Positions 1 through 64,000 of a stretch of DNA of 64,000 bases are shown one piece after another. The position numbers were made by a program, and so were the translations under genes. The stretch spans positions 30,361 to 94,360 of IMG/VR virus record IMGVR_UViG_3300044467_000006; one strand, given 5' to 3'. The DNA comes from a virus. A model generated the notes under the pieces. That model worked only from the letters and a program-made list of their open reading frames with translations, made no database searches and was not told where the DNA came from. Position 1 is the first letter of the stretch; each line of letters opens with the position of its first letter.

Positions 1-420
1 GATCCTCTTGTTGTGTTTCCGCGAGTTGCAGGACTTGCAAGCAGGGCGCAAGTTAGCTGGCCAATTGGTGCCACCTTTAGATAGAGGGATAACGTGGTCG
101 ATGGTAGTCCCCTCAATTTTGCAGTCCGCAAGCTTAAGCCAGCACTTCCCACCCCACATTGCCTTGCGAGACTCCCACTGCGACAAGCTGCATTGCCCTT
201 TAGCATTTCGCTTGCGGGCGCGTCGGCAGCTTTCTGCGAGAGCGTGGACTTGTTTCCCGTGAGTGGTTTCTCTGTAGGCTTTCTGGTAGACGGAAACCTT
301 GTCCTTGTTGGAATCCCTGTATTTTTGGGCTGCTTTGTTTTCTGCGTCAGGGAATTTGGCCAGATAAGCAGCCCTGTACCTGCGACTCTGCTCTGGAGTA
401 GATTTACCTTGACTTGCCAT
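1..420 (-). CDS. HNH homing-type endonuclease, C-terminus cut by window edge
   Basis: Open minus-strand frame of 140 codons from ATG at 418-420, running off position 1. The C-terminal half reads CWLKLADC, then TTIDHVIPLSKGGTNWPANL, then CKSCNSRKHNK. This is the classic HNH beta-beta-alpha-metal core: DH, the Asn of WPANL and the His of RKHN, with a CxxC zinc knuckle. The N-terminal 80 residues are lysine/arginine-rich and probably bind DNA. Free-standing HNH genes in phages are usually mobile endonucleases; target unknown. A late-type motif (437-444) lies 16 nt upstream, and the gene is divergent from the endonuclease at 491. Seen: motifs and frame. Inferred: homing role. Confidence 0.85.
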   Translation of the reverse strand, partial: MASQGKSTPEQSRRYRAAYLAKFPDAENKAAQKYRDSNKDKVSVYQKAYRETTHGKQVHALAESCRRARKRNAKGQCSLSQWESRKAMWGGKCWLKLADCKIEGTTIDHVIPLSKGGTNWPANLRPACKSCNSRKHNKRI

Positions 421-436
421 ACACGATCTCCTATCC

Positions 437-444
437 TAAGATTG
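437..444 (-). promoter_or_regulatory. Late-type promoter motif CAATCTTA for the HNH gene
   Basis: Minus strand reads CCCAATCTTAGGATAGGAGA and then the ATG at 420, with 16 nt between motif and ATG and AGGAG as ribosome binding site. It is one of about ten copies in the window placed just upstream of minus-strand virion genes or endonuclease genes. Confidence 0.6.
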
Positions 445-472
445 GGTCTAAGAATGTCCTTAGCCCCGAAGG

Positions 473-480
473 CAATCTTA
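473..480 (+). promoter_or_regulatory. Late-type promoter motif CAATCTTA on the plus strand
   Basis: GGCAATCTTACTCATACCAC precedes the ATG at 491, with 10 nt between motif and ATG. It is the only plus-strand copy of the full octamer noticed, and it serves an endonuclease gene sitting in an otherwise early block. That resembles the late control known for T4 homing endonucleases. Confidence 0.5.
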
Positions 481-490
481 CTCATACCAC

Positions 491-1366
491 ATGAAACGCT
501 TAACCATCCAAGACTGCGATACTCTTGCTCTGACCCACGGGGGGCGCTGTCTGTCTATTGCCTATCAAGGTACTGGCCTTCCGCTGTGGTGGGAATGCGG
601 TAAGCACCATCAATGGACTAGTAGGCCAAACGATATCAAGAGAGGTACTTGGTGTCCAAACTGTGCTGGCAACAAGCCACTGTCTATTGAAGACCTACGC
701 GCAATGGCTAGTCTCAAAAACGGCAAGTGTTTAGATTCTAAATGTCTGGGAGCTTCCAAAAAACACCACTGGGAATGTAACAGGGGCCATCGGTGGACGG
801 CTAAGCCCAACTACATTCAACAAGGCAATTGGTGCCCAGACTGTGGCGGATCCAAACGACTGTCCATAGGGTTGCTACACAATACAGCCGACCAGAACAA
901 CGGGAAGTGCCTATCTGAAACCTACACAAATTCACATGCAAAATACGAATGGCAATGTCGCTTTGGACACCAATGGAAATCTAAAGCATACACCGTCATT
1001 AATGGACACTGGTGCCCGTTTTGCATTAATAGGATCTCCAAGCCAGAAATCCAGTTTCGCAATGCCATTCAGCAAGTTTACGCGGAATGCGTTGGCAACG
1101 TTCGCGGGATACTAGAAAACAAGAAAATGGAGTTAGACATCTACTTACCCGGTTTACGCAAAGCTATCGAATTTGATGGAGATTATTGGCATTCACGGCC
1201 AGAATCGCAGAAGCGCGACTTACACAAAGACGAACAATGCCGCAAGGCCAACGTGAGCCTACTCAGAATAAAAAGTTCGGAATTTAAAGCCGACCCACAG
1301 GCTACGATTGCGCGCGCAATATCGTGGCTAGCCTCAGAGGAGGCCCCAAATGTCTCTATCGCCTAA
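491..1366 (+). CDS. Zinc-ribbon-repeat endonuclease with Vsr/EDxHD-type nuclease domain
   Basis: 291 aa. Residues about 1-185 hold three copies of a roughly 60-residue treble-clef repeat (WWECGKHHQW..WCPNCAG, HWECNRGHRW..WCPDCGG, EWQCRFGHQW..WCPFCIN), each with a Cys/His pair and a CPxC pair. Residues about 190-285 read MELDIYLPGLRKAIEFDG, then DYWHS, DEQCRKANVSLLRI, matching the very-short-patch-repair-type nuclease fold of EDxHD homing endonucleases such as I-Bth0305I. Likely a mobile DNA endonuclease. The 3' end overlaps the NIF3-like gene by 17 nt, suggesting insertion into an older transcription unit. Confidence 0.75.
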   Translation: MKRLTIQDCDTLALTHGGRCLSIAYQGTGLPLWWECGKHHQWTSRPNDIKRGTWCPNCAGNKPLSIEDLRAMASLKNGKCLDSKCLGASKKHHWECNRGHRWTAKPNYIQQGNWCPDCGGSKRLSIGLLHNTADQNNGKCLSETYTNSHAKYEWQCRFGHQWKSKAYTVINGHWCPFCINRISKPEIQFRNAIQQVYAECVGNVRGILENKKMELDIYLPGLRKAIEFDGDYWHSRPESQKRDLHKDEQCRKANVSLLRIKSSEFKADPQATIARAISWLASEEAPNVSIA

Positions 1367-2330
1367 AGACCTTACGCAGTTGCTTCTCAAACACGTTCCT
1401 TACAAAGATTCATGGACCAAAGAAGCATACGGGCCACAAAATACGCGCACCATCAAGGGGGCCATCAACCGCGCCCTCTACTGCGTTACCCCGACCGATG
1501 CCGTTGTTGACCATTTCAATCGCGAAAAGTACGACATCCTCCTAACCCACCACCCCTTCGTTAAAGGCGTCCCCCAGTGGATTGCCCACACCGCCCTTGA
1601 TTGCACAACCGGAGGGCTGAATGACCAGTGGAGAGACGCCCTCGGGGTCAAGAACGCACAGCACTTTGACGGCAACCTTGGCTGGCACGGGGAGATTGAA
1701 CCTACCAGCCTTAAAGACCTGATTGCCAAGTGTAACGCCTTTACTGGAATTCCCATGATTGGGGAACATCACGGACACGAACACACCATCAACCGAGTCG
1801 TCATCTGCACCGGCTTGGGCGGCATGGTAGAACGTCAAGCGCACGCTACTGGGGCCGACTGCTACATCCTCGGGGAAGCCAGCACGCATCACTCCCAGAG
1901 CCCCTTCAAGGCCCGTATCGAAGTTGGCCACACCATCTCCGAACACGGGACTGGACTCAACTTCTTCCGTAAAATTCTGGCCCCACATGGGGTTCAAGTG
2001 GACGGCAGCAACCTTGACCATGACAAGTATTCAGGCGAAGTCTACAACCGCCCTGTTTACAACTGGGAGTTTGCCGAGGACAGCAGCGACGAAGACGACG
2101 GCAAGTGGGATTACTATGCAGGCCAGTCAGGCAAGGTTAAGCCCGGGGCAGCCTACGGAGCTATTCCCAAGCCCTACGCTGGGCCTCGCAAGGAAGTCAA
2201 CTGGAATCCCGGCGATAAGGCTCCTAGCTGGAAAGAACACTTTGCCCAAGACTGGGGCGACGAGGAGAAGGTCGAAGGAGCAGAGCCCGGCCTCAAGCCC
2301 GGCCAAGATCCCTATCCTAAAGGTGGGTAG
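1350..2330 (+). CDS. NIF3-family metal-binding protein
   Basis: 326 aa. NIF3 signature seen: ILLTHHPF (His-His metal ligands), QHFDGNLGWHG (Asp), then ILGEASTHH and VGHTISEHG near residues 170-195. NIF3 proteins (DUF34) are dimetal proteins sometimes annotated as GTP cyclohydrolase 1 type 2, with uncertain substrate. The last 110 residues are acidic, Pro/Gly-rich and not part of the family core. First of the plus-strand early genes. The start overlaps the endonuclease end; SD is AGAGGAGG. Confident on family, not on reaction. Confidence 0.8.
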   Translation: MSLSPKDLTQLLLKHVPYKDSWTKEAYGPQNTRTIKGAINRALYCVTPTDAVVDHFNREKYDILLTHHPFVKGVPQWIAHTALDCTTGGLNDQWRDALGVKNAQHFDGNLGWHGEIEPTSLKDLIAKCNAFTGIPMIGEHHGHEHTINRVVICTGLGGMVERQAHATGADCYILGEASTHHSQSPFKARIEVGHTISEHGTGLNFFRKILAPHGVQVDGSNLDHDKYSGEVYNRPVYNWEFAEDSSDEDDGKWDYYAGQSGKVKPGAAYGAIPKPYAGPRKEVNWNPGDKAPSWKEHFAQDWGDEEKVEGAEPGLKPGQDPYPKGG

Positions 2331-2359
2331 TTGACAAGGCCCGTGGGATCGCCTAGTAT
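2331..2359 (+). promoter_or_regulatory. Early sigma70-type promoter, leaderless start
   Basis: TTGACA at 2331-2336, 17-nt spacer, TAGTAT at 2354-2359. The expected start of transcription, about 7 nt after the -10, coincides with the ATG at 2366. There is no Shine-Dalgarno, so the mRNA is predicted to be leaderless. Confidence 0.75.
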
Positions 2360-2365
2360 GCGTCC

Positions 2366-2602
2366 ATGGGTAAGCCCTTCCTGTCTCTCGAAAAGATCCT
2401 CAAGAAGACCCACTACTTTAGTGACGGGGTGTCGTATGCCTATCTCACTCCAGTAGAAATTCTCTATGTCGCGGATGTTCTCGGATTCAAGCCAGTGGCC
2501 AGTAGCGCTTCTTGGATTGAACACGCCAGAGAGCAGAAGCGCGAAGGGGACTGTTGCCCGACCCACTACTACTTCTACGTGCCGAAGAAGGAGGCTCCGT
2601 GA
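2366..2602 (+). CDS. Hypothetical early protein, 78 aa
   Basis: Leaderless start behind the 2331 promoter. Soluble, with no recognised motif; aromatic-rich centre (THYFSDGVSYAYLTPVEILY) and Lys-rich C-terminus. The stop overlaps the GTG of the radical SAM gene (GTGA), so the two are probably translationally coupled. Function unknown. Confidence 0.7.
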   Translation: MGKPFLSLEKILKKTHYFSDGVSYAYLTPVEILYVADVLGFKPVASSASWIEHAREQKREGDCCPTHYYFYVPKKEAP

Positions 2603-3180
2603 GTTGGGCACCTAAAACCGCTAGAGTCATCTTCACTTTCGATTGCAACCGTCGTTGCGTTGGCTGCTGCAATGAGTCCATGAGCCTAATGTCTGAGGCT
2701 CGGGTCATTTGCAGCACAAACGACCTTGTTGGGTATGACGAAGTTGTCATCACGGGAGGAGAGCCTCTGCTCTATCCAGACGCCCTCATTGACTTCATCA
2801 AGAACGTCAGGTCCGCCAATCCCAAAGCGAAGATTTACCTCTACACCGCCACGATGCCCCCGCACAAGCCCTTCTTTGTCCCTCTCTTGATGTCTCTGCT
2901 GAACGGGATTCACTACACAATCCACGCAGAAGCAACCCAGACAGACATTGACGATTTCCATCACTTCCAAGCCTACGCCAAGCTTTATTCGTCCGCCTTG
3001 TCTTTCCGGCTATACATAGACAACCGCTGTACAATTCCGGCATTCATTCAGCCCAATGTGTGGGTTAGGGCCGAAATCAAGGGGTGGATTGACAACGGGA
3101 ATTGTCCGCTGCCCATGCACGAGCATCTGCTTATCTGGGGGCCGAAGGTGGAAAAGAAGCTTGACATCGTTTATCGGTAG
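2599..3180 (+). CDS. Radical SAM protein (short)
   Basis: 193 aa from GTG at 2599, preceded by AAGGAGG and overlapping the upstream TGA. FDCNRRCVGC supplies the CxxxCxxC iron-sulfur cluster motif (C16, C20, C23), followed by VVITGGEPLLY, the GGE motif that binds the SAM amino group. Single-domain length resembles activase or queuosine-type enzymes (QueE, NrdG), but there is no NrdD nearby and no further identifying motif. Substrate unknown. Neighbouring small genes give no pathway clue. Confidence 0.8.
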   Translation: MSWAPKTARVIFTFDCNRRCVGCCNESMSLMSEARVICSTNDLVGYDEVVITGGEPLLYPDALIDFIKNVRSANPKAKIYLYTATMPPHKPFFVPLLMSLLNGIHYTIHAEATQTDIDDFHHFQAYAKLYSSALSFRLYIDNRCTIPAFIQPNVWVRAEIKGWIDNGNCPLPMHEHLLIWGPKVEKKLDIVYR

Positions 3181-3189
3181 GAGTAATCT
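3161..3189 (+). promoter_or_regulatory. Early sigma70-type promoter, leaderless start
   Basis: TTGACA 3161-3166, 17-nt spacer, TAATCT 3184-3189, ATG at 3196 exactly 7 nt after the -10. It lies inside the 3' end of the radical SAM gene. Confidence 0.75.
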
Positions 3190-3195
3190 ACCTGC

Positions 3196-3369
3196 ATGCG
3201 GACCTACCACTGGAAGCACATTCCGACCGGGAACGAAGGCACGGGGGAGTTTTCCGAGGAGCTTATCCCTTCCTTCTATGCTAATGCGCGGCTGCGCACG
3301 CAGGCCCTCGAACTCATCAACCAGTGGAATCGCGTCGGTCGTGGAGCTTGGCTCTACTGGATGGACTAA
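3196..3369 (+). CDS. Hypothetical early protein, 57 aa
   Basis: Reads MRTYHWKHIPTGNEG to RVGRGAWLYWMD. The start is chosen because it sits at the predicted transcription start of the 3161 promoter. The stop TAA overlaps the next ATG (TAATG). No recognised domain; Trp/Tyr-rich. Confidence 0.65.
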   Translation: MRTYHWKHIPTGNEGTGEFSEELIPSFYANARLRTQALELINQWNRVGRGAWLYWMD

Positions 3370-3674
3370 TGACTAACTACAAGAACGGATACGCAAACGG
3401 GATCTCCTGCCAGACCGCACTATCACGCCCCTTCTTGCTTGACCTTGAGGAGCGGTCCATTCGCCTCAAGGCATTTGCGAGAGAGTACATCTTGACTCTC
3501 AAGGGCAACTATCTCTTTGGAGAGCGCTTTAACGACCCCTCCAACATCGTCGCAAGAAGTGCCTCTCATTGCCTCCAGAGCCACGACAGCGACACTCGGG
3601 ACAACTTCGTGATCGCAGCCTTCATTGACGCCGCCGACGCAGACTGGTACTACACCCACGAGAAGGAGTATTGA
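3369..3674 (+). CDS. Hypothetical protein, 101 aa
   Basis: Starts MTNYKNGYANG on a TAATG overlap with the upstream gene and ends in a TGATG overlap with the next one. Predicted helical (LDLEERSIRLKAFAREYIL). No recognised family; part of an early operon of small proteins. Confidence 0.65.
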   Translation: MTNYKNGYANGISCQTALSRPFLLDLEERSIRLKAFAREYILTLKGNYLFGERFNDPSNIVARSASHCLQSHDSDTRDNFVIAAFIDAADADWYYTHEKEY

Positions 3675-3919
3675 TGTACTTCACCGACGAAGACTACGCT
3701 ACAATGCTCCGATTCGAAGTCGCGCGAAGCGTTGCCGATCGCGCCGGTCAACAGATCGAGAAGCGATTTAGGTCCCGGCTGGAAAAACTGCTTGATGAAG
3801 GAGAGTTGGCTGAAGCCCGAGAACTCGTTAGAGCCCTTCCTAGCGACTGTGTTGAAGTTGTTTTCATGATGGATACGCTACGCCAAGCGGAACTCGGCAA
3901 GTGGAAGAAGAAGGGATAG
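3674..3919 (+). CDS. Hypothetical helical protein, 81 aa
   Basis: ATG at 3674 is preferred over the in-frame TTG at 3671 because it overlaps the upstream TGA. Helical and charged throughout (QQIEKRFRSRLEKLLDEGEL). No known motif. Confidence 0.65.
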   Translation: MYFTDEDYATMLRFEVARSVADRAGQQIEKRFRSRLEKLLDEGELAEARELVRALPSDCVEVVFMMDTLRQAELGKWKKKG

Positions 3920-3920
3920 T

Positions 3921-4280
3921 ATGCCCACCTACAAAATCAAGGTCGAGTACGAGACTGGCGACTCTTTTGGACGCCAAGACACCAGCACCATTCTCGAAAT
4001 GGAGTGGAAGACTTTGGCTTTCGCCAAGGTCGCTCTGGCTCGGATCCGAGAGCACTACGACTGGTACTCCTACCAGAACTGCTACCGACGCTTTGGTAGG
4101 GATAAGGGCCCGGCAGAGCCCGAGTGGCACAAGGGGCTGGACTGTTCCGAGAGCCTAATTCTCGTACTCGACAACGGGAACGAAGTGAAGTTCTGGCCTC
4201 CTTGGTGCGGCTACTTCGAACGGCTGTACGGAGCCAGCATCATTCTTCCCGAGGAGGAGGGAATGTCGTTTAGCGTTTAG
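3921..4280 (+). CDS. Hypothetical protein, 119 aa
   Basis: Starts MPTYKIKVEYETGDSFG after GGGATAGT. A mixed alpha/beta pattern with many aromatic residues (REHYDWYSYQNCYRRFG). No recognised domain. Last gene before the ligase promoter. Confidence 0.65.
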   Translation: MPTYKIKVEYETGDSFGRQDTSTILEMEWKTLAFAKVALARIREHYDWYSYQNCYRRFGRDKGPAEPEWHKGLDCSESLILVLDNGNEVKFWPPWCGYFERLYGASIILPEEEGMSFSV

Positions 4281-4281
4281 C

Positions 4282-4309
4282 TTGACATTTACCTAGGAAA
4301 GCGTAAGAT
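4282..4309 (+). promoter_or_regulatory. Early sigma70-type promoter of the ligase gene
   Basis: TTGACA 4282-4287, 16-nt spacer, TAAGAT 4304-4309, ATG at 4316 (7 nt after the -10). No Shine-Dalgarno between them, so again a leaderless mRNA is predicted. Confidence 0.75.
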
Positions 4310-4315
4310 ACTCAC

Positions 4316-5509
4316 ATGGCAAAGAAGACCGACAAGCTCCCAACCCTCTACTCCCAGAACGCCGACGGCTCCATCAACGAGTGGACGATCTACGTCGAGA
4401 AGTGTGAACGCCCCATTGGTATTGAGGTGCCCGTCATCGTCACTGACCATGGGCGGGTGGGTGGGGCTATCCAGCAGACCCGCGATGTCGTCACGGCTGG
4501 CAAGAACGAAGGCAAGCAGAACGCAACCACTCCTTGGGAGCAGGCTGTCAAGGAAGCCAAGTCGAAGTGGACGAAGAAGAAGAAGAGCGGCTACGTCGAA
4601 AAGCAGTCTGACGCCAAGGCTGGCAAGGTAGATGCCATCATCGAGGGTGGCGTGCTGCCGATGCTCGCCCAGAAGTGGCGCGACCATGCCAAGAAGATGC
4701 CCTTCCCGGCCAAGGGCCAGCCGAAGCTCGATGGTATTCGGTGCGAAGCCATCGTGAAGAATGGCAAGTGTACGCTCTGGACGCGCACACGGAAGCCGAT
4801 CAACAGCGTTCCGCACGTCATCAAGGCAATCGAAGCCTGCTGTGCGGAGCTTGACATCAAGAACTTCTCCTTCGACGGCGAGCTTTACAACCACGACCTA
4901 AAGGCGGATTTCGAGAAGATCGTTTCGCTGATTCGCAACGACAAGCCGTGTGAGGACAGCGAGCTTGCGCAGTACCACATTTACGACTGCATCAGCAACG
5001 AGCACTTCGAAGCCCGTTCCAAGAAGCTGGAGAGCATCGTGATTAATGGCCCCGCCCTTCGATTTGTCGAGACTGTTGACCTGAACAGCGCCGAGGAGGT
5101 CGAGGAGTATCAGGGTAAGTGCCTTGAGGACGGCTATGAGGGCTGTATGGTCCGCGCCTCTGGTGCGACCAAGGAGAATCCTACGGGTGGCTACGAGGTT
5201 GATCGCCGGTCCTACGGGCTCCTCAAGGTCAAGCAGTTCGAGGATAACGAGTTCGAGATCGTTGGTGCCGAGGAAGGCCGAGGTTCGATGGCTGGCAAGG
5301 CAGTCTTTGTCTGTAAGGTGAATCCCAAGCTGCCCGCTAGCGACGACAATACGTTCCGTGCTAAGATGCGCGGCAAGCTGGAGAGTCTGCGCCAGTACCT
5401 CAATAATCCAAAGATCGTCGGCCTGAAGCTCACCGTGCGCCATCAGGCATACACCAAGTACGGCAAGCCCCGGATTCCGGTCGGTATCGCCGTGCGTGAC
5501 TACGAGTAA
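4316..5509 (+). CDS. ATP-dependent DNA ligase with N-terminal WGR-like domain
   Basis: 397 aa. Residues about 20-95 look like a WGR DNA-binding domain (GRVGGAIQQTRDV, then AGKNEGKQNATT). Motif I is QPKLDGIRC with the adenylated lysine K137. Other ligase motifs follow: FDGELYNHD (III), DGYEGCMVR (IV) and YGLLKVKQF (V), then an OB-fold C-terminus with LTVRHQAYTKYGKPRIP. Seals nicks during phage replication or repair, using ATP. WGR fusion is unusual for phage ligases. Monocistronic promoter at 4282; small genes follow with short gaps. Confidence 0.92.
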   Translation: MAKKTDKLPTLYSQNADGSINEWTIYVEKCERPIGIEVPVIVTDHGRVGGAIQQTRDVVTAGKNEGKQNATTPWEQAVKEAKSKWTKKKKSGYVEKQSDAKAGKVDAIIEGGVLPMLAQKWRDHAKKMPFPAKGQPKLDGIRCEAIVKNGKCTLWTRTRKPINSVPHVIKAIEACCAELDIKNFSFDGELYNHDLKADFEKIVSLIRNDKPCEDSELAQYHIYDCISNEHFEARSKKLESIVINGPALRFVETVDLNSAEEVEEYQGKCLEDGYEGCMVRASGATKENPTGGYEVDRRSYGLLKVKQFEDNEFEIVGAEEGRGSMAGKAVFVCKVNPKLPASDDNTFRAKMRGKLESLRQYLNNPKIVGLKLTVRHQAYTKYGKPRIPVGIAVRDYE

Positions 5510-5528
5510 CCCAACCCAAGGAGAAACC

Positions 5529-5657
5529 GTGTTCAAGGAAATTTGGAAGTTCAGCCCCACCTTCGTCGTCATCTGGGTCCTGTCGGCTCTGCTCGGCCTG
5601 ACATTTGCTGGGGTTGTCATCTGGGCTATCGTTCGCGCAGTCCAGAAGTTTCTCTAG
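5529..5657 (+). CDS. Small single-span membrane protein, 42 aa
   Basis: GTG start after AAGGAGAAACC. KFSPTFVVIWVLSALLGLTF continues into AGVVIWAIVRAV, giving one long hydrophobic segment of about 25 residues with basic ends. Could be a holin-like or inner-membrane early protein; nothing in the context decides. Confidence 0.6.
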   Translation: MFKEIWKFSPTFVVIWVLSALLGLTFAGVVIWAIVRAVQKFL

Positions 5658-5667
5658 GAGTGACTCG

Positions 5668-5862
5668 ATGAGTAAACTGCGCTGCGCTCGTGACACCATC
5701 ATTGAATTCATCCACTGGGTGCGATGGGGCAAGATCACTGAAGAGGTTGTGGACGCGATTGCCAACGTCCCGTGCGAGATCCAGTACCGCGACAGGAACG
5801 GGACCATCATTGGCTACTGGGCCTATGGCTATTTTGACCCCAGTCTGCCCTACAAGGGATAG
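5668..5862 (+). CDS. Hypothetical protein, 64 aa
   Basis: Starts MSKLRCARDTIIEFIHW after AGGAGTGACTCG. It holds a helix then a beta-hairpin (EIQYRDRNGTIIGYWAYGYF). No recognised family. The spacing to both neighbours is only a few bases, suggesting one operon with 5529-6224. Confidence 0.65.
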   Translation: MSKLRCARDTIIEFIHWVRWGKITEEVVDAIANVPCEIQYRDRNGTIIGYWAYGYFDPSLPYKG

Positions 5863-5863
5863 T

Positions 5864-6076
5864 ATGGACGCCAAAAAGTACGACGCTCTCTACGAACACG
5901 CTCGGACCTTCAAGTGTACCGAGTGTGGACACAAGCAGATCGTAGTGCCTGCGGTGGAGGTTATTCGTGGGCTGTCGAGCTTCTTCATCTTTGGCTCGGA
6001 CGCCGATTTCTGTCAACGCTGCGATGGCCCTGTGGTAGACAAGGGAGAAACCTGTGGCAAAGAGAAAGAAGCGTAA
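5864..6076 (+). CDS. Small zinc-ribbon protein, 70 aa
   Basis: Two CxxC pairs, CTECGHKQ at about residue 18 and CQRCDG at about residue 53, separated by a hydrophobic stretch, fit a single zinc ribbon. Function unknown; such proteins in phages often bind nucleic acid or RNA polymerase. The 3' end overlaps the next gene by 23 nt. Confidence 0.6.
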   Translation: MDAKKYDALYEHARTFKCTECGHKQIVVPAVEVIRGLSSFFIFGSDADFCQRCDGPVVDKGETCGKEKEA

Positions 6077-6224
6077 GCCCTACAACGGACGGGACATCCT
6101 CATCCTGAACAGCCGACGTGCGCCCGGGGTTCCTAACTCCCACAAGGTTGGCGTGGGTCGTCGTCAGGACAAGAAAAAGGAAGCGAGCAAGAAGGTTGCC
6201 CGCCTCCCGGTGAATGACGAGTAA
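6054..6224 (+). CDS. Very basic small protein, 56 aa
   Basis: GTG start after GGGAGAAACCT. Lys/Arg content is very high (VAKRKKRKPYNGRD, GRRQDKKKEASKK), suggesting nucleic-acid binding. The stop abuts the stop of the convergent gene at 6225, leaving no room for a separate terminator. Confidence 0.6.
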   Translation: MAKRKKRKPYNGRDILILNSRRAPGVPNSHKVGVGRRQDKKKEASKKVARLPVNDE

Positions 6225-8177
6225 CTACTTCTTGCCGGGGATACGGCTCTTTGAAGCTCTACCAGATTCCTTACACGCTGAACAAGTTACGCTATGATCG
6301 GTATCTCCAAACTCCAAAACGTGTTCGCCACGCCCCTTGCACTCTTTGCACGATCCTGAATCCTCATTCGGACTCTTCTCAGCCATCTTGATATCGAGCT
6401 TGGCGGGCTTGGGCATTCCGCTCGTGTCGGTAGTCTTGATCTTGGGGGCTTGGGCCGCATTGGCCTGAGTGATCGCCGCTAACGCACCGGGGGCCATCGG
6501 CTTAACCCCAGCCGTAGAAGGCGCAGTAGGGGCCGCGATCTTGCCAGCGGGAGCAGGAGCGCCACCTGACATGCCCGGCGTAGGAGCGCCCGGCAAAGCT
6601 TTGGCTAGCTCTTCCGCCTTCTTGAGCACACCGATAAGGTTCTTCCTAAGCTCTTCTAGAATTTCTTGCTTGGTCATATCTTCCGCCTTCTTAATGGTAC
6701 CCTTGTAGGTTTCGGTACTCGGCCTCCATTCGGCATCCTTGCCGCCAGTCATACGAGGCTTCTTCTGAAACTTCGGATTGCTCTGCGTAGGAATCTCTCC
6801 GTACTGGCCGGGAATCATGCCGCGCTTCTCGGGGACAACACGGTATCCTTCGTGGAAGTGACGAGGCAGCGGGCGCTTGGTACTCATGCGGCCACGAGGG
6901 TCTGGGTCTGCGATGGTCTGGTAGCCCTTAGCTTCTGGCGTCCAGATATGGACAGGAGCACCAGCTAAGTCGCCCGGCCCACGAGCCCATGAGTCAAAGC
7001 CTTCTTGTAAGACTTCGGCTGGGTGTTTATTACCAAATAGCACTTTGGCAATTACCTTGCGCTGATCTTCTGGAAACTGCTGCATGAAGTCGGCTAGGTA
7101 GCGCTCGCGGTGTTCAGGACGGCCCTCGCCACGGCCAATCGCCTTATCGACAGCCTCGGACAGCATAGCAGGCCAAGGGCGACCATAGTCGGTCTGCACT
7201 TCGTCTACCATGACTCCAGACTTGTCGCCAGTGTGACGAACCCAGCCAATAGTATCAGGACCAACCGGGTGTCCACTCTGAGTAGACATCTCGTTCATCT
7301 GTCTGAAAGCGCCCATAACTCCAGCTTGCTCAAGCTGCTGCTTGTGCTGCGGAGTCAAGTCTAGACGTAGGACGTTAGATAGCTCGTTAGAGTGACGCTG
7401 AGTTGCTCCTGCGGCGTGATCGAACTTACCAGTGCTCCAGTTATACTGAGCAGCCGGTTGGGAGTCGATGAACTGCTGGATGCGCTCGCGAGTGAAATTA
7501 CCGCCGTAATCACGACCAACACGCATCAACTGGGAGCGCATCTCCGGGGTTAGATCCTTCTCGTTAATAGACTTGATGCCTTGCTGGTCAAACCAGTCGC
7601 GAAGACCGCGAAGCTTGTTCGTGAGGAAGTTGACTTCCAATGGATGGTCGCTAGCCTTGACTAGCTGGAACACCGGAGTTTCGCTCTTGCCGAGCTTGCT
7701 ACCAAAGAGATCGTACTCTGGGGCGTTTCTTTCCCAGACGGCCCATTCGTTCTCGGGAAGCGGCAAGGGCTCGCTCTTTCCTAGCAAGAAGGCGTCAGCC
7801 TTGTGCGCTTTGAACTTGGGAGCAGGCAGGCGTGAGGGGTCGCTCATTGCCGACTGAATCTCGTCTGGAATCTGATGGTCGTCCGCCCCAAAGCCAAGAG
7901 ACTGGCGGTGGAGGTCATAGACCAACTTGTGTTTCTTGGCGGCTTCGTTAGAACCAGAGGCAGCGGCAGCCCGCATCATCCCGAGGTGATAGGCAGCGCC
8001 CTGCACATGGTGCTTGCGCTTGTAGTCGTTGTAGGCTGCATCTTCGGCTTCGCCGCGAGGCTTACGATTGACAAACTCTAAAGTGCCAGCGCCCCGTTCT
8101 AATTCGGGGATGTCGTCGGCTGACAAAATGTAGCGGCGTTTAGGTCCATTGGACCACTCTGGAAGCTTAACGGCCAT
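6225..8177 (-). CDS. Large virion-cluster protein with EIQSD-type domain and zinc ribbon
   Basis: 650 aa. Residues about 225-470 share a domain with the 1867-aa protein at 17190-22793: FIDS..., a Leu-rich helix, GWVRHTGDKSG, then VDEVQTDYG (there GWVRYRP and ISEIQSDF). This resembles the EIQSDW segment seen in large polyvalent phage proteins; I do not know its activity. Two LGKSE tags (about 133 and 163) sit in linkers. The C-terminal 120 residues are Ala/Pro-rich and end in a zinc ribbon (CKECKGRG, CSACKESG). Last gene of the long minus-strand virion operon; its start overlaps the previous gene by 11 nt. Probably packaged. Confidence 0.65.
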   Translation of the reverse strand: MAVKLPEWSNGPKRRYILSADDIPELERGAGTLEFVNRKPRGEAEDAAYNDYKRKHHVQGAAYHLGMMRAAAASGSNEAAKKHKLVYDLHRQSLGFGADDHQIPDEIQSAMSDPSRLPAPKFKAHKADAFLLGKSEPLPLPENEWAVWERNAPEYDLFGSKLGKSETPVFQLVKASDHPLEVNFLTNKLRGLRDWFDQQGIKSINEKDLTPEMRSQLMRVGRDYGGNFTRERIQQFIDSQPAAQYNWSTGKFDHAAGATQRHSNELSNVLRLDLTPQHKQQLEQAGVMGAFRQMNEMSTQSGHPVGPDTIGWVRHTGDKSGVMVDEVQTDYGRPWPAMLSEAVDKAIGRGEGRPEHRERYLADFMQQFPEDQRKVIAKVLFGNKHPAEVLQEGFDSWARGPGDLAGAPVHIWTPEAKGYQTIADPDPRGRMSTKRPLPRHFHEGYRVVPEKRGMIPGQYGEIPTQSNPKFQKKPRMTGGKDAEWRPSTETYKGTIKKAEDMTKQEILEELRKNLIGVLKKAEELAKALPGAPTPGMSGGAPAPAGKIAAPTAPSTAGVKPMAPGALAAITQANAAQAPKIKTTDTSGMPKPAKLDIKMAEKSPNEDSGSCKECKGRGEHVLEFGDTDHSVTCSACKESGRASKSRIPGKK

Positions 8178-9024
8178 GGCGTGAGACTCCTAGCGTATCT
8201 AATACTGTGGCAACGGCATCGTCGTCCATTGCTTTGCCGAACGTAATGACGTAATGTTCAGCGTCGTGCTTTGCTAGGTCTACAAACCGAGCGGTCTCTT
8301 TTAAACACATACAGCCAACAAACTTCTCGTTCTTGACGAGAGCTAGGCCACACTCTTTGCATTTTGAATCAATCGACTTGGCAGTAATCTGGAAACTCTT
8401 TTTGGCAGTTACCTTCAACTTCGGGATAGTAGCCTTGGGGGGCTTTGCTTCTTTGGGTGGTCCCTTGGGTTGTTTGCCTACGGGACCTGGCTGTCCAATC
8501 TGTTTAGTTGGAGGCGCGGCTACCTTTGGAGGGGCGGGAACTCCCGAGCGCGTAGGTGCTCCCGGTGCGCCAGAACCAGCCCCCTTGCCCTGCGCGATCT
8601 TCTTAATAAGATCGTCTGCGCTTGCTACATACTTAGCCTTAGCCAAAACATCGATACTCTTCCCTAGCTTAACCAAGTCCGTATCCTTGATGTTTGTGTC
8701 TTCGAATTCTGCGTCCAATGCCAGCGCTACAGAAGCAGCAAGATGGAAGACGCTGGCGTTCTGAAACGGGAATACCCCACTGCCAATAGCAATGGAGCCG
8801 GTGTAGGTTGAGTCTATGTTCTTTGCAAAGTCGAGATAGGAATCCTCTACGCCGGGGAGTTCGCCTTCGTAGTCACCCCGCGCTGCAACGCCTAACCACG
8901 CCATGATGGCGCGGGGCACAATAGCAGACTCCAGATTTTCGATCCTGTCAGCAGCCTTTTTAAGCGAGCACGCACCGTCGTCGCCAAGTACCGCTTTAAG
9001 GAAGGCATACTTTCTATCATCCAT
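8167..9024 (-). CDS. Putative virion protein with Pro/Lys linker and zinc ribbon
   Basis: 285 aa. An alpha-helical N-terminal half (1-145) is followed by a Pro/Gly/Lys-rich linker (about 150-200) and a zinc-ribbon-like element (CKECGLALVKNEKFVGCMCL). The architecture of globular domain, proline linker and zinc ribbon parallels the downstream 650-aa protein. A late motif lies 16 nt before the ATG. Function unknown; a virion role is inferred from context. Confidence 0.6.
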   Translation of the reverse strand: MDDRKYAFLKAVLGDDGACSLKKAADRIENLESAIVPRAIMAWLGVAARGDYEGELPGVEDSYLDFAKNIDSTYTGSIAIGSGVFPFQNASVFHLAASVALALDAEFEDTNIKDTDLVKLGKSIDVLAKAKYVASADDLIKKIAQGKGAGSGAPGAPTRSGVPAPPKVAAPPTKQIGQPGPVGKQPKGPPKEAKPPKATIPKLKVTAKKSFQITAKSIDSKCKECGLALVKNEKFVGCMCLKETARFVDLAKHDAEHYVITFGKAMDDDAVATVLDTLGVSRHGR

Positions 9025-9040
9025 AGGAGGTTCCTTACCC

Positions 9041-9048
9041 TAAGATTG
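9041..9048 (-). promoter_or_regulatory. Late-type promoter motif CAATCTTA
   Basis: Minus strand GAGGCAATCTTAGGGTAAGG, then 16 nt in all from the octamer to the ATG at 9024. Lies in the 27-nt gap between two virion genes. Confidence 0.6.
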
Positions 9049-9051
9049 CCT

Positions 9052-9876
9052 CTACCTCGGCCCAAACGAACCATCTCGGGGCGCAGCTACCTGCCTAGTG
9101 CTCTGGCGTGCATCCTTGCTCCTTTGCTCGTCCTCATAGAAATATTCGCGCTGAATCAGGACAGACATTGGAGCCCTAGCGACATTGGGACCGTTCCTGA
9201 GAACGCGGATTTCGTGCAACAGCCTATCGATGTACCAAAAGGGAATGTAGCGATAGCGGATGGAGCACACCTCGCCCTTGCGAGTTTCTGGGTCCATTCC
9301 GGGCTGATTGGTACCCAACCACTTAAGTTGTCCGCTGACTAGTGTGAAGTGTTCGTTCTGGGCATACTGCTTGCCGTGCGAATCCATAAGGTGCTCGACC
9401 ATGACAGCCCGATACTTAAGGCGATCCATGCCGCCAATGTTGTGTTCAAATAGGTGGCTGGCGACGACGGTGCCGACGTTCTGTTTCAAGAAAAGCCGGT
9501 CCGCAATCGCTACGGCAACTTCCTTGTTAGGATCGCTGTCGTAGAATCTCGGAAGCGTAAGTTGTGCCGAGGCTCCCGTCACAAGCCCCATGTCTAAAGC
9601 TTGAATGGACTTGGAGTTGCCGGTGAACGCAGCCGTGATGTCGCCTGCGTGCATGTAGACGTTACCATTAGAGCAACCGACAGAGCAGTCATGGACTCGG
9701 CGGGAATCATAGGGATCGTCCTTGCCGATAGGGCAAGGCATCGCTCTCCAGTGTTCGAACTGGATGCCTTGCCCATCTACCAAGCCATCAAGGTAGGGAG
9801 TATCCATATGCACGGCATCTCTTACCGGCATCTGGATTTGAATGTATGAATCTGCGATGGCTTTTCTGGTATCCAC
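9052..9876 (-). CDS. Putative virion structural protein, 274 aa
   Basis: Mixed alpha/beta, soluble, with no recognised motif. Notable segments: CPIGKDDPYDSRRVHDCSVG (paired Cys), VASHLFEHNIGGMDRLKYR, and a basic disordered tail RQSTRQVAAPRDGSFGPR. It is the downstream neighbour of the RyR gene, whose start precedes it with a 1-nt gap between stop and start codons. A baseplate, neck or tail-related role is possible but not shown. Confidence 0.55.
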   Translation of the reverse strand: MDTRKAIADSYIQIQMPVRDAVHMDTPYLDGLVDGQGIQFEHWRAMPCPIGKDDPYDSRRVHDCSVGCSNGNVYMHAGDITAAFTGNSKSIQALDMGLVTGASAQLTLPRFYDSDPNKEVAVAIADRLFLKQNVGTVVASHLFEHNIGGMDRLKYRAVMVEHLMDSHGKQYAQNEHFTLVSGQLKWLGTNQPGMDPETRKGEVCSIRYRYIPFWYIDRLLHEIRVLRNGPNVARAPMSVLIQREYFYEDEQRSKDARQSTRQVAAPRDGSFGPR

Positions 9877-10233
9877 TTAGACCTTCATTCCTGCCCTTAC
9901 AACGCACTGGAACAGGTAGTCCTTGAAGCGCTGGGTAATAGGTAGCTGACTGTACGGCACCATACAAGGGTGTTCTTTCTTGCCAGCGTCCTTAACCTCA
10001 CCATACTTCCAACCGTCGGCTAGCTTGTGAGCCATCCAGCCAGCATGAGACTGGTCTGGAGTCATATCTGGATTGTCAAGGACTGACTCTACACCCATCT
10101 GGGCGCTTTCCCGTTGCCACGTCGGAGCTTCCTCCCAAGACGCCTGAGATTCATCTCCAATGAAGCCACAATAGGCCCTGTTTGCCTCGTGGGCGAGTTT
10201 TGCCAAATACTCTACTTGCTCCTGCCTACTCAT
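9877..10233 (-). CDS. RyR-domain protein
   Basis: 118 aa. Residues about 30-115 match the RyR domain pattern: EEAPTWQRESA, then SHAGWMAHKLADGWKYGEVK, KKEHPCMVPYSQLP, and FKDYLFQCV. RyR domains occur in eukaryotic ryanodine receptors and also stand-alone in bacteria and phages, where they are thought to bind nucleotides or related ligands. Its place between structural genes and next to the kinase/GNAT cluster suggests a ligand-sensing effector delivered with the virion. Overlaps the upstream gene by 8 nt. Confidence 0.75.
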   Translation of the reverse strand: MSRQEQVEYLAKLAHEANRAYCGFIGDESQASWEEAPTWQRESAQMGVESVLDNPDMTPDQSHAGWMAHKLADGWKYGEVKDAGKKEHPCMVPYSQLPITQRFKDYLFQCVVRAGMKV

Positions 10234-10549
10234 TGTCCCGCTCCTTCTGACGCGCCCTGAGAGCGTCCGTGATCGCTACGTACTTAGGAAGTAGATACAT
10301 GTAATCCTCTAAGTCCACATGGTCCGACTTGGACAAGCCGTCCCAAACGATGTTTGGCTGTTTGTTTTCTGAAATGTGACGAGCAATCGCGCGGTGAGGG
10401 CCAGTGCCAATGACTTCAAAACCTGCGCCCTTGCCTAGAATGTTCATGTAGAGCCCGCCGGTCGTTAGAATCTCATGGACCGGGTTACTGCCTACGTGAC
10501 CGATCTGTTTCTTGTATTTGATATGGATTGGTTCAATCTTAAGTGACAT
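10226..10549 (-). CDS. Hypothetical protein, 107 aa
   Basis: Starts MSLKIEPIHIKYKKQIG. A Gly-rich beta-like centre (TTGGLYMNILGKGAGFEVIG) is followed by a helical acidic C-terminus. No family recognised. Tightly packed between the RyR gene and the GNAT-kinase gene. Confidence 0.55.
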   Translation of the reverse strand: MSLKIEPIHIKYKKQIGHVGSNPVHEILTTGGLYMNILGKGAGFEVIGTGPHRAIARHISENKQPNIVWDGLSKSDHVDLEDYMYLLPKYVAITDALRARQKERDNE

Positions 10550-10559
10550 ATTTGCCTTC

Positions 10560-12332
10560 CTATGCTGCTCCAGCCCACAAACGATTTAAAACCATCCACT
10601 TGGCTCCCGGCATAGCCCTGATCTTGGCGATGCGTTCGAGTGCTGCGGATGGATCAACGTGATAGTCACTAAGAATCTCAGCGACGTGATGCTCGTTGAC
10701 GTGCTCTACCCATTGGTCGAAAATCTGTGCGCCACGATCTCCGAGACTGGGCATGTAACGAAGACGATCGTGAGGGCTCATCTTGGTAAATTTCTGGCCA
10801 GTCCATGCGCGAAGGTAGAACGGAATGAAGCTGTTTTCGTCACCAGACGGATCGAAGCCAGAGCCCGCTAGAGCGCTACCGTGGTCGATAAGGCGAACGA
10901 TCTTGTTATCAGGATCGGCCATGAGATTCTGGCTGTGGCGGTCTGGATTGCCTAGCACGTAATCGATGAAAGACCACTTAAATAAGGTGCTGTTCTGGCG
11001 GTACGGTTCCATGATACGGGTCGGTAGGTTAGGATCTTCCTTCTTCTTCTGACCTAGGTTGTGGAAGTTAATAGGTAGAAGCTCCATTGCGGCTGTCTGG
11101 TGGTTGTTTACCAAAACGAGGTCGGCTCTTGGGAATGAATCGCCAATGCCAATGTAATCAGCAACATGCCAAAAAGCAGCTTCGCGCTCAGACTGAGAAG
11201 CATCAATCTGGCTAACTCCACTTGCGGGACTATTCTTGCCAGAACCCGGCTTGAGGAGGTAGATTTTCTTGGTCTGTGGGTCCTTGGCGAGCATAGTCCC
11301 CTTGGAGTGCTTGCCATTGAGCTTGACAGGGTTGATGAAACCGCCGTTGGCTGCACGCTGAATCGCGTTAGCAACTTCTGTAGCCTCAGACCGGGCTGGT
11401 GTGATCTTGTAGGACTCTACGTTAAGCGAGCTTTCATCCTTAAGGAGATTCGAATCCTTCAAGAAGGTGTCGAGGCGGAAGAGGTTGTCGGCGTCTGGAG
11501 CAATGTGGTACGCGGCCAATACCGCTTCAGGAATCGTATCCACTTCTTCCAGCAAGTTGCGGGCAGCAGAGATCGAAATGCCGTTTGCCTTACTCATGGA
11601 CAACATACGACACGCAGCGTCGATATGACGATGTAGATTAGCGGCGTATCCCAGTTGCTCCATAGCGGCTTCCTCATACCCCTCAAGGTCCATCCAACCA
11701 TCAAGATTGGGCTCTTGCTTGGCCAAATAGCGAGAAGGGACTAGGGTGGGTTCGCTGCGAGCTAGCTTAGTGGGTCGAGGAGCGGGCTGAGCTTCTTCTG
11801 GATCTAGACCGTGAGAGTAGGACTTGTAGGCAAAGTCGAATGAGCCCGGTGAATCGTCGTTGTTGTCACGCCAACTAAAGGGCGACCTGTAAGCTCTCCC
11901 TGTCTGCTCGGCCTCATAAGCTAAGTTGTATTGGGCAGCGAGCTTCTCATGTAGGTGGTGAGCTAGTGTGGAGTGCTTCCCTCCCTTGACCCTAGTAAGG
12001 CCCATCTTGTTGCGAGCATGGGCATAGAGGGCAGTGTACATCGCCGCTCCAATTCCCTTCTCGCGGTGTTCTGGCTTGACAGAGCTAGCGCCAATACGGA
12101 TGTAGGGAGCAAATGGGACCGCGAGTAGCTTACCAACAACTTCATTGGGATCGGTAACACTGACGGAAACAGTCGGAGTCCCGCTTTCGCCAACATCTTC
12201 AGCAATCGTGAGTTTATGGTCAGCCTTGAGATGTTCTGGCAGAAGATGGCTGTAGTCGTGGCTCTCCCTCGCCTCGTCGTACTTGCCGGGAGGAATGTCC
12301 TTGATAGCCGCCTTGGATAGATACGTTCTCAT
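10560..12332 (-). CDS. GNAT-like domain fused to HipA/PI3K-type kinase-like domain
   Basis: 590 aa. Residues 20-140 form an acetyltransferase-like unit: HDYSHLLPEHLKA lead-in, SVKPEHREKGIGAAMY (acetyl-CoA loop), then HSTLAHHLHEKLAAQYNL. LARSE and LAKQE tags follow near 195-210. Residues about 320-590 look like a kinase fold: KIYLLKPGSG (beta-3 Lys), SEREAAFWHVADYIGI (helix-C Glu), and FIDYVLGNPDRHSQNLM, with catalytic D464, N469 and metal Asp in RLIDHGS (D483). One of four such kinases in the window. Its start shares a base with the small gene upstream. Target unknown; packaging is inferred. Confidence 0.75.
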   Translation of the reverse strand: MRTYLSKAAIKDIPPGKYDEARESHDYSHLLPEHLKADHKLTIAEDVGESGTPTVSVSVTDPNEVVGKLLAVPFAPYIRIGASSVKPEHREKGIGAAMYTALYAHARNKMGLTRVKGGKHSTLAHHLHEKLAAQYNLAYEAEQTGRAYRSPFSWRDNNDDSPGSFDFAYKSYSHGLDPEEAQPAPRPTKLARSEPTLVPSRYLAKQEPNLDGWMDLEGYEEAAMEQLGYAANLHRHIDAACRMLSMSKANGISISAARNLLEEVDTIPEAVLAAYHIAPDADNLFRLDTFLKDSNLLKDESSLNVESYKITPARSEATEVANAIQRAANGGFINPVKLNGKHSKGTMLAKDPQTKKIYLLKPGSGKNSPASGVSQIDASQSEREAAFWHVADYIGIGDSFPRADLVLVNNHQTAAMELLPINFHNLGQKKKEDPNLPTRIMEPYRQNSTLFKWSFIDYVLGNPDRHSQNLMADPDNKIVRLIDHGSALAGSGFDPSGDENSFIPFYLRAWTGQKFTKMSPHDRLRYMPSLGDRGAQIFDQWVEHVNEHHVAEILSDYHVDPSAALERIAKIRAMPGAKWMVLNRLWAGAA

Positions 12333-12544
12333 TAGCCCCTCAGAAATGGATGCGGCGTTGGATCTACTACTTCGACCCCGTGAAATTGTTGATGGTCAAG
12401 CGTCCAAAGGATGCTCTCTAGATCGCCCTCGTTGCCTTCAACAGCCCAAGGATATTCCTTCTCAAGCTCGCGCTCTAAAGTCTTGGCGTCACCCTCAAAA
12501 GTTTGGTGGCTTCCGTGGAGTAAGTCGTGAATCGTTACTTTCAT
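12332..12544 (-). CDS. Small partner-type protein S2, 70 aa (homolog of 15784-16068)
   Basis: MKVTIHDLLHGSHQTFEGDA, then GNEGDLESILWTLDHQQFHG and VEVV. It aligns along its length with the 94-aa protein at 15784-16068 (GDLDSILDELSRVYGLEVV). Both lie directly downstream of a kinase-like gene of the same subfamily, so the pair kinase + small acidic protein occurs twice. A role as inhibitor, chaperone or substrate of the kinase is possible; none is shown. Confidence 0.7.
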   Translation of the reverse strand: MKVTIHDLLHGSHQTFEGDAKTLERELEKEYPWAVEGNEGDLESILWTLDHQQFHGVEVVDPTPHPFLRG

Positions 12545-12548
12545 TGGG

Positions 12549-13694
12549 TTACCTATTCCAAACGTGTAGCGGCACTTGATAGTCTTGCATTACACCGTGC
12601 TGTTCATACCACTCTGGGCGAGAACTAATGTCGTCTAGCTTCTTGACTCGCTCTGAAAAGTTATTCCAAACGTGCTCCTTCATGCGCGGCTCTTTAAGGC
12701 CAGAGAGCCTACTGGCCATGGTTGCAACAACTTGATCGCGCACTCTAGGCCACCAGCCGGTTACAGCCGGGATGAGATCAGGCGAGTGGAATGGCGGATA
12801 ACCGTGTAGCCGCGCAGCTTGCCCCAGCTTCTCAAAAGCTCTGGAGTGGAAGTAACCCGTGAGATTATCAAATTGTTTACCCCATGCATTTCCTTCGTCG
12901 CGCTTCTCCTGCGGTACAGTCTCTAAATCGCCAAAGACATTATGAGCCTTCGCCGGGACTCCTTTGTGGGAAGCATGGTATTGGAAGCTTCGTCCGTGGT
13001 CGATAGACATCAGCTTGGATTTGCGCGGGATGCCGTACTCATCTACAGAGCCCTTCGGGAAGACAAGGAGGTTGGCAGTGTGCCTGTCGAGGTTGTTCGA
13101 CAGGAAGTCCATGATGCCCATCTTGAAAGCGTCGGCGTGCATACGCTCGTCATACTCATTAGGGTCCATGTTCTGAACCCAATCAGCATGGGGTGCCATG
13201 TGGACTACTAGGCCGGGATGCTTGTCAAAGCCCGGCCCCATGTCGTGCTCTGAAACATGAACGGCTTGGTGAAGGTGCCCTACATCAGCAGCATGCCAGA
13301 GAGACTGGCTGGTCATCTCTGCCCACCCCTGAATCGGATGAGTTTGCCAGAACGATGCCTTCTCGGGTACCGCTTCGTGGTATGGCTTCACCATGAACAT
13401 GTCGCCATTCGGAAGGCTGTCTGCCCTCGGCACTTTGTACATGACCTTGGGAGTTTGCCCATGCAGAGTAGTTGGACCGGCGCGCATCAACGGAGTAGCG
13501 CCAGAGAGAGCCTCTCGGTAAACAGCGACAGCGGGATTGTGAGTGCGAGGATGAGCGTCGAGATCGAAGGTGTGGTCAACCGCGTCCATCCCATGAGGAG
13601 AGGTCTCTTGGCGAACCATATCGAAGTCGCCAGAGGCAATAGACTTAGCTAGAATGCCTAGTCCTAGTCGCTTTTGGAATTGTCCTAGCCCCAT
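12549..13694 (-). CDS. Kinase-like protein K2
   Basis: 381 aa. Kinase-type motifs in order: FMVKPYHEA (K103), GWAEM (E126), IMDFLSNNLDRHTANLLV (D203, N208) and LMSIDHGRSFQY (D232). This NxDRHxxN/IDHG layout matches HipA/PI3-4-kinase-like folds. It shares FMVKPY, GWAEM, DFL-N-DR and DxGRSxQY with the protein at 16070-17188, so the two are paralogs. The C-terminal 130 residues are helical. Followed after 4 nt by S2; its ATG overlaps the stop of the ART-like gene. Kinase activity is predicted, substrate unknown. Confidence 0.75.
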   Translation of the reverse strand: MGLGQFQKRLGLGILAKSIASGDFDMVRQETSPHGMDAVDHTFDLDAHPRTHNPAVAVYREALSGATPLMRAGPTTLHGQTPKVMYKVPRADSLPNGDMFMVKPYHEAVPEKASFWQTHPIQGWAEMTSQSLWHAADVGHLHQAVHVSEHDMGPGFDKHPGLVVHMAPHADWVQNMDPNEYDERMHADAFKMGIMDFLSNNLDRHTANLLVFPKGSVDEYGIPRKSKLMSIDHGRSFQYHASHKGVPAKAHNVFGDLETVPQEKRDEGNAWGKQFDNLTGYFHSRAFEKLGQAARLHGYPPFHSPDLIPAVTGWWPRVRDQVVATMASRLSGLKEPRMKEHVWNNFSERVKKLDDISSRPEWYEQHGVMQDYQVPLHVWNR

Positions 13695-15754
13695 TACTCC
13701 ATCCCTCCAACCGGCACTGGCAAAATCATGTGTTCGTAAGAGCCCCTCTGTTTGAGTCCCTCAATGAGTCGCTTCTCGAAAGGTGTTTGCTCTTGAGGAT
13801 CTCTAGACTGCACATGTTTAAGTACGATTTCGGTGGGGACAAGGGGATTGGCAGCAATCGAGAAAGCTGCGAGGCTAGGCGTATATCTATCTGTGCTTGT
13901 AGAGAGTCTCTTGAGTAAGGTATCTGCAACCGAAGGAGCAAGCTCGCTTCTGGTAGCTAGGTTAATAACAACGTGCGGCCAGCGAGTATTACCCGCCCCA
14001 GCCCCCGATTCTGCGAAGTCTGCATTTTCAGCAATCGCTTGCTGAATCGCAACCGGCATGGTGCCAGAGCGATTGACCAAGCCCTCCGCTCCTTCAGCAA
14101 AGTTCGAGAGGCGAATGAGTTGGCGATTGGACAAGTGGGGGTTGAACCTAGCCATCTCGCCTAGCAGTTCGCGGTGCTGGGCCGGTGTGACACCCGGTAG
14201 ATTCTGCTCGCCTTGATGGATGTCCAACAGAGCACCCATGGTCGTATCGTTGATGCGACCTCCACACAGCAGGGAGTGGTATGCGCTCTTGGCCATCGGC
14301 TCGTCAGTATCGTCCTTGAAGTAAGAAGCCAGAGCGCGAAGGTATCGCTCCGAGTTCTGGGAGTTGTTAAATGCGGTAGGAATCTGCGTAGCGGCCTTCT
14401 TGGCTGAGCCTATTTGCAAATCCGACAATCCGAAGCAACGAGCAATAGTCTTCGACGGCATCCAAGTAGCGTGCGTATCCAGCCCCTCGATCAGCGCACG
14501 ATGCAAGGCCATCGAAGGGATCTTCGCACTCTTGGCAATAGAGGGGAGCAGCGTGCCTGCGTGTCCAGCTTGGAGAGAGTAGTCAACCAATTGAGACAGC
14601 ACCTTCTCTGTTGCGCTAGGATGCGCAGCGACCGTAGACACAGCCTTTGTGAGAAACTGGGGGTGGTAGCCTTCTAGGTGCGGGAAGCTCGCCATGGCAT
14701 TCCCTAGGTCTTCTTCATTTAGGTTGGGGTTGCTAAGTGCATCGGCCCATTTGGTATTGGACGGACCCAGCAATGAATGGTAAGTTTGAAGGGCCACCTC
14801 ACGAGGAATGAGCCTATCGGCAATCACTGAATTCTTATCCAATCCCTGTGCAAGAGCGGCTTGTAGAGAAAGAGGGCCGAGCTTACCGAGCCCACTCAAG
14901 GTGATAGCGTGTTCCTTGGTCAGACGCCCCTCCGCAATGCCACGAGCAATGTCGTCGTCCCTAGACAGGTCTGCGTTATGAATGGCGATTTCGCCCGGGA
15001 AAGCACTTTGGAAAATGCTGGGGGTAACGTCGATATCCCGGGCTTGGTAGCGAGAAGCGGAATTGGAGAATAGCCATTCGTTCTCGTGTCCATGATTCCC
15101 TTGCGTTCCGCGAGGAGCCGCAGGAAAGCCGTACCATAGATCCTTAAGAGGCATCCAGACATGATGCTGATAGCCTCCAAAGCCCGTGTCTTCTACGTCT
15201 CCAAAGGATGACAAGGCCATCTCGCCCTTCATCTGGTTACTCCAAAGCCCCCGGGTCATAGCAACGTGGGGCTCGCTATTGATTTTGCGGACATTCAGCC
15301 CAATATCACGAAGAATAGCGCCATGGAGTTCATCCCGGTGGGCTAAGGCTTCGGATACGAGGTTGGAGTTGATGGACAGCCAGTGATTGAGGTGGCGGGC
15401 AGTCACTTGACAATGCTGCTCCCGGGCCGAGCCAGCACCCTGCTCCCTGAAAAACTCCTCGTCCATGGCCGCGCCAGAGCCCGCAGAATCGTAGTGCTCT
15501 AGGTTGTTGACCCGATGGGCGATATACTTGAAAAGAAGGGCTGGAGGGGCATGCGGGGCGTGTTTATAGCCCCTTGCTAGGTCGTGGACGGAAGTTTCCC
15601 CAGTCTGGATCTTGGACACCAACTGCTTGAGGACAGGGCTGTCCGCTCGCTTCCCGCTAAGAACGTCGGCGTGAGGCTCTGCTTGCCCAGCAAAGTCAGA
15701 AAGATAACTGGAAGTTTGCTGGCTAATACGGTCAGCCGTCTGCTTGGAATCCAT
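13694..15754 (-). CDS. ADP-ribosyltransferase-like domain plus helical repeats
   Basis: 686 aa. Residues about 150-245 resemble an R-S-E type ADP-ribosyltransferase: VAMTRGLW (R168), MALSSFGD (S182-183), MPLKDLWYG and HENEWLF (E224-x-E226). The match is by motif only, and the spacing is compact. Residues about 260-670 are alpha-helical repeats with recurring Asn-Pro/Ser turns (LSNPNLNEEDL, SIAANPLVP), like those in the 1867-aa neighbour. A late motif lies 16 nt upstream. A virion-delivered effector or internal protein is inferred. Confidence 0.5.
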   Translation of the reverse strand: MDSKQTADRISQQTSSYLSDFAGQAEPHADVLSGKRADSPVLKQLVSKIQTGETSVHDLARGYKHAPHAPPALLFKYIAHRVNNLEHYDSAGSGAAMDEEFFREQGAGSAREQHCQVTARHLNHWLSINSNLVSEALAHRDELHGAILRDIGLNVRKINSEPHVAMTRGLWSNQMKGEMALSSFGDVEDTGFGGYQHHVWMPLKDLWYGFPAAPRGTQGNHGHENEWLFSNSASRYQARDIDVTPSIFQSAFPGEIAIHNADLSRDDDIARGIAEGRLTKEHAITLSGLGKLGPLSLQAALAQGLDKNSVIADRLIPREVALQTYHSLLGPSNTKWADALSNPNLNEEDLGNAMASFPHLEGYHPQFLTKAVSTVAAHPSATEKVLSQLVDYSLQAGHAGTLLPSIAKSAKIPSMALHRALIEGLDTHATWMPSKTIARCFGLSDLQIGSAKKAATQIPTAFNNSQNSERYLRALASYFKDDTDEPMAKSAYHSLLCGGRINDTTMGALLDIHQGEQNLPGVTPAQHRELLGEMARFNPHLSNRQLIRLSNFAEGAEGLVNRSGTMPVAIQQAIAENADFAESGAGAGNTRWPHVVINLATRSELAPSVADTLLKRLSTSTDRYTPSLAAFSIAANPLVPTEIVLKHVQSRDPQEQTPFEKRLIEGLKQRGSYEHMILPVPVGGME

Positions 15755-15770
15755 TGAAGTCCCTCTTGCC

Positions 15771-15778
15771 TAAGATTG
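15771..15778 (-). promoter_or_regulatory. Late-type promoter motif CAATCTTA
   Basis: Minus strand CCACAATCTTAGGCAAGAGG, with 16 nt between the octamer and the ATG at 15754. It lies in the 29-nt gap after the small gene S1. Confidence 0.6.
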
Positions 15779-15783
15779 TGGCC

Positions 15784-16068
15784 CTATGGCTTCTTCCAGA
15801 AGTGAGTAACTTCAAGCTCCCCTCCACGGGGGTCAGAGGAGGAGATCGTTTCCTTATGAACGCGAGGTACAGCCGTAAAACCCTTGACAACTACCTCTAA
15901 GCCATAAACCCGGGACAGTTCGTCTAGAATAGAGTCTAAGTCGCCAGAGGGAACGTGAAAGAATAGTGGCTTAAATTCGAGGCGAAGCTTGTTCTCGACT
16001 TCGGCGGCCTCTCCTTCAATCTTCGTGACTTCGCCTTCTCGAAAGTAGTTGATGACCGTGATTTCCAT
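15784..16068 (-). CDS. Small partner-type protein S1, 94 aa
   Basis: MEITVINYFREGEVTKIEGE, then VENKLRLEFKP and SGDLDSILDELSRVYGLEVV. Homologous to S2 (12332-12544), with about 25 extra C-terminal residues. Begins 1 nt after the kinase K1 stop codon. Acidic, alpha/beta. Function unknown; see the duplicated kinase/small-protein module. Confidence 0.7.
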   Translation of the reverse strand: MEITVINYFREGEVTKIEGEAAEVENKLRLEFKPLFFHVPSGDLDSILDELSRVYGLEVVVKGFTAVPRVHKETISSSDPRGGELEVTHFWKKP

Positions 16069-16069
16069 A

Positions 16070-17188
16070 CTACTCCTCCAAGGTCCGCATAGGGACCGAA
16101 GCTCTCGACCATTGAGCTTTGTGTGAGCCGTTTTGGATGTTGTCGTTCATGCCTTCGACGTACGCCTTACACCCCAATGAATCCGAATCTGACATGACCC
16201 GGTCCAGAACCGCCGCTCTATCAGCGAAGGACTTAATCAAGTGGCAAGCCAAAGGAGCGTGCTTGATCCCGGCAACATGAGTATGAAACTCTCGGCTGAT
16301 AGCGGGCTTGTTGTCTACCCACCACTTGGCCACTGTCGGCATTGACTCTCCAAGACAATTTTGGAGCCTGAAGAGCTTGTATCCCGGAGCTTGGACGTAA
16401 TCAAAAAGGTGGTCTACGCCATTGTCTCGCTCGGCAAAACGGTTGGGCGACATGTACTGCATCGAACGACCGTTGTCGATAGCGAGCAGCCCCTGCGCCA
16501 CCGCTGGAGTGCCCGGGATGTTAGCAGGAGCAAGATTAACCATGAGGTTTCTGCCGCTACGGTCTTGGTGGTTCAGTAGGAAGTCCAGAGTAGCAAGTTT
16601 AAGCGCGTTGGTTTTGACATACGACGGCATTTGTACAACGCCATGATGGGAATGCCAACTCCAAGGCTCCGTTTTTGCTCCATCGAGCAACTCGGGGTCC
16701 ATAGAACAAGACGGGTAGTGATCCTCATGTAATTCTACTGCCAGCAACGGAAGCCCCTTGTCGTTGGGATACTGGAAAGTGTGGACATTCATGGCATTCG
16801 GTCCCAGTCCGCTCTTGTGAAGGATGCCGTGCCAAGCCATTTCAGCCCAACCAGATAGCGGCAGTTTCCCTTGATGCCAACCACGTAGATACTCATAGTA
16901 GGGTTTAACCATGAAGAGCGAACTAGGCATAACGCGGCCTTCCTCGTCCCTAGCCCCGCCCACCCGGAAATGCTGTTTTTCTGTTGCGCCACTACCATAC
17001 ATGTCACTTAACGACTTTAGGACGTTGTGAGTAGGGTTGCTGAGAAACTTAGATCGGAACAAGGTCATAGAATCTTGTGCCGACGGGTCAACGAATTGAG
17101 GAGAAGCGTGGAAGTCGGGATCCACCAAAAGCCTGCCGCCCTCGTGATCGCTAGCGTCCAACAGCTTCATTAGCCCTGCATTTGGCAT
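16070..17188 (-). CDS. Kinase-like protein K1
   Basis: 372 aa. Motifs in order: LFMVKPYYE (K95), LSGWAEMAWH (E116), LKLATLDFLLNHQDRSGRNL (D209, N214), LLAIDNGRSMQY (D238). The usual His of the DRH motif is Ser here, and IDHG has become IDNG, while the Asp and Asn residues expected to bind Mg-ATP remain. Paralog of K2, with the small gene S1 directly downstream. Substrate unknown; localisation in the virion is inferred from the gene cluster. Confidence 0.75.
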   Translation of the reverse strand: MPNAGLMKLLDASDHEGGRLLVDPDFHASPQFVDPSAQDSMTLFRSKFLSNPTHNVLKSLSDMYGSGATEKQHFRVGGARDEEGRVMPSSLFMVKPYYEYLRGWHQGKLPLSGWAEMAWHGILHKSGLGPNAMNVHTFQYPNDKGLPLLAVELHEDHYPSCSMDPELLDGAKTEPWSWHSHHGVVQMPSYVKTNALKLATLDFLLNHQDRSGRNLMVNLAPANIPGTPAVAQGLLAIDNGRSMQYMSPNRFAERDNGVDHLFDYVQAPGYKLFRLQNCLGESMPTVAKWWVDNKPAISREFHTHVAGIKHAPLACHLIKSFADRAAVLDRVMSDSDSLGCKAYVEGMNDNIQNGSHKAQWSRASVPMRTLEE

Positions 17189-17189
17189 G

Positions 17190-20100
17190 TTAGCTCCGAT
17201 TTACAGCAACGTCGTATCCGCCCCACTTGCCGTCGATGGGCGCGTTCGGGGCAGACTCCCATGCCGCTTCAGTTGGATATTTGGCCGATGGATAGTTGGG
17301 AGTTGCTTCGTAGTTAAGGTTGTGCTTGACTGCCAATTTGTTCCACAAGCCATGAGCCAGCGAGGAATGAATCAACCCTCGTAGGTGCGTAGCTCCCCAA
17401 TGCTTGGTGGCACTTGCCATTAGGCTCTCGTACATGGGAGTCCCCAGCCCCTTGCCGGTGTGTTCGTCGTTGATGTTGGCAAGGTCGATCTGGGCATACT
17501 TACGAGTCTCGTTGTTCCTGATAACTGGAGTATCATCCACGAACAACGACGCTCCACCGACGATGCGATCCCGATGGTAGACGTTTGCGATAGTTGAAGG
17601 ACCGAACGTTCCGTTGCTCGCGTGTAAGGTCATCCTGTATCCAGCGTTGCGGTGCTCTGGCGTCAAGTAGTGGGTTGCGTCGTAAATGCGTTCGCCACCC
17701 TGAACTCTAGGATTTTCAAGTGGGGGTAGCGTCGCAATCGACTTGGCTAGCTCTTCGTAGGTCGGCAGTTCTTCAAACTTGCGGACAATAGAGGTGTGGA
17801 CCTGCTTGCCCACCAAATCTCCGCCGTAACCGCCGCTGTCGTTTTCTTCGGCATGCGGATCGGTTCCAGAGAAATACCTGTCATCATCCATGTCATAGCC
17901 CATCTTAGCCGGAATCGCGGTATACGTAGTCGGCAGCCAGCCCGGGGGTTCGGCGGGATCGAGATCGCGGAGTTTGGCAGCCGCATCGTGCCCGGTGATT
18001 CGCACTTTGATGTTCGGGCCATGCTGCTGACGAAGGTGCTCGTGGAATGCCTCTAGAATAGCCTCGTGAGGGTCTACGTTTTTGCCGAAAGCAATCTCGT
18101 TAATCTTGTCAAGATGATCCGACGGCATATTGGAGAGAGTCTCTAAACTGCTCGCCTTCCAGAAGTAAAACATCTGTGGAGGATTCACCCTTCCGTTCGT
18201 GATTTTTGCCTGTTCAAGCGCATGCTTGTAGTTGGCGGTAGCACCATGCCAAGAGAGGCCGGCCTTGTCCTGCGGACGGAAGTCTGACTGAATCTCAGAA
18301 ATAAAGACCTTCCCATTACTATCTACAGGACGATAACGGACCCACCCGAGAGTGTGGTTGTCGAGAGGGTGGATGTCCTTCTTACCGCGAATAAGCTTCT
18401 TGAAGGTTGCCCAGACGCCAGATGCCTTCATCTGCTTGACGTGCTCGTCGGTTAGGTTGACTTGGAAGACGCTGTCTGCATCGCGCCTAACATGCTGCTG
18501 AGCCCCACCGTATTTTGCAGACCCGACATTGAACTCCTTGACAGGCAAGGAATCGATATACTTCTGGACACTTTCGGTCGAAACGAAATCGGACTTCTTC
18601 TTGACCGGGCCTGTCGGACGATTCTTTGGAGGAATCTTTGCGATCTCCTCGGGGGTCATATCCCTCATTTCGCGGGCACGGTCATAATTGAGTTGCTTGG
18701 GAAGCTCGTTAACGTGAGCCCTCCCTCCACCGGCAGTATCAATAAGGTCGCGGACCTTACGCCAAATGGCACTGCCGAATCGAACGACAACGTGAGGAGA
18801 CTTCGCTCGATAATGCGCGTTAGGGGACGACTCCTTCATAAGTTCCCCGATGGCCTTACCTAAAGAAACAGCGGTGTGTTCGGTTAGCCACTGAGGATCG
18901 AGCCCGTAATATTGCAAGAGTTGATCTTGCTGAGCCATCTTACTATGAAGGTCTTTAACCCATGCCTCTGGAGCATGCGGAGATTCTGCCAGATAATTGT
19001 AGAATGCGTGAGCTTTCTGTTGCGCGGTATTCCTTGCTCCTTGCCAGTGCTCGTCTTCTCCCCAGTTACCTTCTGGCATAACAGCGCGGGCCTTTTCGAT
19101 CATCTTGTTGACCGTGCTCTCGGGAAGATTGGAACCTCTCAGCAGTTCTCTATAAAAGACACTGTCGAACGGCCCGCGATCAATAGCGTCATCTCTCCAA
19201 GCTGGGTTTGCCTTGGGGTTGTTTAAGAAGCTTAAGGTCTCTAATTCGGAATCATTGCCAGCAGCAAGGTGCTTGTTCCAAATAGTCTCCAACACATTCT
19301 CGGGGATATGTTTGCTTGTAACAGCCTCGGCGGTGGCTTGTGTGACAGGCGATACTTCAAAATGCCCATCGTTTAGCATCTTATTCCAATGTTCGGGCGC
19401 CAATTTGCTACCGTAGGATTGCAGGAGGTGACGTAATGCCTCGTCGTGCTGGCCTTTGCTCCAAGGGACATTGCCTTGAGAAGCAACTTGGTAAATTGTA
19501 TACCCATTGTCATCGTATTGGTAATGACCTTCATTGTCTAAAGCTGGATTTCGGTTGAACACTATCGGCTTCATATCCAAAATGGCCGAAGCATGCTCCG
19601 AAGTAAAGTTAGGGTGCTCCATCAAAGGAAAGACGGAAGCAACCTGCTTTGCAGTAGACATCAAGTGACTAATGTGGGCAGGTGTCAAAGCCGGGGAACG
19701 GGCTAGATTGTTCTGGACGCCTGCCTTGAATTGGGGAAGGCTCTCTTCGCCCCAGTCGCTATCTCGGCGGAATCCTTCTGGATTGCCGGATGGCGAGGCG
19801 GATGTGAACTCGGGGCGGGAAAGAACGTAATCAATCCATTCCGGCTTGGCGTCAGAGCGATTGAGAATGCTATCAATGATTGAGTGACGCTTGGAATTTC
19901 CCAAGAGCTTGACCGCATTTCCGTGATCAACACTCCGAACGAACTCCACGATCGCGCCAACGTCCGGGTCTTGCGGCGGTCGTTGTAAAAGGTAATCAGT
20001 CAGTCGGTCGTCTACGCTCTTATCCTTTAGCCCAAGGGCATCTCTCCAATAAAATGGATCGCTTTCCGTTCTGTCATTGTATCGGTCTATGTTTCCCCAC

Positions 20101-22793
20101 GGAAAGCGCGGATGGTTCAACCCGAAGACCGCGTTTGCTTGGTGCTCGGGCAGGGCGTAATTCACACACTGAGCGTGCTTGTCTAGCAATGCATGGAAAG
20201 CCTGTGTAGTCACCTTACCCTTAAGAATGTCGAACAAGCTTAGGTTGAGAAAAGGGTAGGCAAAAGGATTAGATGTATGCACAGCGTGGGGGCTGTCATA
20301 TTCGTTACGCAAAATACCGTTTTCGTCCAATCTCCAATAACTATACTGATTGCGCTCGCGCGGAGTAAACGCAGACGCCAGTGCGTCCTGATGGGCCTCC
20401 GCAAAAATTTTCTGACGCTCATCTACGTTCCCCATCGCGTTGCTTAGCGCAAAATCTGCAATGCTGGGGGTGAGCTTATTAGCATCCGCTAGAGATTGAA
20501 GGAACTCTTGACTAGGAGAATCTAAGTAGAACTGCATTGCTAGATCGTCATCAAAAAATCTAGAGTTGACGATGTCGTCGTGGCTAAGATCATCTCGAAG
20601 ATCCTTCGCAAGACCCAACCAATGTTCTTTGGTAATGAGAGGGTGATTGAATAGGGTCTTGGACAGTTCGCGGCGGACGAAGGGGTGCTTGGTGGTCTTG
20701 CCTGCCGCCACATGCTCTAGAAGGGCTGTAAACTTGGCAGCCGGGAAGCCCGGAGCGTGAGCCAGCATGGCCAGATACAAGCCCTTCTTGATATTGCCCC
20801 TGAAGGCAGCAGCCGGAACTCCCCCTTCGATCATCTTCTTTACATCACCCAACACCCCTTGTAGTTCTCTGGTGAGATAGCGAGAAGAGGCGGTGTGCTC
20901 GGAAGAGAATTTTTCTAGAGAACCTACTAGATCCTTGGCGTAAGCCAAAACATTGAGTTTTGCTTTGTCAGACAAAGGAACTTCTGGAGTTACTTTGCTC
21001 AGGGCTATCTTTAAAAAACCAGAACGCAAGCTCCCTCTTTCACGAGATTTAAGATAGAAATCGGCGTCCTCAAGCATCGACGGAGCGATCTCGTCTGGAC
21101 GCTCTGTAAACCAACTCATCTTAAGCGAAGGCAGTCTCTGAAGAATATCCTTGCGGGCTGAGCCAACGGCAGTGTCAGCGAAGGAGGAGTGGGCTTGAAT
21201 AGCTTGAGAGAGATTGTCGATCCCGTTGGTGAACCACTGCGTATTTGCCCAAGCGGGCAATGCATCGGGACCTACTCTCGCAATAGAACTTAAAACTCCC
21301 TCGCGCTCCGGGAAAAACATGGGGTCCTCACGCCCCGCTTCATCAGTGAAGGCGGCGTCGAGGATTCCGGGCGTCATCTTAGGATGATTTAAGATACCGG
21401 CATATTGGTGACGGAGGGGTTGCCGGGGGTTGGCTATCAACGCGCGGAGATGTTTGCCCCCGAATCCGGGCAAGTCCATGATGTCCGAAATGTAGCTCCA
21501 ACCCGCTCCGTAAGGAAGCGTTCGAATTGCATCCATGACAGGATCGGTGCCCTCTTCCTCCTCCTTCGCTAGTGGAATACCGATTTCTCCATCAAGTCTG
21601 GCGAATTCGTGAAGCTTAAGAGCATAGCTCGACATAGCGTCATCGAAACTGCCGGGATGCCTAGCGCTAGGATTGGGAGACCTTGGCCGTGGCTCTTGTG
21701 CCCAACTCAAGCCGTACTTGTCGGCAATGCTCTTGTGGACAGCGTCAGCGGATAGGCTATGGTTCCCGCCAGTAAGTAGTTGGGCGTCATGGTTGTTCTT
21801 ACCGTGCGCGATAAGAGCTTCGTAGGCAGCCTGCCCCAGAGCTTGCCCTCTGTGAGCCTTATCTGTACGGGCAAAATTGATGTCGATTGAACGGTCGTGC
21901 TCGTTGAAGAGAGCTTCGACCTTGCTAAGAAACTTGTGTGAAGTCCCGTCGGGCTTGTGCTGATGCACCCAAGCCGCCATGAGGGAAGGAGTCTCATCGT
22001 AACGACGGTGAGTGGTACGCACTTCAAGTTGATAGCCAGCTTCGCGCTGCTCGGGAGTCAAGAGGTGGCCGTAGTCGAAGAAGCGGACGTGATTCCGCTC
22101 TGCACTCTGAGTCTGCGGACCCACAGGGATAGTTTCTAGTCCTTCGCTCTTGCCAAGGCGATACGTATATGGACCGTAGCGGTCATCTATAGATTCGGGC
22201 TCTTGCTGTTCAGTTCCCCATGACTCTGGCGAATACTGCTTGCCTCCAAAGCCGCCCATTTCGGCAGCATCGGGCTCCACCAAACTCTGATTTTCGAGCA
22301 GGTTGGGCATTGCTTCGTAACTGAGGTTGTGCTTGTCGGCTAGGTATTGGTGAGCTTTGTGCGCATAAGTAGAATGAGCGCCCCCAACAACGTGGGTTGC
22401 TCCAAGAGCATTCCTAGCGTGAGACATGACCGCTTCGTAGAGCTTGCGCCCGAAGTACAAACGCTTGCCGTTGTGCTCGCGCGGGGCACCTCGGACTTCT
22501 GATTGAGCAATACGTAGAAACTTACGCCCGTCCTTCTCGGCGGGAAATACATCGCTCTCAACATAACCCAGACGCTCGCCCCCTTGGTCATACAAAGATG
22601 CGATAAGCCATCCAGCCTTGTCTTCAGGCTTTTCGCCAATAGTTGGCTGCCAGCGGACGTTGATATAGGCCCCCGGGACAGCTTCGTGATGAATGGGGTC
22701 CAAAATGTGGGTGTAGTCATGGATACCCTTCCCCCTTTGCGGAGCTTCGGGTCCAACTGGGATATTGGCGAGCGTTTTATGAAGTGGGAACAT
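17190..22793 (-). CDS. Giant polyvalent protein: three GNAT-like domains, helical repeats, EIQSD domain
   Basis: 1867 aa, the largest protein here. GNAT-like units lie near residues 40-160, 250-365 and 1690-1830; each follows a DYTHIL/DYGHLLTPEQ/DATHYLTPEH lead-in and contains KRLYFGRKLYE, GQALGQAAYEA or GKGLGTPMYES with a downstream HS-A-H helix. Between them run about 900 residues of alpha-helical repeats with NHPxxT turns (LNHPKMTPGIL, LMEHPNFTSEHAS). Residues about 1375-1640 carry the domain shared with the 650-aa protein (GWVRYRPVDSNG, ISEIQSDF). An LGKSE tag lies near 215. Overlaps the next upstream gene by one base. Probably an injected internal virion polyprotein; the acetyl acceptor is unknown. 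Confidence 0.7.
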   Translation of the reverse strand: MFPLHKTLANIPVGPEAPQRGKGIHDYTHILDPIHHEAVPGAYINVRWQPTIGEKPEDKAGWLIASLYDQGGERLGYVESDVFPAEKDGRKFLRIAQSEVRGAPREHNGKRLYFGRKLYEAVMSHARNALGATHVVGGAHSTYAHKAHQYLADKHNLSYEAMPNLLENQSLVEPDAAEMGGFGGKQYSPESWGTEQQEPESIDDRYGPYTYRLGKSEGLETIPVGPQTQSAERNHVRFFDYGHLLTPEQREAGYQLEVRTTHRRYDETPSLMAAWVHQHKPDGTSHKFLSKVEALFNEHDRSIDINFARTDKAHRGQALGQAAYEALIAHGKNNHDAQLLTGGNHSLSADAVHKSIADKYGLSWAQEPRPRSPNPSARHPGSFDDAMSSYALKLHEFARLDGEIGIPLAKEEEEGTDPVMDAIRTLPYGAGWSYISDIMDLPGFGGKHLRALIANPRQPLRHQYAGILNHPKMTPGILDAAFTDEAGREDPMFFPEREGVLSSIARVGPDALPAWANTQWFTNGIDNLSQAIQAHSSFADTAVGSARKDILQRLPSLKMSWFTERPDEIAPSMLEDADFYLKSRERGSLRSGFLKIALSKVTPEVPLSDKAKLNVLAYAKDLVGSLEKFSSEHTASSRYLTRELQGVLGDVKKMIEGGVPAAAFRGNIKKGLYLAMLAHAPGFPAAKFTALLEHVAAGKTTKHPFVRRELSKTLFNHPLITKEHWLGLAKDLRDDLSHDDIVNSRFFDDDLAMQFYLDSPSQEFLQSLADANKLTPSIADFALSNAMGNVDERQKIFAEAHQDALASAFTPRERNQYSYWRLDENGILRNEYDSPHAVHTSNPFAYPFLNLSLFDILKGKVTTQAFHALLDKHAQCVNYALPEHQANAVFGLNHPRFPWGNIDRYNDRTESDPFYWRDALGLKDKSVDDRLTDYLLQRPPQDPDVGAIVEFVRSVDHGNAVKLLGNSKRHSIIDSILNRSDAKPEWIDYVLSRPEFTSASPSGNPEGFRRDSDWGEESLPQFKAGVQNNLARSPALTPAHISHLMSTAKQVASVFPLMEHPNFTSEHASAILDMKPIVFNRNPALDNEGHYQYDDNGYTIYQVASQGNVPWSKGQHDEALRHLLQSYGSKLAPEHWNKMLNDGHFEVSPVTQATAEAVTSKHIPENVLETIWNKHLAAGNDSELETLSFLNNPKANPAWRDDAIDRGPFDSVFYRELLRGSNLPESTVNKMIEKARAVMPEGNWGEDEHWQGARNTAQQKAHAFYNYLAESPHAPEAWVKDLHSKMAQQDQLLQYYGLDPQWLTEHTAVSLGKAIGELMKESSPNAHYRAKSPHVVVRFGSAIWRKVRDLIDTAGGGRAHVNELPKQLNYDRAREMRDMTPEEIAKIPPKNRPTGPVKKKSDFVSTESVQKYIDSLPVKEFNVGSAKYGGAQQHVRRDADSVFQVNLTDEHVKQMKASGVWATFKKLIRGKKDIHPLDNHTLGWVRYRPVDSNGKVFISEIQSDFRPQDKAGLSWHGATANYKHALEQAKITNGRVNPPQMFYFWKASSLETLSNMPSDHLDKINEIAFGKNVDPHEAILEAFHEHLRQQHGPNIKVRITGHDAAAKLRDLDPAEPPGWLPTTYTAIPAKMGYDMDDDRYFSGTDPHAEENDSGGYGGDLVGKQVHTSIVRKFEELPTYEELAKSIATLPPLENPRVQGGERIYDATHYLTPEHRNAGYRMTLHASNGTFGPSTIANVYHRDRIVGGASLFVDDTPVIRNNETRKYAQIDLANINDEHTGKGLGTPMYESLMASATKHWGATHLRGLIHSSLAHGLWNKLAVKHNLNYEATPNYPSAKYPTEAAWESAPNAPIDGKWGGYDVAVNRS

Positions 22794-23935
22794 TACATCA
22801 CCCCGGTAAATAATTTCGTTCCGTAGGCCGACCTTACCTTGTTCACGAGAATGTCCTTCTGCTCCTTCAACATCGTAATGCGAGTGTCGTAGATTTGCGG
22901 ACCCGGGGTGCTGATGCTCTGACTGATGCCGTCCATGCCGACGCTATGGCTAGAGTTACGAGCGTTGGTGGTAGCCAGCAAACCAAGTACATCAATTGCA
23001 GCCGTCATGCCGACTAGCTCATTAATGAGAGTAGGAAGCCTGCCATCGGGGAAGCCGCACATGTAGTCACATTGCCAGTAGGCGGGGATCCAAGGATTCT
23101 GGCCGAGAATCGACAAGAATGCGGAGCCGCCAGCGTTGCCACCCCAACCACTATTGGTAGGAGCCATGAAGCCGCTCGACATAAACGCGATAGTCATGGG
23201 TACAATGTTGATTTGGCCCGTAGTGATATAAGCAGTTTCGATCCAGTCTGGAGGAACGATGTAAAGATCGGAGCCGTTAGATGCCGTCACTGCAAACTTA
23301 AGAAGAGAGATAACCGGCTTGTCTGGCAGCATTAGGTAGCCAAGAGAAGCGTACGCCTGCCGATCAAAGGGGAACTTCTTGCGAAAGGTCTTGGGCATGA
23401 TGTTGATATGAGTCTCGGCCTCTACGACAGCAACGGCTCGCTTGATGGAGTCTTCTAGGATGGCGTCGGTAAAAACTTGACGCTTCCCCGTCATAGGGTC
23501 AATAGCGTAAGACATTAGCGGAATACCGAAAAGGTGACGCATCTTGAGCAAGGAGGGGTCGATAAGAGGCTCTAGAATGCCCCACGAGTCAGCCGTGGCT
23601 CCGATAGGGTAGACCGCACCAAGCCCGCCTTTTTCACGGAAGTTGTTTTCGGTGAAGTTAGAGGTAGCCGCCAGAGAGGTAGCTTGGAAGGCGGCAGGAG
23701 TAGACTCTTCTGCGGTGTTGTCAATGGCTACAATTACATACCAGTTACCGGCGATACCGCTACTATCAACATAAAAAAACTTGCCAGCCGCAGAATCAAA
23801 AACTAAAGGGTTAGCTAGGTTGTGAATGATAGTAGCCAAGGGAGAAAAGGGGCCGCTCTCAGCTGAAGCTCTCTCGATGCGATACGCATAGATGTCGGTG
23901 TCGCTACTTGGAAGCCACGAAATTTTGTTACCCAT
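22793..23935 (-). CDS. Head-tail connector/neck-like structural protein with FN3-like N-terminus
   Basis: 380 aa. Residues 1-90 read like a fibronectin type III unit (ISWLPSSDTDIYAYRIERAS, NWYVIVAIDN). Residues about 120-330 (DAILEDSIKRAVAVVEAETH, IVPPDWIETAYIT) are reminiscent of head-completion proteins whose N-terminal helices pack as DAxIxxxIxxAxxxVE. The assignment is by pattern only. A late motif lies 33 nt upstream, inside the end of the preceding gene. Confidence 0.5.
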   Translation of the reverse strand: MGNKISWLPSSDTDIYAYRIERASAESGPFSPLATIIHNLANPLVFDSAAGKFFYVDSSGIAGNWYVIVAIDNTAEESTPAAFQATSLAATSNFTENNFREKGGLGAVYPIGATADSWGILEPLIDPSLLKMRHLFGIPLMSYAIDPMTGKRQVFTDAILEDSIKRAVAVVEAETHINIMPKTFRKKFPFDRQAYASLGYLMLPDKPVISLLKFAVTASNGSDLYIVPPDWIETAYITTGQINIVPMTIAFMSSGFMAPTNSGWGGNAGGSAFLSILGQNPWIPAYWQCDYMCGFPDGRLPTLINELVGMTAAIDVLGLLATTNARNSSHSVGMDGISQSISTPGPQIYDTRITMLKEQKDILVNKVRSAYGTKLFTGVM

Positions 23936-23944
23936 GGAAGCCCC

Positions 23945-24541
23945 TTATGGCAATGGTTCTGCCTCTCCTAAGATTGGGGCTGGAGGGACGAAGTCCATTA
24001 GAGTATCTGTACCTATCACAAATCCATCCGCTACTCTAAAAAATTGGAACTCGGACGAATCAACCGGGACTGCTGCGATTGAAGCGTACAAGCTTTCGAC
24101 GCTGCTTAGGTCTGGATATTCCGAAAGCAGAGTATAGGTGTTCGCGTTCTGGTTAACGACCCAAGAATTGGTAGTGAAATTCCAAAACAAACCGGTTGCT
24201 CCTAGGACCCGAACGGACAAGGCCGCACTTCCAAGTCCCTTGGTGTATCGCAAAGAGTAAAAAGTCCTCTTCCCCACAACCTCTTCCCCGACAACCTCTC
24301 CATCAGAAGAGCGTACGAATTCAATAACCACTGAAGAAAGCGGAGGACTCACGACAACGCCGTAGTTAGATTCTAGGACATCAACATCGAGCCGCTCAGA
24401 TAAAAAGGACTGACAGGCTTCGGTTTCCGAGACGCTCCAACCGAGACTTCCCCAATTCCAATAGCGCCCTTGGCCATCGCGGGCACGAGCGTACAAGCCG
24501 GAATCTCCCATTCCTCTACTGTAACGAATCACTAAGAACAT
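23945..24541 (-). CDS. Hypothetical virion protein with internal duplication
   Basis: 198 aa made of two similar halves of about 95 residues: FLVIRYSRGMGDSGLYARA..YWNWGSLGWSV and FYSLRYTKGLGSAALSVRV..FWNFTTNSWVV. Beta-rich. The repeat suggests a small adhesive or decoration-type fold. No family recognised. The late motif for the downstream gene is embedded in its 3' end. Confidence 0.6.
   Translation of the reverse strand: MFLVIRYSRGMGDSGLYARARDGQGRYWNWGSLGWSVSETEACQSFLSERLDVDVLESNYGVVVSPPLSSVVIEFVRSSDGEVVGEEVVGKRTFYSLRYTKGLGSAALSVRVLGATGLFWNFTTNSWVVNQNANTYTLLSEYPDLSSVESLYASIAAVPVDSSEFQFFRVADGFVIGTDTLMDFVPPAPILGEAEPLP
23969..23976 (-). promoter_or_regulatory. Late-type promoter motif CAATCTTA
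   Basis: Minus strand CCCCAATCTTAGGAGAGGCA. It lies within the last codons of the 198-aa gene and 33 nt before the ATG at 23935, a longer distance than at other copies. Confidence 0.5.
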
Positions 24542-24572
24542 GCGCCAACCCTCGGATCGCTGCTTTCAATCA

Positions 24573-25049
24573 TTACGGTAGCTCCATGTAATCCAATAGG
24601 GCTTCGGGCGAAGTAACTTCAACCTCAAGTTTCTCTGGATGCGGCGGATACTTACACTTCTTGAGGATGCGGGCCCCGGCTTCAGAACAAATCAGAGCGG
24701 TAGCATTGGAGAGTGGAGCGTGAAGTTTGAGGCGCAGAACTTTGAGCACATTGACGGGGATCTGATAGAGCAACCCAAGGTAGCCATAGGGACGCCCCAC
24801 CCAACTCTTAAGGTCGCCTTCCGCTTCGTCTAGGCTCGCCTTAAGGTGCGGGCAGTGGGTTAGCGTCAGTTTGCGATCCCACTTCGCCCAAGGTGTCTTA
24901 GTAAAGCCAGACCACCATGCTTCATAAACATAGGTCACGCCATCCTCGTCGTTTATAATCACGACATGGCTTACTCGACCATTAGTGAACCAACGGATGA
25001 GCTTGGAAATAGGCCCAGTGTCTCTCGTAAATCCAATGCGAACGTTCAT
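24573..25049 (-). CDS. Permuted NlpC/P60-like (YiiX-type) peptidase/amidase
   Basis: 158 aa. FTRDTGPISKLIRWFTNGRV, then SHVVII (His early in the chain), YGYLGLLYQIP and a later nucleophile in ALICSEAGARIL. The His-before-Cys order is typical of circularly permuted papain-like enzymes (YiiX/YebB group), which cleave cell-wall peptides or acyl groups. It lies two genes from a lytic transglycosylase, consistent with a cell-wall-entry or lysis enzyme of the virion. Confidence 0.7.
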   Translation of the reverse strand: MNVRIGFTRDTGPISKLIRWFTNGRVSHVVIINDEDGVTYVYEAWWSGFTKTPWAKWDRKLTLTHCPHLKASLDEAEGDLKSWVGRPYGYLGLLYQIPVNVLKVLRLKLHAPLSNATALICSEAGARILKKCKYPPHPEKLEVEVTSPEALLDYMELP

Positions 25050-25057
25050 GGCCTCTC

Positions 25058-25507
25058 CTATGTTGAGAAGAAATCAGAAGGACTTGGTCCCATCGAGCCG
25101 GTCATTTCGGACGTAGGCATGACGCGGAGAGCACTCTGGACGATGCCACGCTTGACAGTACCTTCGGTCAGTTCCAGTCGGACATTACGAGTGCCTCTAA
25201 TGGCATCGGTCGCAAGAACGGTGAACTTCCAAAGGGAACGATCGTCCGCGAAGGGCTGAGAGCATTGCTTTGTCACAACCTTGGAGTTGTCAAAGGAGTT
25301 GTCGAGGTAAACCTTGAGGGATGCTCCAGAAGCCGGAATGTATCTTCGCCCGGGCGGCTTGTAGCCAGCGTGCGGAGGATTCACAGCAATGTCACGGAGT
25401 TGAAGATATACGTCAACCTGATCGCCTTCCGACATGAAGAACACAGGGTTCTCCTGAAAGGCGTTCACGCTAGCTACGTCAGTAAGGAAGGAACAGGACA
25501 AAATCAT
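25058..25507 (-). CDS. Putative virion structural protein, 149 aa
   Basis: Beta-rich (VFFMSEGDQVDVYLQLRDIA, ASLKVYLDNSFDN) with no membrane segment. No family recognised. A late motif lies 15 nt upstream of the ATG, with GGGGAGGAG as ribosome binding site. Probably a tail- or head-associated protein by position. Confidence 0.6.
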   Translation of the reverse strand: MILSCSFLTDVASVNAFQENPVFFMSEGDQVDVYLQLRDIAVNPPHAGYKPPGRRYIPASGASLKVYLDNSFDNSKVVTKQCSQPFADDRSLWKFTVLATDAIRGTRNVRLELTEGTVKRGIVQSALRVMPTSEMTGSMGPSPSDFFST

Positions 25508-25522
25508 GGCAGTCTCCTCCCC

Positions 25523-25530
25523 TAAGATTG
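25523..25530 (-). promoter_or_regulatory. Late-type promoter motif CAATCTTA
   Basis: Minus strand TACCAATCTTAGGGGAGGAG, then ATG at 25507, in the gap after the transglycosylase gene. Spacing is 15 nt. Confidence 0.6.
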
Positions 25531-25533
25531 GTA

Positions 25534-26082
25534 CTACAACGAAGCCAGCCTAGCCCAGCGCTGAATGCGCTTCTCATAGTCCTTGCGGAACTCTGGATTG
25601 GCGTTGTAATATAGACTATAAGCGTTCTTGTCCTTGGGCCGAAGCTCGATGTAGTGATGAATGATGCGAGCCGAGATATCGAGATTGTAGCCAACATCGT
25701 ACTGGAGTCGCTTGGTGTCTAGCTTCCAAGCCTTGACCCAGATAGAGCTAATCTGCCCGAGCCCGTAGTCGCAGTTGCCTTCAAAGCCATGACAGACCTT
25801 CAGGTTGAGCCTGAAGGAGCTTTCCTGACGAATCAGGGCAGCGAAGATTACCGGGTGAATTCCGTGCTCCTTAGCCTTACCTTCGATTGTCCGGGCAAGA
25901 TAGAGTGCATCTGAATCCGAGAGAGCCGGGTTGGTCTTCTTGATAAAATGGGTGATCTTTGGGGCTTCCTCTACGATTGGGGTCAGTAGTGGACCACGGT
26001 AATCCTCAACACCACCGATGCTCCAAACAGGAGTAGCCAGAGCCACCATCGCAATGGCCACGTACTTCAATAGTTTGTTCAT
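25534..26082 (-). CDS. Lytic transglycosylase (SLT/goose-lysozyme type) with signal peptide
   Basis: 182 aa from MNKLLKYVAIAMVALATPVW, a clear N-terminal hydrophobic export or anchor segment. AALIRQESSFRL supplies the catalytic Glu, followed by CDYGLGQISSIWVKAW (the GLGQ motif), and YNLDISARIIHHYIE. Cleaves the glycan strand of peptidoglycan. The ORF extends upstream in frame, but this start overlaps the preceding stop (TAATG) and restores a signal peptide. It could be a virion-associated entry enzyme or part of lysis; the export signal favours the periplasm. Confidence 0.85.
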   Translation of the reverse strand: MNKLLKYVAIAMVALATPVWSIGGVEDYRGPLLTPIVEEAPKITHFIKKTNPALSDSDALYLARTIEGKAKEHGIHPVIFAALIRQESSFRLNLKVCHGFEGNCDYGLGQISSIWVKAWKLDTKRLQYDVGYNLDISARIIHHYIELRPKDKNAYSLYYNANPEFRKDYEKRIQRWARLASL

Positions 26083-26516
26083 TATGAGTTCTCCGTGTCG
26101 TACAAGGTAACGGTCAAAGGACCGCCAATGCCAGCGTGAGTAGGCGGGGTGTAAAACAGGTCGATGCCTGAAATTTCCACGTAGTCTACCACAAGATCGC
26201 TCGGCCTGAGATAAAAATCTCCCCGCGGCACGGCGAACACTGGTGTACCTAGTTGCAGATCGAGCCTCTCTGGGGTCGCGTAATCGAATCCGATGAGGGC
26301 GACGACCTGTCCATTCGTGACGAACAAGGTTGCAGCGCCGACCTGAACTTCTCCCTCGTACACAGGGACAACCTGACGCTCCAAGGTCACGTAATCTGCA
26401 ACGCCATGGCGTACCCAACTAGCGGCATTGAAATCGAAGAGAACGGCCGAAGCTCGGACAAGCTTGGTCTCTTCTTGAGCTATCACTCGGAACCCATCGT
26501 TTAGTTTTGTCGTCAC
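26082..26516 (-). CDS. Hypothetical beta-rich protein, 144 aa
   Basis: GTG start after AGGAGACACC. Repeated Val/Ala beta-strand pattern (YVTLERQVVPVYEGEVQVGA, GIDLFYTPPTH). No family recognised. An extended -10 motif (26532-26540) lies 15 nt before the start. Translationally coupled to the transglycosylase by a 1-nt overlap. Confidence 0.6.
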   Translation of the reverse strand: MTTKLNDGFRVIAQEETKLVRASAVLFDFNAASWVRHGVADYVTLERQVVPVYEGEVQVGAATLFVTNGQVVALIGFDYATPERLDLQLGTPVFAVPRGDFYLRPSDLVVDYVEISGIDLFYTPPTHAGIGGPLTVTLYDTENS

Positions 26517-26531
26517 GGTGTCTCCTGATAG

Positions 26532-26540
26532 GTGATAGCA
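26532..26540 (-). promoter_or_regulatory. Extended -10 motif TGCTATCAC
   Basis: Minus strand, 15 nt before the GTG at 26516. Matches the TGCTATNNN pattern seen before the NTP kinase, the wHTH gene, the SbcC-like gene, thyX (CGCTATATC) and the gene at 63633. Confidence 0.4.
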
Positions 26541-26561
26541 CTACGATTTTACGTCAGCCTC

Positions 26562-26777
26562 TTAAATCCTCTCAGAACGAGAATCGCTGGAATCCCGGCT
26601 AGCTAGCTCCCAGTCCTTGTCGGCCCCCTTGTCGGCCTTGGAGAGCTTCTCACCTAAAAGATCGCCTATAAGGGCATCTACGCACTCTGGGATGCCATCC
26701 TCTGTCTCTTTAGCGATGTACTTAAGGGCGGTTCGGGGGTTTTTAAACTGCTTTGCTGATTCGCAGATATTGCACAT
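26562..26777 (-). CDS. Hypothetical protein, 71 aa
   Basis: MCNICESAKQFKNPRTALKY starts with a CxxC pair. The rest is helical and charged, ending in a Ser/Asp/Arg-rich tail. No family recognised. Confidence 0.55.
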   Translation of the reverse strand: MCNICESAKQFKNPRTALKYIAKETEDGIPECVDALIGDLLGEKLSKADKGADKDWELASRDSSDSRSERI

Positions 26778-26784
26778 AGGGCTC

Positions 26785-26967
26785 CTAGGAAAGAACCAAG
26801 TCCCAGTGTGGATTGAAGGTCGGGAGAATATGGTTGGACTTGCAAAACGCCTTGGTGAACTTCTTGTAGTCCTCGTCGGACAATTCTGGAACTACCAAAG
26901 CCCGAAACATCTCTGGCTTGGTGTGCTTGTCTGCGTCTTCGATTAGGAGGTCTAGGTCATCTTTCAT
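26785..26967 (-). CDS. Hypothetical acidic protein, 60 aa
   Basis: MKDDLDLLIEDADKHTKPEM. The internal ATG at 26967 is chosen because CAATCTTA lies 17 nt upstream with GGAG between them. Helical, acidic; unknown function. Confidence 0.6.
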   Translation of the reverse strand: MKDDLDLLIEDADKHTKPEMFRALVVPELSDEDYKKFTKAFCKSNHILPTFNPHWDLVLS

Positions 26968-26983
26968 TGTAGCTCCATGTAGG

Positions 26984-27604
26984 TTAAGATTGGGGCGCGG
27001 CATACTGCCCGAAAAGGGCGGAACATTCGACGGCTAGGATCTCGCCAATCATCTTGGCCAGAACCCTCATCTTGGGGTGAGCAGCAGGAGAGGTGCGAAG
27101 CTTGAGGAAGTGTAGCCACTCGCGGAAGTTAGTGGTCATCACAAACTCCGTCTTGGTACCAAGAGGTAGGTAATCTCGGGCTTGCTGCGGCGTCATTTTG
27201 AGCTTGATAGCCCGGTTGTAGAGCGCTTCGCAAATCTTGTAGGCACGGATCGAGAAACGAAGCTGCTCCTCTGTCAGATCCAGCGGGTGGATGAACTGGA
27301 TATCCCCGCCACCATGCTTCTCCTTGGTGTAGTTGACGTAGCGAGTGGATTCTTGAGAGTACGAAGCTATCCGATGTCTGACAACTTCGTTCCCGATAGC
27401 TCGGTCTGTGATAACGCGGAAAGACGCGGACGCATGCTCAATGACCGAAGCGTGACCTTGATTGATAGCGATGCGCTTTACAAACTCGCCAGAGTCCTCG
27501 GTGGTGGGGTCGCTCTTATAGCAAGTGCGGGCGGCTCGCTCAATCAGATACAGAGGGTCTGGCGTGATCCATTCAAGCTCCACCCTCTGTTGAATCGCTT
27601 TCAT
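26984..27604 (-). CDS. thyX: Flavin-dependent thymidylate synthase
   Basis: 206 aa, the usual ThyX length. The signature RHRIASYSQESTRY (residues 76-89) matches RHRxxSxxxxSxR, which binds FAD and dUMP. Converts dUMP to dTMP with methylenetetrahydrofolate and FADH2. ATG at 27604 is chosen because AAGGAGACAGC precedes it; a longer frame lacks this. Lies just downstream of the capsid gene terminator with its own CGCTATATC element, so it appears separately expressed from the capsid operon. Partners with the class II reductase at 61642 in DNA precursor supply. Confidence 0.95.
   Translation of the reverse strand: MKAIQQRVELEWITPDPLYLIERAARTCYKSDPTTEDSGEFVKRIAINQGHASVIEHASASFRVITDRAIGNEVVRHRIASYSQESTRYVNYTKEKHGGGDIQFIHPLDLTEEQLRFSIRAYKICEALYNRAIKLKMTPQQARDYLPLGTKTEFVMTTNFREWLHFLKLRTSPAAHPKMRVLAKMIGEILAVECSALFGQYAAPQS
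26985..26992 (-). promoter_or_regulatory. Late-type promoter motif CAATCTTA
   Basis: Minus strand CCCCAATCTTAACCTACATG, 17 nt before the ATG at 26967. It lies within the last codons of thyX. Confidence 0.55.
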
Positions 27605-27620
27605 GCTGTCTCCTTCTCCA

Positions 27621-27629
27621 GATATAGCG
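27621..27629 (-). promoter_or_regulatory. Extended -10-like motif CGCTATATC for thyX
   Basis: Minus strand, 16 nt before the thyX ATG and just after the capsid-gene terminator. Fits the TGCTATNNN class with one mismatch. Confidence 0.45.
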
Positions 27630-27644
27630 CAGCAGACGCACAAA

Positions 27645-27674
27645 AGGAAAGGGCCAGTCTACAACGACTGGCCC
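27645..27674 (-). terminator. Rho-independent terminator after the major capsid gene
   Basis: On the minus strand GGGCCAGTC (27674-27666), a 6-nt loop, then GACTGGCCC (27659-27651), followed by TTTCCTTTT. A perfect 9-bp GC-rich stem and U-rich tail lie 32 nt beyond the capsid stop codon. Confidence 0.85.
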
Positions 27675-27705
27675 TAACCCATTGAAGGGACTCGACTAAT
27701 TGGAA

Positions 27706-29130
27706 TTAGCCCTTGACGTTATCCACGAGCACATTTTTTCTGGGCTGGGGAACCGTGAGTGTGAGAAAGCGGAAGTGCGCCTCCGGGATCGAGAGGTCGG
27801 TCACAGCTAGCTTGAGGCGGCTGTAAGGCGATAGCTCACGAACTTCCATCGTGTCTCCTTGGATGAGGTAGCCAGTCACGAAGCCCGGGATCTTGGCCCC
27901 GGTGTCATCGAACTGAACCACGTTCGCGCTACGATTGACGCGGCCAATCCACTTGGTCGTGGTCCCGCCAACTTCCGAGCGGTACACGTTGAAGTAGAGC
28001 GGTAGTGCGCCACCGCCAGTGGTGATGTCGAAGGTGATACGGTCACCAGCGACAGACGCCACGGTTAGAACTGCGGACGCAACGCTTTCCCCAAGCTCGT
28101 TACACGCGGTAACGATGTAGTTGTAGTTACCCGTGAGCAGCGCGCCAGTTGCAGGGCTTGCGCTGTTACCAAGGGTAGGAGCACCGGGAACGCCGGGGCG
28201 GGAAGCCTGCGGACGAGTCTTGCCAGAGAGGAAGCGGGACGCTTCAAGCTGGACGGTACCACCAGAAACCCACTGACGACGGAGGTCCGCGCCAGAGGCA
28301 TCTTGCGGTGAACCGGCAAGGATGATGCGTTCCTTTTCGAACGCTAGCTTGTTGTATGCAGCGAGCGACCTCGGGTCGAGGATGAGTCGATCCGCGTTAC
28401 CCATGTTCATCGCAGAGCGAACAGCCGCGTCTTCGATGTTGGCTTGGGTTAGGACGCCCGTACCGTGCGAGCCGTAGCCCGGAACGGTGGTGAGGGAAGC
28501 GATGCCGCCACCCTGAATGACAACGGTTTCGTCGGAGCCGTACTCGCCAAACATGAGATCCTTGGCGTTACGCTGCGCATCCGACTGACGAACCTGCTCG
28601 CCAAGTCCGAGGACGTTGGGAAGCGGGGCGATAGTACCCGGGTTGCCGTCGAACACGCCGATGTTGCTGAAGCCTTCCTTACCACGGAAGAGGTCGAACT
28701 CAACGTCAGCCGAAATCTTCTTGGCTGCCGAAGACGCAGCACGCTCAGAGGCGTCCTTGCCGTCAACGGTGTTGACCATGTTGGCCACTAGCGTCACGCG
28801 ACGAACGTGTGAGTAGTAGCACATGGGAACCACGACACGGACGTAGTCGTCCGTGAATTCCTGACCAACAGCGCCTTCGATAACAGCCGTCCCGCCGAAG
28901 CCGCCGTAGCTAAGCTGACGATCAAACTGAACGAGGGTGCTCTTCGCGGGGCTCACCTTAAGCATCTTCTGAAGCTTAATGTGTGAGTCATCGAAGGTGA
29001 CATTGTTCATAACCGGGGAGAGATCCTCGGTCTGTAGAGCGCTGCCTTGGACGAGTGAACCGGGGGCCGCATCATATCCGCCCGCCTCAAGTGCCTTAAC
29101 TAGCGACTGTAGTTGTTCCAGTGCGTTCAT
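27706..29130 (-). CDS. Major capsid protein with Ig/FN3-like insertion
   Basis: 474 aa from MNALEQLQSLVKAL (AAGGAG upstream). Features expected of a HK97-fold capsid protein of large phages: a long N-terminal arm, VVVPMCYYSHVRRVTLVANM (E-loop/P-domain region), SAMNMGNADRLILDPRSLA and a C-terminal LSIPEAHFRFLTLTVPQP. Residues about 300-400 hold an inserted beta-domain (GNYNYIVTACNELGESVAS, YFNVYRSE), like Ig/FN3 decorations on phage capsids. Followed by a strong terminator and preceded by scaffold-like and decoration-like genes. Family identity is from context and pattern. Confidence 0.75.
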   Translation of the reverse strand: MNALEQLQSLVKALEAGGYDAAPGSLVQGSALQTEDLSPVMNNVTFDDSHIKLQKMLKVSPAKSTLVQFDRQLSYGGFGGTAVIEGAVGQEFTDDYVRVVVPMCYYSHVRRVTLVANMVNTVDGKDASERAASSAAKKISADVEFDLFRGKEGFSNIGVFDGNPGTIAPLPNVLGLGEQVRQSDAQRNAKDLMFGEYGSDETVVIQGGGIASLTTVPGYGSHGTGVLTQANIEDAAVRSAMNMGNADRLILDPRSLAAYNKLAFEKERIILAGSPQDASGADLRRQWVSGGTVQLEASRFLSGKTRPQASRPGVPGAPTLGNSASPATGALLTGNYNYIVTACNELGESVASAVLTVASVAGDRITFDITTGGGALPLYFNVYRSEVGGTTTKWIGRVNRSANVVQFDDTGAKIPGFVTGYLIQGDTMEVRELSPYSRLKLAVTDLSIPEAHFRFLTLTVPQPRKNVLVDNVKG

Positions 29131-29140
29131 TGTATTCTCC

Positions 29141-30022
29141 TTACTTGAGAAGGTGCTCGATGGCGGCGAGATTAACTCGGCCCTCATAGAACCCCGTGAC
29201 TAGGTCGCGGTCCGACTTCTTGAAATCTGCGCTTCGCGTAAGCTCACTGAGCTTGGCGGTGATTTCTGCGGGACTGACCGGCTTCTTCGGTGCTTCTTCC
29301 GACTTAGCGACGTAAGAAGTACCAGTGATTGCTTTCTGCATCGGCTTGTTGACGACAGTGGTAACGATCTTGGTTAGTGCCTCGATCTGTGCGTGTAGGT
29401 CAGCGATTTCTGACTTGCTGAATTCCCCGCCGTTACCAGCCTGAGAAACTCCGATGTTCTTGCCTTCGCCCATTGCCATCGGGGGAGCCCCAGCAGGCGA
29501 CGGACTTGCACCGGGAGGGGGAGGAGCACCCGCGCCTGCGCCCGGAGGGGCAACAGGAGCCGACGGACCAGCACCCTGCCCACCACCCATGACTTGCATG
29601 AGTGCAGCCTTCGCTGCTAGGTAGTGAGCCTTGAGTTCCTCTGGAGGAAGCTGAGCATACTCTTGCTCAAGCGCGGCCGGATCAACTGGCCCGCCTTCGC
29701 CCCCACCTTCTTGACCGGGAGCGCCACCCTCCATACCGGGAGGAGGAGCTTCGCCACCAGCCCCCGGAGGTGCGCCACCTTCAGCGCCCATCGGAGGTGC
29801 GCCACCGCCCGCAGACGGAGGACCGCCCGCACTAGGAGATCCACCCGCAGACGGGGAGCCTCCAGCGGCAGATGCAGAGCCCATACCGGGGGACGGAGAA
29901 CCGTCTTCCTCGCGGGCCTTTGCTAGCCTGTTTTGCGCGTCAGCCAGAATTTCGTTGAGTTCACCGTCGAGTTCACCGAGGATGTTGTCAAGTTCCTGAC
30001 TTGATACCTTGAGATTTGCCAT
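29141..30022 (-). CDS. Putative scaffold/internal head protein, Pro-Gly-Ala rich
   Basis: 293 aa. A helical start (LDNILGELDGELNEILADAQ), about 100 residues of Gly/Pro/Ala low complexity, then a coiled-coil-like segment (SEIADLHAQIEALTKIVTTV) and a helical C-terminus. Its position directly before the capsid gene and its composition fit a scaffold or capsid-assembly protein. Two KSE tags (FSKSE, VAKSE) flank the helical part and may be processing sites. Function inferred. Confidence 0.55.
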   Translation of the reverse strand: MANLKVSSQELDNILGELDGELNEILADAQNRLAKAREEDGSPSPGMGSASAAGGSPSAGGSPSAGGPPSAGGGAPPMGAEGGAPPGAGGEAPPPGMEGGAPGQEGGGEGGPVDPAALEQEYAQLPPEELKAHYLAAKAALMQVMGGGQGAGPSAPVAPPGAGAGAPPPPGASPSPAGAPPMAMGEGKNIGVSQAGNGGEFSKSEIADLHAQIEALTKIVTTVVNKPMQKAITGTSYVAKSEEAPKKPVSPAEITAKLSELTRSADFKKSDRDLVTGFYEGRVNLAAIEHLLK

Positions 30023-30046
30023 TGTTGGCTCCTTATCCCCAAGGGA

Positions 30047-30529
30047 TTAGACGCGACCCTGAATCGGGTAGTAGAGGTTGGAATTGAACGTACCAACTAG
30101 AGTGCCCTGCGCTGCGATGTTAGCTGCGGTAGGAGCATTGCCGTTAGCGATCTGCCAGAGTTCGACAGTTCCGCCTCTACGGACGAGTTCGCCAACAACC
30201 TGCATGATGAGAGCAGGAGCGACGTAGTAGCTGAGCGGTGCCGCGCCAAGCTCATAGGTGAGCTTGAAGACAGTACCAGTGTAGACCGGCTGATCGACGC
30301 TGCCGAAACCCGGAAGAGCCTTCCAGCCCGGCTCGGTCGAGGTAACGGTGCCGCGCTGGGCCTGAACCGCGATCTGGACGCCAGCATTGGTGGTAGTGCA
30401 GTTACCGACGCTGATGAGTGGAGCAGCAAACGCGCTCTCCGACTGATCAACTACGGCAGTAAGCCCCGTGCGGAGTGCAAGGACTTCTGCCGCCGATTCT
30501 GCGGTTGCTGATTGCTTAAAATTTCCCAT
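30047..30529 (-). CDS. Putative head decoration protein, 160 aa
   Basis: Beta-rich, no Cys clusters: RGTVTSTEPGWKALPGFG, VDQPVYTGTVFKLTYELG. Size, composition and location two genes before the capsid protein fit a capsid decoration or stabilising protein. No specific motif. SD GGAG, ATG at 30529. Confidence 0.45.
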   Translation of the reverse strand: MGNFKQSATAESAAEVLALRTGLTAVVDQSESAFAAPLISVGNCTTTNAGVQIAVQAQRGTVTSTEPGWKALPGFGSVDQPVYTGTVFKLTYELGAAPLSYYVAPALIMQVVGELVRRGGTVELWQIANGNAPTAANIAAQGTLVGTFNSNLYYPIQGRV

Positions 30530-30628
30530 GATTGAATCTCCTTTGTTTGTGAGTAGGCGAGTCCCTTAACTCACACTTAAGTTTGTGCTGGGGCTTCCGC
30601 AAAAAGTGCGAACACAATCTTGCTAAAC

Positions 30629-30949
30629 ATGAACAGATACAAGTGCTTGTCTTGTGGCCACGAAAAACGCAGAACGGAATTCTACGAAAAACGTAGCAAT
30701 AGCGCCAAGTTAAGACCTGTATCTTCAGATTGCCGTATTTGTCGCAGCACCAATCGTTCGGTTCAAATGGGCGCGACAATAGATGGAAACTGCCAGCGCT
30801 GTGGAACGCCAGCGATCCTGTCAAGCAATAAGCAGTGCAAAAGATGCCTCAAACAACAGGGGCTAAAGCAGTGCCGCTCCTGTCGAGAGGTCAAAATCGT
30901 AGAGTTGTGGTTTTACGAGAAGAAGGCTCTCTGTAAGGACTGCCTCTAG
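30629..30949 (+). CDS. Cysteine-rich multi-zinc-ribbon protein, lone plus-strand gene in the late block
   Basis: 106 aa with five CxxC pairs (CLSCGHEKR, CRICRS, CQRCGT, CKRCLK, CRSCRE) and a last CKDC. The first 50 residues resemble the zinc-ribbon start of endonuclease VII/HNH homing proteins (compare CPHCKEVRFKKDF at 61062), but no nuclease core follows. It may be a remnant or a regulator derived from one. CAATCTT sits 7 nt before the ATG. Inserted against the direction of its neighbours; the stop overlaps the GGDEF gene stop by 4 nt. Confidence 0.6.
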   Translation: MNRYKCLSCGHEKRRTEFYEKRSNSAKLRPVSSDCRICRSTNRSVQMGATIDGNCQRCGTPAILSSNKQCKRCLKQQGLKQCRSCREVKIVELWFYEKKALCKDCL

Positions 30950-31668
30950 ATGAGATCGAACTCGTTGTCTAGAGGAATCGCGCCTTCATGGCCGGGTAAA
31001 AGGCTATGGACATGAGTCTTTGCCTGTCCCGGGGCATATCGCATGGCGTTCTTGGTCTTCTTGGCGTGCTCGCGCACAGCTTCGTCCGCCTTATCAGCAG
31101 TATGGGCGATCCCGATTTTGAGACTGTGGTTGAACCGTCCCGCAATGGGAACTAGCTGTCCCAACCGCTTGGTAATCTCGCGGGTGTAGTGAGCGGCCCG
31201 GGCGTGATCCTTGGAAATGTCGCCAGTCTTAGGAATCAGAGTGTGGAATTCATCCCCGCCCAGACGGTAAATCTTGGCGGTGCCCTTCCCCAGTACAGCG
31301 TCAGCCGCTTCGCGATGAACATTGGCGTAGTTTCTGATAGCAAGATCGCCCTGATCATAGCCCGCGTTGTCGTTCATAGCCTTGTGATCGTTGCCGTCGG
31401 ACCGAACGTGGATGTACTTAGTGTGAAAATCTGGAGCTTCAGACTCGTCAGTGTACGCAGCGTGATTGCCCACAACTCCATTCGTGAGCTTGTCGAGATA
31501 CATGCGCTGGCGAATTACGTCAAAATACTTCTTGTCTTCTTCGGAGCCAGTTTCCGACTTACCCCGGAAATGGGCCATAGCCTCGCGAAGCGCAGGATCG
31601 GTCTTGGCAAGCTCTTCAAAATGAGCCGACATAGCTAGGAGCTTTTGTGCGACGTTGAAGACTTCCAC
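30946..31668 (-). CDS. GGDEF-domain protein (diguanylate cyclase-like)
   Basis: 240 aa, GTG start. Residues about 55-195 follow the GGDEF fold: MYLDKLTNGVVGNHAAYTD (like D-LTGLxNRxA), KYIHVRSDGNDHKAMNDNAG then YDQGDLAIRNYA, and YRLGGDEFHTLIP with an intact GGDEF loop at 137-141. GGDEF enzymes make cyclic di-GMP from two GTP; a GTP-binding effector role without catalysis is also possible. It sits within the capsid gene cluster, 1 nt after the upstream stop, so a virion-carried enzyme is plausible. Confidence 0.75.
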   Translation of the reverse strand: MEVFNVAQKLLAMSAHFEELAKTDPALREAMAHFRGKSETGSEEDKKYFDVIRQRMYLDKLTNGVVGNHAAYTDESEAPDFHTKYIHVRSDGNDHKAMNDNAGYDQGDLAIRNYANVHREAADAVLGKGTAKIYRLGGDEFHTLIPKTGDISKDHARAAHYTREITKRLGQLVPIAGRFNHSLKIGIAHTADKADEAVREHAKKTKNAMRYAPGQAKTHVHSLLPGHEGAIPLDNEFDLI

Positions 31669-31669
31669 G

Positions 31670-32242
31670 CTACACCTTCTTCCTGTAGCGAAGCTTGCCC
31701 AAGCCAGTCTCTAGAGTGTACATGATGCGCTCGGTCTCTCTGGTCGAGAGCTTGGTGCCGTTCATAAACACTTCCTGCCCGTGAACCTCAAGAATCTGAG
31801 GCTCCTTCATTCCAACCCTCATGTAGTCAAAGACCGCAGGAGGAGTTTGCATACTGAAGCGAGGAGAGTTGGGGTCCACGATCTGGGGAGCTTCTGCGCT
31901 TGCGGGTTGCTCGACAACATCAGGCGGGCTGCCGGGTTGCGGACCGGAAGGATCGGGATTTTCTTTCCCTTGAGGGATTAGTCCTATGTGATGCCCTTCT
32001 TTGACCTCAGACTCGGAAACCACTTGAGTATATGGAGAGCGAGCCAAGGAATCAAGTTGCTGTAGACTGTGCCCAACAGGACCATTGGACAACATCTTGA
32101 GCATGCCGTTATGATCCTCAAGGACTCGGAGCTTCCCATCTTCGATCATGAAGCGGCCCAAAAGAAGTCGCTGGTTGCCCTTCTCGTTAGGATAGACCCC
32201 ATATACATCGAAGATTCCGTTAGCATTTTGGAAGTCAACCAT
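31670..32242 (-). CDS. Putative virion protein with proline-rich centre, 190 aa
   Basis: N-terminal beta-rich part (GIFDVYGVYPNEKGNQRLLL), a Pro/Ser-rich disordered middle (about 90-125), and a C-terminal helix-rich part. No family recognised. Between the protease-kinase polyprotein and the GGDEF gene, with gaps of 2 nt and 1 nt. Confidence 0.5.
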   Translation of the reverse strand: MVDFQNANGIFDVYGVYPNEKGNQRLLLGRFMIEDGKLRVLEDHNGMLKMLSNGPVGHSLQQLDSLARSPYTQVVSESEVKEGHHIGLIPQGKENPDPSGPQPGSPPDVVEQPASAEAPQIVDPNSPRFSMQTPPAVFDYMRVGMKEPQILEVHGQEVFMNGTKLSTRETERIMYTLETGLGKLRYRKKV

Positions 32243-32244
32243 AG

Positions 32245-35200
32245 TTATCCCTTAATGTATTTGCCCATATGCTTGTGGATATGTGGCTCCATGTAGTCCA
32301 AGATGCGCTTCTGGAAATCTTGGTCTGTTTCTCCATCGCCTCGCTCTGGGCCATGCCACTGTCGAGACAATGCATCTAAACTATAGCCTAAGCTGTTTAA
32401 ATACCCCGCCGGGTCTGCACCTTTGGAGATTCCGCGGGCCAACCTATTGGCCCCTTCGTCCCTATTGCGATGAGCCTCTCGCCTCTCCGAATTTCCTCGG
32501 CGGCGAATTGAGTTATTGAATTCAGTAACGGCTTCATCAAAAGTCATATCGGCGTGATGAGCAAATTTCTTGATGATGTTCTCGGCTTCTCCCGGGCCAC
32601 GATTCGACATGAGAAGCTCGTAAGGAACGGGCGCTTCGCCTTTTCTTGAAGCCGACTCATGGTCCTTACTTACTGCAAGGCTAGCGAGGTCGTAGTCCTG
32701 CTCAGCTTCGGGCAAATTTTGGATACGAGCCTTTACCTCTTTAACCCGTTCTGCGTGACGAGCAAGGACAGAGAAATCCTTGTATGCCCTCTCTCGAATC
32801 TGAGGGGCATGCATTCCTGTCCATCCCGAATTTGCAAACCCCAGATAAGACGTGATTTCGTCCACCGATGCGTCTGGCTCTACAGACGCATAGTGTTGGA
32901 GATTCTCTAGCCGCTGCCGTGCCGCCCGAGCTACGGAAACAGGAACATCGTGATCTTGGATCTCTTTAGTAAACTTGTCCTTGTCGATGCCCATCAGCCA
33001 TTTTCTGGCATCGGGATGCAAGCGGTTGTCATTGTGTCCGGCGGCTTTTGCCGCTTCCTGTGCAGGAACCATATAATCGCTTCGATCGTCGCCTACACCA
33101 CGAGAAGGGAAAGAGTCGCCATGGTCAATGAGGTAGATGTTATCTCCTTTAGCCCCACCGAACATGAAATTGTTTAAGTGGCGGTCGCGAGCACCAAGCA
33201 TCTGATCTGCGAGAGCCAATTTGTGAAGCTTGCCGTTCTGAATATTCTTTACGAAAGCGCTATTTTGCTCCTCGTCCCCATCGCGCTGGTGAGCGGCGTT
33301 GGGAATAGCCTCATGAACGGACCACCAATCATTGGGCCTTGGCTCTTCGTTGGTCTTCAGGTTGGGGTTTTGGAAGATTGAAGTAGGAGCTACGTGCTCG
33401 CCCAAGCCAAGATGATGCATCATATTGTGAAACATGATCTCGTTAAGCGCACTGGATCTGCCATCTCGCTGAGTGGAAAGAGTCTTGATGAAAGCTTGCT
33501 TGCCATTAGGTAGCTTGACCCATCGGCCTTCGGAGATACCCGACTTAAAATGTTCTGGCGAAAACTGGGCTGCGGCATTGTGATCAAAGCCGTGGACCAT
33601 CTGTCTCTGGTAATCATTGATGATTAGATTTGAAGGCACGTGACGATCGGCATCCACAACGCCCGGTGGCATGTCGAGGAACTCTGGCTCCGAGTGAACT
33701 TCAGCGGAACCGTCAATGCCCCAGCGCTCCATGTGCTCTGGAGAGAAAGATCCAAGATGTTCATGAGGAACCATCAGCCATTCACCGACAGGTGCGTCGG
33801 GGTGGGCTGGAGCCGTGCCAACGATAGCCATTTTGCGACCACCTTCAGCCCGGGTACCATCCTTGTTGAAATAGATAGTGGCAGAACCCGGCTTGATCTT
33901 TTGGTCCTTGTGAATGATGGTCGGCTGTGAGGTCGGGGGCCATTCCTCTTCGGGCTGAGCCGGGAGAGTGCCCTTTAGAAGATTGGAGCCTGACTTGAAA
34001 AGACGACGTGCTTCAACCTCGAACGCTTCCATCTTGCGAATAGAAGTTTCGTCATAGCTGCGGGTTCTGTCGTTGGTCATCAGCGCGGGGGCACCCCAAG
34101 TGTAAAAGAAGAAACTGGCCGGTCCTTCGCCAAAATCCTTCTCAACACGCTTGGTCGCCTTGGCAATGCGAACCGTAAGCGGCTCGCCGTACTGGTCCTG
34201 AGATTTCTGCATGTTCCACATTTTAGACGGATCGGTTAGGTCGTGGGGGATGCCTTCCTCGTCCATGATTTGGCCAACCGACTTAAAGAATGGGTCGTGG
34301 GCCGTCCCCATGTTGAAGTTGTCAGTATCTCGACCAAGCAAAGCTTCATAGTGCGGATACGCAAGCCATTGAAGCCAGAACGCGGGACCAACCGCTTGCA
34401 TCTCGCGGCCCTTGAAATGATCAGGCCACATTTCGTGAACCTTCTGGACAGCAGGAGCCTTCTGGAAGAAATGATGGTCGATACCGCGCAAAAGAGTTTC
34501 GCCACGGACAGGGGTAAGGGCGTTGAAAACCTGTTTAGCTTGCTCTGAGTTTTTATCGGAGATGTTAAAGAGAGCGCGAAGTTGGTGACGGTCGGGAATA
34601 ATCATATTACCCTGCCCCATCATCAAACCCATGTATCGAGCGAGCTTAGGCCCAAAACCATACATGAAGGAGTCGGCTCCCTCGCTTTGCTTCTTCTGCA
34701 TGATATAGTCAACGAACGCTCGGCCGTCGTCCTTGACTTCCCGCTGTAGAGCGACCATGAAGGGGTGAAATCTGTGGTAATTCAGGAGCGGTCTGCCTTG
34801 CGGCCGATCCGCTAGAACAGCGCCAGACGTGGCGGGGTCGTAACCCGCTCGGCGCTTGGTGCGGGATGCGTCATACTCGATTCCGCCCTTCTCTTGGGTA
34901 CGACCAACATAGAAGTCGCGGAAAAATTCAGGAGGGGTAGTCTTGTTGAGCCAGCGGTGAAAGTGCTCTGCGTCCTCTGGTTTGATACCTTCGGGCTTGC
35001 TAAAGACATCGCCGTGCTTCGCTCGGAAATCCATATAGTGCCCATAGTAAAGCTCCTGCATAGGCACGCTGGTATTTGGGGACATTGCAGCAAAGATGGC
35101 GGCATGGGCAATAACGCTAGACGGTAGCTGGCCCTGCGAAGCCATCTTGTTGAGCACCAGCCACGAGGACATGGCGCGCTGCCAAGGTTTATGAACGTAG

Positions 35201-36519
35201 TTGACAATCTTCTCCCTGCGCTCTGGGTCGAGCATGGGAGAAAGAGAGGGACTGTCTGCATTTAAAACGTTGAGAAAGTGCTCGTCTTGTCCGTAATCAT
35301 ACAGCTTGAGCGGCGTTGTTGGAGTGCTCAACTTCTGACTTAGCAGTTCTCCCCTAGCAGTTAAGCTTCTAGAAGCCTTTGTCTTGGGAGGAACTTCCAG
35401 TGGATTGGCCGCTTCAGGACGAGGGTGATACATCTTGGGTTCTTGGGGCTGGGCTTCGGGAGCCGTAGTCTCTGGAGGAGCAGAAGCCATAGAAGCAAGA
35501 GCTTGCTCTGCTCCGCGCTTCTCGGCTTTCTGGACTGCTCCCCAGACGCCCATGGCCTTTTCAACCCAGTCGCCAACCTGACGGGTACGGATGTCCCCTA
35601 CTAAATCAGTGAAATGGTCTAGAAAGCTCTCGTTGATTTCGGGTAGCTGAAACTTGAAGAACTTAAGCATGTCGGACTTGGAGTAGCCGTGCTCAACAGG
35701 GCTGTAGTCTCGAACGGCAGCCCTAAGCTGGTTCTTGAACTTCTCCTTGTCCTTCATGCCCATGATATCTTCTCGGGCAAGCGCCGCGCCACCCGTGAGA
35801 GTAGAAGGAGCGGCATCGCTAGCTCCACCGGTCATGGTCTTGTTAAGTGAGGGATCTCGGGCCTCAACTTCAACATAACGAAGATCCATTGCGTGGCTAC
35901 CAAGTTTCTGGTGTCCCGGGCGCTCACTCTTGACGGTGTCCTCTTCTAGTAGGCGAGCTAACAGACTCCTCTCGGCTTGCTTCTCGGTAATGGGCTTTGG
36001 AGCATTGGGGTCCGACACGAGGCCCGAGATCGCTGCTTTGTTGGCTGGCTTAAGGGTTATAGCCACAGCCCTACAGATGGTTTTAACTAGCTTTTGCCCT
36101 TCTTTTTTAAGTGTTGAGCCTTCCACGCTGTAGCGGGCAAGAATAGGCTCATTGTGAGTTACAGAGTCCCTGATGATAGCGGCAATTGCCTTAGCGCCCG
36201 CATGCCCAGAACCATCAAATAGGCGAGCTTTGATATACACGAAAGGTAGATTGGTTGCCTTCCAGTAGGCTTCTTGGCGCTTGTCGTCACAATCCTCTTT
36301 GCTAAAAATCTTCTTGGCAAAAATGATTTTGCCCACAGTGTCATTGCCTGATGCACCAGAGGAATCCGATCCTCGATGTTCCCAATTAAGGGTGCCCACT
36401 CCAGAGGTGAAGTCGCTAATGTCCGCTCCGTTGATGTCAAGGATTTCGCCGCTGCTATCAATAGCACTAGAGCAAGCAATCCCGTCGATAATCATACTGT
36501 TAGTGGAAGTCGCGGCCAT
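32245..36519 (-). CDS. Prohead protease fused to HhH-GPD-like and kinase-like domains
   Basis: 1424 aa. Residues 1-175 match a prohead serine protease (GIACSSAIDSSGEILD, LNWEHRG, ARYSVEGSTLKKEG with S131, VAITLKPANK). Residues about 400-720 resemble a HhH-GPD DNA-glycosylase core in polyvalent proteins: IFAAMSPNTSVPMQELYYG, YGFGPKLARYM (K625) and IIPDRHQLRALF (D643). Residues about 990-1200 are a kinase-like domain: KQAFIKTL, ALNEIMFHNM, LADQMLGARDRHLNNFMF (D1112) and IYLIDHGDSF (D1132). The protease would normally mature the capsid. Fusion of all three is very unusual and implies self-release of the rest. Confidence 0.75.
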   Translation of the reverse strand: MAATSTNSMIIDGIACSSAIDSSGEILDINGADISDFTSGVGTLNWEHRGSDSSGASGNDTVGKIIFAKKIFSKEDCDDKRQEAYWKATNLPFVYIKARLFDGSGHAGAKAIAAIIRDSVTHNEPILARYSVEGSTLKKEGQKLVKTICRAVAITLKPANKAAISGLVSDPNAPKPITEKQAERSLLARLLEEDTVKSERPGHQKLGSHAMDLRYVEVEARDPSLNKTMTGGASDAAPSTLTGGAALAREDIMGMKDKEKFKNQLRAAVRDYSPVEHGYSKSDMLKFFKFQLPEINESFLDHFTDLVGDIRTRQVGDWVEKAMGVWGAVQKAEKRGAEQALASMASAPPETTAPEAQPQEPKMYHPRPEAANPLEVPPKTKASRSLTARGELLSQKLSTPTTPLKLYDYGQDEHFLNVLNADSPSLSPMLDPERREKIVNYVHKPWQRAMSSWLVLNKMASQGQLPSSVIAHAAIFAAMSPNTSVPMQELYYGHYMDFRAKHGDVFSKPEGIKPEDAEHFHRWLNKTTPPEFFRDFYVGRTQEKGGIEYDASRTKRRAGYDPATSGAVLADRPQGRPLLNYHRFHPFMVALQREVKDDGRAFVDYIMQKKQSEGADSFMYGFGPKLARYMGLMMGQGNMIIPDRHQLRALFNISDKNSEQAKQVFNALTPVRGETLLRGIDHHFFQKAPAVQKVHEMWPDHFKGREMQAVGPAFWLQWLAYPHYEALLGRDTDNFNMGTAHDPFFKSVGQIMDEEGIPHDLTDPSKMWNMQKSQDQYGEPLTVRIAKATKRVEKDFGEGPASFFFYTWGAPALMTNDRTRSYDETSIRKMEAFEVEARRLFKSGSNLLKGTLPAQPEEEWPPTSQPTIIHKDQKIKPGSATIYFNKDGTRAEGGRKMAIVGTAPAHPDAPVGEWLMVPHEHLGSFSPEHMERWGIDGSAEVHSEPEFLDMPPGVVDADRHVPSNLIINDYQRQMVHGFDHNAAAQFSPEHFKSGISEGRWVKLPNGKQAFIKTLSTQRDGRSSALNEIMFHNMMHHLGLGEHVAPTSIFQNPNLKTNEEPRPNDWWSVHEAIPNAAHQRDGDEEQNSAFVKNIQNGKLHKLALADQMLGARDRHLNNFMFGGAKGDNIYLIDHGDSFPSRGVGDDRSDYMVPAQEAAKAAGHNDNRLHPDARKWLMGIDKDKFTKEIQDHDVPVSVARAARQRLENLQHYASVEPDASVDEITSYLGFANSGWTGMHAPQIRERAYKDFSVLARHAERVKEVKARIQNLPEAEQDYDLASLAVSKDHESASRKGEAPVPYELLMSNRGPGEAENIIKKFAHHADMTFDEAVTEFNNSIRRRGNSERREAHRNRDEGANRLARGISKGADPAGYLNSLGYSLDALSRQWHGPERGDGETDQDFQKRILDYMEPHIHKHMGKYIKG

Positions 36520-36601
36520 TACGTTTTCTCTTTCCGACGTACCCCAACTCTTCTGTCTGTGGGTCTACTAGTCCATAAACTAGACACTTCGATAAACTCA
36601 T
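36500..36601 (-). pseudogene. Truncated GIY-YIG-like endonuclease start
   Basis: 33-codon frame MSLSKCLVYGLVDPQTEELG then YVGKRKRNGRDFH and stop. YGLVDPxTxExxYVGK is the N-terminal signature of GIY-YIG-type phage endonucleases, but the remaining domain is missing. CAATCTTTA lies directly upstream. It overlaps the 5' end of the 1424-aa gene by 20 nt. Could be a deletion remnant or a short leader peptide. Confidence 0.45.
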
Positions 36602-36605
36602 GCCC

Positions 36606-36614
36606 TAAAGATTG
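36606..36614 (-). promoter_or_regulatory. Late-type promoter motif CAATCTTTA
   Basis: Minus strand GAGGCAATCTTTAGGGC then ATG at 36601. It is 86 nt from the 1424-aa gene start and back-to-back with the plus-strand early promoter at 36630. Confidence 0.5.
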
Positions 36615-36629
36615 CCTCTGGGGTATGGC

Positions 36630-36658
36630 TTGACAGTCTAGGAAGACGACCCTATACT
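36630..36658 (+). promoter_or_regulatory. Early sigma70-type promoter, leaderless start
   Basis: TTGACA 36630-36635, 17-nt spacer, TATACT 36653-36658, ATG at 36665 exactly 7 nt after the -10. The strongest match to sigma70 consensus in the window. Confidence 0.8.
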
Positions 36659-36664
36659 ACATAG

Positions 36665-36808
36665 ATGGAAATTCACCTGTTCTGTCATGGCGAGTGGCAG
36701 TTGTTCCTGATGTCGATCCCCGTTGTTGGGTTCGCTGTCGCCAAGCTTCGCGCTTGGGTTAAGGCCCGATGCGCCTGCGGAGGATCGCACGACCAAAAGC
36801 ATGCGTAA
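36665..36808 (+). CDS. Small early protein, 47 aa
   Basis: MEIHLFCHGEWQLFLMSIPV continues VVGFAVAKLRAWVKARCACG. A hydrophobic segment (about residues 10-26) may insert in the membrane, followed by a CxCGGSH tail. The start is set by the 36630 promoter. Overlaps the next start by 8 nt. Function unknown. Confidence 0.55.
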   Translation: MEIHLFCHGEWQLFLMSIPVVGFAVAKLRAWVKARCACGGSHDQKHA

Positions 36809-37043
36809 CCTGTCGGAAAGAGAGCGTAGAGCCGCCATTAACCTCGCTAGGGTTTGCCTTAGCGACATGGAGGGCACTTTTCAGGCGTCCACTCTGGACG
36901 ACGACGGGCTGCGGATCCGCTTTAAGGCCAAGGGTAGACCCTATTCGGTCCTAATTCACATCGAACCGACTGACGAGGAAGCCGTAGCTCTGGGTAGCCC
37001 CGTAGACGAGCCCTTGGAGTCCTACCCCAAGGATGGCTCCTAG
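36801..37043 (+). CDS. Hypothetical early protein, 80 aa
   Basis: MRNLSERERRAAINLARVCL, then beta-rich RIRFKAKGRPYSVLIHIE and an acidic tail. Coupled to the upstream gene. Its last 93 nt overlap the 3' end of the minus-strand gene at 36951-37235. No family recognised. Confidence 0.55.
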   Translation: MRNLSERERRAAINLARVCLSDMEGTFQASTLDDDGLRIRFKAKGRPYSVLIHIEPTDEEAVALGSPVDEPLESYPKDGS

Positions 37044-37235
37044 GACACAGAAAAGCGAGCCTACGCCGAACGCCCCGAGGCCCATACCAAAGCCCGCCAT
37101 AAGGTGTTCTCCGAAGCCCAGACCGCCCGCCAAGAGCAACCCGGCGTACCCGCCATAGGCCATCGCAGGAAGAATACCGACCAACAGGAACACAATCGAC
37201 CCAACTAGAGTACCCACTAGAGCAAAGTTCTTCAT
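36951..37235 (-). CDS. Gly-rich multi-span membrane protein, 94 aa
   Basis: MKNFALVGTLVGSIVFLLVG continues through Gly/Ala/Leu-rich hydrophobic stretches (two to three predicted spans), ending SYGFLVSRFDVN. ATG at 37235 is chosen for the AGGAGGAAGT site directly before it. A holin-like or head-membrane role is possible by size and topology. Its 3' end overlaps the convergent plus-strand gene by 93 nt. Confidence 0.6.
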   Translation of the reverse strand: MKNFALVGTLVGSIVFLLVGILPAMAYGGYAGLLLAGGLGFGEHLMAGFGMGLGAFGVGSLFCVLGAILGVGLQGLVYGATQSYGFLVSRFDVN

Positions 37236-37336
37236 ACTTCCTCCTAAGTAGAAGGTTGAGTTCCTAAGTATCCTGTTTTTGTAGGGATTTCCAGAATCGT
37301 ACAGCGGAAGTGTCTGTTTTCTCCGAAAAAACGAGC

Positions 37337-37365
37337 TTGTAAGCATCTGAAGGCCATGCTATATT
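37337..37365 (+). promoter_or_regulatory. Early promoter with extended -10
   Basis: TTGTAA 37337-37342, 17-nt spacer, TATATT 37360-37365, preceded by TGC. ATG at 37371, so the message should have almost no leader. Confidence 0.65.
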
Positions 37366-37370
37366 GAGTC

Positions 37371-37619
37371 ATGGATAATTGCATCGATGGAACGGGACAT
37401 CCGCCAGAGGTTCATGGCGTGATCACGATGGTTTGGGCTGGGTGTTCCCCGGGAACCACCTCTTTTTGGTTTGTTTCGGGGTTCATTGGGAGAGGATGCG
37501 TTGCCGCTCTTCCAATCAAAGCGGTCGAGTTGTTCATCGGCAAGAAGGCCACCCTTTATCTGCTTCCTAATGGTATCGTTACAGCGATTTCAGGAATTTC
37601 AACCAAGGAGACCCGATGA
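37371..37619 (+). CDS. Hypothetical early protein, 82 aa
   Basis: [20 protein letters not shown], then a Gly/Phe/Trp-rich middle and hydrophobic beta-like segments ([17 protein letters not shown]). Start set by the promoter at 37337. Its stop overlaps the next ATG (ATGA), coupling it to the GC-rich islet. Unknown function. Confidence 0.55.
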
Positions 37620-37894
37620 CGCGACAGGAACGAGAGAGCATGGAGGACATGGCCAACCGGCTGGACGAGATGAGCGGTGGCGACGACGACGACGCAGCGG
37701 TGACGCACGCTCGCGCGCTGCTCGCGGCGCTCCCCGAGGAGGACGCGCCCGGCGCACGGCGCGCGGCGGCGCTGGAAGAGGCTGCGGCCCTGTGTGAGCG
37801 CGTCAGGTGCCGCCAGTGGACACCCGAGGAGTGCGCGAGGCAGATCCGCGACCTAATCCCACGCGCCCCCGCGGAGAAGGGAGACGGCAAGTGA
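37616..37894 (+). CDS. GC-rich islet gene 1, 92 aa
   Basis: [20 protein letters not shown], then Ala/Arg/Glu-rich helices ([20 protein letters not shown]). GC content and third-position G/C are visibly higher than in flanking genes, pointing to recent acquisition from a GC-rich genome. Overlaps by ATGA/GTGA on both sides. No family recognised. Confidence 0.6.
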
Positions 37895-38217
37895 GCGCGA
37901 CGAGGGGTGTGTGCGGGTACTTCCACGCTGTCGGCAGCGTATGCATGAAGTGTGGCTGGTTCGATGAGTCGAAGGCAGGTGCCGAGATCGCCCGCCTCCG
38001 CGCGCGGCTGGCCGAGGTCGAGGGGGCGGCGCGGGACCTCGTGTACGCAGAAGACGCCCTGATAGCGGCGAAGGGCGCCTCCGTGCCGGACCGCGAGACA
38101 TCCGCCCGGTCCCTGCGCGCCGATGACGCTGCCTGCGCCGCCTATGTCCGTCTCCGCGCGGTCCTCTCCCGTACCCACGACGGAGGCGGCGAACCCGCCA
38201 AGGAGAAGACCCGATGA
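37891..38217 (+). CDS. GC-rich islet gene 2, 108 aa, N-terminal Cys/His motif
   Basis: GTG start in a GTGA overlap. [20 protein letters not shown] gives a possible zinc site, followed by a coiled-coil-like helix ([20 protein letters not shown]). High GC like its neighbours. Function unknown. Confidence 0.6.
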
Positions 38218-38372
38218 CGCGAGCGAAGAAGATCGAGGAGGCGGCGAGGGCGCACATCGAGAAGATGCGCTTCGTCGATTGTGGCCTGACGACGTGCGAA
38301 ATGACGGCCTGCGCCATCGCCCGCCTCGACCGCGTGACGGGCGCGAAGGTGGTGGAGGGGGACAAGGGATGA
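38214..38372 (+). CDS. GC-rich islet gene 3, 52 aa
   Basis: [20 protein letters not shown], then VDCGLTTCEMTACAIARLDR with three Cys. Starts in an ATGA overlap and ends overlapping the nucleotidyltransferase ATG. High GC. Unknown function. Confidence 0.6.
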   Translation: MTRAKKIEEAARAHIEKMRFVDCGLTTCEMTACAIARLDRVTGAKVVEGDKG

Positions 38373-39460
38373 TCCCTTCAATTCAAGACCTCATTCAAGT
38401 TCACAAGGAGAGTATGCCGTGGCTGGAAAAGTCCGTCATTCTGGCGGTCCGATCGGGCTCGCACGCCTACGGGACCAGTCTCCCGACCTCCGATCTCGAC
38501 TTCAAGGGCGTTGCTATTCCTCCGAAGCCCTACTTTTACGGCTTCGTCAAGAAGTTTGAACAAGCAGAGCAGCGGCAGCCCTACGACTCTGTAATCTACG
38601 ACATTAGAAAGTTCTGCAATCTCGCCGCAGATTGCAATCCCTCCATCATGGAAGTTCTCTTTGTGGACGAGAGCGACGTTGTTTCTCAAATGCAAGGAGG
38701 AATGATCCTTCGAGACTGCGCCCACGCATTCCTAAGCAAAAAAGCCAAGCACACCTTCAGTGGATACGCCATGAGTCAACTCAAGCGCATCCAGAGGCAT
38801 TATGCTTGGCTCACTAATCCTCCCAAGCACGAGCCCAGTCGCAAGGAGTTCGGGCTCATCAACCGCACCACCATCCCGGCTGACCAGCGGGCTGCCGCCA
38901 TGGCCATCATCAAGTCCAAGATGGACTCGTGGAACCCCGACCTCTCGGAAATGGATCCGGCTGCGCGTATTGCTACAATGGAGTGGTTTGAGAAGACCTT
39001 GCTGGATGTTGCGCAAGGCGATCCGTTCATGTCGGCCGCGCGGGGCGTTGGCCTCTCGGATGAAGTCATCTACATCATTCAGCAGGAGCGCAGCTACAAC
39101 AACGCCCAGAACGAATGGAAGCAGTACCAGACTTGGAAGGCATCCCGCAATCCTGCTCGCGCAGAGCTTGAGGCGAAGTGGGGCTACGACACCAAGCACG
39201 GAATGCACCTTGTTAGGTTGCTCCGTATGGGCTACGAGATTCTGACTGAGGGAAAGGTTTTTGTTAAGCGGCCTGACGCCAAGGAGCTACTTTCCATTCG
39301 TCACGGAGCGTGGACCTACGCTCAAATGGTTGAATATGCTGAGCAAATGGACGCTAAGATGGCGGTTGCGGAGCAAGCTAGTTCTCTGCCTAGGGCTCCC
39401 GACAGAGATTTTCTGGACGCTCTCTGCATGAAGGTTATCGAACGGACAACCAATGGATGA
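38369..39460 (+). CDS. RlaP-type predicted nucleotidyltransferase
   Basis: 363 aa from MIPSIQDLIQVHKESMPW. RSGSHAYGTSLPTSDLDFKG is the pol-beta-like nucleotidyltransferase signature (GS, then DxD) typical of the RlaP family, followed by IMEVLFVDESDVV. The C-terminal 200 residues are helical (IQQEERSYNNAQ-like region, GMHLVRLLRMGYEIL). Phage homologs are common, with unknown substrates; nucleotidyl transfer to RNA or protein is possible. GC returns to the local average here, unlike the three genes before it. Confidence 0.8.
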   Translation: MIPSIQDLIQVHKESMPWLEKSVILAVRSGSHAYGTSLPTSDLDFKGVAIPPKPYFYGFVKKFEQAEQRQPYDSVIYDIRKFCNLAADCNPSIMEVLFVDESDVVSQMQGGMILRDCAHAFLSKKAKHTFSGYAMSQLKRIQRHYAWLTNPPKHEPSRKEFGLINRTTIPADQRAAAMAIIKSKMDSWNPDLSEMDPAARIATMEWFEKTLLDVAQGDPFMSAARGVGLSDEVIYIIQQERSYNNAQNEWKQYQTWKASRNPARAELEAKWGYDTKHGMHLVRLLRMGYEILTEGKVFVKRPDAKELLSIRHGAWTYAQMVEYAEQMDAKMAVAEQASSLPRAPDRDFLDALCMKVIERTTNG

Positions 39461-39566
39461 CCACTCCCGCTAAAGCAGCGGCGGAAATAAGAACTCCTGC
39501 TGCCGCCAGCACGCACGGGCTAAAATCAAAGTGGGCGTGCTGGTGATGGTAAGCTTTCAAGAACAT
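39435..39566 (-). CDS. Small His-rich membrane protein candidate, 43 aa
   Basis: MFLKAYHHQHAHFDFSPCVL then AAAGVLISAAALAGVVIHWL. One long membrane span after a His-rich head. The ATG lies 13 nt after CAATCTTA with GGGGGTG as ribosome site. Overlaps the end of the convergent gene by 26 nt. A 9-bp hairpin (39506-39514 with 39535-39543) lies inside it, which could instead be a terminator stem for the plus-strand gene. Confidence 0.45.
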   Translation of the reverse strand: MFLKAYHHQHAHFDFSPCVLAAAGVLISAAALAGVVIHWLSVR

Positions 39567-39579
39567 ACACACCCCCATG

Positions 39580-39587
39580 TAAGATTG
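39580..39587 (-). promoter_or_regulatory. Late-type promoter motif CAATCTTA
   Basis: Minus strand GACTCAATCTTACATGGGGG, 13 nt before the ATG at 39566, just beyond the stop of the Mu-F-like gene. Confidence 0.55.
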
Positions 39588-39591
39588 AGTC

Positions 39592-41526
39592 TTACCCCCT
39601 CTGCTCATCAAGAGCTAGGTACCCGCGCTTGACGAACTTGATCTGCCCACCAGTCGTAAACCCGTAACCCGGCAGAAGAGTGACTAGGGTGCAGCGGCAC
39701 TGCCCAGTCACAATCCCATTTGCACAGACAGTGTTGGTCATTGGCTCCGTCAAACAATATGTTTGATGTCTTCCAATGGGGGCTATCTCAATCACCCTTG
39801 CGGTTCGCCAAGCTCCATGCAATTTCTTACCAGCGTGCACCTGAAGATAAGAAACGGCCCTAGCTTGCTTGGTAGCTACTCCAAGCCCGATTTCTCTCAA
39901 AAATTTCTTCACAGCGTCAACGCCGCCAATACAAAGCCGCCAACAGGGTTTACGCTCGGCAATAAAAGAATCTCCATTGTGGTATTCGATCTCCTTAGCC
40001 CCGCCCTCCCCGTGTTTGAAGATTCTAGCAACGATCCCCATATTGGCCAAGAGCACTTGAATTTCTTGCAAAAACTCGCGATCGTTTTGCACCAAGACAA
40101 TGGACGGGCTAATTTCAGAATGGCCGTCTGCTGCATATAACCCACGCAAAAATGAGCTAACGGTAGATTTACTCGCTCCCCAGATTTTAGAAGGGACCCT
40201 CTTGGGCTTCTTATCAAGCCCGTATACCTCTCGAAACCGCCTCCCAAGGTATGCACTGCTAAAGGTCGCTCGTTCAACGCCGTATTTCTCGTCTGGAGGC
40301 TTAACCACCATCTCGGGAAGCATTCGAGAAGAAAGCGATGACGCCTTTCTTTTAAGGAGAAAGCCGTACTCGATATCATTGCCAAAGAAATTCCATTGAG
40401 CCACATTGCCGCATAGAGATCCGTCTCCGAGCAAATTTCCCATTAGCTCCGCTTCATCCTCGAAAGAGTCGGCTCCAAAAGCTCCCTCACCAGAAAGTAA
40501 CGGAATTTTATCACCAATCTTCAAAGCATCGGCGCGTACTTTGGCTCCTCCAACTCCATTATCTACCCAGAATTCGTGCCCCACCGATACCTCTAGTGTA
40601 TGGCCTGAATCTAATGACACCCGAAGGCACTCTTGTATTCCTGTGTCGTATACGGGAGTAGCATCAAACATTTCTGTGCCGCTAGAGTGGCGATGGTACC
40701 AAACATCTCCGGGAATTCTATTTCCAAATTGATTGTTGCCTACTCGCCTGTTTTTGATTCGGTTGTCTACGGGAACTTTAACGGCGCCCCCCTGCTTATA
40801 CAAATCTTCAACTGTCAAGAGTCCACGATCTGTAAAGAGGCGAGTAGTACCCACAAAACAATGAGGGTGAAGCCCCCCAATACTTGGAGAGTCGCTGCCC
40901 TTCCTGTGGTATCCGTGCGCAATTTCGCTAAGCTTCCAAAGCCTAGGAGTTACTCCATCATCCATGAGGTGGAGCCGCTTGCACTCATCGCAAAGGTATT
41001 CATCTCGGACCACGACGAAGTAGACGACAGGATCTTCAACCCCAGCGTTGAGGTTGACCCCGATGACGCCATCTAGCACCGACACGTTCTTTGCGTGAGC
41101 TATCTCGGTGTCTACAATGGTGTGGATGTTGTTGGTCACGTCAGACCAAACGGTCGCCAGTTTGGCGTTCACCAAGTCCCTAAAGTCCGACCCCGACATG
41201 CCGCCAGTGTGCTTGGCTTGTGCAATGGCTCCGTTGATTTCGTGGATAACTCGGGCCTTAGTACGCTCGCGGGACGCTTCAATGTAAGCAGAAGCCACAC
41301 GAATCAGAGAGTCAAGGATTTCTAGGTCTGGCTTGACAGTCTCTTCGATGGAACCGGCTTCAAAGATGCCCGGCAGAGACAGCGTGCGATCAAAGGTGAT
41401 GTAGATTTTCTTACCCTGAATAGACTGCGGCCCCAGCAAGCGAACACTCGCGTTGTTAAACATGGTATCGATTGCGTCGGCCACAGCTTGCGCTGCGCCT
41501 CTACCGAGTCGCGTCAGATTAGGCAT
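39592..41526 (-). CDS. Mu gpF-like head morphogenesis protein, interrupted by an intein
   Basis: 644 aa precursor. The extein (222 + 35 residues) has the Mu-F pattern: helical N-terminus, VDTEIAHAKNVSVLDGVIG, VVVRDEYLCDECKRLH, and the conserved GGLHPH-CRCTLVTLLPGYG split by the intein. Mu-F-like proteins sit at the portal vertex and act in head assembly or are injected. The intein occupies residues 223-609. Follows the portal gene with a 1-nt gap, as is typical. Confidence 0.85.
   Translation of the reverse strand: MPNLTRLGRGAAQAVADAIDTMFNNASVRLLGPQSIQGKKIYITFDRTLSLPGIFEAGSIEETVKPDLEILDSLIRVASAYIEASRERTKARVIHEINGAIAQAKHTGGMSGSDFRDLVNAKLATVWSDVTNNIHTIVDTEIAHAKNVSVLDGVIGVNLNAGVEDPVVYFVVVRDEYLCDECKRLHLMDDGVTPRLWKLSEIAHGYHRKGSDSPSIGGLHPHCFVGTTRLFTDRGLLTVEDLYKQGGAVKVPVDNRIKNRRVGNNQFGNRIPGDVWYHRHSSGTEMFDATPVYDTGIQECLRVSLDSGHTLEVSVGHEFWVDNGVGGAKVRADALKIGDKIPLLSGEGAFGADSFEDEAELMGNLLGDGSLCGNVAQWNFFGNDIEYGFLLKRKASSLSSRMLPEMVVKPPDEKYGVERATFSSAYLGRRFREVYGLDKKPKRVPSKIWGASKSTVSSFLRGLYAADGHSEISPSIVLVQNDREFLQEIQVLLANMGIVARIFKHGEGGAKEIEYHNGDSFIAERKPCWRLCIGGVDAVKKFLREIGLGVATKQARAVSYLQVHAGKKLHGAWRTARVIEIAPIGRHQTYCLTEPMTNTVCANGIVTGQCRCTLVTLLPGYGFTTGGQIKFVKRGYLALDEQRG
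39700..40860 (-). other. Intein in the Mu-F-like gene, with non-canonical GQ|C end
   Basis: 387 residues. Begins CFVGTTRLFTDRGLLTVEDL (block A), has HTLEVSVGHEFWV (block B), two LAGLIDADG-type motifs (ELMGNLLGDGSL, FLRGLYAADGHSE) for a homing endonuclease, and ends VCANGIVTGQ before Cys of CRC. The usual terminal His-Asn is Gly-Gln. Terminal Gln inteins are known, but the changed penultimate residue may slow splicing. The insertion site is within the HPxCRC motif. Confidence 0.85.
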
Positions 41527-41527
41527 A

Positions 41528-43591
41528 TTAAGCCTTCTTCTTGGGTGAGTGTTGCTCTGCTATATCAAGGATTGCGGAAATGGTCTTCTTTGCGTCCTGT
41601 TCCCATCCATCCATGATGTGGGAGACGGTCTTCTTCTGCTGTGCGAGGAGTCTGCGCTTGGAGGGAGGTAGCTGGGCTTCGGACTTACCGAGGGTACCGA
41701 GCAACTGGTCTACACTCCTCGTTAGGTCGCCACCACCCTCTTGGTCAGGAGGAGCTTCGCCTTCCTTGGGGGTAGCTTCCTGCCCGCCCCCGCCTTCTCC
41801 TCCCCCTTCGGGCTGCGGGCCTTCGCCTCCACCCTCTGGAGGCGGACCGCCCTGCTGAGCTTGTTGCTGTTGGGCTTGGGCCTGCATTTGCATTTGCTGT
41901 TGTTGCATTTGCATTTGTTGCATCTGGAACCAGAAAGGGTCTCGCATGTAAGCCATGGCCGGATTCTGAGTAGCTCCCTTAACTCCAAAGAACTTCTCTT
42001 GGATCTGGCCAACGGTTAGATACTTGTCAAGAATGGCTTGGAACTGTGGGTTAAGCGGGAACTCGCCACCAAACTCCTTGCCGATAGGATCCTTTTCGAC
42101 TTTCGCCAGAACCTCGTCGTAGTTCATGTGCAAAGGAGCGTCCGTAGAAATGCGGACCGCTTCCTTCTCAGCGGAATCGGCGTCTAGGCCAACGAGCTTA
42201 ATGACGCAAAGCTTGGCTAGCTCCTCGTCCATGACGGGGAATACAGCGGTGTTAAGGAAGTCTTCAAACTGGGCAAGTAGAGGGCGAATGCCAGTATCTC
42301 TGTGGGCCTCTAGCTGATATTCCTTGTTGGACTCGGCAAGCGACTGGTTGTTGGTGCCTCGTGAAAGGTGAGCATAACCCGGGAGTTCTTCAGGAGACAT
42401 CTGGAACGCCGACAAGATGACTCGGGCGTTCATGTCGCTTAGATACTGGAATTCCATATCTCGCGACGTGGTTTCGATCTGCTGGAACTGGACGTTGTCT
42501 TTGGAGCCAACGCTAAACACAGGCATGCGCCACGAGTTGTTGACGTTGTTGATGTTCGCTTGAAACTGCTGGCGAATTTTGTTAACCTGTGGCTCGGTCA
42601 GATCCTCGGATTGAATGACCAACATTCCCTTAGCCGCTCGACCGCTCTGGAAGAAGAGCTTGTTGTGGGTGGTAATGTTGATGTGGGTGGTGACTGCTGC
42701 GATGACCGTATCCAGCGGAGTAAGAGGGTAGCCTTGAAGCTCAACGTCGGTAACAGGGAAGACGTTGTGGACGTAAAGCTCCTCGCCCGTAAACACCTGA
42801 ACGGGCTTGCCATCGATAACCTGCACCCACGGATATTCCTCTTCCTCAAGCTGTTTTTCTTCCAGCTTGCGGTTCAGCATCTGTTCCATGAGGCGCTTGG
42901 CTTGAATGCGGACGGCCTCGGCAGAAGTCTTGTAAGGAGCAGCGCGGTAGATGGTACCCGCGTCAACAGGACGGAAGGAATGGAACTCCTCTTCGCCACT
43001 GTCGTTGAAACCGTAGAGGAATTCCGTCGCAAACCTACCAACGACAAGAGCGTTGCGCACTTGCATAGATAGGAATCGAGAAAGGGTCATCCGTTCTTCG
43101 ACGGCATAGCCCTTAGATGTACCACAAACCAGAAGCCGTTGCTCAAACTTGTTAGCTCTCTTGCCTAACTCTTCCTTTTCTTTCTCGTCTGCTCGCTCGA
43201 TAATTTCGGGTTTGATGTCAACCTTGAAACCCAGAGAAAAACGATCTGGCTGTGGACGGCCGAACGCGCTAATGTGGTTAGAGCGGGCACCAATGATGGA
43301 AGCAACGAGGTCGTCCTGAATTGAAACGCGCTTGAGAAGAAAGTCAGGAATGAGGCGAACCTTCTGACGGAAGATTGCCGCATACTCGTTGTTCATCGTC
43401 GGATCGCGCTCGAACGCTAAGCGCTGAATCCGGTCTTCTCCTTCTCCAAGGGCAGCCATCATGCTCTTAACCAACGAGGTTGCCCCGGGCTGATCGTCTT
43501 GCTCTTGCTTAAGAAGCTCAGAGACAGGCGTACTGTTGGGGTCAGCCAAGAAGAGTTTAATTTCCTTGGTGACTGCGGATTTCTTAGCCAT
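41528..43591 (-). CDS. Portal protein
   Basis: 687 aa. Portal-type features: a helical N-terminus, VRNALVVGRFATEFLYGFND, YPLTPLDTVIAAVTTHINIT, KGMLVIQSEDLTEPQVNKIR, and QMSPEELPGYAHLSRGTNNQ, leading into the long SLAESNKEYQLEA stem-like helix. The C-terminal 150 residues are low complexity: a Gln/Met run (about 560-590), then Gly/Glu/Pro repeats, an LGKSE tag and a basic helix. Forms the dodecameric ring for DNA entry. The low-complexity tail suggests an extended or processed region. Confidence 0.85.
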   Translation of the reverse strand: MAKKSAVTKEIKLFLADPNSTPVSELLKQEQDDQPGATSLVKSMMAALGEGEDRIQRLAFERDPTMNNEYAAIFRQKVRLIPDFLLKRVSIQDDLVASIIGARSNHISAFGRPQPDRFSLGFKVDIKPEIIERADEKEKEELGKRANKFEQRLLVCGTSKGYAVEERMTLSRFLSMQVRNALVVGRFATEFLYGFNDSGEEEFHSFRPVDAGTIYRAAPYKTSAEAVRIQAKRLMEQMLNRKLEEKQLEEEEYPWVQVIDGKPVQVFTGEELYVHNVFPVTDVELQGYPLTPLDTVIAAVTTHINITTHNKLFFQSGRAAKGMLVIQSEDLTEPQVNKIRQQFQANINNVNNSWRMPVFSVGSKDNVQFQQIETTSRDMEFQYLSDMNARVILSAFQMSPEELPGYAHLSRGTNNQSLAESNKEYQLEAHRDTGIRPLLAQFEDFLNTAVFPVMDEELAKLCVIKLVGLDADSAEKEAVRISTDAPLHMNYDEVLAKVEKDPIGKEFGGEFPLNPQFQAILDKYLTVGQIQEKFFGVKGATQNPAMAYMRDPFWFQMQQMQMQQQQMQMQAQAQQQQAQQGGPPPEGGGEGPQPEGGGEGGGGQEATPKEGEAPPDQEGGGDLTRSVDQLLGTLGKSEAQLPPSKRRLLAQQKKTVSHIMDGWEQDAKKTISAILDIAEQHSPKKKA

Positions 43592-43599
43592 GAGATTCC

Positions 43600-44592
43600 T
43601 TACTCGGCACTGAAGATGTTAAGAGACATGTCGTACTGGGTTTCGTTCTCAACTTGAAGTTTCCAGACGTACCCAGTCTGTTCCAACCACCCCATTCGAT
43701 CGGGATCGGCTGGCGACCAAGGAGCAACGTTGCGGCGTACGATCTCTCCATTGATACGCACGCGGGCCAGTTGATCTACTTCCACTCGCAAAAAGCGCTT
43801 ACAAATATTAAAAGCAAGGATCGTTTCAGAACCGGCGGTAATATCAACCAAGAAGGAAGCCTGATCGGGTAGAGGAACGGTCGAGATGATGTCAATCCAC
43901 TTCGACGTAAACGCAGAAACCTCATGTACTCCTTTAGCCGCATTAGAGAACGGGGCGCCTAGCCATACTTTACTGCCAAGGTGGAGATTTTCGGTGTAAG
44001 AGATCAGGTTGCCTGCGGAACTACACGTCACGTTTTCGGTCAGCCCTTGGAAACTCTCCCCATCGGGGCGAGCAAGGATGATTACGTTGCCGGTGCTGTT
44101 GCTTAGGACTGTCCAGCGGCCCGCATTGGCAGCAGAAAACGCGGCGTCGATGTCGTCTAGTGCGGAATAGATGTAAACAATGCTTCCTTCAGCGCAAGCT
44201 GCCAAGCTAGCTCCAGCCGTGGTGTCTGTTAAGGTAAGGGTCTGGTTTGCGTTAACGACGGCGGACAAAGCGATGCCCGCAAAAGACACGGCATTGTCGT
44301 AAGCAAACTGGGGGTCCGTTCCTGCTGTGTGCTGAATTCGATAAGTGCTTCCCTCTAAGAAACGGATAGAGAGTTCGGTGTCTGCCTGAGAGCCAAGGGC
44401 CACGGTTCCATCAAACGCAGTGATGTTGGTTCCAGCAGCGACAACATACTGTTCAGCCTTCGGAGAAAAAACCTCCACACCGTTAAGATTTCTAGTCCAA
44501 TCGAAAAACTTAAGTCTTGGGTTGTTGGTAAGGGTAGGATCCCCATGTGCAACAATGGAGGTATTGATGTTGAGAATGGCGGGTCTGGTCAT
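43600..44592 (-). CDS. Putative beta-rich virion protein, 330 aa
   Basis: Beta-strand-rich throughout (SIRFLEGSTYRIQHTAGTDP, NQTLTLTDTTAGAS). Between terminase and portal, which in some large phages is where a head or tail-adaptor protein lies. No family recognised. A late-type motif lies 17 nt upstream of the ATG. Confidence 0.5.
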   Translation of the reverse strand: MTRPAILNINTSIVAHGDPTLTNNPRLKFFDWTRNLNGVEVFSPKAEQYVVAAGTNITAFDGTVALGSQADTELSIRFLEGSTYRIQHTAGTDPQFAYDNAVSFAGIALSAVVNANQTLTLTDTTAGASLAACAEGSIVYIYSALDDIDAAFSAANAGRWTVLSNSTGNVIILARPDGESFQGLTENVTCSSAGNLISYTENLHLGSKVWLGAPFSNAAKGVHEVSAFTSKWIDIISTVPLPDQASFLVDITAGSETILAFNICKRFLRVEVDQLARVRINGEIVRRNVAPWSPADPDRMGWLEQTGYVWKLQVENETQYDMSLNIFSAE

Positions 44593-44609
44593 GGGTATTC
44601 CTCTCGCTC

Positions 44610-44617
44610 AAAGATTG
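44610..44617 (-). promoter_or_regulatory. Late-type promoter motif CAATCTTT
   Basis: Minus strand GAGGCAATCTTTGAGCGAGA, 17 nt before the ATG at 44592, between the terminase and the 330-aa gene. Confidence 0.5.
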
Positions 44618-44622
44618 CCTCT

Positions 44623-47600
44623 CTAGAAGGACCAAGAGAAGCCGCCAGCCCTTCCGGCCTTATCAGAAGGATCCCCCTCCTCTTCCTCGTAGACAATACC
44701 TGTGCGCTCAGAAATGATCTGGCGAAGCCACGTTTCGGGCATGTACTGCTTTTGACCATTAAAGGCTCCCGGAGATGGCTGGGTGGCAATTAGATTAGCT
44801 TCCCCAATCGTCACCTTGGTCTTGGGAGAGAAGGTGTTGAGCACGATGTACCTGAAGGCGTCAACTTCGTCGTCGTCCTCGTCGTCAGGAATGTTGGTTA
44901 GACGGCCTGCGGCATCAGAAGTCCAGTGATAGTTGGTGACTCGGGTAGCCAGAAGCTCGCAGCCTTCATCGGCCTTTAGGAAAAAGATTCTAGCCTCATC
45001 TGGGCGACCCATGGAGGGCATCAAAAGCCAGCGGATCAGAGAGATGCCGTCAACTACGGACCCCTTCCCCTTATTCCACTCCTTGATGCGTAAGTTGGCT
45101 TCTTTCTTAAGGGTTTTGTTGTCCCCGGGGTTCTCGGTATCTGCCCAAACCTCTGGATCGATGGGCTTGACCCTCTCCTTGCACAGTTCAATCTTCTGGG
45201 GAAGCTCTAGTTCTGCCTGTGAAATCACGTCTAGAATGAACAGACGATGTCCAAGGATAGCCCCGACAACCACTACGAAGTTGTGGGTAAACCCGTGGTC
45301 GATACCAGCTACGAATCTGGCTCCCCGCTCCTTGAACATCTCAATGGCGGCGGCTTTGTCCAAGGCGACCTTTGGCTTCTCGCCAAAGACAAGTTCGTAC
45401 ATCTGGTCGGGATCCTTCATGTGAACTTCCCGGTCGAAGTTGGGGAAGATCAGCCCTTCGGACGAAGGCTTGCGGCAGAGCAACTGGGCCTTGGCCTTAT
45501 CCAAGGACACCTTACGGAAGGTGTTTTGGGTGTGTTCAACGGGCTTGGGGAATCCACGGCACCCAACGCCGTTGTTCCCTTCGCACTTCGTACACTTCGG
45601 AATGTCTGCGAGCCGCCCCTTACAGACGGCAAACAGACGGCAATTGGCGATACATCCAGCGTAACCTTCTGCTACGTTGTACCTTTCCTTCTCAGTTGTA
45701 TCTAAGAGTTTATAGTCGTCGTAAGTGATCGCCTTCAGTGTATCGTCTGAGTAGGCAATGGGCACCTTTGGGAGTTCAGGCTGGTGCCTAGTAGCTGGAC
45801 AATTGTGAGTAACGTCGATGAGGTTCCAGTGGCGAACAAGGAGGCCAGTGTCGGCTGCGCGATCGAGTTCTTTTTGAACGAGCCCCCAGCTATACTTGCG
45901 AGTAGAGGTGTAGAGGGTGATCGGCATCAGCCCATTGATAGGGGCCGGGATCATCTTGGCCTCTTCGTAGGCGTCTGGGTTCTCGACAACATCAACCTCA
46001 TCTACGACCATTACAGGAACGTGCTCGGAGTTGTGAAGCAAGAATGCTGAATTGGCGATAAAGTTGCGCTTTTGCTCCTCGGTCTTGAGATGGAGATCGA
46101 TGAGATACCTCGGCCCTAAAAATTCCAACTTGGAGATTTTGCCCCCAAAGCGACTTTCAAATTTCTTAAGGGAAACTCTCTGTGTTCGGCTGAGAGAGCC
46201 TCTCGGGTGCTTGGTACAACCACTAAATCCGTGGCGGTTTGTCTTACTTACGGTATCGCCACAAACGATACACTTAGTATCCATCCATGCCGACGGCACC
46301 GGAAATTTGTATTTCAGTCCCGGCGAAATGTAAGGATCTAGCATGGCAGAAAGCCGCCGAGAAGAATCCAAGGTTAGAGAGACGATTGGGTATTGATTAA
46401 CCCCGTTGCTTACCTTATCCACGTAAGCATCAAGCTTCCAAGTGTCTTTGAGCCAATCTACGATTAGCTGATTTTCCTCTAGAGTGAAAGAGCAAGTAGC
46501 TAAGGAGAGGTGTTTGTCTTTTCTGGATCCCACCAATTCCGGCGAACCAGAGCCATCGTCCATAAACCAAAAAGCCAGAGCTTCCAAGTCTACCAACTCC
46601 AAAACCTCTGAAGTAATCGCTTTCCGCCCGGTCTTGTATAGAAGGTCGTAGAAGGGGATTAGCTTTAAGGACGTTTTGCTGAAAAGCTTGATTTGATTGC
46701 GGCGATCTGGAACTATGCTATGGGGAATTCCCATTGCACTCAAGACGGTCGCCTTGCGCTTTAGATAATGTTCCTGCTTCTTGCAGTGATTGACCGCAAA
46801 GCGAGGAGCCTTCCCGTACTTCGCCTTCTTCTTATTTCTTGGCCACGTTAAACTCGAATCACCCAACAAAGTGCCAAGCAGAGCCGACGAGTTGGAAGAG
46901 CACGGCAAATCCAAAACAACAGCATCAGATTCGTCTTCCCGAGGAGAAGCCCCTACCGAAAGGCAAGAATCTCCAAGACGAAGAGCCCGAGCCCTAACCC
47001 ATCCAGCCCGAGTAAACACCGCATGGTCTTCAGATAGCACCACACTCCCCCCACCCTCTAAAGACACCCTCATTGCATTCTTAAGAGTGAAGGCGGCAAA
47101 GTCAACTTCCGTTTCCGTATACTCTCCAGTCGCCAAGTCCATGGAGACAAGGCGGTCGCCCGGCGTTACAAGAGCGGCAGCCTTCTTTCCAGACACGGTA
47201 TCGATCATCGTTTCTGGATCAATACAGTTGGCACCCTGAATGGTACAGATAATGATCTGAACGTAGTTCTTGATTTCGCGGTACTGGAGTTGAGCGTCTG
47301 CAAGCAGAGCTTCAAACTCGCCTTTAGTTAGATTCTCTCCGCTCTCCTCATTGAAGTAGCGGGTAATCTCGACCGTGCGCTCGTTCTTGGACGTGATGTA
47401 GTCTCGGATGAACGGACGGGAAACGTGCTTCTTGAAATACTGCTGACTCTTCTTGGCCTGCGGTTCGATTGCGGCCATGTGGGCAACAGAGCGCTCTAGT
47501 AAGATGAGGCAGAGGACTTCAAAGATGGCGGCGGAAAAGGTTTTGAAGGAGTCTCGGGCGGCGTATGCCATGACCTGAGAGTAGCCCGGCTTATTTAGGC

Positions 47601-47790
47601 GCGCGGCTTCATAAAGCTCCCAAACCAATTCCATGGGACTAGAGTTAGAATCAGGATCCACCCGAATGATGGGAAGGTCGATGCCTAGATAGACCTTAAT
47701 CCACCGATGGAGGTCTTCTAGGGTTTCGGGCTGCACAAAGAGCGCGGCTCTGAGTTCTGCTGGAGTGGGCTTACCTTGGTCGTCTGGCAT
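44623..47790 (-). CDS. terL: Terminase large subunit, interrupted by an intein
   Basis: 1055 aa precursor; the extein is 656 aa. ATPase: AYAARDSFKTFSAA (Walker A-like), CTIQGAN-SEHVPVMVVDEVDVV (Walker B, split by the intein), then TLYTSTRK (coupling motif). A cysteine-rich insert (CIANCRLFAVCKG, CTKCEGNNGVGC) may bind zinc. Nuclease: FVAGIDHGFTHNFVVVVG with a first Asp, VWADTENPGDNKTL, and DEDDDEVDAFRYIVL. Cuts and pumps DNA into the prohead through the portal. Intein is residues 189-587. Next gene upstream is an HNH endonuclease. Confidence 0.92.
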   Translation of the reverse strand: MPDDQGKPTPAELRAALFVQPETLEDLHRWIKVYLGIDLPIIRVDPDSNSSPMELVWELYEAARLNKPGYSQVMAYAARDSFKTFSAAIFEVLCLILLERSVAHMAAIEPQAKKSQQYFKKHVSRPFIRDYITSKNERTVEITRYFNEESGENLTKGEFEALLADAQLQYREIKNYVQIIICTIQGANCIDPETMIDTVSGKKAAALVTPGDRLVSMDLATGEYTETEVDFAAFTLKNAMRVSLEGGGSVVLSEDHAVFTRAGWVRARALRLGDSCLSVGASPREDESDAVVLDLPCSSNSSALLGTLLGDSSLTWPRNKKKAKYGKAPRFAVNHCKKQEHYLKRKATVLSAMGIPHSIVPDRRNQIKLFSKTSLKLIPFYDLLYKTGRKAITSEVLELVDLEALAFWFMDDGSGSPELVGSRKDKHLSLATCSFTLEENQLIVDWLKDTWKLDAYVDKVSNGVNQYPIVSLTLDSSRRLSAMLDPYISPGLKYKFPVPSAWMDTKCIVCGDTVSKTNRHGFSGCTKHPRGSLSRTQRVSLKKFESRFGGKISKLEFLGPRYLIDLHLKTEEQKRNFIANSAFLLHNSEHVPVMVVDEVDVVENPDAYEEAKMIPAPINGLMPITLYTSTRKYSWGLVQKELDRAADTGLLVRHWNLIDVTHNCPATRHQPELPKVPIAYSDDTLKAITYDDYKLLDTTEKERYNVAEGYAGCIANCRLFAVCKGRLADIPKCTKCEGNNGVGCRGFPKPVEHTQNTFRKVSLDKAKAQLLCRKPSSEGLIFPNFDREVHMKDPDQMYELVFGEKPKVALDKAAAIEMFKERGARFVAGIDHGFTHNFVVVVGAILGHRLFILDVISQAELELPQKIELCKERVKPIDPEVWADTENPGDNKTLKKEANLRIKEWNKGKGSVVDGISLIRWLLMPSMGRPDEARIFFLKADEGCELLATRVTNYHWTSDAAGRLTNIPDDEDDDEVDAFRYIVLNTFSPKTKVTIGEANLIATQPSPGAFNGQKQYMPETWLRQIISERTGIVYEEEEGDPSDKAGRAGGFSWSF
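46030..47226 (-). other. Intein in the terminase ATPase domain
   Basis: 399 residues, from CIDPETMIDTVSGKKAA to NSAFLLHN|SEH. Block B is SVVLSEDHAVFT. LAGLIDADG motifs: LLGTLLGDSSL and ALAFWFMDDGSGS. An extra CIVC...GFSGC element near residues 507-525 looks like a zinc finger. The canonical HN end plus Ser +1 predicts active splicing. The insertion point between Walker A and B (the GAN|SEH site) is a familiar terminase intein site. Confidence 0.92.
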
Positions 47791-48269
47791 TACTCCCCCT
47801 TGTCCTTAAGGAAAGCTCTAGCTAGCTCCTCGAATGCCTCTACTCCGTACTCGTTTATAGCATTGTTAATGTGCAAACAAACTAACCGAACATTGTCCTT
47901 GGTGTATCCTTTTTGTGAATCAATCCTATCTATAGACGGAGCCAATCGGTTAAAGCGGGCTCCCGAAGATGGAGGGAGCAGCGACAACTCCAGTCCGCTC
48001 AGGAAACATCTGCCCTTTTGCTTCTCCCACAAAAAGAAGAGCCATTCGTAATCCAAATCAAACAGCATCTTCCATTTTTTAGCCCTAGCCTTTACATCTG
48101 ACAAAAGACGCCGAAGTCTGCCCTCCACAGTCACGTAGCGGGCTCTCTTGTTCTGAGCGTCCATTATTCGGAGCCTGTCGCGATGGATCTCGCGATAAGC
48201 CCGCCCAGCTAGCAGTAATTTCTCCTTGTTCTTTTGCCAATACTTCTGGTTGTATTCGCTACTGCTCAT
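47790..48269 (-). CDS. HNH endonuclease, 159 aa
   Basis: Basic N-terminus (YNQKYWQKNKEKLLLAGRAY), then CFLSGLELSL, APSIDRIDSQKGYTKDNVRL and VCLHINNAINEYG. This is the ID-R-D/N-x-x-N HNH-like core of phage endonucleases in which the first His is replaced. Located between the small and large terminase genes, where HNH genes may aid packaging or be mobile. Overlaps the upstream gene by 11 nt and shares its last base with the terminase start. Confidence 0.75.
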   Translation of the reverse strand: MSSSEYNQKYWQKNKEKLLLAGRAYREIHRDRLRIMDAQNKRARYVTVEGRLRRLLSDVKARAKKWKMLFDLDYEWLFFLWEKQKGRCFLSGLELSLLPPSSGARFNRLAPSIDRIDSQKGYTKDNVRLVCLHINNAINEYGVEAFEELARAFLKDKGE

Positions 48270-48840
48270 CTGCCGCCCTCAATATAGCCGCCGCGGCCTT
48301 GGGAGTGAGCTTCCCGCTAAATTCAATCACCCTCTTGGTTTCGCCCGTCACTTCCACCTTGTTGCTTTGCCCCGTAAGACGCAAGAGAAGATCTACCGCA
48401 TCCCGGTACTGCTTGAGGCTGTCCACCTTGAGAGCACCCAGTTCTCGCTCGTCGCCGGTCTGGATATACTTCTTGAGCTTGTCGCCAAACATCTTGTTGG
48501 CAGAGGAGAGAAGGTCCGTCGTGAACAGTACAGACTCCATCTGTACTTGCTCGACCCGTTCCCGCACGCCTTCAAACAAGGAATTCAGGTGAGCTTGACG
48601 GCGCTGATCCCACAGACCGTCAACGCGGGCTCGGACAATCATACCCAACTGTAAGTTTGGATTGAGTTTGACGATCTCTTCGCAGGAAGAACCGTTGAGG
48701 TACAGTTCGTATAGCTGGATTTGGACTTTGGGCGCAAGAGGAGGATCTCCTTTGGCGAGGTAGAGCTTGTAAGCTCTGCGCTCCTCTGGAGAAAGTAGGG
48801 CTGTGGGTTCTTCAGGCTGGATTACAATTGCCTCACTCAT
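48259..48840 (-). CDS. Putative terminase small subunit
   Basis: 193 aa. A helix-turn-helix-like segment (LYLNGSSCEEIVKLNPNLQL, then GMIVRARVDGLWDQRR) is followed by long helices for oligomerisation and a C-terminal VIEFSGKLTPKAAAAILRAA. The position one gene upstream of terL and the layout fit TerS, which recognises phage DNA. No decisive motif; inferred. Confidence 0.6.
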   Translation of the reverse strand: MSEAIVIQPEEPTALLSPEERRAYKLYLAKGDPPLAPKVQIQLYELYLNGSSCEEIVKLNPNLQLGMIVRARVDGLWDQRRQAHLNSLFEGVRERVEQVQMESVLFTTDLLSSANKMFGDKLKKYIQTGDERELGALKVDSLKQYRDAVDLLLRLTGQSNKVEVTGETKRVIEFSGKLTPKAAAAILRAADEQ

Positions 48841-49183
48841 AGCTTCTTACGGTTCGTCCCTTGCGGAAAATTACCTTTCCGCGTTCACGCACGCGGACAA
48901 CCCAGTCATCTCCTAGGAGCCAACGGGTCCACTTGTCTAGGGCTTCGAATCGCTCCTTGAGGTCGGTTGGCTTCTTCCCCTTTGTTTGAAGGATGTCGAA
49001 GTCAATCTCCTTAGTCTCAAGATTAACACGCTCTTCGGTCTTTTTGGCGTGAGTGAAGAGGGTCAGCGGCCACATTTTTAATTGCAGGACTTGAGCTTCA
49101 TGCAAGACCCCCATACGCTTGGTGAGGTCTTTGAGCATGAGAAGTTGCGACTCTTGGTCCGGGCTTGCGATATTAGGGTTCAT
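48833..49183 (-). CDS. Hypothetical protein, 116 aa
   Basis: MNPNIASPDQESQLLMLKDL, a helical middle, and a basic C-terminus (VVRVRERGKVIFRKGRTVR). The ATG at 49183 is preferred to 49195 because it overlaps the upstream stop less. Overlaps the TerS-like gene by 8 nt; unknown function. Confidence 0.55.
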   Translation of the reverse strand: MNPNIASPDQESQLLMLKDLTKRMGVLHEAQVLQLKMWPLTLFTHAKKTEERVNLETKEIDFDILQTKGKKPTDLKERFEALDKWTRWLLGDDWVVRVRERGKVIFRKGRTVRSYE

Positions 49184-49325
49184 TCCGTTTCTCAAAATCT
49201 ACACAGGAACAGGCAGCAAAGTAGAAAGACTTAGCGACCTTGTCGGCCCCAATCCGCTCTAGTCTTCTAGCCCACTTGCGAAACCAAGTCTCATAAGACC
49301 GGGCTTCCTCTACCGTCATGGTCAT
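49173..49325 (-). CDS. Small hypothetical protein, 50 aa
   Basis: MTMTVEEARSYETWFRKWAR continues through RIGADKVAKSFYFAACSCVD. ATG at 49325 forms an ATGA overlap with the nuclease stop; an in-frame ATG at 49340 is the alternative. One helical hairpin with a C-terminal CSC. Unknown function. Confidence 0.55.
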   Translation of the reverse strand: MTMTVEEARSYETWFRKWARRLERIGADKVAKSFYFAACSCVDFEKRNEP

Positions 49326-50353
49326 CTTTTCTGGAAGCATGATGTGCCGTACACCCTCTCTAGTGCCAGAGTAATTAGCTTATCTGGAGTCGTGCCCTTC
49401 TTACCCGCAAAGGAGCCGACGAACTTCTTGAATGCAACGTCGATGCCGTCTGACTCGCGGACGTGGGCAACCTTGCCGGTAGAGATAATCGCGCTGATGC
49501 GGACCCTCTTATATACCTTTCGAATCTCGGCTTCGTGTTCCTTAACGAACGCGGCCGAGCCCTCAATTTGAATACGATATAAGTCCTTACACAAATCCCC
49601 GCGCAGCAAACCAAGCCCGAACTTTGAATTCTCTTCCGTAAGCGTAGCGGACCAGATGCGACGACACCACTTGCTGGTATCGACCATCTCCTTCTCGGGC
49701 TTGCTACGGTCAAGGATCCACATGTGTCGGTCGATGTTGGCATCGCTTAGAGTACGCCAACGAGGAGCCCCGATGTAGGTCACCTTGCCCAAGGTCTGGG
49801 GAGTATGAATGTGCCCCGAGATCGTAGGAACCTCCATCTTGGATGCATCGGCTCCATGGGGAGCAAAGAATCCGTTGTCGTACTTGGCACCGTTAAACTC
49901 TTGGTGGCAGTAGATAAACTCTGCGTCGGGGAAGAGATCAACTGCCTTGTGGAACTCTTCGGCGCTTGCGTAATACGGGAGGAAGAGAGTCTTCTCGTCG
50001 TCCACGTAAGTCGGACCGTCAATCACCCAACCATCCCACACGTACGAGAGAAGGGCGTGAGGAGTCTGGTGTCCGTTGCCGGGCATGTCGTGATTGCCCA
50101 CCAGCATGATGATGTTGGGCTTCTCGTGATCCTCTCGCGGAGGAAGGAGCCTTTGGAGCCCTGAGAGCTTGTCCTTGTAGAAGCCCGTGACTCCAACGTT
50201 GGTGATGGCAAAGTTGTGATGCATGTCCCCTAGGAACACCACTCGGTCAATGGACTTGTGCTGGACAACATCGTAGATACCTTCAAACAAGGCAGCTACG
50301 TCGTCAAGCTCATCCATCACCGCATGTAGATCGCCAACGATAAGCTCGCGCAT
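49322..50353 (-). CDS. SbcD/Mre11/T4 gp47-like metallophosphoesterase nuclease
   Basis: 343 aa from MRELIVGDLHAVMDEL. Calcineurin-type motifs in order: GDLH (D8, H10), FLGDMHHN, MLVGNHDMPG, FIYCHQEFNG and SGHIHTP, a full dimetal site. This family pairs with a Rad50/SbcC ATPase to process DNA ends. The likely partner is at 58237-60360, on the other strand beyond the divergent region. TAATG overlap with the upstream gene fixes the start. Confidence 0.85.
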   Translation of the reverse strand: MRELIVGDLHAVMDELDDVAALFEGIYDVVQHKSIDRVVFLGDMHHNFAITNVGVTGFYKDKLSGLQRLLPPREDHEKPNIIMLVGNHDMPGNGHQTPHALLSYVWDGWVIDGPTYVDDEKTLFLPYYASAEEFHKAVDLFPDAEFIYCHQEFNGAKYDNGFFAPHGADASKMEVPTISGHIHTPQTLGKVTYIGAPRWRTLSDANIDRHMWILDRSKPEKEMVDTSKWCRRIWSATLTEENSKFGLGLLRGDLCKDLYRIQIEGSAAFVKEHEAEIRKVYKRVRISAIISTGKVAHVRESDGIDVAFKKFVGSFAGKKGTTPDKLITLALERVYGTSCFQKR

Positions 50354-50844
50354 TAGCGGACGCCCCCCGCAGGAGGCTGAGTGTTCAACGAAACAGGAGG
50401 CTGAGTGTTCAACGAAAACCAAGGAGTTTGGCCACCAATCGGATAGCTCCAAGCCGTCCTAGCCGTCCTAGCCACAATCTTGACTTCGGCCACCGGGATG
50501 AGGATGAATTCCTGCGTCCCGATTGAGTAGATCGTCTGGGCATCTCGGGTGGCGCACAGGTCGCCGCGCACATACACCGTCGAGCCGGTCGGGATCTTGT
50601 CGGTACCGTACAGGACAGTTAGTGGAGTAAGCTCCACCTTCTGACTGACTACAGCGAAGCCATGCTTTTCCTTCTTCTCGACGTTGTTCGTCCTGAACTT
50701 CTCAACGCCGATGAAGCCGTTGAGGGCTTCACTGGTAGCCGAGTAAATTGTTCCAGTTACGTTGTAGGACTTCTGGCCCAGAATCTGTCCATCGATAGAG
50801 GGCGCGCAATTACAACAGCCAGCAGTATTTCCGCAGTTACACAT
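50353..50844 (-). CDS. Cys-rich N-terminus hypothetical protein, 163 aa
   Basis: Starts MCNCGNTAGCCNCAPSIDGQ after GAGGAGAACAAC; the cysteine cluster could bind metal. A beta-rich middle (VELTPLTVLYGTDKIPTGST) follows. The C-terminus ends SLNTQPPVSLNTQPPAGG, produced by a 24-bp tandem duplication. Unknown function; between the nuclease and the sigma-like gene. Confidence 0.6.
   Translation of the reverse strand: MCNCGNTAGCCNCAPSIDGQILGQKSYNVTGTIYSATSEALNGFIGVEKFRTNNVEKKEKHGFAVVSQKVELTPLTVLYGTDKIPTGSTVYVRGDLCATRDAQTIYSIGTQEFILIPVAEVKIVARTARTAWSYPIGGQTPWFSLNTQPPVSLNTQPPAGGVR
50370..50417. repeat. 24-bp perfect tandem duplication
   Basis: Two adjacent identical 24-bp units (50370-50393, 50394-50417) beginning CAGGAGGCTGAGTG, in the 3' end of the 163-aa gene. 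They add exactly eight residues (VSLNTQPP), keeping the frame. A shorter 9-bp duplication (GCCGTCCTA) follows near 50453. Confidence 0.9.
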
Positions 50845-51940
50845 TGTTGTTCTCCTCACTAGGTATAGCAGAACCATCAGTGGGGATCGGCAGTTCGATT
50901 CCCTTCATCCTTAACAGCTTCCTCTCGATCCACGTCAACCATTGGGAGGCTTGGTGGAACACGTGCTTGAGTTGAGCATTCTCTACTTGATAGTCGGGCT
51001 GACAACTTACATCGTCGGCGTATCGGCCAACCGCACTTGATGGACGGCTCTCGTTCTCTGTCTCGGGAGGTGTAGCATCCGCAGAAACGTGCGAGGCTGC
51101 CGCGAGCAGGTTGCTAATTTCAGAGGTGTTGGTCATCTGAGACTTCTCGACCTCTTTGTTGACCTCATCGACCAAATGGTCAAAGTCAATCATGTCGAGG
51201 CCGCGAACGGGTTGACGGCTGATGGTCTTGTTGGCTCGATAAATCTTGCGCTTATCCTGTGGGTAGAAATGGATCAGAGTCTCGCTGTAGTTCTCGATGA
51301 AGTTACCCACGATGCGACCAATAGCTACCGAGCGGAAGACCTTGGAGTACGGTAGAACAAACTTGTCTACAGCCGACATCAAGCCCTCGCACGAAATCTG
51401 CACCAAATCCATGTAAGATAGGTGACTACGAGGGGTACGGGACCAGAAGATTCGAGCGCGAGAAATTGCGAGAGGCATGTTCATCTCTACAATCTCGGTA
51501 CGCAGCCGAACGATCTCGTCTGCTAGCTTACAAATTTGCCCACCCACCCTATTTCCGCGCCAGTTGCGAGAGGCCATAACATAGCGGATGAACTGATAAT
51601 TAACAGCAAAAGGATAGAGAGCTTTCTCTCTACGCGAACGTAGAGCTTGGGCGATGCGCTCGATAAAAACCTCTTGGCGTTCGCGAAAGTAAGGACGAGC
51701 AGCGAGAATGTTTCCTTTCTCGTCCATGATGGTGGTAATGAACGAGCGGTAAACTCCCGGCCCCCAAGGGTGCTGGATGAGGGTCTTGCGGAACTTCTTT
51801 TCGAGGCCGACCAGCGTTTCCACTTGTTGCTTTTGACGCTCAACGATAGTGATCTCTTCGACGCCGCCGTACTTCTCGATGGCGCGCTCTAGAGAGCTTG
51901 CAAACTGCTTGAAGTGTTGGTCGGAATGGCCTTTACTCAT
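50837..51940 (-). CDS. Sigma-70 region-2-like transcription factor (candidate late sigma)
   Basis: 367 aa from MSKGHSDQHFKQFASSLER. Residues about 146-225 match sigma region 2: TEIVEMNMPLAISRARIFW (2.1), SYMDLVQISCEGLMSAVDKF (2.2), and KVFRSVAIGRIVGNFIENYS (2.3-2.4). Compare MDLIQEGNIGLMRAVDKFD in sigma70. No clear region 4 is visible; the C-terminal 100 residues look disordered, then helical. It should direct host RNA polymerase to phage promoters, and CAATCTTA is the obvious candidate element. GAATGAG overlap with the gene upstream. Confidence 0.75.
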   Translation of the reverse strand: MSKGHSDQHFKQFASSLERAIEKYGGVEEITIVERQKQQVETLVGLEKKFRKTLIQHPWGPGVYRSFITTIMDEKGNILAARPYFRERQEVFIERIAQALRSRREKALYPFAVNYQFIRYVMASRNWRGNRVGGQICKLADEIVRLRTEIVEMNMPLAISRARIFWSRTPRSHLSYMDLVQISCEGLMSAVDKFVLPYSKVFRSVAIGRIVGNFIENYSETLIHFYPQDKRKIYRANKTISRQPVRGLDMIDFDHLVDEVNKEVEKSQMTNTSEISNLLAAASHVSADATPPETENESRPSSAVGRYADDVSCQPDYQVENAQLKHVFHQASQWLTWIERKLLRMKGIELPIPTDGSAIPSEENNNV

Positions 51941-52169
51941 TCTTCCTTCTTGTCTTCCCCGAGAAGATCGATCAGGATCGCGTTTTTGCGAGGAATGAAT
52001 CCTTGCTCTTTGATTTGCTCTGCCATCTCCATCCACGCCTTTGCGTAGTAACAGAGGCCGCAGCGCTTAGAGCCATCTAGCAGAGTGTAGTTAATGTCGT
52101 GCCCGCAGGAATTCGGTTCGGTCATGGCTTTTGAACTACTGGCTGCATCGGAATGGCCTTTACTCATTC
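51921..52169. repeat. 22-bp direct repeat at two consecutive gene starts
   Basis: An identical 22-bp block at 51921-51942 and 52148-52169 covers the start codon and first seven codons of two consecutive genes, so both proteins begin MSKGHSD. Outside the block the genes differ. Confidence 0.9.
51937..52167 (-). CDS. Small protein with CxxC, 76 aa
   Basis: MSKGHSDAASSSKAMTEPNS, then SCGHDINYTLLDGSKRCGLC and YYAKAWMEMAEQIKEQG. CGH...CGLC may form a small zinc site. MTEPNS (ATG 25 codons in all from the stated region) is an alternative start. Overlaps both neighbours by a few bases. Unknown function. Confidence 0.6.
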   Translation of the reverse strand: MSKGHSDAASSSKAMTEPNSCGHDINYTLLDGSKRCGLCYYAKAWMEMAEQIKEQGFIPRKNAILIDLLGEDKKEE

Positions 52170-52501
52170 CCCCTCCTAGACTGACCGGGGCCAGCAACCC
52201 CCGTAGGAAGCGGGCGAGGTGTACTGCGGAGCGTGGGAGAAGTGGGCTGCATCGGAAGGTCGTTGATCATGAAATGAAACTTCACTCCCGGGAAACGATG
52301 GTCTTCAAGTTCGATCTTCTTCCAAGGGGAATAGAAGTGAAACTTGCTAAAGTGGGACTCTACGTCGTGCAGCGAAGCTAGATGGCCCATACACACCGGG
52401 CAACTAAGGGGTTTGAGATACATCCCGTTCTGGGTATAGCCTACGTAATGTGCATCGTTCATGTCGTCGCTCTTTTCATCGTCGAAGGTTCCATTACACA
52501 T
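52160..52501 (-). CDS. C2H2 zinc-finger protein, 113 aa
   Basis: ATG overlaps the helicase TGA (TGATG). Residues about 34-55 fit C-x2-C-x12-H-x4-H (CPVC, then ESH, then KFH), a classic C2H2 finger. The C-terminal part is Pro/Arg-rich and probably disordered. Directly downstream of the helicase; DNA or RNA binding is likely. C2H2 fingers are uncommon in phage proteins. Confidence 0.65.
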   Translation of the reverse strand: MCNGTFDDEKSDDMNDAHYVGYTQNGMYLKPLSCPVCMGHLASLHDVESHFSKFHFYSPWKKIELEDHRFPGVKFHFMINDLPMQPTSPTLRSTPRPLPTGVAGPGQSRRGNE

Positions 52502-53958
52502 CAGCAAATCTCAACATCCGGGTAGATAGATTCATAAATCTCAAGCCGCTCTAGGGCGTGACGGTGAACAAGCTCTATGTTCGCTACATCAAAGTCGATG
52601 ATGGTGCAGTCTGTCTTACCCGGCACAAGCCGAGTACCACGACCTACCGCTTGCCGAACTTGCACTTCCGACTTTCCACCCATGAGGTAAATAAGGGTTC
52701 GTGCGGGCTTAATGTTGGTCCCGAGCCCAATCGCGCTTGTACCAACCAAGATTGGAAACTTGCCGTCGTTGAATTCCTTAACCAGCTTGCCGTTGTCTGT
52801 CGTATGGTGTTCTTCTGGAACATCTCCCTCGTTGTCCGAGTTTAGAGGTCCATGAGCGAACTTGGTTTCGTGGCGCAGATATGGAGTCAAGAATCTGAAC
52901 TGCTTAACCTCATCGATGAGGATGAGAACTTGGTGGCCGAGCTTGGAGACAGCGAGGTTGGCAATCCCGGCAGCTTTAGCCAGTACGGTTGGGTTGTAGA
53001 GAAGATGCTTCTGGGTCATCTTCATCGGGTCTGAAGATTCGTAAGGATCGCTACTGGTCGTCTGAATAATTCGGAACTGCGGCTTGGCGAGGTATCCTTG
53101 CTCTACCCCATCTACAACAGTCATCCGCTTGAGGATTGGTCCTGTGATTCCCTTGAGGAGTAGACCCGATCCATCGCCTCTAAGTTGAGTACCCGAGAGG
53201 AAGAAGCGGTAAGGAGCGTTTGCTAGAAGCCCGGTACAGACTTGGTAGAGGGTGGCGGCAGGACATAGGTGAGATTCGTCTGCGATGAAGACGTTTGTAT
53301 CTGCGAAAGCAGACCAATCACCCGACCCTCTTTCGATTCGAGCAAGGCTGGCGTGAATAGCGACCGTGATAAGCTTCTCGCTATCCTTCTTGCCGCCATA
53401 GAATCGTCCCACATATTTCTTCCCAAGATAAGCAACAAAGTCGTCATAGAGTTGGTCCGCAATCGAGGTTGTGGGGGCCATCACAACCGTCTTTAAACCG
53501 AGCCGCTTGGCGATATGGAGGATTATGAAGCTCTTACCGAGTCCGGTAGCCATCTCGGCTGCTGCGTGCCTAGAATCGAGGAATAGGGCCACTGTGTCTT
53601 GTTGGTACTGGCGAAGCTCTGGAGGTACTTTCGCCCACGGGATAGTCTTCGCAGGAGGGTAGATTAGGTTGTTTTCGACTTCCAGTCTCAAAACTTGTGC
53701 CACATCTTGGGTTAGCCCTGAAAGGGTATAGTAACCAAGGTCGTCCTTATACAACAAACAAGGACGCTTAAGAGCCTGTAGTTCTTCAAGCTTTTCAGCA
53801 TGCTTTTCAGCATCAAACCACGCAGCCTTTTTGAGCCTACGAATCTGATACTCGACAGATTTGTCGGTATACGTCAAGTATTCCTTGACAAATTGCTCGG
53901 GATGAGCATCATCAGGGATTCTTACTTGAGTAGGCGAGTCCAGCACAAGCTTGCTCAT
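52501..53958 (-). CDS. SF2 DNA/RNA helicase (UvsW-like)
   Basis: 485 aa. Motif I MATGLGKS (after the Q-like LRQYQQDTVALFL), Ia VVMAPTTSIADQ, II IADESH, III FLSGTQLR, V GTSAIGLGTNIKPA and VI RQAVGRGTR. T4 UvsW has this same layout and unwinds branched DNA for recombination-dependent replication. An N-terminal domain of about 110 residues (PDDAHPEQFVKEYLTYTDKS) is similar in position to that of UvsW. Shares a base with the NTP kinase gene upstream and overlaps the zinc-finger gene. Confidence 0.85.
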   Translation of the reverse strand: MSKLVLDSPTQVRIPDDAHPEQFVKEYLTYTDKSVEYQIRRLKKAAWFDAEKHAEKLEELQALKRPCLLYKDDLGYYTLSGLTQDVAQVLRLEVENNLIYPPAKTIPWAKVPPELRQYQQDTVALFLDSRHAAAEMATGLGKSFIILHIAKRLGLKTVVMAPTTSIADQLYDDFVAYLGKKYVGRFYGGKKDSEKLITVAIHASLARIERGSGDWSAFADTNVFIADESHLCPAATLYQVCTGLLANAPYRFFLSGTQLRGDGSGLLLKGITGPILKRMTVVDGVEQGYLAKPQFRIIQTTSSDPYESSDPMKMTQKHLLYNPTVLAKAAGIANLAVSKLGHQVLILIDEVKQFRFLTPYLRHETKFAHGPLNSDNEGDVPEEHHTTDNGKLVKEFNDGKFPILVGTSAIGLGTNIKPARTLIYLMGGKSEVQVRQAVGRGTRLVPGKTDCTIIDFDVANIELVHRHALERLEIYESIYPDVEIC

Positions 53959-54569
53959 TACTTAGCCACCTGTTCATAAATCCTGCGGATAACTTTGTTC
54001 ACTCGGAAATCAATCGGGCCAGTCAAGACTTGAGGAGGATTTGAATCGAGAAGGTGGCGAAGAGGAACGTCGGTTCCGTTCGAATCAAGGATTTTGTGAA
54101 TCTTGTCGTCGATTGCTTTACTTTCAGCGGGGTTGTGAATACGTAGCACATCCTGTGAAGACATGGAGTTGACAGGGGTGGCAAGAAAGAGCGCTTGTTC
54201 TTGGTACCAAGGAAACACAACATCCTTCCAGCGCCGAGAGGAGTACATGTTTTTGCGAGCCTCTTCAGACATGTAGAGCAAGGCGTTGAGAGCAATCGAA
54301 TCGCAGATGACTATTCCTGACTTGCCAGCAGCACTCTCCATGACGATTTCCATCTCGAACTGAGTCTCGAAAATGCTTAGCTGGTCCTCGTCGGTCAGTG
54401 CAATCTTCTGTCCATCCATGATTTCGTAGAGTCTCTCAGCGATGTAGTACCTCGCGTGTTCAGCGATGAACTCTACGTTGGGTTGTCCAGACTCTTTGAG
54501 TTCAGCAAAGACCTTAGCTGCAATCGTAGTCTTGCCAGAGCGAGGTGAACCGATGAAGCCTATGAACAT
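53958..54569 (-). CDS. NadR-like P-loop nucleotide kinase/ATPase (AAA_28 type)
   Basis: 203 aa. GFIGSPRSGKTTIA is the P-loop (residues 7-15), with VEFIAEHARYYIAERLYEIM, then GIVICDSIALNALLYMS as the Walker B/substrate region. This matches P-loop kinases related to the NadR ribosylnicotinamide-kinase domain, common in large phages. The substrate may be a nucleoside or NAD precursor; not decided here. First gene left of the 54570-54901 divergent region. Confidence 0.75.
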   Translation of the reverse strand: MFIGFIGSPRSGKTTIAAKVFAELKESGQPNVEFIAEHARYYIAERLYEIMDGQKIALTDEDQLSIFETQFEMEIVMESAAGKSGIVICDSIALNALLYMSEEARKNMYSSRRWKDVVFPWYQEQALFLATPVNSMSSQDVLRIHNPAESKAIDDKIHKILDSNGTDVPLRHLLDSNPPQVLTGPIDFRVNKVIRRIYEQVAK

Positions 54570-54574
54570 GATGT

Positions 54575-54597
54575 CTCCTACACAGAGATAGCATAAG
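54575..54597. repeat. 23-bp inverted repeat, left arm
   Basis: Exact reverse complement of 54874-54896. On the minus strand it holds TGCTATCTC (54585-54593) and TAGGAG just before the kinase ATG at 54569, so it is both promoter core and ribosome site. Confidence 0.9.
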
Positions 54598-54681
54598 ACA
54601 AGGCAAATCGTAGATGTACGACAATGTAAGCGTCACCAACAAAGAACTTATCTGATCTTCAGTATTACTACATACTTGATC

Positions 54682-54861
54682 GCCTATTGGGATCGGTGAA
54701 TGACCAGCACTAGCAGTGAAGTCTTTTGGGTTCCCTTACTCGTCCCTCGCGAAGCCCCTCGCGAGATGCCTATTGGGATCGGTGAATGACCACCCTGTTT
54801 TAGTGAATGACCACCTTGACTCTTCTTACTCGCTCCATAGGGATCGGTGAATGACCACCTT
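54682..54861. repeat. Iterons, GGTGAATGACC core
   Basis: Copies: 54682-54706 and 54768-54792 are identical over 25 bp; 54836-54861 shares GGGATCGGTGAATGACCA; 54801-54817 is a half-copy (TAGTGAATGACCACCTT). The core GGT-N5-ACC is a short inverted repeat, as expected for a dimeric protein site. Confidence 0.85.
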
Positions 54862-54873
54862 GGGATGAGAATC

Positions 54874-54896
54874 CTTATGCTATCTCTGTGTAGGAG
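54874..54896. repeat. 23-bp inverted repeat, right arm
   Basis: Exact reverse complement of 54575-54597. On the plus strand it holds TGCTATCTC (54878-54886) and TAGGAG, 5 nt before the ATG at 54902. The two divergent genes therefore share the same control element. Confidence 0.9.
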
Positions 54897-54901
54897 CGTG
54901 G

Positions 54902-55207
54902 ATGAATCACCGTAACCCCAAGCAGTCCATTCTTGCTGAAAACAGGGTCACTCTTTTAAAGGAAACTGTCGTAAGGGCCATGACCGAGAGGAAGACTTAC
55001 CGGCTGGCTCTCTCAGACAAAGAGCTTTCAGAACTAGCCAAGATTCCACTCAGAAGTACCCGGCGCTATCTCAAGTGTCTGATTGATCGTGGAGTCTTTG
55101 AGGTGCAGAGGAAGAGACATCTGCATCATTCTCTGGGGTGGTGTAACGAGAGAACAATCTTCCTTACTCCCACTTACCAAATCGTTGCACAACGGAGGAA
55201 TCAATGA
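54902..55207 (+). CDS. Winged-helix DNA-binding protein, 101 aa
   Basis: Residues about 35-72 (LALSDKELSELAKIPLRSTR, then RYLKCLIDRGVFEVQRKR) form a clear helix-turn-helix and wing, as in replication-initiation or MarR/ArsR-like small regulators. The ATG follows TAGGAG in the inverted repeat. It is the natural candidate to bind the neighbouring iterons, as initiator or autorepressor. Its stop overlaps the chaperonin ATG (ATGA), so the chaperonin is co-expressed. Confidence 0.7.
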   Translation: MNHRNPKQSILAENRVTLLKETVVRAMTERKTYRLALSDKELSELAKIPLRSTRRYLKCLIDRGVFEVQRKRHLHHSLGWCNERTIFLTPTYQIVAQRRNQ

Positions 55208-57063
55208 GCATGACGTACCGGAAAGTTAAGTCGGCGTCCAAGAGCGTGCTGACTCGTGGCCCCATTCTTGAAGCCAAGGTTTTGAACACGATGAAGACGG
55301 TCAGCAATCTCGTGGGAGCAACTCTCGGCCCGGGTGGCAATTCGGTTCTTCTGGAGCGTCAGGAACACGGTCTTCCAAACTTCGTCACGAAAGACGGAGT
55401 GACGGTTTTTAGGTCTATTGGGTTTCAAGATCCGGTCGCTCACGCCATCATGGAATCGGCCCGAGACGCCTCGGTCCGTACCGCTTCTGAGGCTGGAGAT
55501 GGAACGACTACTGCAACGATTCTAGCCTACTCAATCGTCAAGAATATCAGCGAATACTGCAAGAAGAATCCACACGTTAGCCCCCAGAAGGTAATCCGCA
55601 AGCTGCAACGATACTTCCGAGATACAATTGAGCCTACGATCCGTTCTTGCTCTATCGCGGTAGAGCACGGAACGCCTGAAGGCGACAAACTTCTTTGGAA
55701 TGTTGCGAAGCTCAGTGCAAACGGTGACGGCGACCTAGCCGATGCTGTGATTGAGTGCCTTGATCTTGTCGGAGACAAGGGCAACGTCACCATCACTGAA
55801 ATTAGTGGGCCTACCGCTTACGAGGTAGAACGTATTGAAGGTTTCCCCGTCAATGTGGGGTACGAAGATTCTTGCGGTCGCTTCTACGCCAAGTTCATCA
55901 ACGACCCCGGCAACCAAAGGGTGTACGTAGAGAAGCCGATCTTCCTTCTCTTCCATGGTCGAGTCACCGACATTCAAAGCATTATCTTCATCATGGAGCG
56001 CATTGGGATGGAGTGGCAGGCCAATGGCTTTAATCACAACGTCGTTCTGATTGCATCGGGCTTTAGTGAGAGCGTTCTGGCCCAGCTAGCAATGAACTGG
56101 TCAGAGCCGACGACCATCAACGTCTATCCACTTTTGGCTCCGATGAACGCGATTCCCAACAGCCAGTACGACTTCATGATGGACGTGGCGGCGATTACGG
56201 GAGCCAAGATTTTCGACACCCTCAACTACCCTCTGCCACGAACCCATGAGGAAATCAGCTTGGACGATCTAGGCAGTAAGATCGAGTCGTTCGAGTCAAC
56301 CCGCTTCCGCTCTACCATCGTTGGTCAGTGCGACGAGGTTCTGACTCTTGAACGAGTAGACATGCTTGAGAAGCAAGTTTTCCAGTCGTCTGGCTCAATT
56401 CTTGAGACTACCTACTTGCAAGAGCGTATTGGCAAGCTAACCGGCGGCATCGCTAAGCTCAAGGTGATTGGAGCCTCCAACGGAGAACTTCGTGAGCGTC
56501 GTGATCGTGCGGAAGACGCCATCATGGCTGTCCGCAAGTCCATCGAATTTGGGGCCATTCCGGGCGGTGGATGGGCACTTGTGAGGCTAGTCACTGAAAT
56601 CAACAACAGTAAGGACGAGCAATTAATTCAGGTGCTTGGAACGGCCTTCCTAGAGCCCGTCATGGTGCTATTCCGCAACTTAGGTTATTCCGACGCGGAA
56701 ATCGGAAACCTTTTCCTCCCTGTGCCTAGGAAGATGAAGCCTACTTTCTGGGATACCTTGTTCGAGCGCAAGCCAAAGATGGCTTACAGCGGGTCGGCTA
56801 TCTCTGGCATGGAAAGCAAGAATGCCATGGTCTACGACTGTCAGGAAGGGAAGTGGGTTAACGCCATCGAAGGAGGAATCCTCGACTCTACCCCTGCGGT
56901 TCTTGAGGCAATTCGCAATAGCCTGTCTATCGCTACCTTGCTTGGGACCTTGGGGGGATGCATCGTGTATCCTCGTGACACCGAACTGGAACGTCAGGAG
57001 GCGCGGGACACTGACGAGTACCTCCGCACCGTTGATGACAATCCTGCGAATGAAAGACTATAG
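55204..57063 (+). CDS. groEL: Phage-encoded GroEL-type chaperonin, 619 aa
   Basis: Chaperonin blocks in order: LVGATLGPGGNSVLLE (nucleotide loop), TKDGVTVFRSI, EAGDGTTTATILAYSIV (ATPase Asp), VGDKGNVTI, then the substrate-binding apical region, ERRDRAEDAIMAVRKSIEFG then AIPGGGWALVRLV, and DSTPAVLEAIRNSLSIATLL. It is about 70 residues longer than E. coli GroEL; an insertion at about 505-550 (FERKPKMAYSGSAI region) and a charged tail replace the GGM tail. Folds phage proteins, perhaps the capsid, in the cytoplasm. No groES gene is seen in the window, so like phage EL-type chaperonins it may work alone. Confidence 0.9.
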   Translation: MSMTYRKVKSASKSVLTRGPILEAKVLNTMKTVSNLVGATLGPGGNSVLLERQEHGLPNFVTKDGVTVFRSIGFQDPVAHAIMESARDASVRTASEAGDGTTTATILAYSIVKNISEYCKKNPHVSPQKVIRKLQRYFRDTIEPTIRSCSIAVEHGTPEGDKLLWNVAKLSANGDGDLADAVIECLDLVGDKGNVTITEISGPTAYEVERIEGFPVNVGYEDSCGRFYAKFINDPGNQRVYVEKPIFLLFHGRVTDIQSIIFIMERIGMEWQANGFNHNVVLIASGFSESVLAQLAMNWSEPTTINVYPLLAPMNAIPNSQYDFMMDVAAITGAKIFDTLNYPLPRTHEEISLDDLGSKIESFESTRFRSTIVGQCDEVLTLERVDMLEKQVFQSSGSILETTYLQERIGKLTGGIAKLKVIGASNGELRERRDRAEDAIMAVRKSIEFGAIPGGGWALVRLVTEINNSKDEQLIQVLGTAFLEPVMVLFRNLGYSDAEIGNLFLPVPRKMKPTFWDTLFERKPKMAYSGSAISGMESKNAMVYDCQEGKWVNAIEGGILDSTPAVLEAIRNSLSIATLLGTLGGCIVYPRDTELERQEARDTDEYLRTVDDNPANERL

Positions 57064-57070
57064 GAAACCC

Positions 57071-57955
57071 ATGAACTCACAACACAAGAAATTTCTGAAG
57101 GCGATCCAGAAACTAGAACTGACAGACGAGTGGAGCCACTCCGACCTCGCGCGTAACACCGCCGAAGCCTACCGGCTGCTTGACGAAATCATCACCATCG
57201 AGCAGACCAAGAGGCTCAATCGCCTCTGGATTCGTCGGCCTACGCCTGCGAGCGTTTTCTCTATCGGTAGTCTGTCTAACCTTACCCTCAATGCTTACAA
57301 GGGATGGGCGGCACGAGTGCTCGACACGGCAGAAGGACTCAAGCAGAAACCCGACGATAGGGTGAAGGCTCGCTCTCTCGAAACCATGACGGTAGCAAGA
57401 GACTACCTTCTTCAAAACAAAAACCGCTTCCTAGAGACTCCCAAGGACTCCATCTTCCACCGTGGGGCCTACGCCTTCCAGAAGAAGGTAACGTCGATGG
57501 TGGGGAAGCCGAACTTCAAGAACTGGTTTAGGAAGTCTCAGAAGCCCGCGACTAGCGACTTCATGGATTTCAAGTCCATTCGCGACCACATTGCTTATGA
57601 GGACGCCGCTGTGGGGAAAAGGGCCGAGGAGATTAGGATCCAACTGGATGAATGGGACGCTAGGAGAAAGGCCCGCGAAGCCGCAGCTACATGCAAGAAG
57701 TGCTTTGACACGGGCACAATTCCAGAAGTGACCGATCAAGACCACACCCCTCTCGAACCGGCTAAGCCGTGCGACTGCGGATGTAAGGTCGTAGAGGCAG
57801 AGAGGTTTACGATCACCAACCTTCCTCCTCTTTGTTCCTACTGTAACGACACCAAAATTTCCCCTCCTCTCAGCATCTCTCCTAGCTTGTTTACTGCCAC
57901 GCAAGGTCCGTGCGAAAGGTGTCAAGGAGCAGTAGCCGCCATACCTCAGAGCTAG
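57071..57955 (+). CDS. Protein with DnaJ-like cysteine-repeat C-terminus, 294 aa
   Basis: Starts MNSQHKKFLKAIQKLELTDE after ATAGGAAACCC. Residues 1-215 are helical and basic. Residues about 218-290 carry four paired-Cys elements: CKKCFDTGTI, CDCGC, CSYCNDTK and CERCQGAV, which resemble the CxxCxGxG modules of DnaJ zinc fingers. No J-domain HPD motif is seen. It directly follows the chaperonin (7-nt gap), so a client-binding or co-chaperone role is possible but unproven. Confidence 0.55.
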   Translation: MNSQHKKFLKAIQKLELTDEWSHSDLARNTAEAYRLLDEIITIEQTKRLNRLWIRRPTPASVFSIGSLSNLTLNAYKGWAARVLDTAEGLKQKPDDRVKARSLETMTVARDYLLQNKNRFLETPKDSIFHRGAYAFQKKVTSMVGKPNFKNWFRKSQKPATSDFMDFKSIRDHIAYEDAAVGKRAEEIRIQLDEWDARRKAREAAATCKKCFDTGTIPEVTDQDHTPLEPAKPCDCGCKVVEAERFTITNLPPLCSYCNDTKISPPLSISPSLFTATQGPCERCQGAVAAIPQS

Positions 57956-57963
57956 GAGGGTAG

Positions 57964-58218
57964 ATGCCAGTCTTCTACTTTGAGTGTCCGGTGTGCCACA
58001 TGCCAGATAGGATGATCCTTTCCCCTGAAGAGGGGAAGGGGGATGTCCCTTGCCGCGCTCCAGACTGCTCTGGCAAACTCAAGAGAACGAGGAAGGCTCC
58101 CACGACACGAATCACCGAAACGCTCGACAACGGACTAATGGCTAGGAGTCTTGAGAGGCTTGCCGATGCTGAAAAGATCCATCACGACCGAGCGCACGGC
58201 GAAACGGGCGTCATCTAG
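57964..58218 (+). CDS. FmdB-like zinc-ribbon protein, 84 aa
   Basis: MPVFYFECPVCHMPDRMILS, then CRAPDCSGKLKRTRKAP. The CPVC...CRAPDC pair and the PVFYFECP start resemble FmdB-type regulatory zinc ribbons (MPxYxYxCxxC). C-terminal half helical. Function unknown. Fits the DNA-metabolism operon by spacing. Confidence 0.65.
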   Translation: MPVFYFECPVCHMPDRMILSPEEGKGDVPCRAPDCSGKLKRTRKAPTTRITETLDNGLMARSLERLADAEKIHHDRAHGETGVI

Positions 58219-58227
58219 TGCTATAGA
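58219..58227 (+). promoter_or_regulatory. Extended -10 motif TGCTATAGA
   Basis: Lies just after the FmdB-like stop, 9 nt before the ATG of the SbcC-like gene; AGGGTAAG serves as ribosome site. Confidence 0.45.
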
Positions 58228-58236
58228 TAGGGTAAG

Positions 58237-60360
58237 ATGAAGTCCTCTCTAAGATCCTTAACCCTCAAGGGGTTCCGCTCTTTCGTCAAACCCAGCACAA
58301 TTCAACTCCCCAAGTCTGGGTTGGTTCTCATCAGCGGAGCCAACCTAGACGCTTCTGGGGTTTCTTCGGGCTCTGGCAAGAGCAGCCTCTTGTTGGCCAT
58401 TTCGCATGCATTGGGATACTGTCCGTTCTCAGCTACAGACCTTCAAGCGTGGAGCGGAAGCGAAGACCTAGAAGTTGAGTTAGAGTTAGAGACTGCCGAG
58501 GGGAGTTTCCTTCTCAAGAAGGGAGGCAAGTCTTCTCTTGCGGGACCAGCTATCAACGTAACTGGATCGGCTGCCACTCAATCTGGGCTTCAAAAGTTGA
58601 TTGGAATGGACAGCGATCTATTGTCGGCTCTGACCTATCGCCCTCAAAAGACGCACGGCCTCTTCCTTTCCAAGACCAACTCGGAGATGCAGGAGTTCCT
58701 AACCACTCTGCTGGGGCTTCACAAGTTCGAAGCCGCCATTGAAAGCAGCCAGACCAAACTCAAGGATTTAGAAGGACGTACCGAGCGTCAAGAGTCGGTT
58801 GTTCTTCAGGCGAAAGCCAACTACGAAAAAGCTATCGCCGTCCCCATCCCCAAGTTGTGGGATATCGTTGAACACGAAAATCTGTACGAGAAGGCCATGC
58901 TTCTTGAGAGCGGCGTCGCTTCCGCCGTTGAAGGGGCGCAGGTTGCACATACGCAACTGCAAGATGAGGCCAAGGCTATCAAGCAACAGACTACCGAAGC
59001 CGTCGAGCTTGCGGCCGAGAAAATAGGCCCTCGCCCCAGCGCACAAAACTCTACCACTCCAGAAATTGAAGCCCTTATTCAGACCAAGCTGACCGCAGAG
59101 AAGAGGTTTTCGGCACTACTCAGCAAGGACTCCGAGCGTCTAGACGATCTTCAGGGCGAAATCTCTACTGCGAAGGAAAACGTCAGGTTGCTTGAGCGCG
59201 ACATTAAGGATAGGAGGACTCACCCAGAGAGGATCTCCCTCTTAGAAGCCCAAGTACAGAAGCTCAAAGAGTCTCTGTGTCCTCGTTGCGAGCAAACTTG
59301 GCACAATCCAAGCTGCAAAAAGGATCTGGAACTGACAGAACATAACCTCTCTGCCCTTCGCTCCAACTTCGCAGAAATCCCTGCTCTTGAAAACAACGTA
59401 ACCCAACTACTTCAAAAGATTGCAGAACTTAGGGCTCAGACGATTCCCGATCCTAAGTGCGCGCAGATGTCGGAGATTGTTAAAACCCTTTCCATCGATA
59501 TTGCCTCTAAGCAAGCCGAACTAAGAGCCAGCCACTCAGTAGAGATTGCTCGGTGGGACAACGCTAGATCGACAGTAAGATCCGCTGCTCTGGAAGAAGA
59601 GAAGAAAGTCCTTGCCACACAGCAGGTTGCTATCGACGCTCAGTATCGCGTTCTCTTTGCTCTGATGAAGGAGCACTCGACTGCGATGGACGCCAAGTTC
59701 CAAGCAAAGAACAGGCTGGCGGCTGTCAAGAAGGACAACGAGTACATCGTTCTCAAGGCACGGGAAATTGTAGACACCGTGGACAAGACCGCCAAGGCTC
59801 TTGCCGCAGAGTCGGACAAGCTGGCTCTCCTTCGCTCCGAGTATGCTCAAGAAGCCGACCTGTTGGAAGTGCTCAAGGCGTTCCTAACCGCCATCTTTGA
59901 CGAGGTGCTTGACGAAATCGCCTACAACACCAACCAAATGCTGGCACTGGTACCCAACGTCGCTCATGTGACCCTGAGGTTCAAGTCAGAGAGCGTCACC
60001 CAGAAGGGAACAATCAAGCGTGCAATTACTCCGGTTCTTACTATCGGAGGGGGCGAACGTCCCCTCAAGAGTTCACTATCTGGCGGAATGTCTACTGCTG
60101 TAGAGCTAGCTGTCGATCTGGCCGTGCGTAAAGTTGTCTCCGCTCGCTCTGGAGTTAATCCCGGCTGGCTCATTCTCGATGAGTGTTTTGAAGGCTTGGG
60201 CGTTGTGGAGAAGGAAGCTTGTCTTGAGCTTTTGAAGCAAGCTGCGCTCGACACCCTCATTTTGGTTGTAGACCATGGCAGCGAGACAAAGGAATTGTTC
60301 GACCAGCGAATCTTGGTTGAATATTCCGACGGACAAAGCAAGGTAGTGACGGAGGAGTAA
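58237..60360 (+). CDS. Rad50/SbcC/T4 gp46-like recombination ATPase
   Basis: 707 aa. P-loop LISGANLDASGVSSGSGKSS, with an unusually long loop before GKS, and a Q-loop region follows. Long coiled coils (about 165-330 and 370-560) flank a zinc hook LCPRCEQTW near residue 350. The C-terminal half-site has LSGGMSTAVELAVDLAVRKV (signature) and GWLILDECFEGLG (Walker B), then LILVVDHGSE (H-loop). Forms the DNA-end-processing complex with the SbcD-like nuclease at 49322-50353. The gene downstream starts on its last base. Confidence 0.9.
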   Translation: MKSSLRSLTLKGFRSFVKPSTIQLPKSGLVLISGANLDASGVSSGSGKSSLLLAISHALGYCPFSATDLQAWSGSEDLEVELELETAEGSFLLKKGGKSSLAGPAINVTGSAATQSGLQKLIGMDSDLLSALTYRPQKTHGLFLSKTNSEMQEFLTTLLGLHKFEAAIESSQTKLKDLEGRTERQESVVLQAKANYEKAIAVPIPKLWDIVEHENLYEKAMLLESGVASAVEGAQVAHTQLQDEAKAIKQQTTEAVELAAEKIGPRPSAQNSTTPEIEALIQTKLTAEKRFSALLSKDSERLDDLQGEISTAKENVRLLERDIKDRRTHPERISLLEAQVQKLKESLCPRCEQTWHNPSCKKDLELTEHNLSALRSNFAEIPALENNVTQLLQKIAELRAQTIPDPKCAQMSEIVKTLSIDIASKQAELRASHSVEIARWDNARSTVRSAALEEEKKVLATQQVAIDAQYRVLFALMKEHSTAMDAKFQAKNRLAAVKKDNEYIVLKAREIVDTVDKTAKALAAESDKLALLRSEYAQEADLLEVLKAFLTAIFDEVLDEIAYNTNQMLALVPNVAHVTLRFKSESVTQKGTIKRAITPVLTIGGGERPLKSSLSGGMSTAVELAVDLAVRKVVSARSGVNPGWLILDECFEGLGVVEKEACLELLKQAALDTLILVVDHGSETKELFDQRILVEYSDGQSKVVTEE

Positions 60361-60740
60361 TGGAAGTTCAGAGAGAAGATAGGTGCGAGGTCTCTGGCAA
60401 AGACTGTGAATGGATTTGGTCGTGCGGATGCATGGCTGAATGTTGCCCATACGAAGGCGAGATGCACTGCCTCCTCTGCTATAGGAATAGAGATTGGATT
60501 AAGGGTGAGTATGTGGCTCCTCTCGTCGTCACGAAAAACACCAACCAACTCAAAGCAGGAGATTTGGTGATGGGGAGCGACCGGGAAGACATCGTGTTTC
60601 CCACCAACGGACAAAGAGTCACCAAGACAGAGCTAGAAGGCATCTACGTTCTGGTTTACTGGAACGACAGTGTGACGCCCGAACTATGGAACCCGTACTT
60701 TACATGGTACGTACAAGAAAGAGAGAACAGAAATGGCTAG
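60360..60740 (+). CDS. Cys-rich hypothetical protein, 126 aa
   Basis: MEVQREDRCEVSGKDCEWIW, then SCGCMAECCPYEGEMHCLLC: seven or more cysteines in the first 40 residues, probably metal-binding. The C-terminal half is beta-rich (EGIYVLVYWNDSVTPELWNP), resembling a small barrel. Unknown function. TAATG overlap with the SbcC-like gene. Confidence 0.6.
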   Translation: MEVQREDRCEVSGKDCEWIWSCGCMAECCPYEGEMHCLLCYRNRDWIKGEYVAPLVVTKNTNQLKAGDLVMGSDREDIVFPTNGQRVTKTELEGIYVLVYWNDSVTPELWNPYFTWYVQERENRNG

Positions 60741-61008
60741 GCCGAAGAAGGACCCTTACGACAATCTCGCAGACGAGTTCAAGAGCAAGATTGAAGGGGC
60801 AAACGACGAACAACTGGTTGAAATTCTTGGAGAAGTAGCCAAGAACGAGGAATACAATCGGCGGTGCAAAGAAGACGACCAAGACCTCCAAGAGAAGACG
60901 GCTCAAAAGGAAATGGCAGAGGAGCAGTACAAGGACTGCACCAAGGCCAATCGCCTGAAGACTCGTTACGTTTACGATATCCTGCGGGCTAGAGGAACCG
61001 AACCCTAA
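60733..61008 (+). CDS. Charged coiled-coil protein, 91 aa
   Basis: MARPKKDPYDNLADEFKSKI, then GEVAKNEEYNRRCKEDDQDL and a helix rich in Glu/Lys. It may form a coiled coil. Overlaps the previous gene by 8 nt; followed by a terminator. Unknown function. Confidence 0.6.
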   Translation: MARPKKDPYDNLADEFKSKIEGANDEQLVEILGEVAKNEEYNRRCKEDDQDLQEKTAQKEMAEEQYKDCTKANRLKTRYVYDILRARGTEP

Positions 61009-61020
61009 TCTTGGAATCTG

Positions 61021-61054
61021 CCCGGGAGACTAGCTCATCTGACTCCCGGGTTTT
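61021..61054 (+). terminator. Rho-independent terminator
   Basis: CCCGGGAG (61021-61028), 14-nt loop, CTCCCGGG (61043-61050), then TTTT. Perfect 8-bp GC stem. Ends the 54902-61008 operon; the next ATG is only 8 nt after the T-run. Confidence 0.8.
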
Positions 61055-61061
61055 CCATTTT

Positions 61062-61640
61062 ATGCCCAAGCCCACTAAAGGACTCAAGTGTCCTCATTGC
61101 AAGGAAGTCCGATTCAAAAAGGACTTTCCTCCCAAAACATCTGTCTCTGAGTCCACTCAATTGGCAACAGAGTGGTGCAAGCCTTGCAAAAAAGAGTACC
61201 AGCGAACATACGCGGCCAAGAGGAGGGCGGATCCACGCTGGAAGGATTCTCAGAAGGAGTCCAGTCGCGTTAACACAATCACTAAATACGGCTTGATCCC
61301 TGCTGAATACGACGAAATTTCAGCTATCCAAGGTGGCGTATGTGCTGGGTGTGGTCGGAAACCAAATCCAGATCGCCACTTGGATATTGATCACATCCAT
61401 CAGTCTGGTGAAAAGAAGAGAAGGCCCTACGAGCGCTTGCCGATGGTCCGTGGATTGCTCTGTCATTTGTGCAACAGGGTTTTGGGTATTTTGCACGACA
61501 ACCCACAGACGCTCAAAAATCTCGCAAACTATCTAGAAAACCCACCCGCACGGCCAGTCGTTCTCAAGGCGTTAGAAACCATGGCTGAGTATTTACGGAA
61601 CCCTCCAGCCCAGCAGGTACTAGAAGTACGAAAGGATTAA
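61062..61640 (+). CDS. Endonuclease VII-like HNH protein
   Basis: 192 aa from MPKPTKGLKCPHCKEVRFKK. The first 60 residues hold zinc ribbons (CPHC, CKPC); then an Endonuclease VII/HNH core: QGGVCAGCGRKPNPDRHLDI, DHIHQSG, VRGLLCHLCNRVLGILHDNP. T4 endonuclease VII resolves branched DNA before packaging; free homing versions are common too. Insertion directly behind a terminator, close before the reductase, fits a mobile gene. ATG at 61062 is set by CPHC alignment; a weak ribosome site precedes it. Confidence 0.8.
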   Translation: MPKPTKGLKCPHCKEVRFKKDFPPKTSVSESTQLATEWCKPCKKEYQRTYAAKRRADPRWKDSQKESSRVNTITKYGLIPAEYDEISAIQGGVCAGCGRKPNPDRHLDIDHIHQSGEKKRRPYERLPMVRGLLCHLCNRVLGILHDNPQTLKNLANYLENPPARPVVLKALETMAEYLRNPPAQQVLEVRKD

Positions 61641-61641
61641 C

Positions 61642-63603
61642 ATGCAACTCTCACCCGCCCAACAGTTCATCTACATCACAAAGTATGCTCGCTGGATGGA
61701 CACTCTAGGTCGCCGCGAAATTTCTTGGAAGAACGAAACCTCAAAGCGATACATTGATTTCTTCAAGAAGCGACTGGATGGGAAGGTTCCTAAGAAGATT
61801 TGGGGGATGATTGAGAACTACGTTGGCGAGATGGGCGCTGTTGGCTCCATGCGCGCGGCATGGGGTGCTGGTCCTGCACTAGAGAAGAACCACATTGTCG
61901 GATACAATTGCAGCTACGTTCCATTCCAAGACCTAGATGCGGTTGTGGAGCTATTCTACATCCTCATGTGCGGTACGGGAGTTGGATTCTCCGTGGAGAC
62001 TCGCTACACGTCCCAAATGCCGACGGTTAAGACTTGGATGGGCAGGGGGCGCGGTGTTTACACCGTGGCCGACAGTCGAGAAGGATGGGCCGATTCTCTT
62101 AAAATCGGGCTTTCCGCTTGGTTTAACGGAGAGGACATTGAGTTCGATTACTCCAAGATCCGCCCGCGTGGGGCTCGTCTTGTAACGATGGGCGGTCGAG
62201 CCAGCGGACCGGCTCCTCTTAAGCGTCTTCACGACTTCTGCCGTGACATCGTCATGGGAGCACAAGGTAGGAAGCTCAACGAGCTAGAGTGGCTCGACGT
62301 TGGTAACGTGATTGGGGATGTAGTTGTCGTGGGAGGAGTTCGTCGGGCCTCTGAGATTAACTTCTCGGACCTCTCTAGTGAGCTTCTCCGTAACGCAAAG
62401 ACGGGCTCCTTCCCAGTTCATCGCCGCAACAGCAACAACGCAGCGGTCTATTACAACAAGCCGTCCGTCTTTGACTTTATGAAGGAGTGGTCGGCTCTTG
62501 CTTCGTCCTTCACGGGCGAACGCAGCATCTTCAATGTCGAGGCGGTCAAGAAGTACATGCCGGATCGCCGCGAGTTCCGCGATGACATTCGGACAAATCC
62601 TTGTGGTGAGATTCTTCTCCGTCCGTTCCAGTTCTGCAACCTCTCTGAAGTGGTCGTGAGGTCAAACGACAAGTTCGATGCGCTTGTAGAGAAGGTCAAG
62701 GTGGCTGTATGGCTTGGAGCCATGCAGGCTACGCTAACCGATTTCCCTTACATCCGTCCCGACTTCAAGAAGAACTGCGAAGAGGAAGTTCTGCTAGGTG
62801 TCAGTCTCACTGGGCAGATGGACAATCCCAAGTTGATGACTGCCGAGAAGCTTGAGATCCTCAAGGAGTATGCCGTCAAGGAAGCCAAGAAAGCGTGCAA
62901 CGCTCTTGGCATCAATATGAGTGTGTCTGTTACGACAGGCAAGCCGTCCGGCACTGTCAGCCAATTGGTAGACTGCGCCTCGGGCTGTCATCCTCGCTAT
63001 GCGGCTTTTTATAACCGCCGCTACCGCTTGGCTGCGACCGACCCCGCCTTTAAACTCATGCGCGACCAAGGCGTGTTTTTTGAGCCCGAAGTTGGCGAAC
63101 GCCCCAAGGATATCAAGAAGCACCGGGCCGAATTAATGGAGAGAGGTCGTACCGAAGAAGAAGCCGAGATGCTTGTCCCTGAGTGGAACGAAGAGCAAGT
63201 TAATACTTGGGTTTGCTCCTTCCCCTCTAAGTCTCCCAAGGGTTCAATCACGCGCAACGACATGACGGCAATCGAGCAGCTTGAATGGTATCTTAAGATC
63301 AAGAAACACTGGGCTGAGCATAATCAGAGCGTTACGATTTTCGTAAGAGATGAAGAGTGGATGGATGTAGGCGCTTGGGTTTACAAACACTTTAATGACA
63401 TTGTTGCTGTCTCGTTCTTGCCATACGATGGCGGGAACTATGAACTCGCGCCTTACGAAGAGATTACCGAAGAGGAGCACGACAAGGCCCTCAAGAAGTT
63501 TCCTAAGATCGACTGGTCCCAACTGTCTAAGTATGAAACCGACGATATGACGGAAGGCGCACAAACTTTGGCCTGCACGGGCGGAAGTTGTGAGATTGTC
63601 TAA
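61642..63603 (+). CDS. nrdJ: Class II (adenosylcobalamin-dependent) ribonucleotide reductase
   Basis: 653 aa, monomeric RTPR-like. YNCSYVPF (C90) and FCNLSEVV (C332) are the expected redox pair; NPCGEI (N319, C321, E323) is the thiyl-radical loop. GKPSGTVSQLVDCASGCHPR and NRRYRLAATDPAFKLMRDQG are typical of the B12 class. The C-terminal ACTGGSC (C645, C650) is the reducing tail. Needs no NrdB subunit or oxygen; makes deoxynucleotides for phage replication, coupled functionally to thyX. Starts 1 nt after the endonuclease stop. Confidence 0.92.
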   Translation: MQLSPAQQFIYITKYARWMDTLGRREISWKNETSKRYIDFFKKRLDGKVPKKIWGMIENYVGEMGAVGSMRAAWGAGPALEKNHIVGYNCSYVPFQDLDAVVELFYILMCGTGVGFSVETRYTSQMPTVKTWMGRGRGVYTVADSREGWADSLKIGLSAWFNGEDIEFDYSKIRPRGARLVTMGGRASGPAPLKRLHDFCRDIVMGAQGRKLNELEWLDVGNVIGDVVVVGGVRRASEINFSDLSSELLRNAKTGSFPVHRRNSNNAAVYYNKPSVFDFMKEWSALASSFTGERSIFNVEAVKKYMPDRREFRDDIRTNPCGEILLRPFQFCNLSEVVVRSNDKFDALVEKVKVAVWLGAMQATLTDFPYIRPDFKKNCEEEVLLGVSLTGQMDNPKLMTAEKLEILKEYAVKEAKKACNALGINMSVSVTTGKPSGTVSQLVDCASGCHPRYAAFYNRRYRLAATDPAFKLMRDQGVFFEPEVGERPKDIKKHRAELMERGRTEEEAEMLVPEWNEEQVNTWVCSFPSKSPKGSITRNDMTAIEQLEWYLKIKKHWAEHNQSVTIFVRDEEWMDVGAWVYKHFNDIVAVSFLPYDGGNYELAPYEEITEEEHDKALKKFPKIDWSQLSKYETDDMTEGAQTLACTGGSCEIV

Positions 63604-63608
63604 ATTCT

Positions 63609-63617
63609 TGCTATACC
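63609..63617 (+). promoter_or_regulatory. Extended -10 motif TGCTATACC with weak -35
   Basis: TTGTGA at 63588-63593, 18-nt spacer, TATACC at 63612-63617, preceded by TGC. AGGAG follows and the ATG is at 63633, 15 nt after the -10. Confidence 0.5.
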
Positions 63618-63632
63618 TTCATAGGAGCAATC

Positions 63633-64000
63633 ATGTCGAAGCCGGGCTTTAATTGGGACGAAGAAGATCAGCTAGACGGATACGACACCGACCCAACTCC
63701 CTCACCAGAAGTCCTAGCTCAAGTTACCCCAAGGAAGTCTACAATACCTATGGCACGAACTCCAGAACGGACCACCGCTGCTACCAAGGTGTTGGAAGAC
63801 TTAGAAGAGTCTCCGCAGGGAGATTTGGATCTAACAGAAGCCGAGTGGAGACTAGAGAAGGCCGGGTTTTATCGGGCTGTTATCAACAGCCAACTTCTTT
63901 CTAGCGAACATCCAGCCGCAGTGGAGGTTGAGCAAGAGCTACAGGGTTGGGCCAAGCGTCAGCTTGAAACCCTTTTGGGTATCAGGGCTGCTGAGCCCGC
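63633..64000 (+). CDS. Hypothetical acidic protein, cut by the right window edge
   Basis: Open frame of 122 codons from ATG at 63633 (ATAGGAGCAATC upstream) to the window end without stop. MSKPGFNWDEEDQLDGYDTD, a Pro/Thr-rich acidic linker, then a helical part (EAEWRLEKAGFYRAVINSQL). No family recognised from this part. Other phage replication proteins begin with similar acidic leaders, but nothing decides. Confidence 0.6.
   Translation, partial: MSKPGFNWDEEDQLDGYDTDPTPSPEVLAQVTPRKSTIPMARTPERTTAATKVLEDLEESPQGDLDLTEAEWRLEKAGFYRAVINSQLLSSEHPAAVEVEQELQGWAKRQLETLLGIRAAEP

What the first reader, a model, noticed from the sequence alone, without database searches (positions are those of the whole stretch)
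17190..22793. 1867-aa polyprotein with three GNAT-like domains
Three repeats of a lead-in motif (DY/DA-T/G-H-L-x-PEH...AGY) plus an acetyl-CoA-loop-like segment occur in this protein, and a fourth copy begins the GNAT-kinase at 10560. The remainder is helical repeat with NHPxxT turns plus the EIQSD-type domain. Multiplication of acetyltransferase-like units within one virion-cluster protein is striking.
Basis: partly seen in the sequence, partly recalled or inferred. Interest (0 to 1): 0.72.

Follow-up and report, generated by a model that had tools for sequence, protein, structure and literature searches.

The report
Phage head protein with three acetyltransferases
A tailed phage related to Myxococcus phage Mx1 encodes, among its head genes, one giant protein holding three copies of an acetyltransferase module that related phages have independently multiplied up to five-fold; these are probably enzymes or binding domains packed in the virus particle and injected into the host.

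Summary
The 1867-aa protein (window 17190-22793, minus strand) carries three mutually homologous GNAT domains, and a fourth starts the kinase at 10560 (pairwise z 19-28; predicted folds match GNAT structures, Z about 10-11). The phage is a distant relative of Myxococcus phage Mx1. The module (lead-in DYSHLL, GNAT core, tail YxYxLKxE) forms a family of 29 units or more, found in at least five different head-cluster genes and multiplied separately in several phages (five tandem copies in one). Its partners (ART-PolyVal, NUDIX, ParB, mCpol/GGDEF cyclases, PI3/4-like kinases) mark these as 'polyvalent' proteins, so the kind is known; the repeated GNATs are a new variant. Two qualifications: GNAT1 and GNAT2 have degenerate acetyl-CoA loops and GNAT3 lacks a conserved His, so only the kinase-linked copy looks fully equipped. 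New here: a short motif, [LIVMF]xKSE, is strongly enriched in head-cluster proteins of this lineage (32 vs 1.9 expected in relatives; 11 vs 0.6 in a hold-out set) and sits between GNAT1 and GNAT2. I propose it is a maturation-protease or linker site. Virion packaging, cleavage and acetyl transfer are inferred, not shown. Mx1 in M. xanthus is a laboratory system for testing them.

The parts
17190..22793 (-). 1867-aa polyvalent-type protein (P0001), directly downstream of the head connector gene
   Evidence: same slot as Mx1 'NUDIX hydrolase' WNM70333
22131..22778 (-). GNAT unit 1 (residues 6-221); acetyl-CoA loop degenerate (NGKRLYFG)
   Evidence: profile E 5e-41; AF2 GNAT topology, Z 10.8 to the ICL2 GNAT domain; loop census
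22143..22157 (-). LGKSE: the [LIVMF]xKSE motif, at the GNAT1/GNAT2 boundary
   Evidence: head-cluster enrichment
21582..22145 (-). GNAT unit 2 (residues 217-404); loop RGQALG
   Evidence: profile E 4e-49; Z 10.3 to EctA
18684..21593 (-). helical region with 'NHPxxT' turns (HEAT/LRV-like in character), residues 401-1370
   Evidence: no Pfam hit; turn motif enriched
17694..18608 (-). EIQSD-type domain (about residues 1396-1700), fold unknown
   Evidence: second copy in 6225-8177 (E 5e-13), third in the mCpol protein of the same phage (E 1e-13); AF2 pLDDT mostly 30-60, unreliable
17193..17744 (-). GNAT unit 3 (residues 1684-1867); loop TGKGLG, Trp at the conserved His
   Evidence: Pfam 9e-7; AF2 pLDDT 93-98 in the core; Z 10.5 to Naa10/NatC, 10.4 to Ard1
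11772..12311 (-). fourth GNAT unit, N-terminal part of the GNAT-kinase (10560-12332); loop REKGIG and conserved His intact
10560..12332 (-). GNAT plus PI3/4-kinase-like protein, orthologous to Mx1 'kinase' (38% identity over the kinase part)
22793..23935 (-). head connector/neck-type protein (phrog_772, which PHROGs labels 'tail fiber protein'), 41% identical to Mx1; the conserved upstream neighbour
27706..29187 (-). major capsid protein (56% identical to Mx1)
32245..36519 (-). prohead protease fused to a C-terminal kinase-like domain; VKSE lies just after the protease domain

Best explanation
P0001 is a head-cluster polyvalent protein of a distant relative of Myxococcus phage Mx1. Most likely it is made late, packed into the prohead, perhaps cut between domains by the prohead protease at [LIVMF]xKSE, and delivered with the DNA. 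Its GNAT modules belong to a phage-specific family whose intact members should transfer an acyl group from acyl-CoA to host (or host-defence) proteins early in infection. In this phage the kinase-linked copy is the best-equipped enzyme. GNAT3 may still bind acetyl-CoA, and GNAT1 and GNAT2 are probably non-catalytic substrate- or partner-binding copies. Shown by computation: homology, fold, gene position, module spread and motif enrichment. Inferred: packaging, cleavage, injection, catalysis and targets.
For: (1) GNAT homology and fold for all copies. (2) Position: tightly packed operon between connector and tail genes, the same slot as in Mx1 and relatives. (3) Partners typical of polyvalent proteins in the relatives: ART-PolyVal, NUDIX, ParB, mCpol, kinases. 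Iyer et al. predict that such proteins, GNATs included, are packaged and injected (PMC5512222). (4) The same GNAT unit is fused to a MuF-like protein in L008; MuF proteins are head components. (5) 19 of 29 units keep the canonical [RQ]xxGx[GA] loop, and nearly all keep HSxxAxxxH, which argues that most of the family is enzymatic. (6) [LIVMF]xKSE: Mx1 head cluster 10 vs 0.5 expected, 0 in 7335 aa of other Mx1 proteins; window 6 vs 0.6; relatives 32 vs 1.9; hold-out contigs 11 vs 0.58, maximum 4 in 300 shuffles. (7) Precedents taken from papers: phiKMV-like Rac, a phage GNAT acting on RNA polymerase alpha; SPN3US gp245 cutting after AXE.
Against: No virion proteomics for this phage or, in what I could read, for Mx1. 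GNAT1 and GNAT2 have broken loops, so the multiplied copies here may not be enzymes. P0001 has a single [LIVMF]xKSE, so cleavage at that motif would not separate GNAT3. A KSE-centred site matches neither of the published phage protease motifs exactly. The motif could be a fusion-linker scar ('KSExLEKMA') rather than a cut site. The motif was found by looking at these proteins first; only the hold-out set is free of that.
Confidence: 0.6

Rival explanations
1. The GNAT unit is a non-enzymatic packaging or docking module. It is appended to many head-cluster proteins to bring them into the prohead, and its spread and multiplication reflect binding rather than acetylation.
For: The unit is attached to at least five different genes, all in the head cluster, with a conserved non-GNAT lead-in and tail. 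Two of three copies in P0001 have degenerate loops (2/3 vs 2/26, Fisher p 0.04; 0.07 with the new units). Copy number varies freely (1-5).
Against: Most units keep both the acetyl-CoA loop and the HSxxAxxxH signature over long divergence, which a pure docking domain would not need. Many head-cluster proteins have no such unit.
Confidence: 0.22
2. The units work during assembly, acetylating the phage's own head proteins (N-termini or lysines), and are not injected effectors.
For: They are encoded in the head operon next to kinases and the protease. The nearest folds for GNAT3 include protein N-terminal acetyltransferases.
Against: Fold neighbours of GNATs are poor guides to substrate. Partner domains (ART, NUDIX, ParB, cyclases) are more typical of delivered effectors.
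Confidence: 0.12
3. The repeats are an assembly artefact or chance similarity.
For: The sequence is a metagenomic contig.
Against: Copies are about 30% identical, far from collapse-prone. The five-copy gene (L004/L005) and the three-copy gene (L017/L018) each occur in two separate contigs with different sample numbers. Similarity far exceeds shuffles.
Confidence: 0.01

Closest known systems
Polyvalent proteins of phages and conjugative elements (Iyer et al. 2017, PMC5512222)
   Same: Large multidomain protein; GNAT, ART-PolyVal, NUDIX, ParB and kinase domains in the same protein or in orthologues and operon; head-gene neighbourhood
   Different: Two to five copies of one GNAT unit with a fixed lead-in and tail; the passages I read describe two GNAT families and no multiplication
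Myxococcus phage Mx1 WNM70333 ('NUDIX hydrolase', 1479 aa)
   Same: Same gene slot after the connector; one GNAT unit, about 30% identical
   Different: One GNAT with an intact loop; has ART, NUDIX and ParB-like parts and no EIQSD domain was detected
Rac of phiKMV-like phages (PMC7552054)
   Same: Phage GNAT acting on a host protein (RNA polymerase alpha)
   Different: A separately encoded GNAT; not compared by sequence here, and no link to head packaging was looked for
SPN3US/phiKZ-type and T4 head-protein processing
   Same: Internal head proteins cut by a prohead protease after Glu within a short motif (AXE for gp245, PMC10052503)
   Different: Here the motif is [LIVMF]xKSE and cleavage is only proposed
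Tandem GNAT protein of clavulanic acid biosynthesis (PDB 2wpw/2wpx)
   Same: Two GNAT domains in one chain; best Foldseek hit (E 1e-6)
   Different: Bacterial biosynthetic protein; resemblance is of fold only (about 10% identity)

Membership tests
GNAT superfamily | GNAT fold (central mixed sheet, beta4-loop-alpha3) | tested here: met
   Models of units 1, 2 and 3; hit lists dominated by GNATs, Z 10-11; Pfam for unit 3
GNAT superfamily | Acetyl-CoA loop [RQ]xxGx[GA] (defines catalytically competent members, not the fold) | tested here: not met
   Units 1 and 2 degenerate, unit 3 keeps only GxG; kinase-linked unit canonical. I therefore call these GNAT-fold domains, not proven acetyltransferases
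GNAT superfamily | Acetyl-CoA binding or transfer | not testable with these tools
   needs a biochemical assay
Polyvalent proteins | Large multidomain protein with conflict-type enzymatic domains | tested here: met
   P0001: three GNATs, EIQSD domain, helical repeats; orthologues with ART-PolyVal, NUDIX, ParB
Polyvalent proteins | Packaged and delivered with the DNA | not testable with these tools
   only gene position and the MuF fusion in L008 speak for it
GNAT families of polyvalent proteins (Iyer 2017) | Sequence membership in one of the two described families | tested here: inconclusive
   Alice gp113 scores 4 bits with the family profile; the other family's reference protein could not be fetched
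DYSHLL-GNAT family (defined here) | Lead-in DYxHLL, GNAT core with HSxxAxxxH, tail YxYxLKxE | tested here: met
   29 units, further units; unit 3 of P0001 departs at the lead-in Tyr (DATHYL), the His and the tail

The most novel reading that the evidence does not exclude
Mx1-like phages build head-packed polyproteins out of exchangeable modules separated by a lineage-specific protease motif, [LIVMF]xKSE. The prohead protease dices them into separate effectors inside the capsid, and the GNAT unit is multiplied as an expandable cargo or binding array, with catalytic and pseudo-enzyme copies.
Probability: 0.3. Interest if true: 0.78.

Novelty: new variant of a known kind. Interest (0 to 1): 0.6.

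Why it matters
It shows a repeated amplification of one enzyme-fold module inside phage head-cluster proteins and gives a concrete, testable sign (the KSE motif) that such polyproteins may be cut and packed. The related phage Mx1 grows on a genetically tractable laboratory bacterium, so packaging, cleavage and acetylation can be tested directly.

Tried and rejected
Chance or artefact for the repeats (rejected). A single-sequence scan with GNAT3 and a scan with the connector alignment in viral contigs found no relatives. A scan for EIQSD relatives in viral contigs and a tblastn in phage records found nothing convincing, and its model is too poor to name a fold. T4-type LxE[AG] and general KxE motifs were not clearly enriched; KSE was. 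Pfam and PHROGs give no hit for the helical region. The tree of 29 units does not resolve whether the window's four copies arose in place (30% of bootstraps; long branches), while L009, L012 and L017 copies do group by protein. Alice gp113 as a family member: inconclusive.

Full report
What is there. The window is part of a 94,360-base viral record. The ORF at 17190-22793 (minus strand) encodes 1867 aa in a tightly packed run of head genes on one strand: protease, cyclase, capsid, connector, P0001, kinases. Three regions of P0001 (residues 6-221, 217-404, 1684-1867) and the N-terminal part of the gene product at 10560-12332 are homologous: every pair scores z 18.7-28.5 over shuffles. Pfam recognises the third and fourth as Acetyltransf_1. 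The other two follow through their homology to these and the family profile.

Fold. AlphaFold2 models of residues 1-430 and 1370-1867 show the GNAT order of elements in all three units, with pLDDT mostly 75-91 in the cores of units 1 and 2 and 93-98 for unit 3. The EIQSD part is not modelled reliably.

Family and relatives. The only isolate hit is Myxococcus phage Mx1, whose gene in the same slot is a GNAT + ART-PolyVal + NUDIX protein. Scans of IMG/VR and GTDB contigs gave further relatives. Capsid (about 55-58% identical), connector, kinase and other neighbours show that they are one lineage. A 29-unit alignment defines the module: lead-in kAIxDIPxG..DYSHLLxPEH, GNAT core, HSxxAxxxH, tail YxYxLKxE. 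The module sits in at least five genes: the slot after the connector, the GNAT-kinase, the mCpol gene, the end of a MuF-like gene (L008) and a GGDEF-like cyclase gene (L019). Copy numbers per protein are 5 (L005), 3 (L009, L017, window) and 2 (L012). In the tree the copies of L009, L012 and L017 group by protein, so multiplication happened more than once; the window's copies are too divergent to place.

Catalytic features. Nineteen of 29 units have the canonical acetyl-CoA loop, six keep GxG, four are degenerate, and two of those four are units 1 and 2 of P0001. Unit 3 has GxG but Trp in place of a His kept by every other unit that covers the site. The kinase-linked unit has everything. The excess of broken loops in P0001 is weak statistically (Fisher p 0.04-0.07).

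A linear motif. [LIVMF]xKSE occurs between units 1 and 2 of P0001 and across head-cluster proteins. In Mx1 it is seen 10 times in head-cluster proteins against 0.5 expected and not at all in 7335 aa of other proteins; in the window 6 against 0.6. In relatives with GNAT units masked it is seen 32 times against 1.9, and KSE ranks third of all tripeptides. In four contigs fetched afterwards it is seen 11 times against 0.58. Relatives share ancestry, so these counts are not all independent events. The motif often precedes a module as KSExLxKMA and lies just after the protease domain in the window's protease; Mx1 has RSE there. Phage head proteases such as SPN3US gp245 cut after Glu in short motifs. 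A cleavage site is my preferred reading; a linker or fusion scar, or a docking motif, is not excluded.

Mechanism and status. The best-supported account is a head-packed polyvalent protein delivered at infection, with GNATs acting on host proteins where intact and as binding domains where degenerate. Polyvalent proteins with GNATs and their proposed injection are known, as is a phage GNAT that acts on RNA polymerase alpha. The repeated, independently multiplied unit and the KSE motif are what I did not find described. Packaging, cleavage and catalysis remain untested.

Noticed in passing
G000:C1:27200-30412 (just outside the window; L023:9200-12412, minus strand): The phage's own 'mCpol slot' protein has a minimal CRISPR polymerase domain (PF18182, E 8e-11), NHP-type helical repeats and a third EIQSD domain. 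Relatives L005, L009, L012, L015 and L017 also have mCpol N-termini, some with GGDE motifs, others apparently degenerate. Panoptes papers describe mCpol as a bacterial defence enzyme, so a copy in phage head clusters is odd.
   Followed up: partly
window 30946-31668 (-): GGDEF-type cyclase gene with an intact GGDEF motif in the head cluster (E 1e-9); Mx1 has an equivalent ('nucleotide cyclase').
   Followed up: partly
window 32245-36519 and 27706-29187: The prohead protease proteins contain a segment (K-[ST]-[ML]-x-x-G..AAPSTLxxGxAL) resembling the N-terminus of the major capsid protein; the protease is also fused to a C-terminal kinase-like domain.
   Followed up: partly
window 12549-13694, 16070-17188, 10560-12332: Three related PI3/4- or HipA-like kinase genes in one head operon (16070-17188 by its similarity to 12549-13694 and its motifs only).
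   Followed up: no
window 44623-47790 and 39592-41526: The terminase and the MuF-like gene appear to carry inteins (seen from sequence only).
   Followed up: no
window 55204-57063: GroEL-like chaperonin gene (seen from sequence only).
   Followed up: no
L041:6501-14522: 2674-aa relative combining ART-PolyVal, a radical SAM domain, NUDIX and GNAT units in one head-cluster protein.
   Followed up: no

Follow-up and report, generated by a model that had tools for sequence, protein, structure and literature searches.

The internal proteins of phage T4 and its Alt protein are head proteins that the prohead protease trims and that leave the capsid together with the DNA on ejection. The ejection proteins of phage SPN3US are reported to undergo the same trimming and ejection (PMC7411985, PMC10052503). 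The polyvalent proteins of phages and plasmids are multidomain chains for which packaging and processing by peptidases have been predicted (Iyer et al. 2017, PMC5512222). In that survey, assemblin-like peptidases were always located C-terminally in polyvalent proteins, and zincins were the usual processing enzymes.

In the window (the whole stretch of 64,000 nucleotides analyzed here, 30361-94360 in the 94,360 bases of a contig from a large bacterial virus), a single ORF running on the minus strand from an ATG start at 36519 to 32245 encodes a protein of 1424 amino acid residues. The earlier note on this DNA had read one 1424-aa protein at 32245-36519, and these coordinates were correct, the strand being minus. 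The gene lies in a head module with the order portal, MuF-like gene, fusion ORF, 190-aa gene, GGDEF gene, scaffold candidate, and major capsid protein. We consider it rather probable that a prohead protease here forms the base of a polyvalent cargo protein that processes itself, with cutting, encapsidation, injection, and passenger activities as the inferred steps. The domains, the arm copy, and the conservation of the Lys sites described below are evident at the sequence level. The features of the locus are as follows.

32245-36519, minus strand: 1424-aa fusion of prohead protease, capsid-arm copy, helical HhH-GPD-like domain, kinase, and C-terminal extension, based on the ORF and homologues of the same layout
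35920-36519, minus strand: S78-type prohead protease domain, aa 1-200, with invariant His48 and Ser131
35761-35850, minus strand: copy of the N-terminal arm of the major capsid protein, aa 224-253, with a predicted cut at K227/T228
35575-35760, minus strand: conserved C-terminal segment of the basal protease, aa 254-315, also found in passenger-free proteases of 313-319 aa
35338-35574, minus strand: low-complexity linker, aa 316-394, with candidate sites K321/A and K331/A
34207-35337, minus strand: all-helical domain (MID), HhH-GPD-like, aa 395-771
34576-34662, minus strand: HhH-GPD-like motif, aa 620-648, YGFGPK(625)LARYM...GNMIIPD(643)RHQLR
34201-34206, minus strand: candidate cut site K772/S773, just past the helical domain
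33991-33996, minus strand: candidate cut site K842/S843, ahead of the kinase
32857-33783, minus strand: kinase domain of the PI3/PI4-kinase/HipA fold, aa 913-1221
32248-32856, minus strand: C-terminal extension, aa 1222-1424, for which a match was not found
31670-32242, minus strand: 190-aa protein (H190), part of the protease chain in several relatives
30946-31668, minus strand: GGDEF-domain protein with an intact GGDEF motif, part of the protease chain in several relatives
29141-30022, minus strand: scaffold candidate, rich in hydrophobic-x-Lys-Ser/Ala/Thr sites
27706-29130, minus strand: major capsid protein, 474 aa from an inner ATG
29017-29106, minus strand: N-terminal arm of the capsid protein, with a predicted cut after Lys12

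Residues 1-315 are, by homology, a complete S78 prohead protease of the SPO1/Herelleviridae type. His48 and Ser131 are invariant in 16 relatives and were aligned with the SPO1 protease, and phrog_1028, a head maturation protease family, was matched by 10 of 16 members (best 1e-7). An HHalign value of 98.9% (E = 3e-17) linked the N-terminal profile to an alignment of Herelleviridae proteases headed by SPO1 gp3.2, and the Pfam family Peptidase_S78 was matched above its cut-off by the SPO1, LysYB1, and 521B proteases. The neighbors of the fusion gene include portal, scaffold, and capsid genes, the setting expected of a prohead protease gene. The motifs from which a prohead protease had been recognized previously, ARYSVEG (containing Ser131) and VAITLKPANK, are present, and the HHalign and phrog_1028 results confirmed the homology.

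Residues 224-253 of the fusion (SLNK/TMTGGASDAAPSTLTGGAALAREDI, the slash marking the predicted cut) duplicate the N-terminal arm of the major capsid protein encoded by the phage itself (SLVK/ALEAGGYDAAPGSLVQGSALQTEDLS). The three-part reading in the earlier note was confirmed for the protease and the kinase, but overlooked this capsid-arm copy, the main feature of the protein. Searches by phmmer with segment 206-330 gave weak but repeated matches to major capsid proteins encoded in the genomes that carry the fusions, and the window capsid protein, when used as the query, matched protease fusions of other genomes. In a search of 3703 ORFs, a profile of capsid arms only matched the linker of almost every related protease, with E values as low as 1e-12 and a value of 7e-5 for the window fusion protein, and the only other match above noise was a 118-aa ORF in locus L019. 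This test was not circular because the profile was built from capsid arms alone. Across the 17 records from which the loci were taken, every record with both genes showed the motif in the capsid protein as well as in the protease fusion; the further occurrences were the 118-aa ORF in L019 and a few sub-threshold matches. The arm was degenerate or undetected in L008 and a few other relatives.

A copy was also found in the SPO1 protease. When gp3.2 was compared with all PDB sequences by phmmer, the single match was the SPO1 capsid protein gp6.1 (E = 2.4e-6), and this copy is longer, about 57 residues, with protease residues 161-217 corresponding to capsid protein residues 15-71. The PHROG family "major head protein" also matches the SPO1 and LysYB1 proteases at the arm copy. 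No description of a capsid-arm copy in SPO1-type proteases was found in the literature searched, which lay mostly outside subscription journals. Protease arms shared 16.0/25 identities with the capsid arm from within the genome versus 14.5/25 with those from other genomes (permutation p = 0.0003), a resemblance that may partly reflect shared ancestry.

The arm Lys is invariant in all 25 aligned arms, and the position of K227 is occupied by Lys in 16 of 16 fusions. A Herelleviridae capsid protein has 463 aa in full (5lii) and reads EDVVK(24)SFQTGYG, and the deposited mature chain of the same protein in 9row, 9rox, and 9roz has 439 residues and starts at S25. Lys24 of this protein aligns with K227 of the fusion and with K12 of the window capsid protein, and a cut at the arm Lys is thereby shown in a homologous capsid protein. 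The papers on Herelleviridae capsid processing that were searched did not give the N-terminus of the capsid protein. In the passenger region, the K772 pattern is conserved in 10 of 11 fusions; in a larger alignment of the helical domain, Lys is found in 29 of 29 relatives, with Ser or Ala as the next residue in the majority, the Mx1 equivalent reading K/N. Near K842, Lys-Ala/Gly occurs no more than 3 residues away in 9 of 12 relatives.

The sequence hydrophobic-x-Lys-Ser/Ala/Thr occurs 6 times in the scaffold candidate versus 1.5 expected and 11 times in the SPO1 scaffold versus 1.7 expected, and the scaffolds of SPO1-like phages and of most of the fusion-bearing group are enriched in it. The whole fusion contains 16 such sites versus 6.6 expected, a moderate enrichment in which several sites lie inside folded domains, and the enrichment was not significant in several relatives. 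Lys625, the conserved Lys of "APKT", also fits the pattern, but it belongs to the HhH-like motif and was left out of the cut sites. On the basis of the cut in one distant family of capsid proteins and of the site enrichment, we infer a Lys-directed protease whose substrates would be the capsid protein, the scaffold, and also the chain of which it is part.

The arm copy might also be a docking tag and not a cut site, in which case the fusion would bind at the capsid-arm sites and bring the protease and its passengers into the prohead, the chain remaining intact or being degraded with the core. The extent of the similarity, about 28 residues around the Lys and about 57 in SPO1, exceeds the needs of a cut site, and the co-variation of arms within a genome fits binding to a common partner. 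However, the arm Lys never varies and marks the cut in the homologous capsid protein, and the second Lys-Ser/Ala site, at 772, is invariant at Lys and has no arm around it; we regard docking in place of cutting as unlikely. Sequence alone is compatible with either a predicted cut site or a docking tag, and docking and self-processing could both be true.

If the fusion is a self-processing cargo protein, its chain would co-assemble into the prohead, where the protease would recognize hydrophobic-x-Lys/Ser, Ala, or Thr sites, trim the capsid protein after Lys12, and digest the scaffold. It would also cut its own chain after Lys227, and the passenger would be cut after Lys772 and probably also near Lys842, so that the HhH-GPD-like domain and the PI3/4K-like kinase would remain enclosed in the capsid as individual enzymes, as would the GGDEF protein from the adjoining gene. 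The freed enzymes would then be ejected with the DNA, to act on targets of the host or the phage at an early stage. One cut probably serves both shell maturation and enzyme release because the chain bears the capsid protein's own cutting signal. The release of passengers inside the capsid that the earlier note had suggested is partly supported, with independent support from the arm copy with its Lys and from the invariant Lys-Ser/Ala site. As a more tentative extension, SPO1-like prohead proteases may carry the capsid-arm copy in cis, and this copy may here have become a virion-polyprotein junction, with one Lys-specific protease maturing the shell, destroying the scaffold, and liberating its own covalently attached enzymes; the released passenger would start with the mature-capsid arm, through which it might be anchored to the shell or its binding partner.

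For the kinase passenger, PF00454 was matched by 11 of 16 members (best 1.7e-8), and the structure model, with a pLDDT of 80, gave Foldseek matches to CtkA, PI4KIIalpha, and the HipA entry 3dnv. These matches confirmed the kinase-like domain proposed previously. The window kinase has the active-site motifs ARDRHLNN...LIDHG, and these motifs are degraded in the L008 and L014 kinases. No match was found for the C-terminal extension, and the whole fusion protein gave no phmmer hits against PDB.

In MID, K625, D643, H645, and R648 are invariant in 30 of 30 relatives. K625 and D643 are spaced by 18 residues, and HHalign pairs them with the Lys and the Asp that are the catalytic residues of Escherichia coli Nth. 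Among 11 E. coli proteins compared with MID by HHalign, nth, alkA, and mutY ranked first to third, above eight others; nth scored above 150 of 150 shuffles, but with a probability of only 20%, and mutY fell within the shuffle range. Comparison of the MID profile with PDB sequences and of MID members with Pfam gave nothing relevant. Of the HhH-GPD-like segment noted previously, GFGPKLARYM...IIPDRH (aa 621-645) is present, but the glycosylase fold is unproven because the structure model has a pLDDT of 56 and Foldseek found no match for it in PDB. The assignment of MID to HhH-GPD domains is suggestive and plausible, and we lean slightly toward it. Some relatives have inteins inside MID just after VPMQELMY; inteins favor conserved functional sites.

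Relatives were found by searching viral contigs with a two-row alignment, where a single-sequence search gave nothing. Among about 53 non-redundant protease ORFs, some of which are shortened by contig ends, 17 had protease, arm, MID, and kinase, 13 had protease, arm, and MID, 11 had protease, arm, and kinase, and 6 had protease and arm; a few had other layouts, with the arm undetected. Prohead proteases are normally 150-300 aa, as had been pointed out, yet the fusion, far from being a one-off, is widespread in the family. H190 and GGDEF are encoded by separate genes in the window, but the protease chain runs on into both domains in several relatives (L018, L073, L077, L078, L112, L115, and L125), and that of L060 carries GGDEF. 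In most other relatives with the downstream region at hand, H190 and GGDEF form one downstream gene. Disparate enzymatic domains, the mark of polyvalent proteins, are combined in one chain: protease and kinase, with GGDEF fused in relatives.

The L101, L107, and L110 proteases have the arm only and consist of 313-319 aa. Because these proteases are passenger-free and match the SPO1 protease of about 256 aa, the passengers are C-terminal additions after residue 315 or so. The states found beside the capsid gene were protease alone and protease with kinase, with MID, with MID and kinase, or with MID, H190, and GGDEF, and they were scattered over a protease tree built without support values. Modular exchange of passengers among relatives is apparent from these layouts. 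As separate observations, a ParB-like domain is inserted in L012, and L074 and L127 have an inserted stretch that appears ADP-ribosyltransferase-like by eye.

These layouts bear on another explanation, in which the passengers would act inside the infected cell and solely during head assembly or packaging, as inner-core or DNA-handling components, and would never be ejected as effectors. The genes lie between the portal and capsid genes, and MID occurs in most fusions, with inteins at one conserved spot, like essential housekeeping domains. However, the passengers are freely swapped or lost (kinase only, GGDEF only, or none), the L008 and L014 kinases are without some catalytic residues, and kinase, GGDEF, and GNAT domains typify polyvalent proteins that are injected (PMC5512222). 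We consider this explanation quite improbable.

The isolated Myxococcus phage Mx1 (OR576727) encodes a 1239-aa homologue, WNM70322, which is annotated as "putative prohead protease" and aligned over query residues 1-1208, and its downstream genes are the same as those of the window. Because the same unbroken fusion is found in Mx1, in many independent contigs, and in dozens of metagenomic phages, a frameshift or chimera in which a sequencing or assembly error joined separate genes was rejected as having a negligible probability, and comparison with homologues did not reveal the frameshift between separate genes that the earlier note had held capable of overturning its reading.

If the self-processing cargo reading is true, protease, cargo, and cargo release would be one gene, and equal amounts of several internal enzymes would therefore reach the head. 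It would also give concrete, testable cut sites, with Mx1 as an isolated phage to test them in. Because each predicted cut follows a Lys, proteomics by routine tryptic digestion would be blind to it, which may be the reason such processing went unnoticed. The arm copy in SPO1-type proteases offers a handle on capsid-protein recognition by these proteases and could double as a tag to load chosen proteins into phage heads.

Compared with known systems, the window protein resembles SPO1 gp3.2 in that its protease domain is homologous, has the catalytic-type His and Ser, and is followed by the capsid-arm copy, and the gene order of protease, scaffold, and capsid protein is that of SPO1 and Herelleviridae. 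In contrast, the SPO1 protease has 256 aa and no passenger, and the window protein has about 1100 more residues. The homologue in Mx1 shares the architecture and the neighbors (H190, GGDEF, scaffold, and capsid protein), but lacks the C-terminal extension and has Asn after the K772 equivalent. In T4 and SPN3US, cargo proteins are encoded by separate genes with a propeptide or targeting sequence, whereas cargo and protease form one chain in the window. Like polyvalent proteins, the window protein joins disparate enzyme domains in one chain (kinase, with GGDEF nearby or fused and ParB in a relative), but its prohead protease is N-terminal and brings the capsid-arm copy. Polyvalent phage proteins with peptidases are already known, and it is the N-terminal prohead protease and the arm-copy junction that differ from those surveyed (PMC5512222).

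Sites matching hydrophobic-x-Lys-Ser/Ala/Thr, the predicted cut-site pattern of the prohead protease, were considered in other proteins encoded in the window, where the following genes are discussed.

6225-8177 (-), 650-aa protein
10560-12332 (-), PI3/PI4-kinase-like domain gene
12549-13694 (-), PI3/PI4-kinase-like domain gene
17190-22793 (-), 1867-aa protein with GNAT-like repeats
39592-41526 (-), MuF-like gene with an intein-like insertion
41528-43591 (-), portal gene
44623-47790 (-), terminase large subunit gene with an intein-like insertion
55204-57063 (+), chaperonin (Cpn60) homologue

Hydrophobic-x-Lys-Ser/Ala sites were in strong excess in the 650-aa protein (10 versus 2.8 expected), which is a candidate internal or processed head protein. 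Near the portal C-terminus, LGK|SEA occurs at aa 636 and, in the isolated Myxococcus phage Mx1 (OR576727), ISK|SEA at aa 639; this K|SEA may be a processing site of the portal. In the 1867-aa protein, a Leu-x-Lys-Ser/Thr stretch lies ahead of each GNAT-like repeat (K6, K215, and K1684), but these putative sites are only a lead, because the site total was not enriched (8 observed versus 6.3 expected).

The two PI3/PI4-kinase-like genes, present in addition to the protease fusion, both carry a Leu-x-Lys-Ser/Ala site close to the N-terminus, and in one of them a GNAT acetyltransferase is fused to the kinase-like domain. Among metagenomic relatives of the protease fusion, the active-site motifs of the L008 and L014 kinase domains are degraded (e.g., HPSRTWGD...VNNG), which suggests that some relatives have pseudokinases. 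In another such locus, L019, the capsid gene's 5′ end is present a second time as the N-terminus of a 118-aa ORF (L019:20771-21124), with 73/100 bases identical; the ORF could encode a small protein tagged with the N-terminal arm of the major capsid protein, or be debris.

The intein-like insertions of the terminase large subunit and MuF-like genes contain LAGLIDADG homing endonuclease domains. The Cpn60 homologue is phage-encoded, and Mx1 likewise encodes GroEL.
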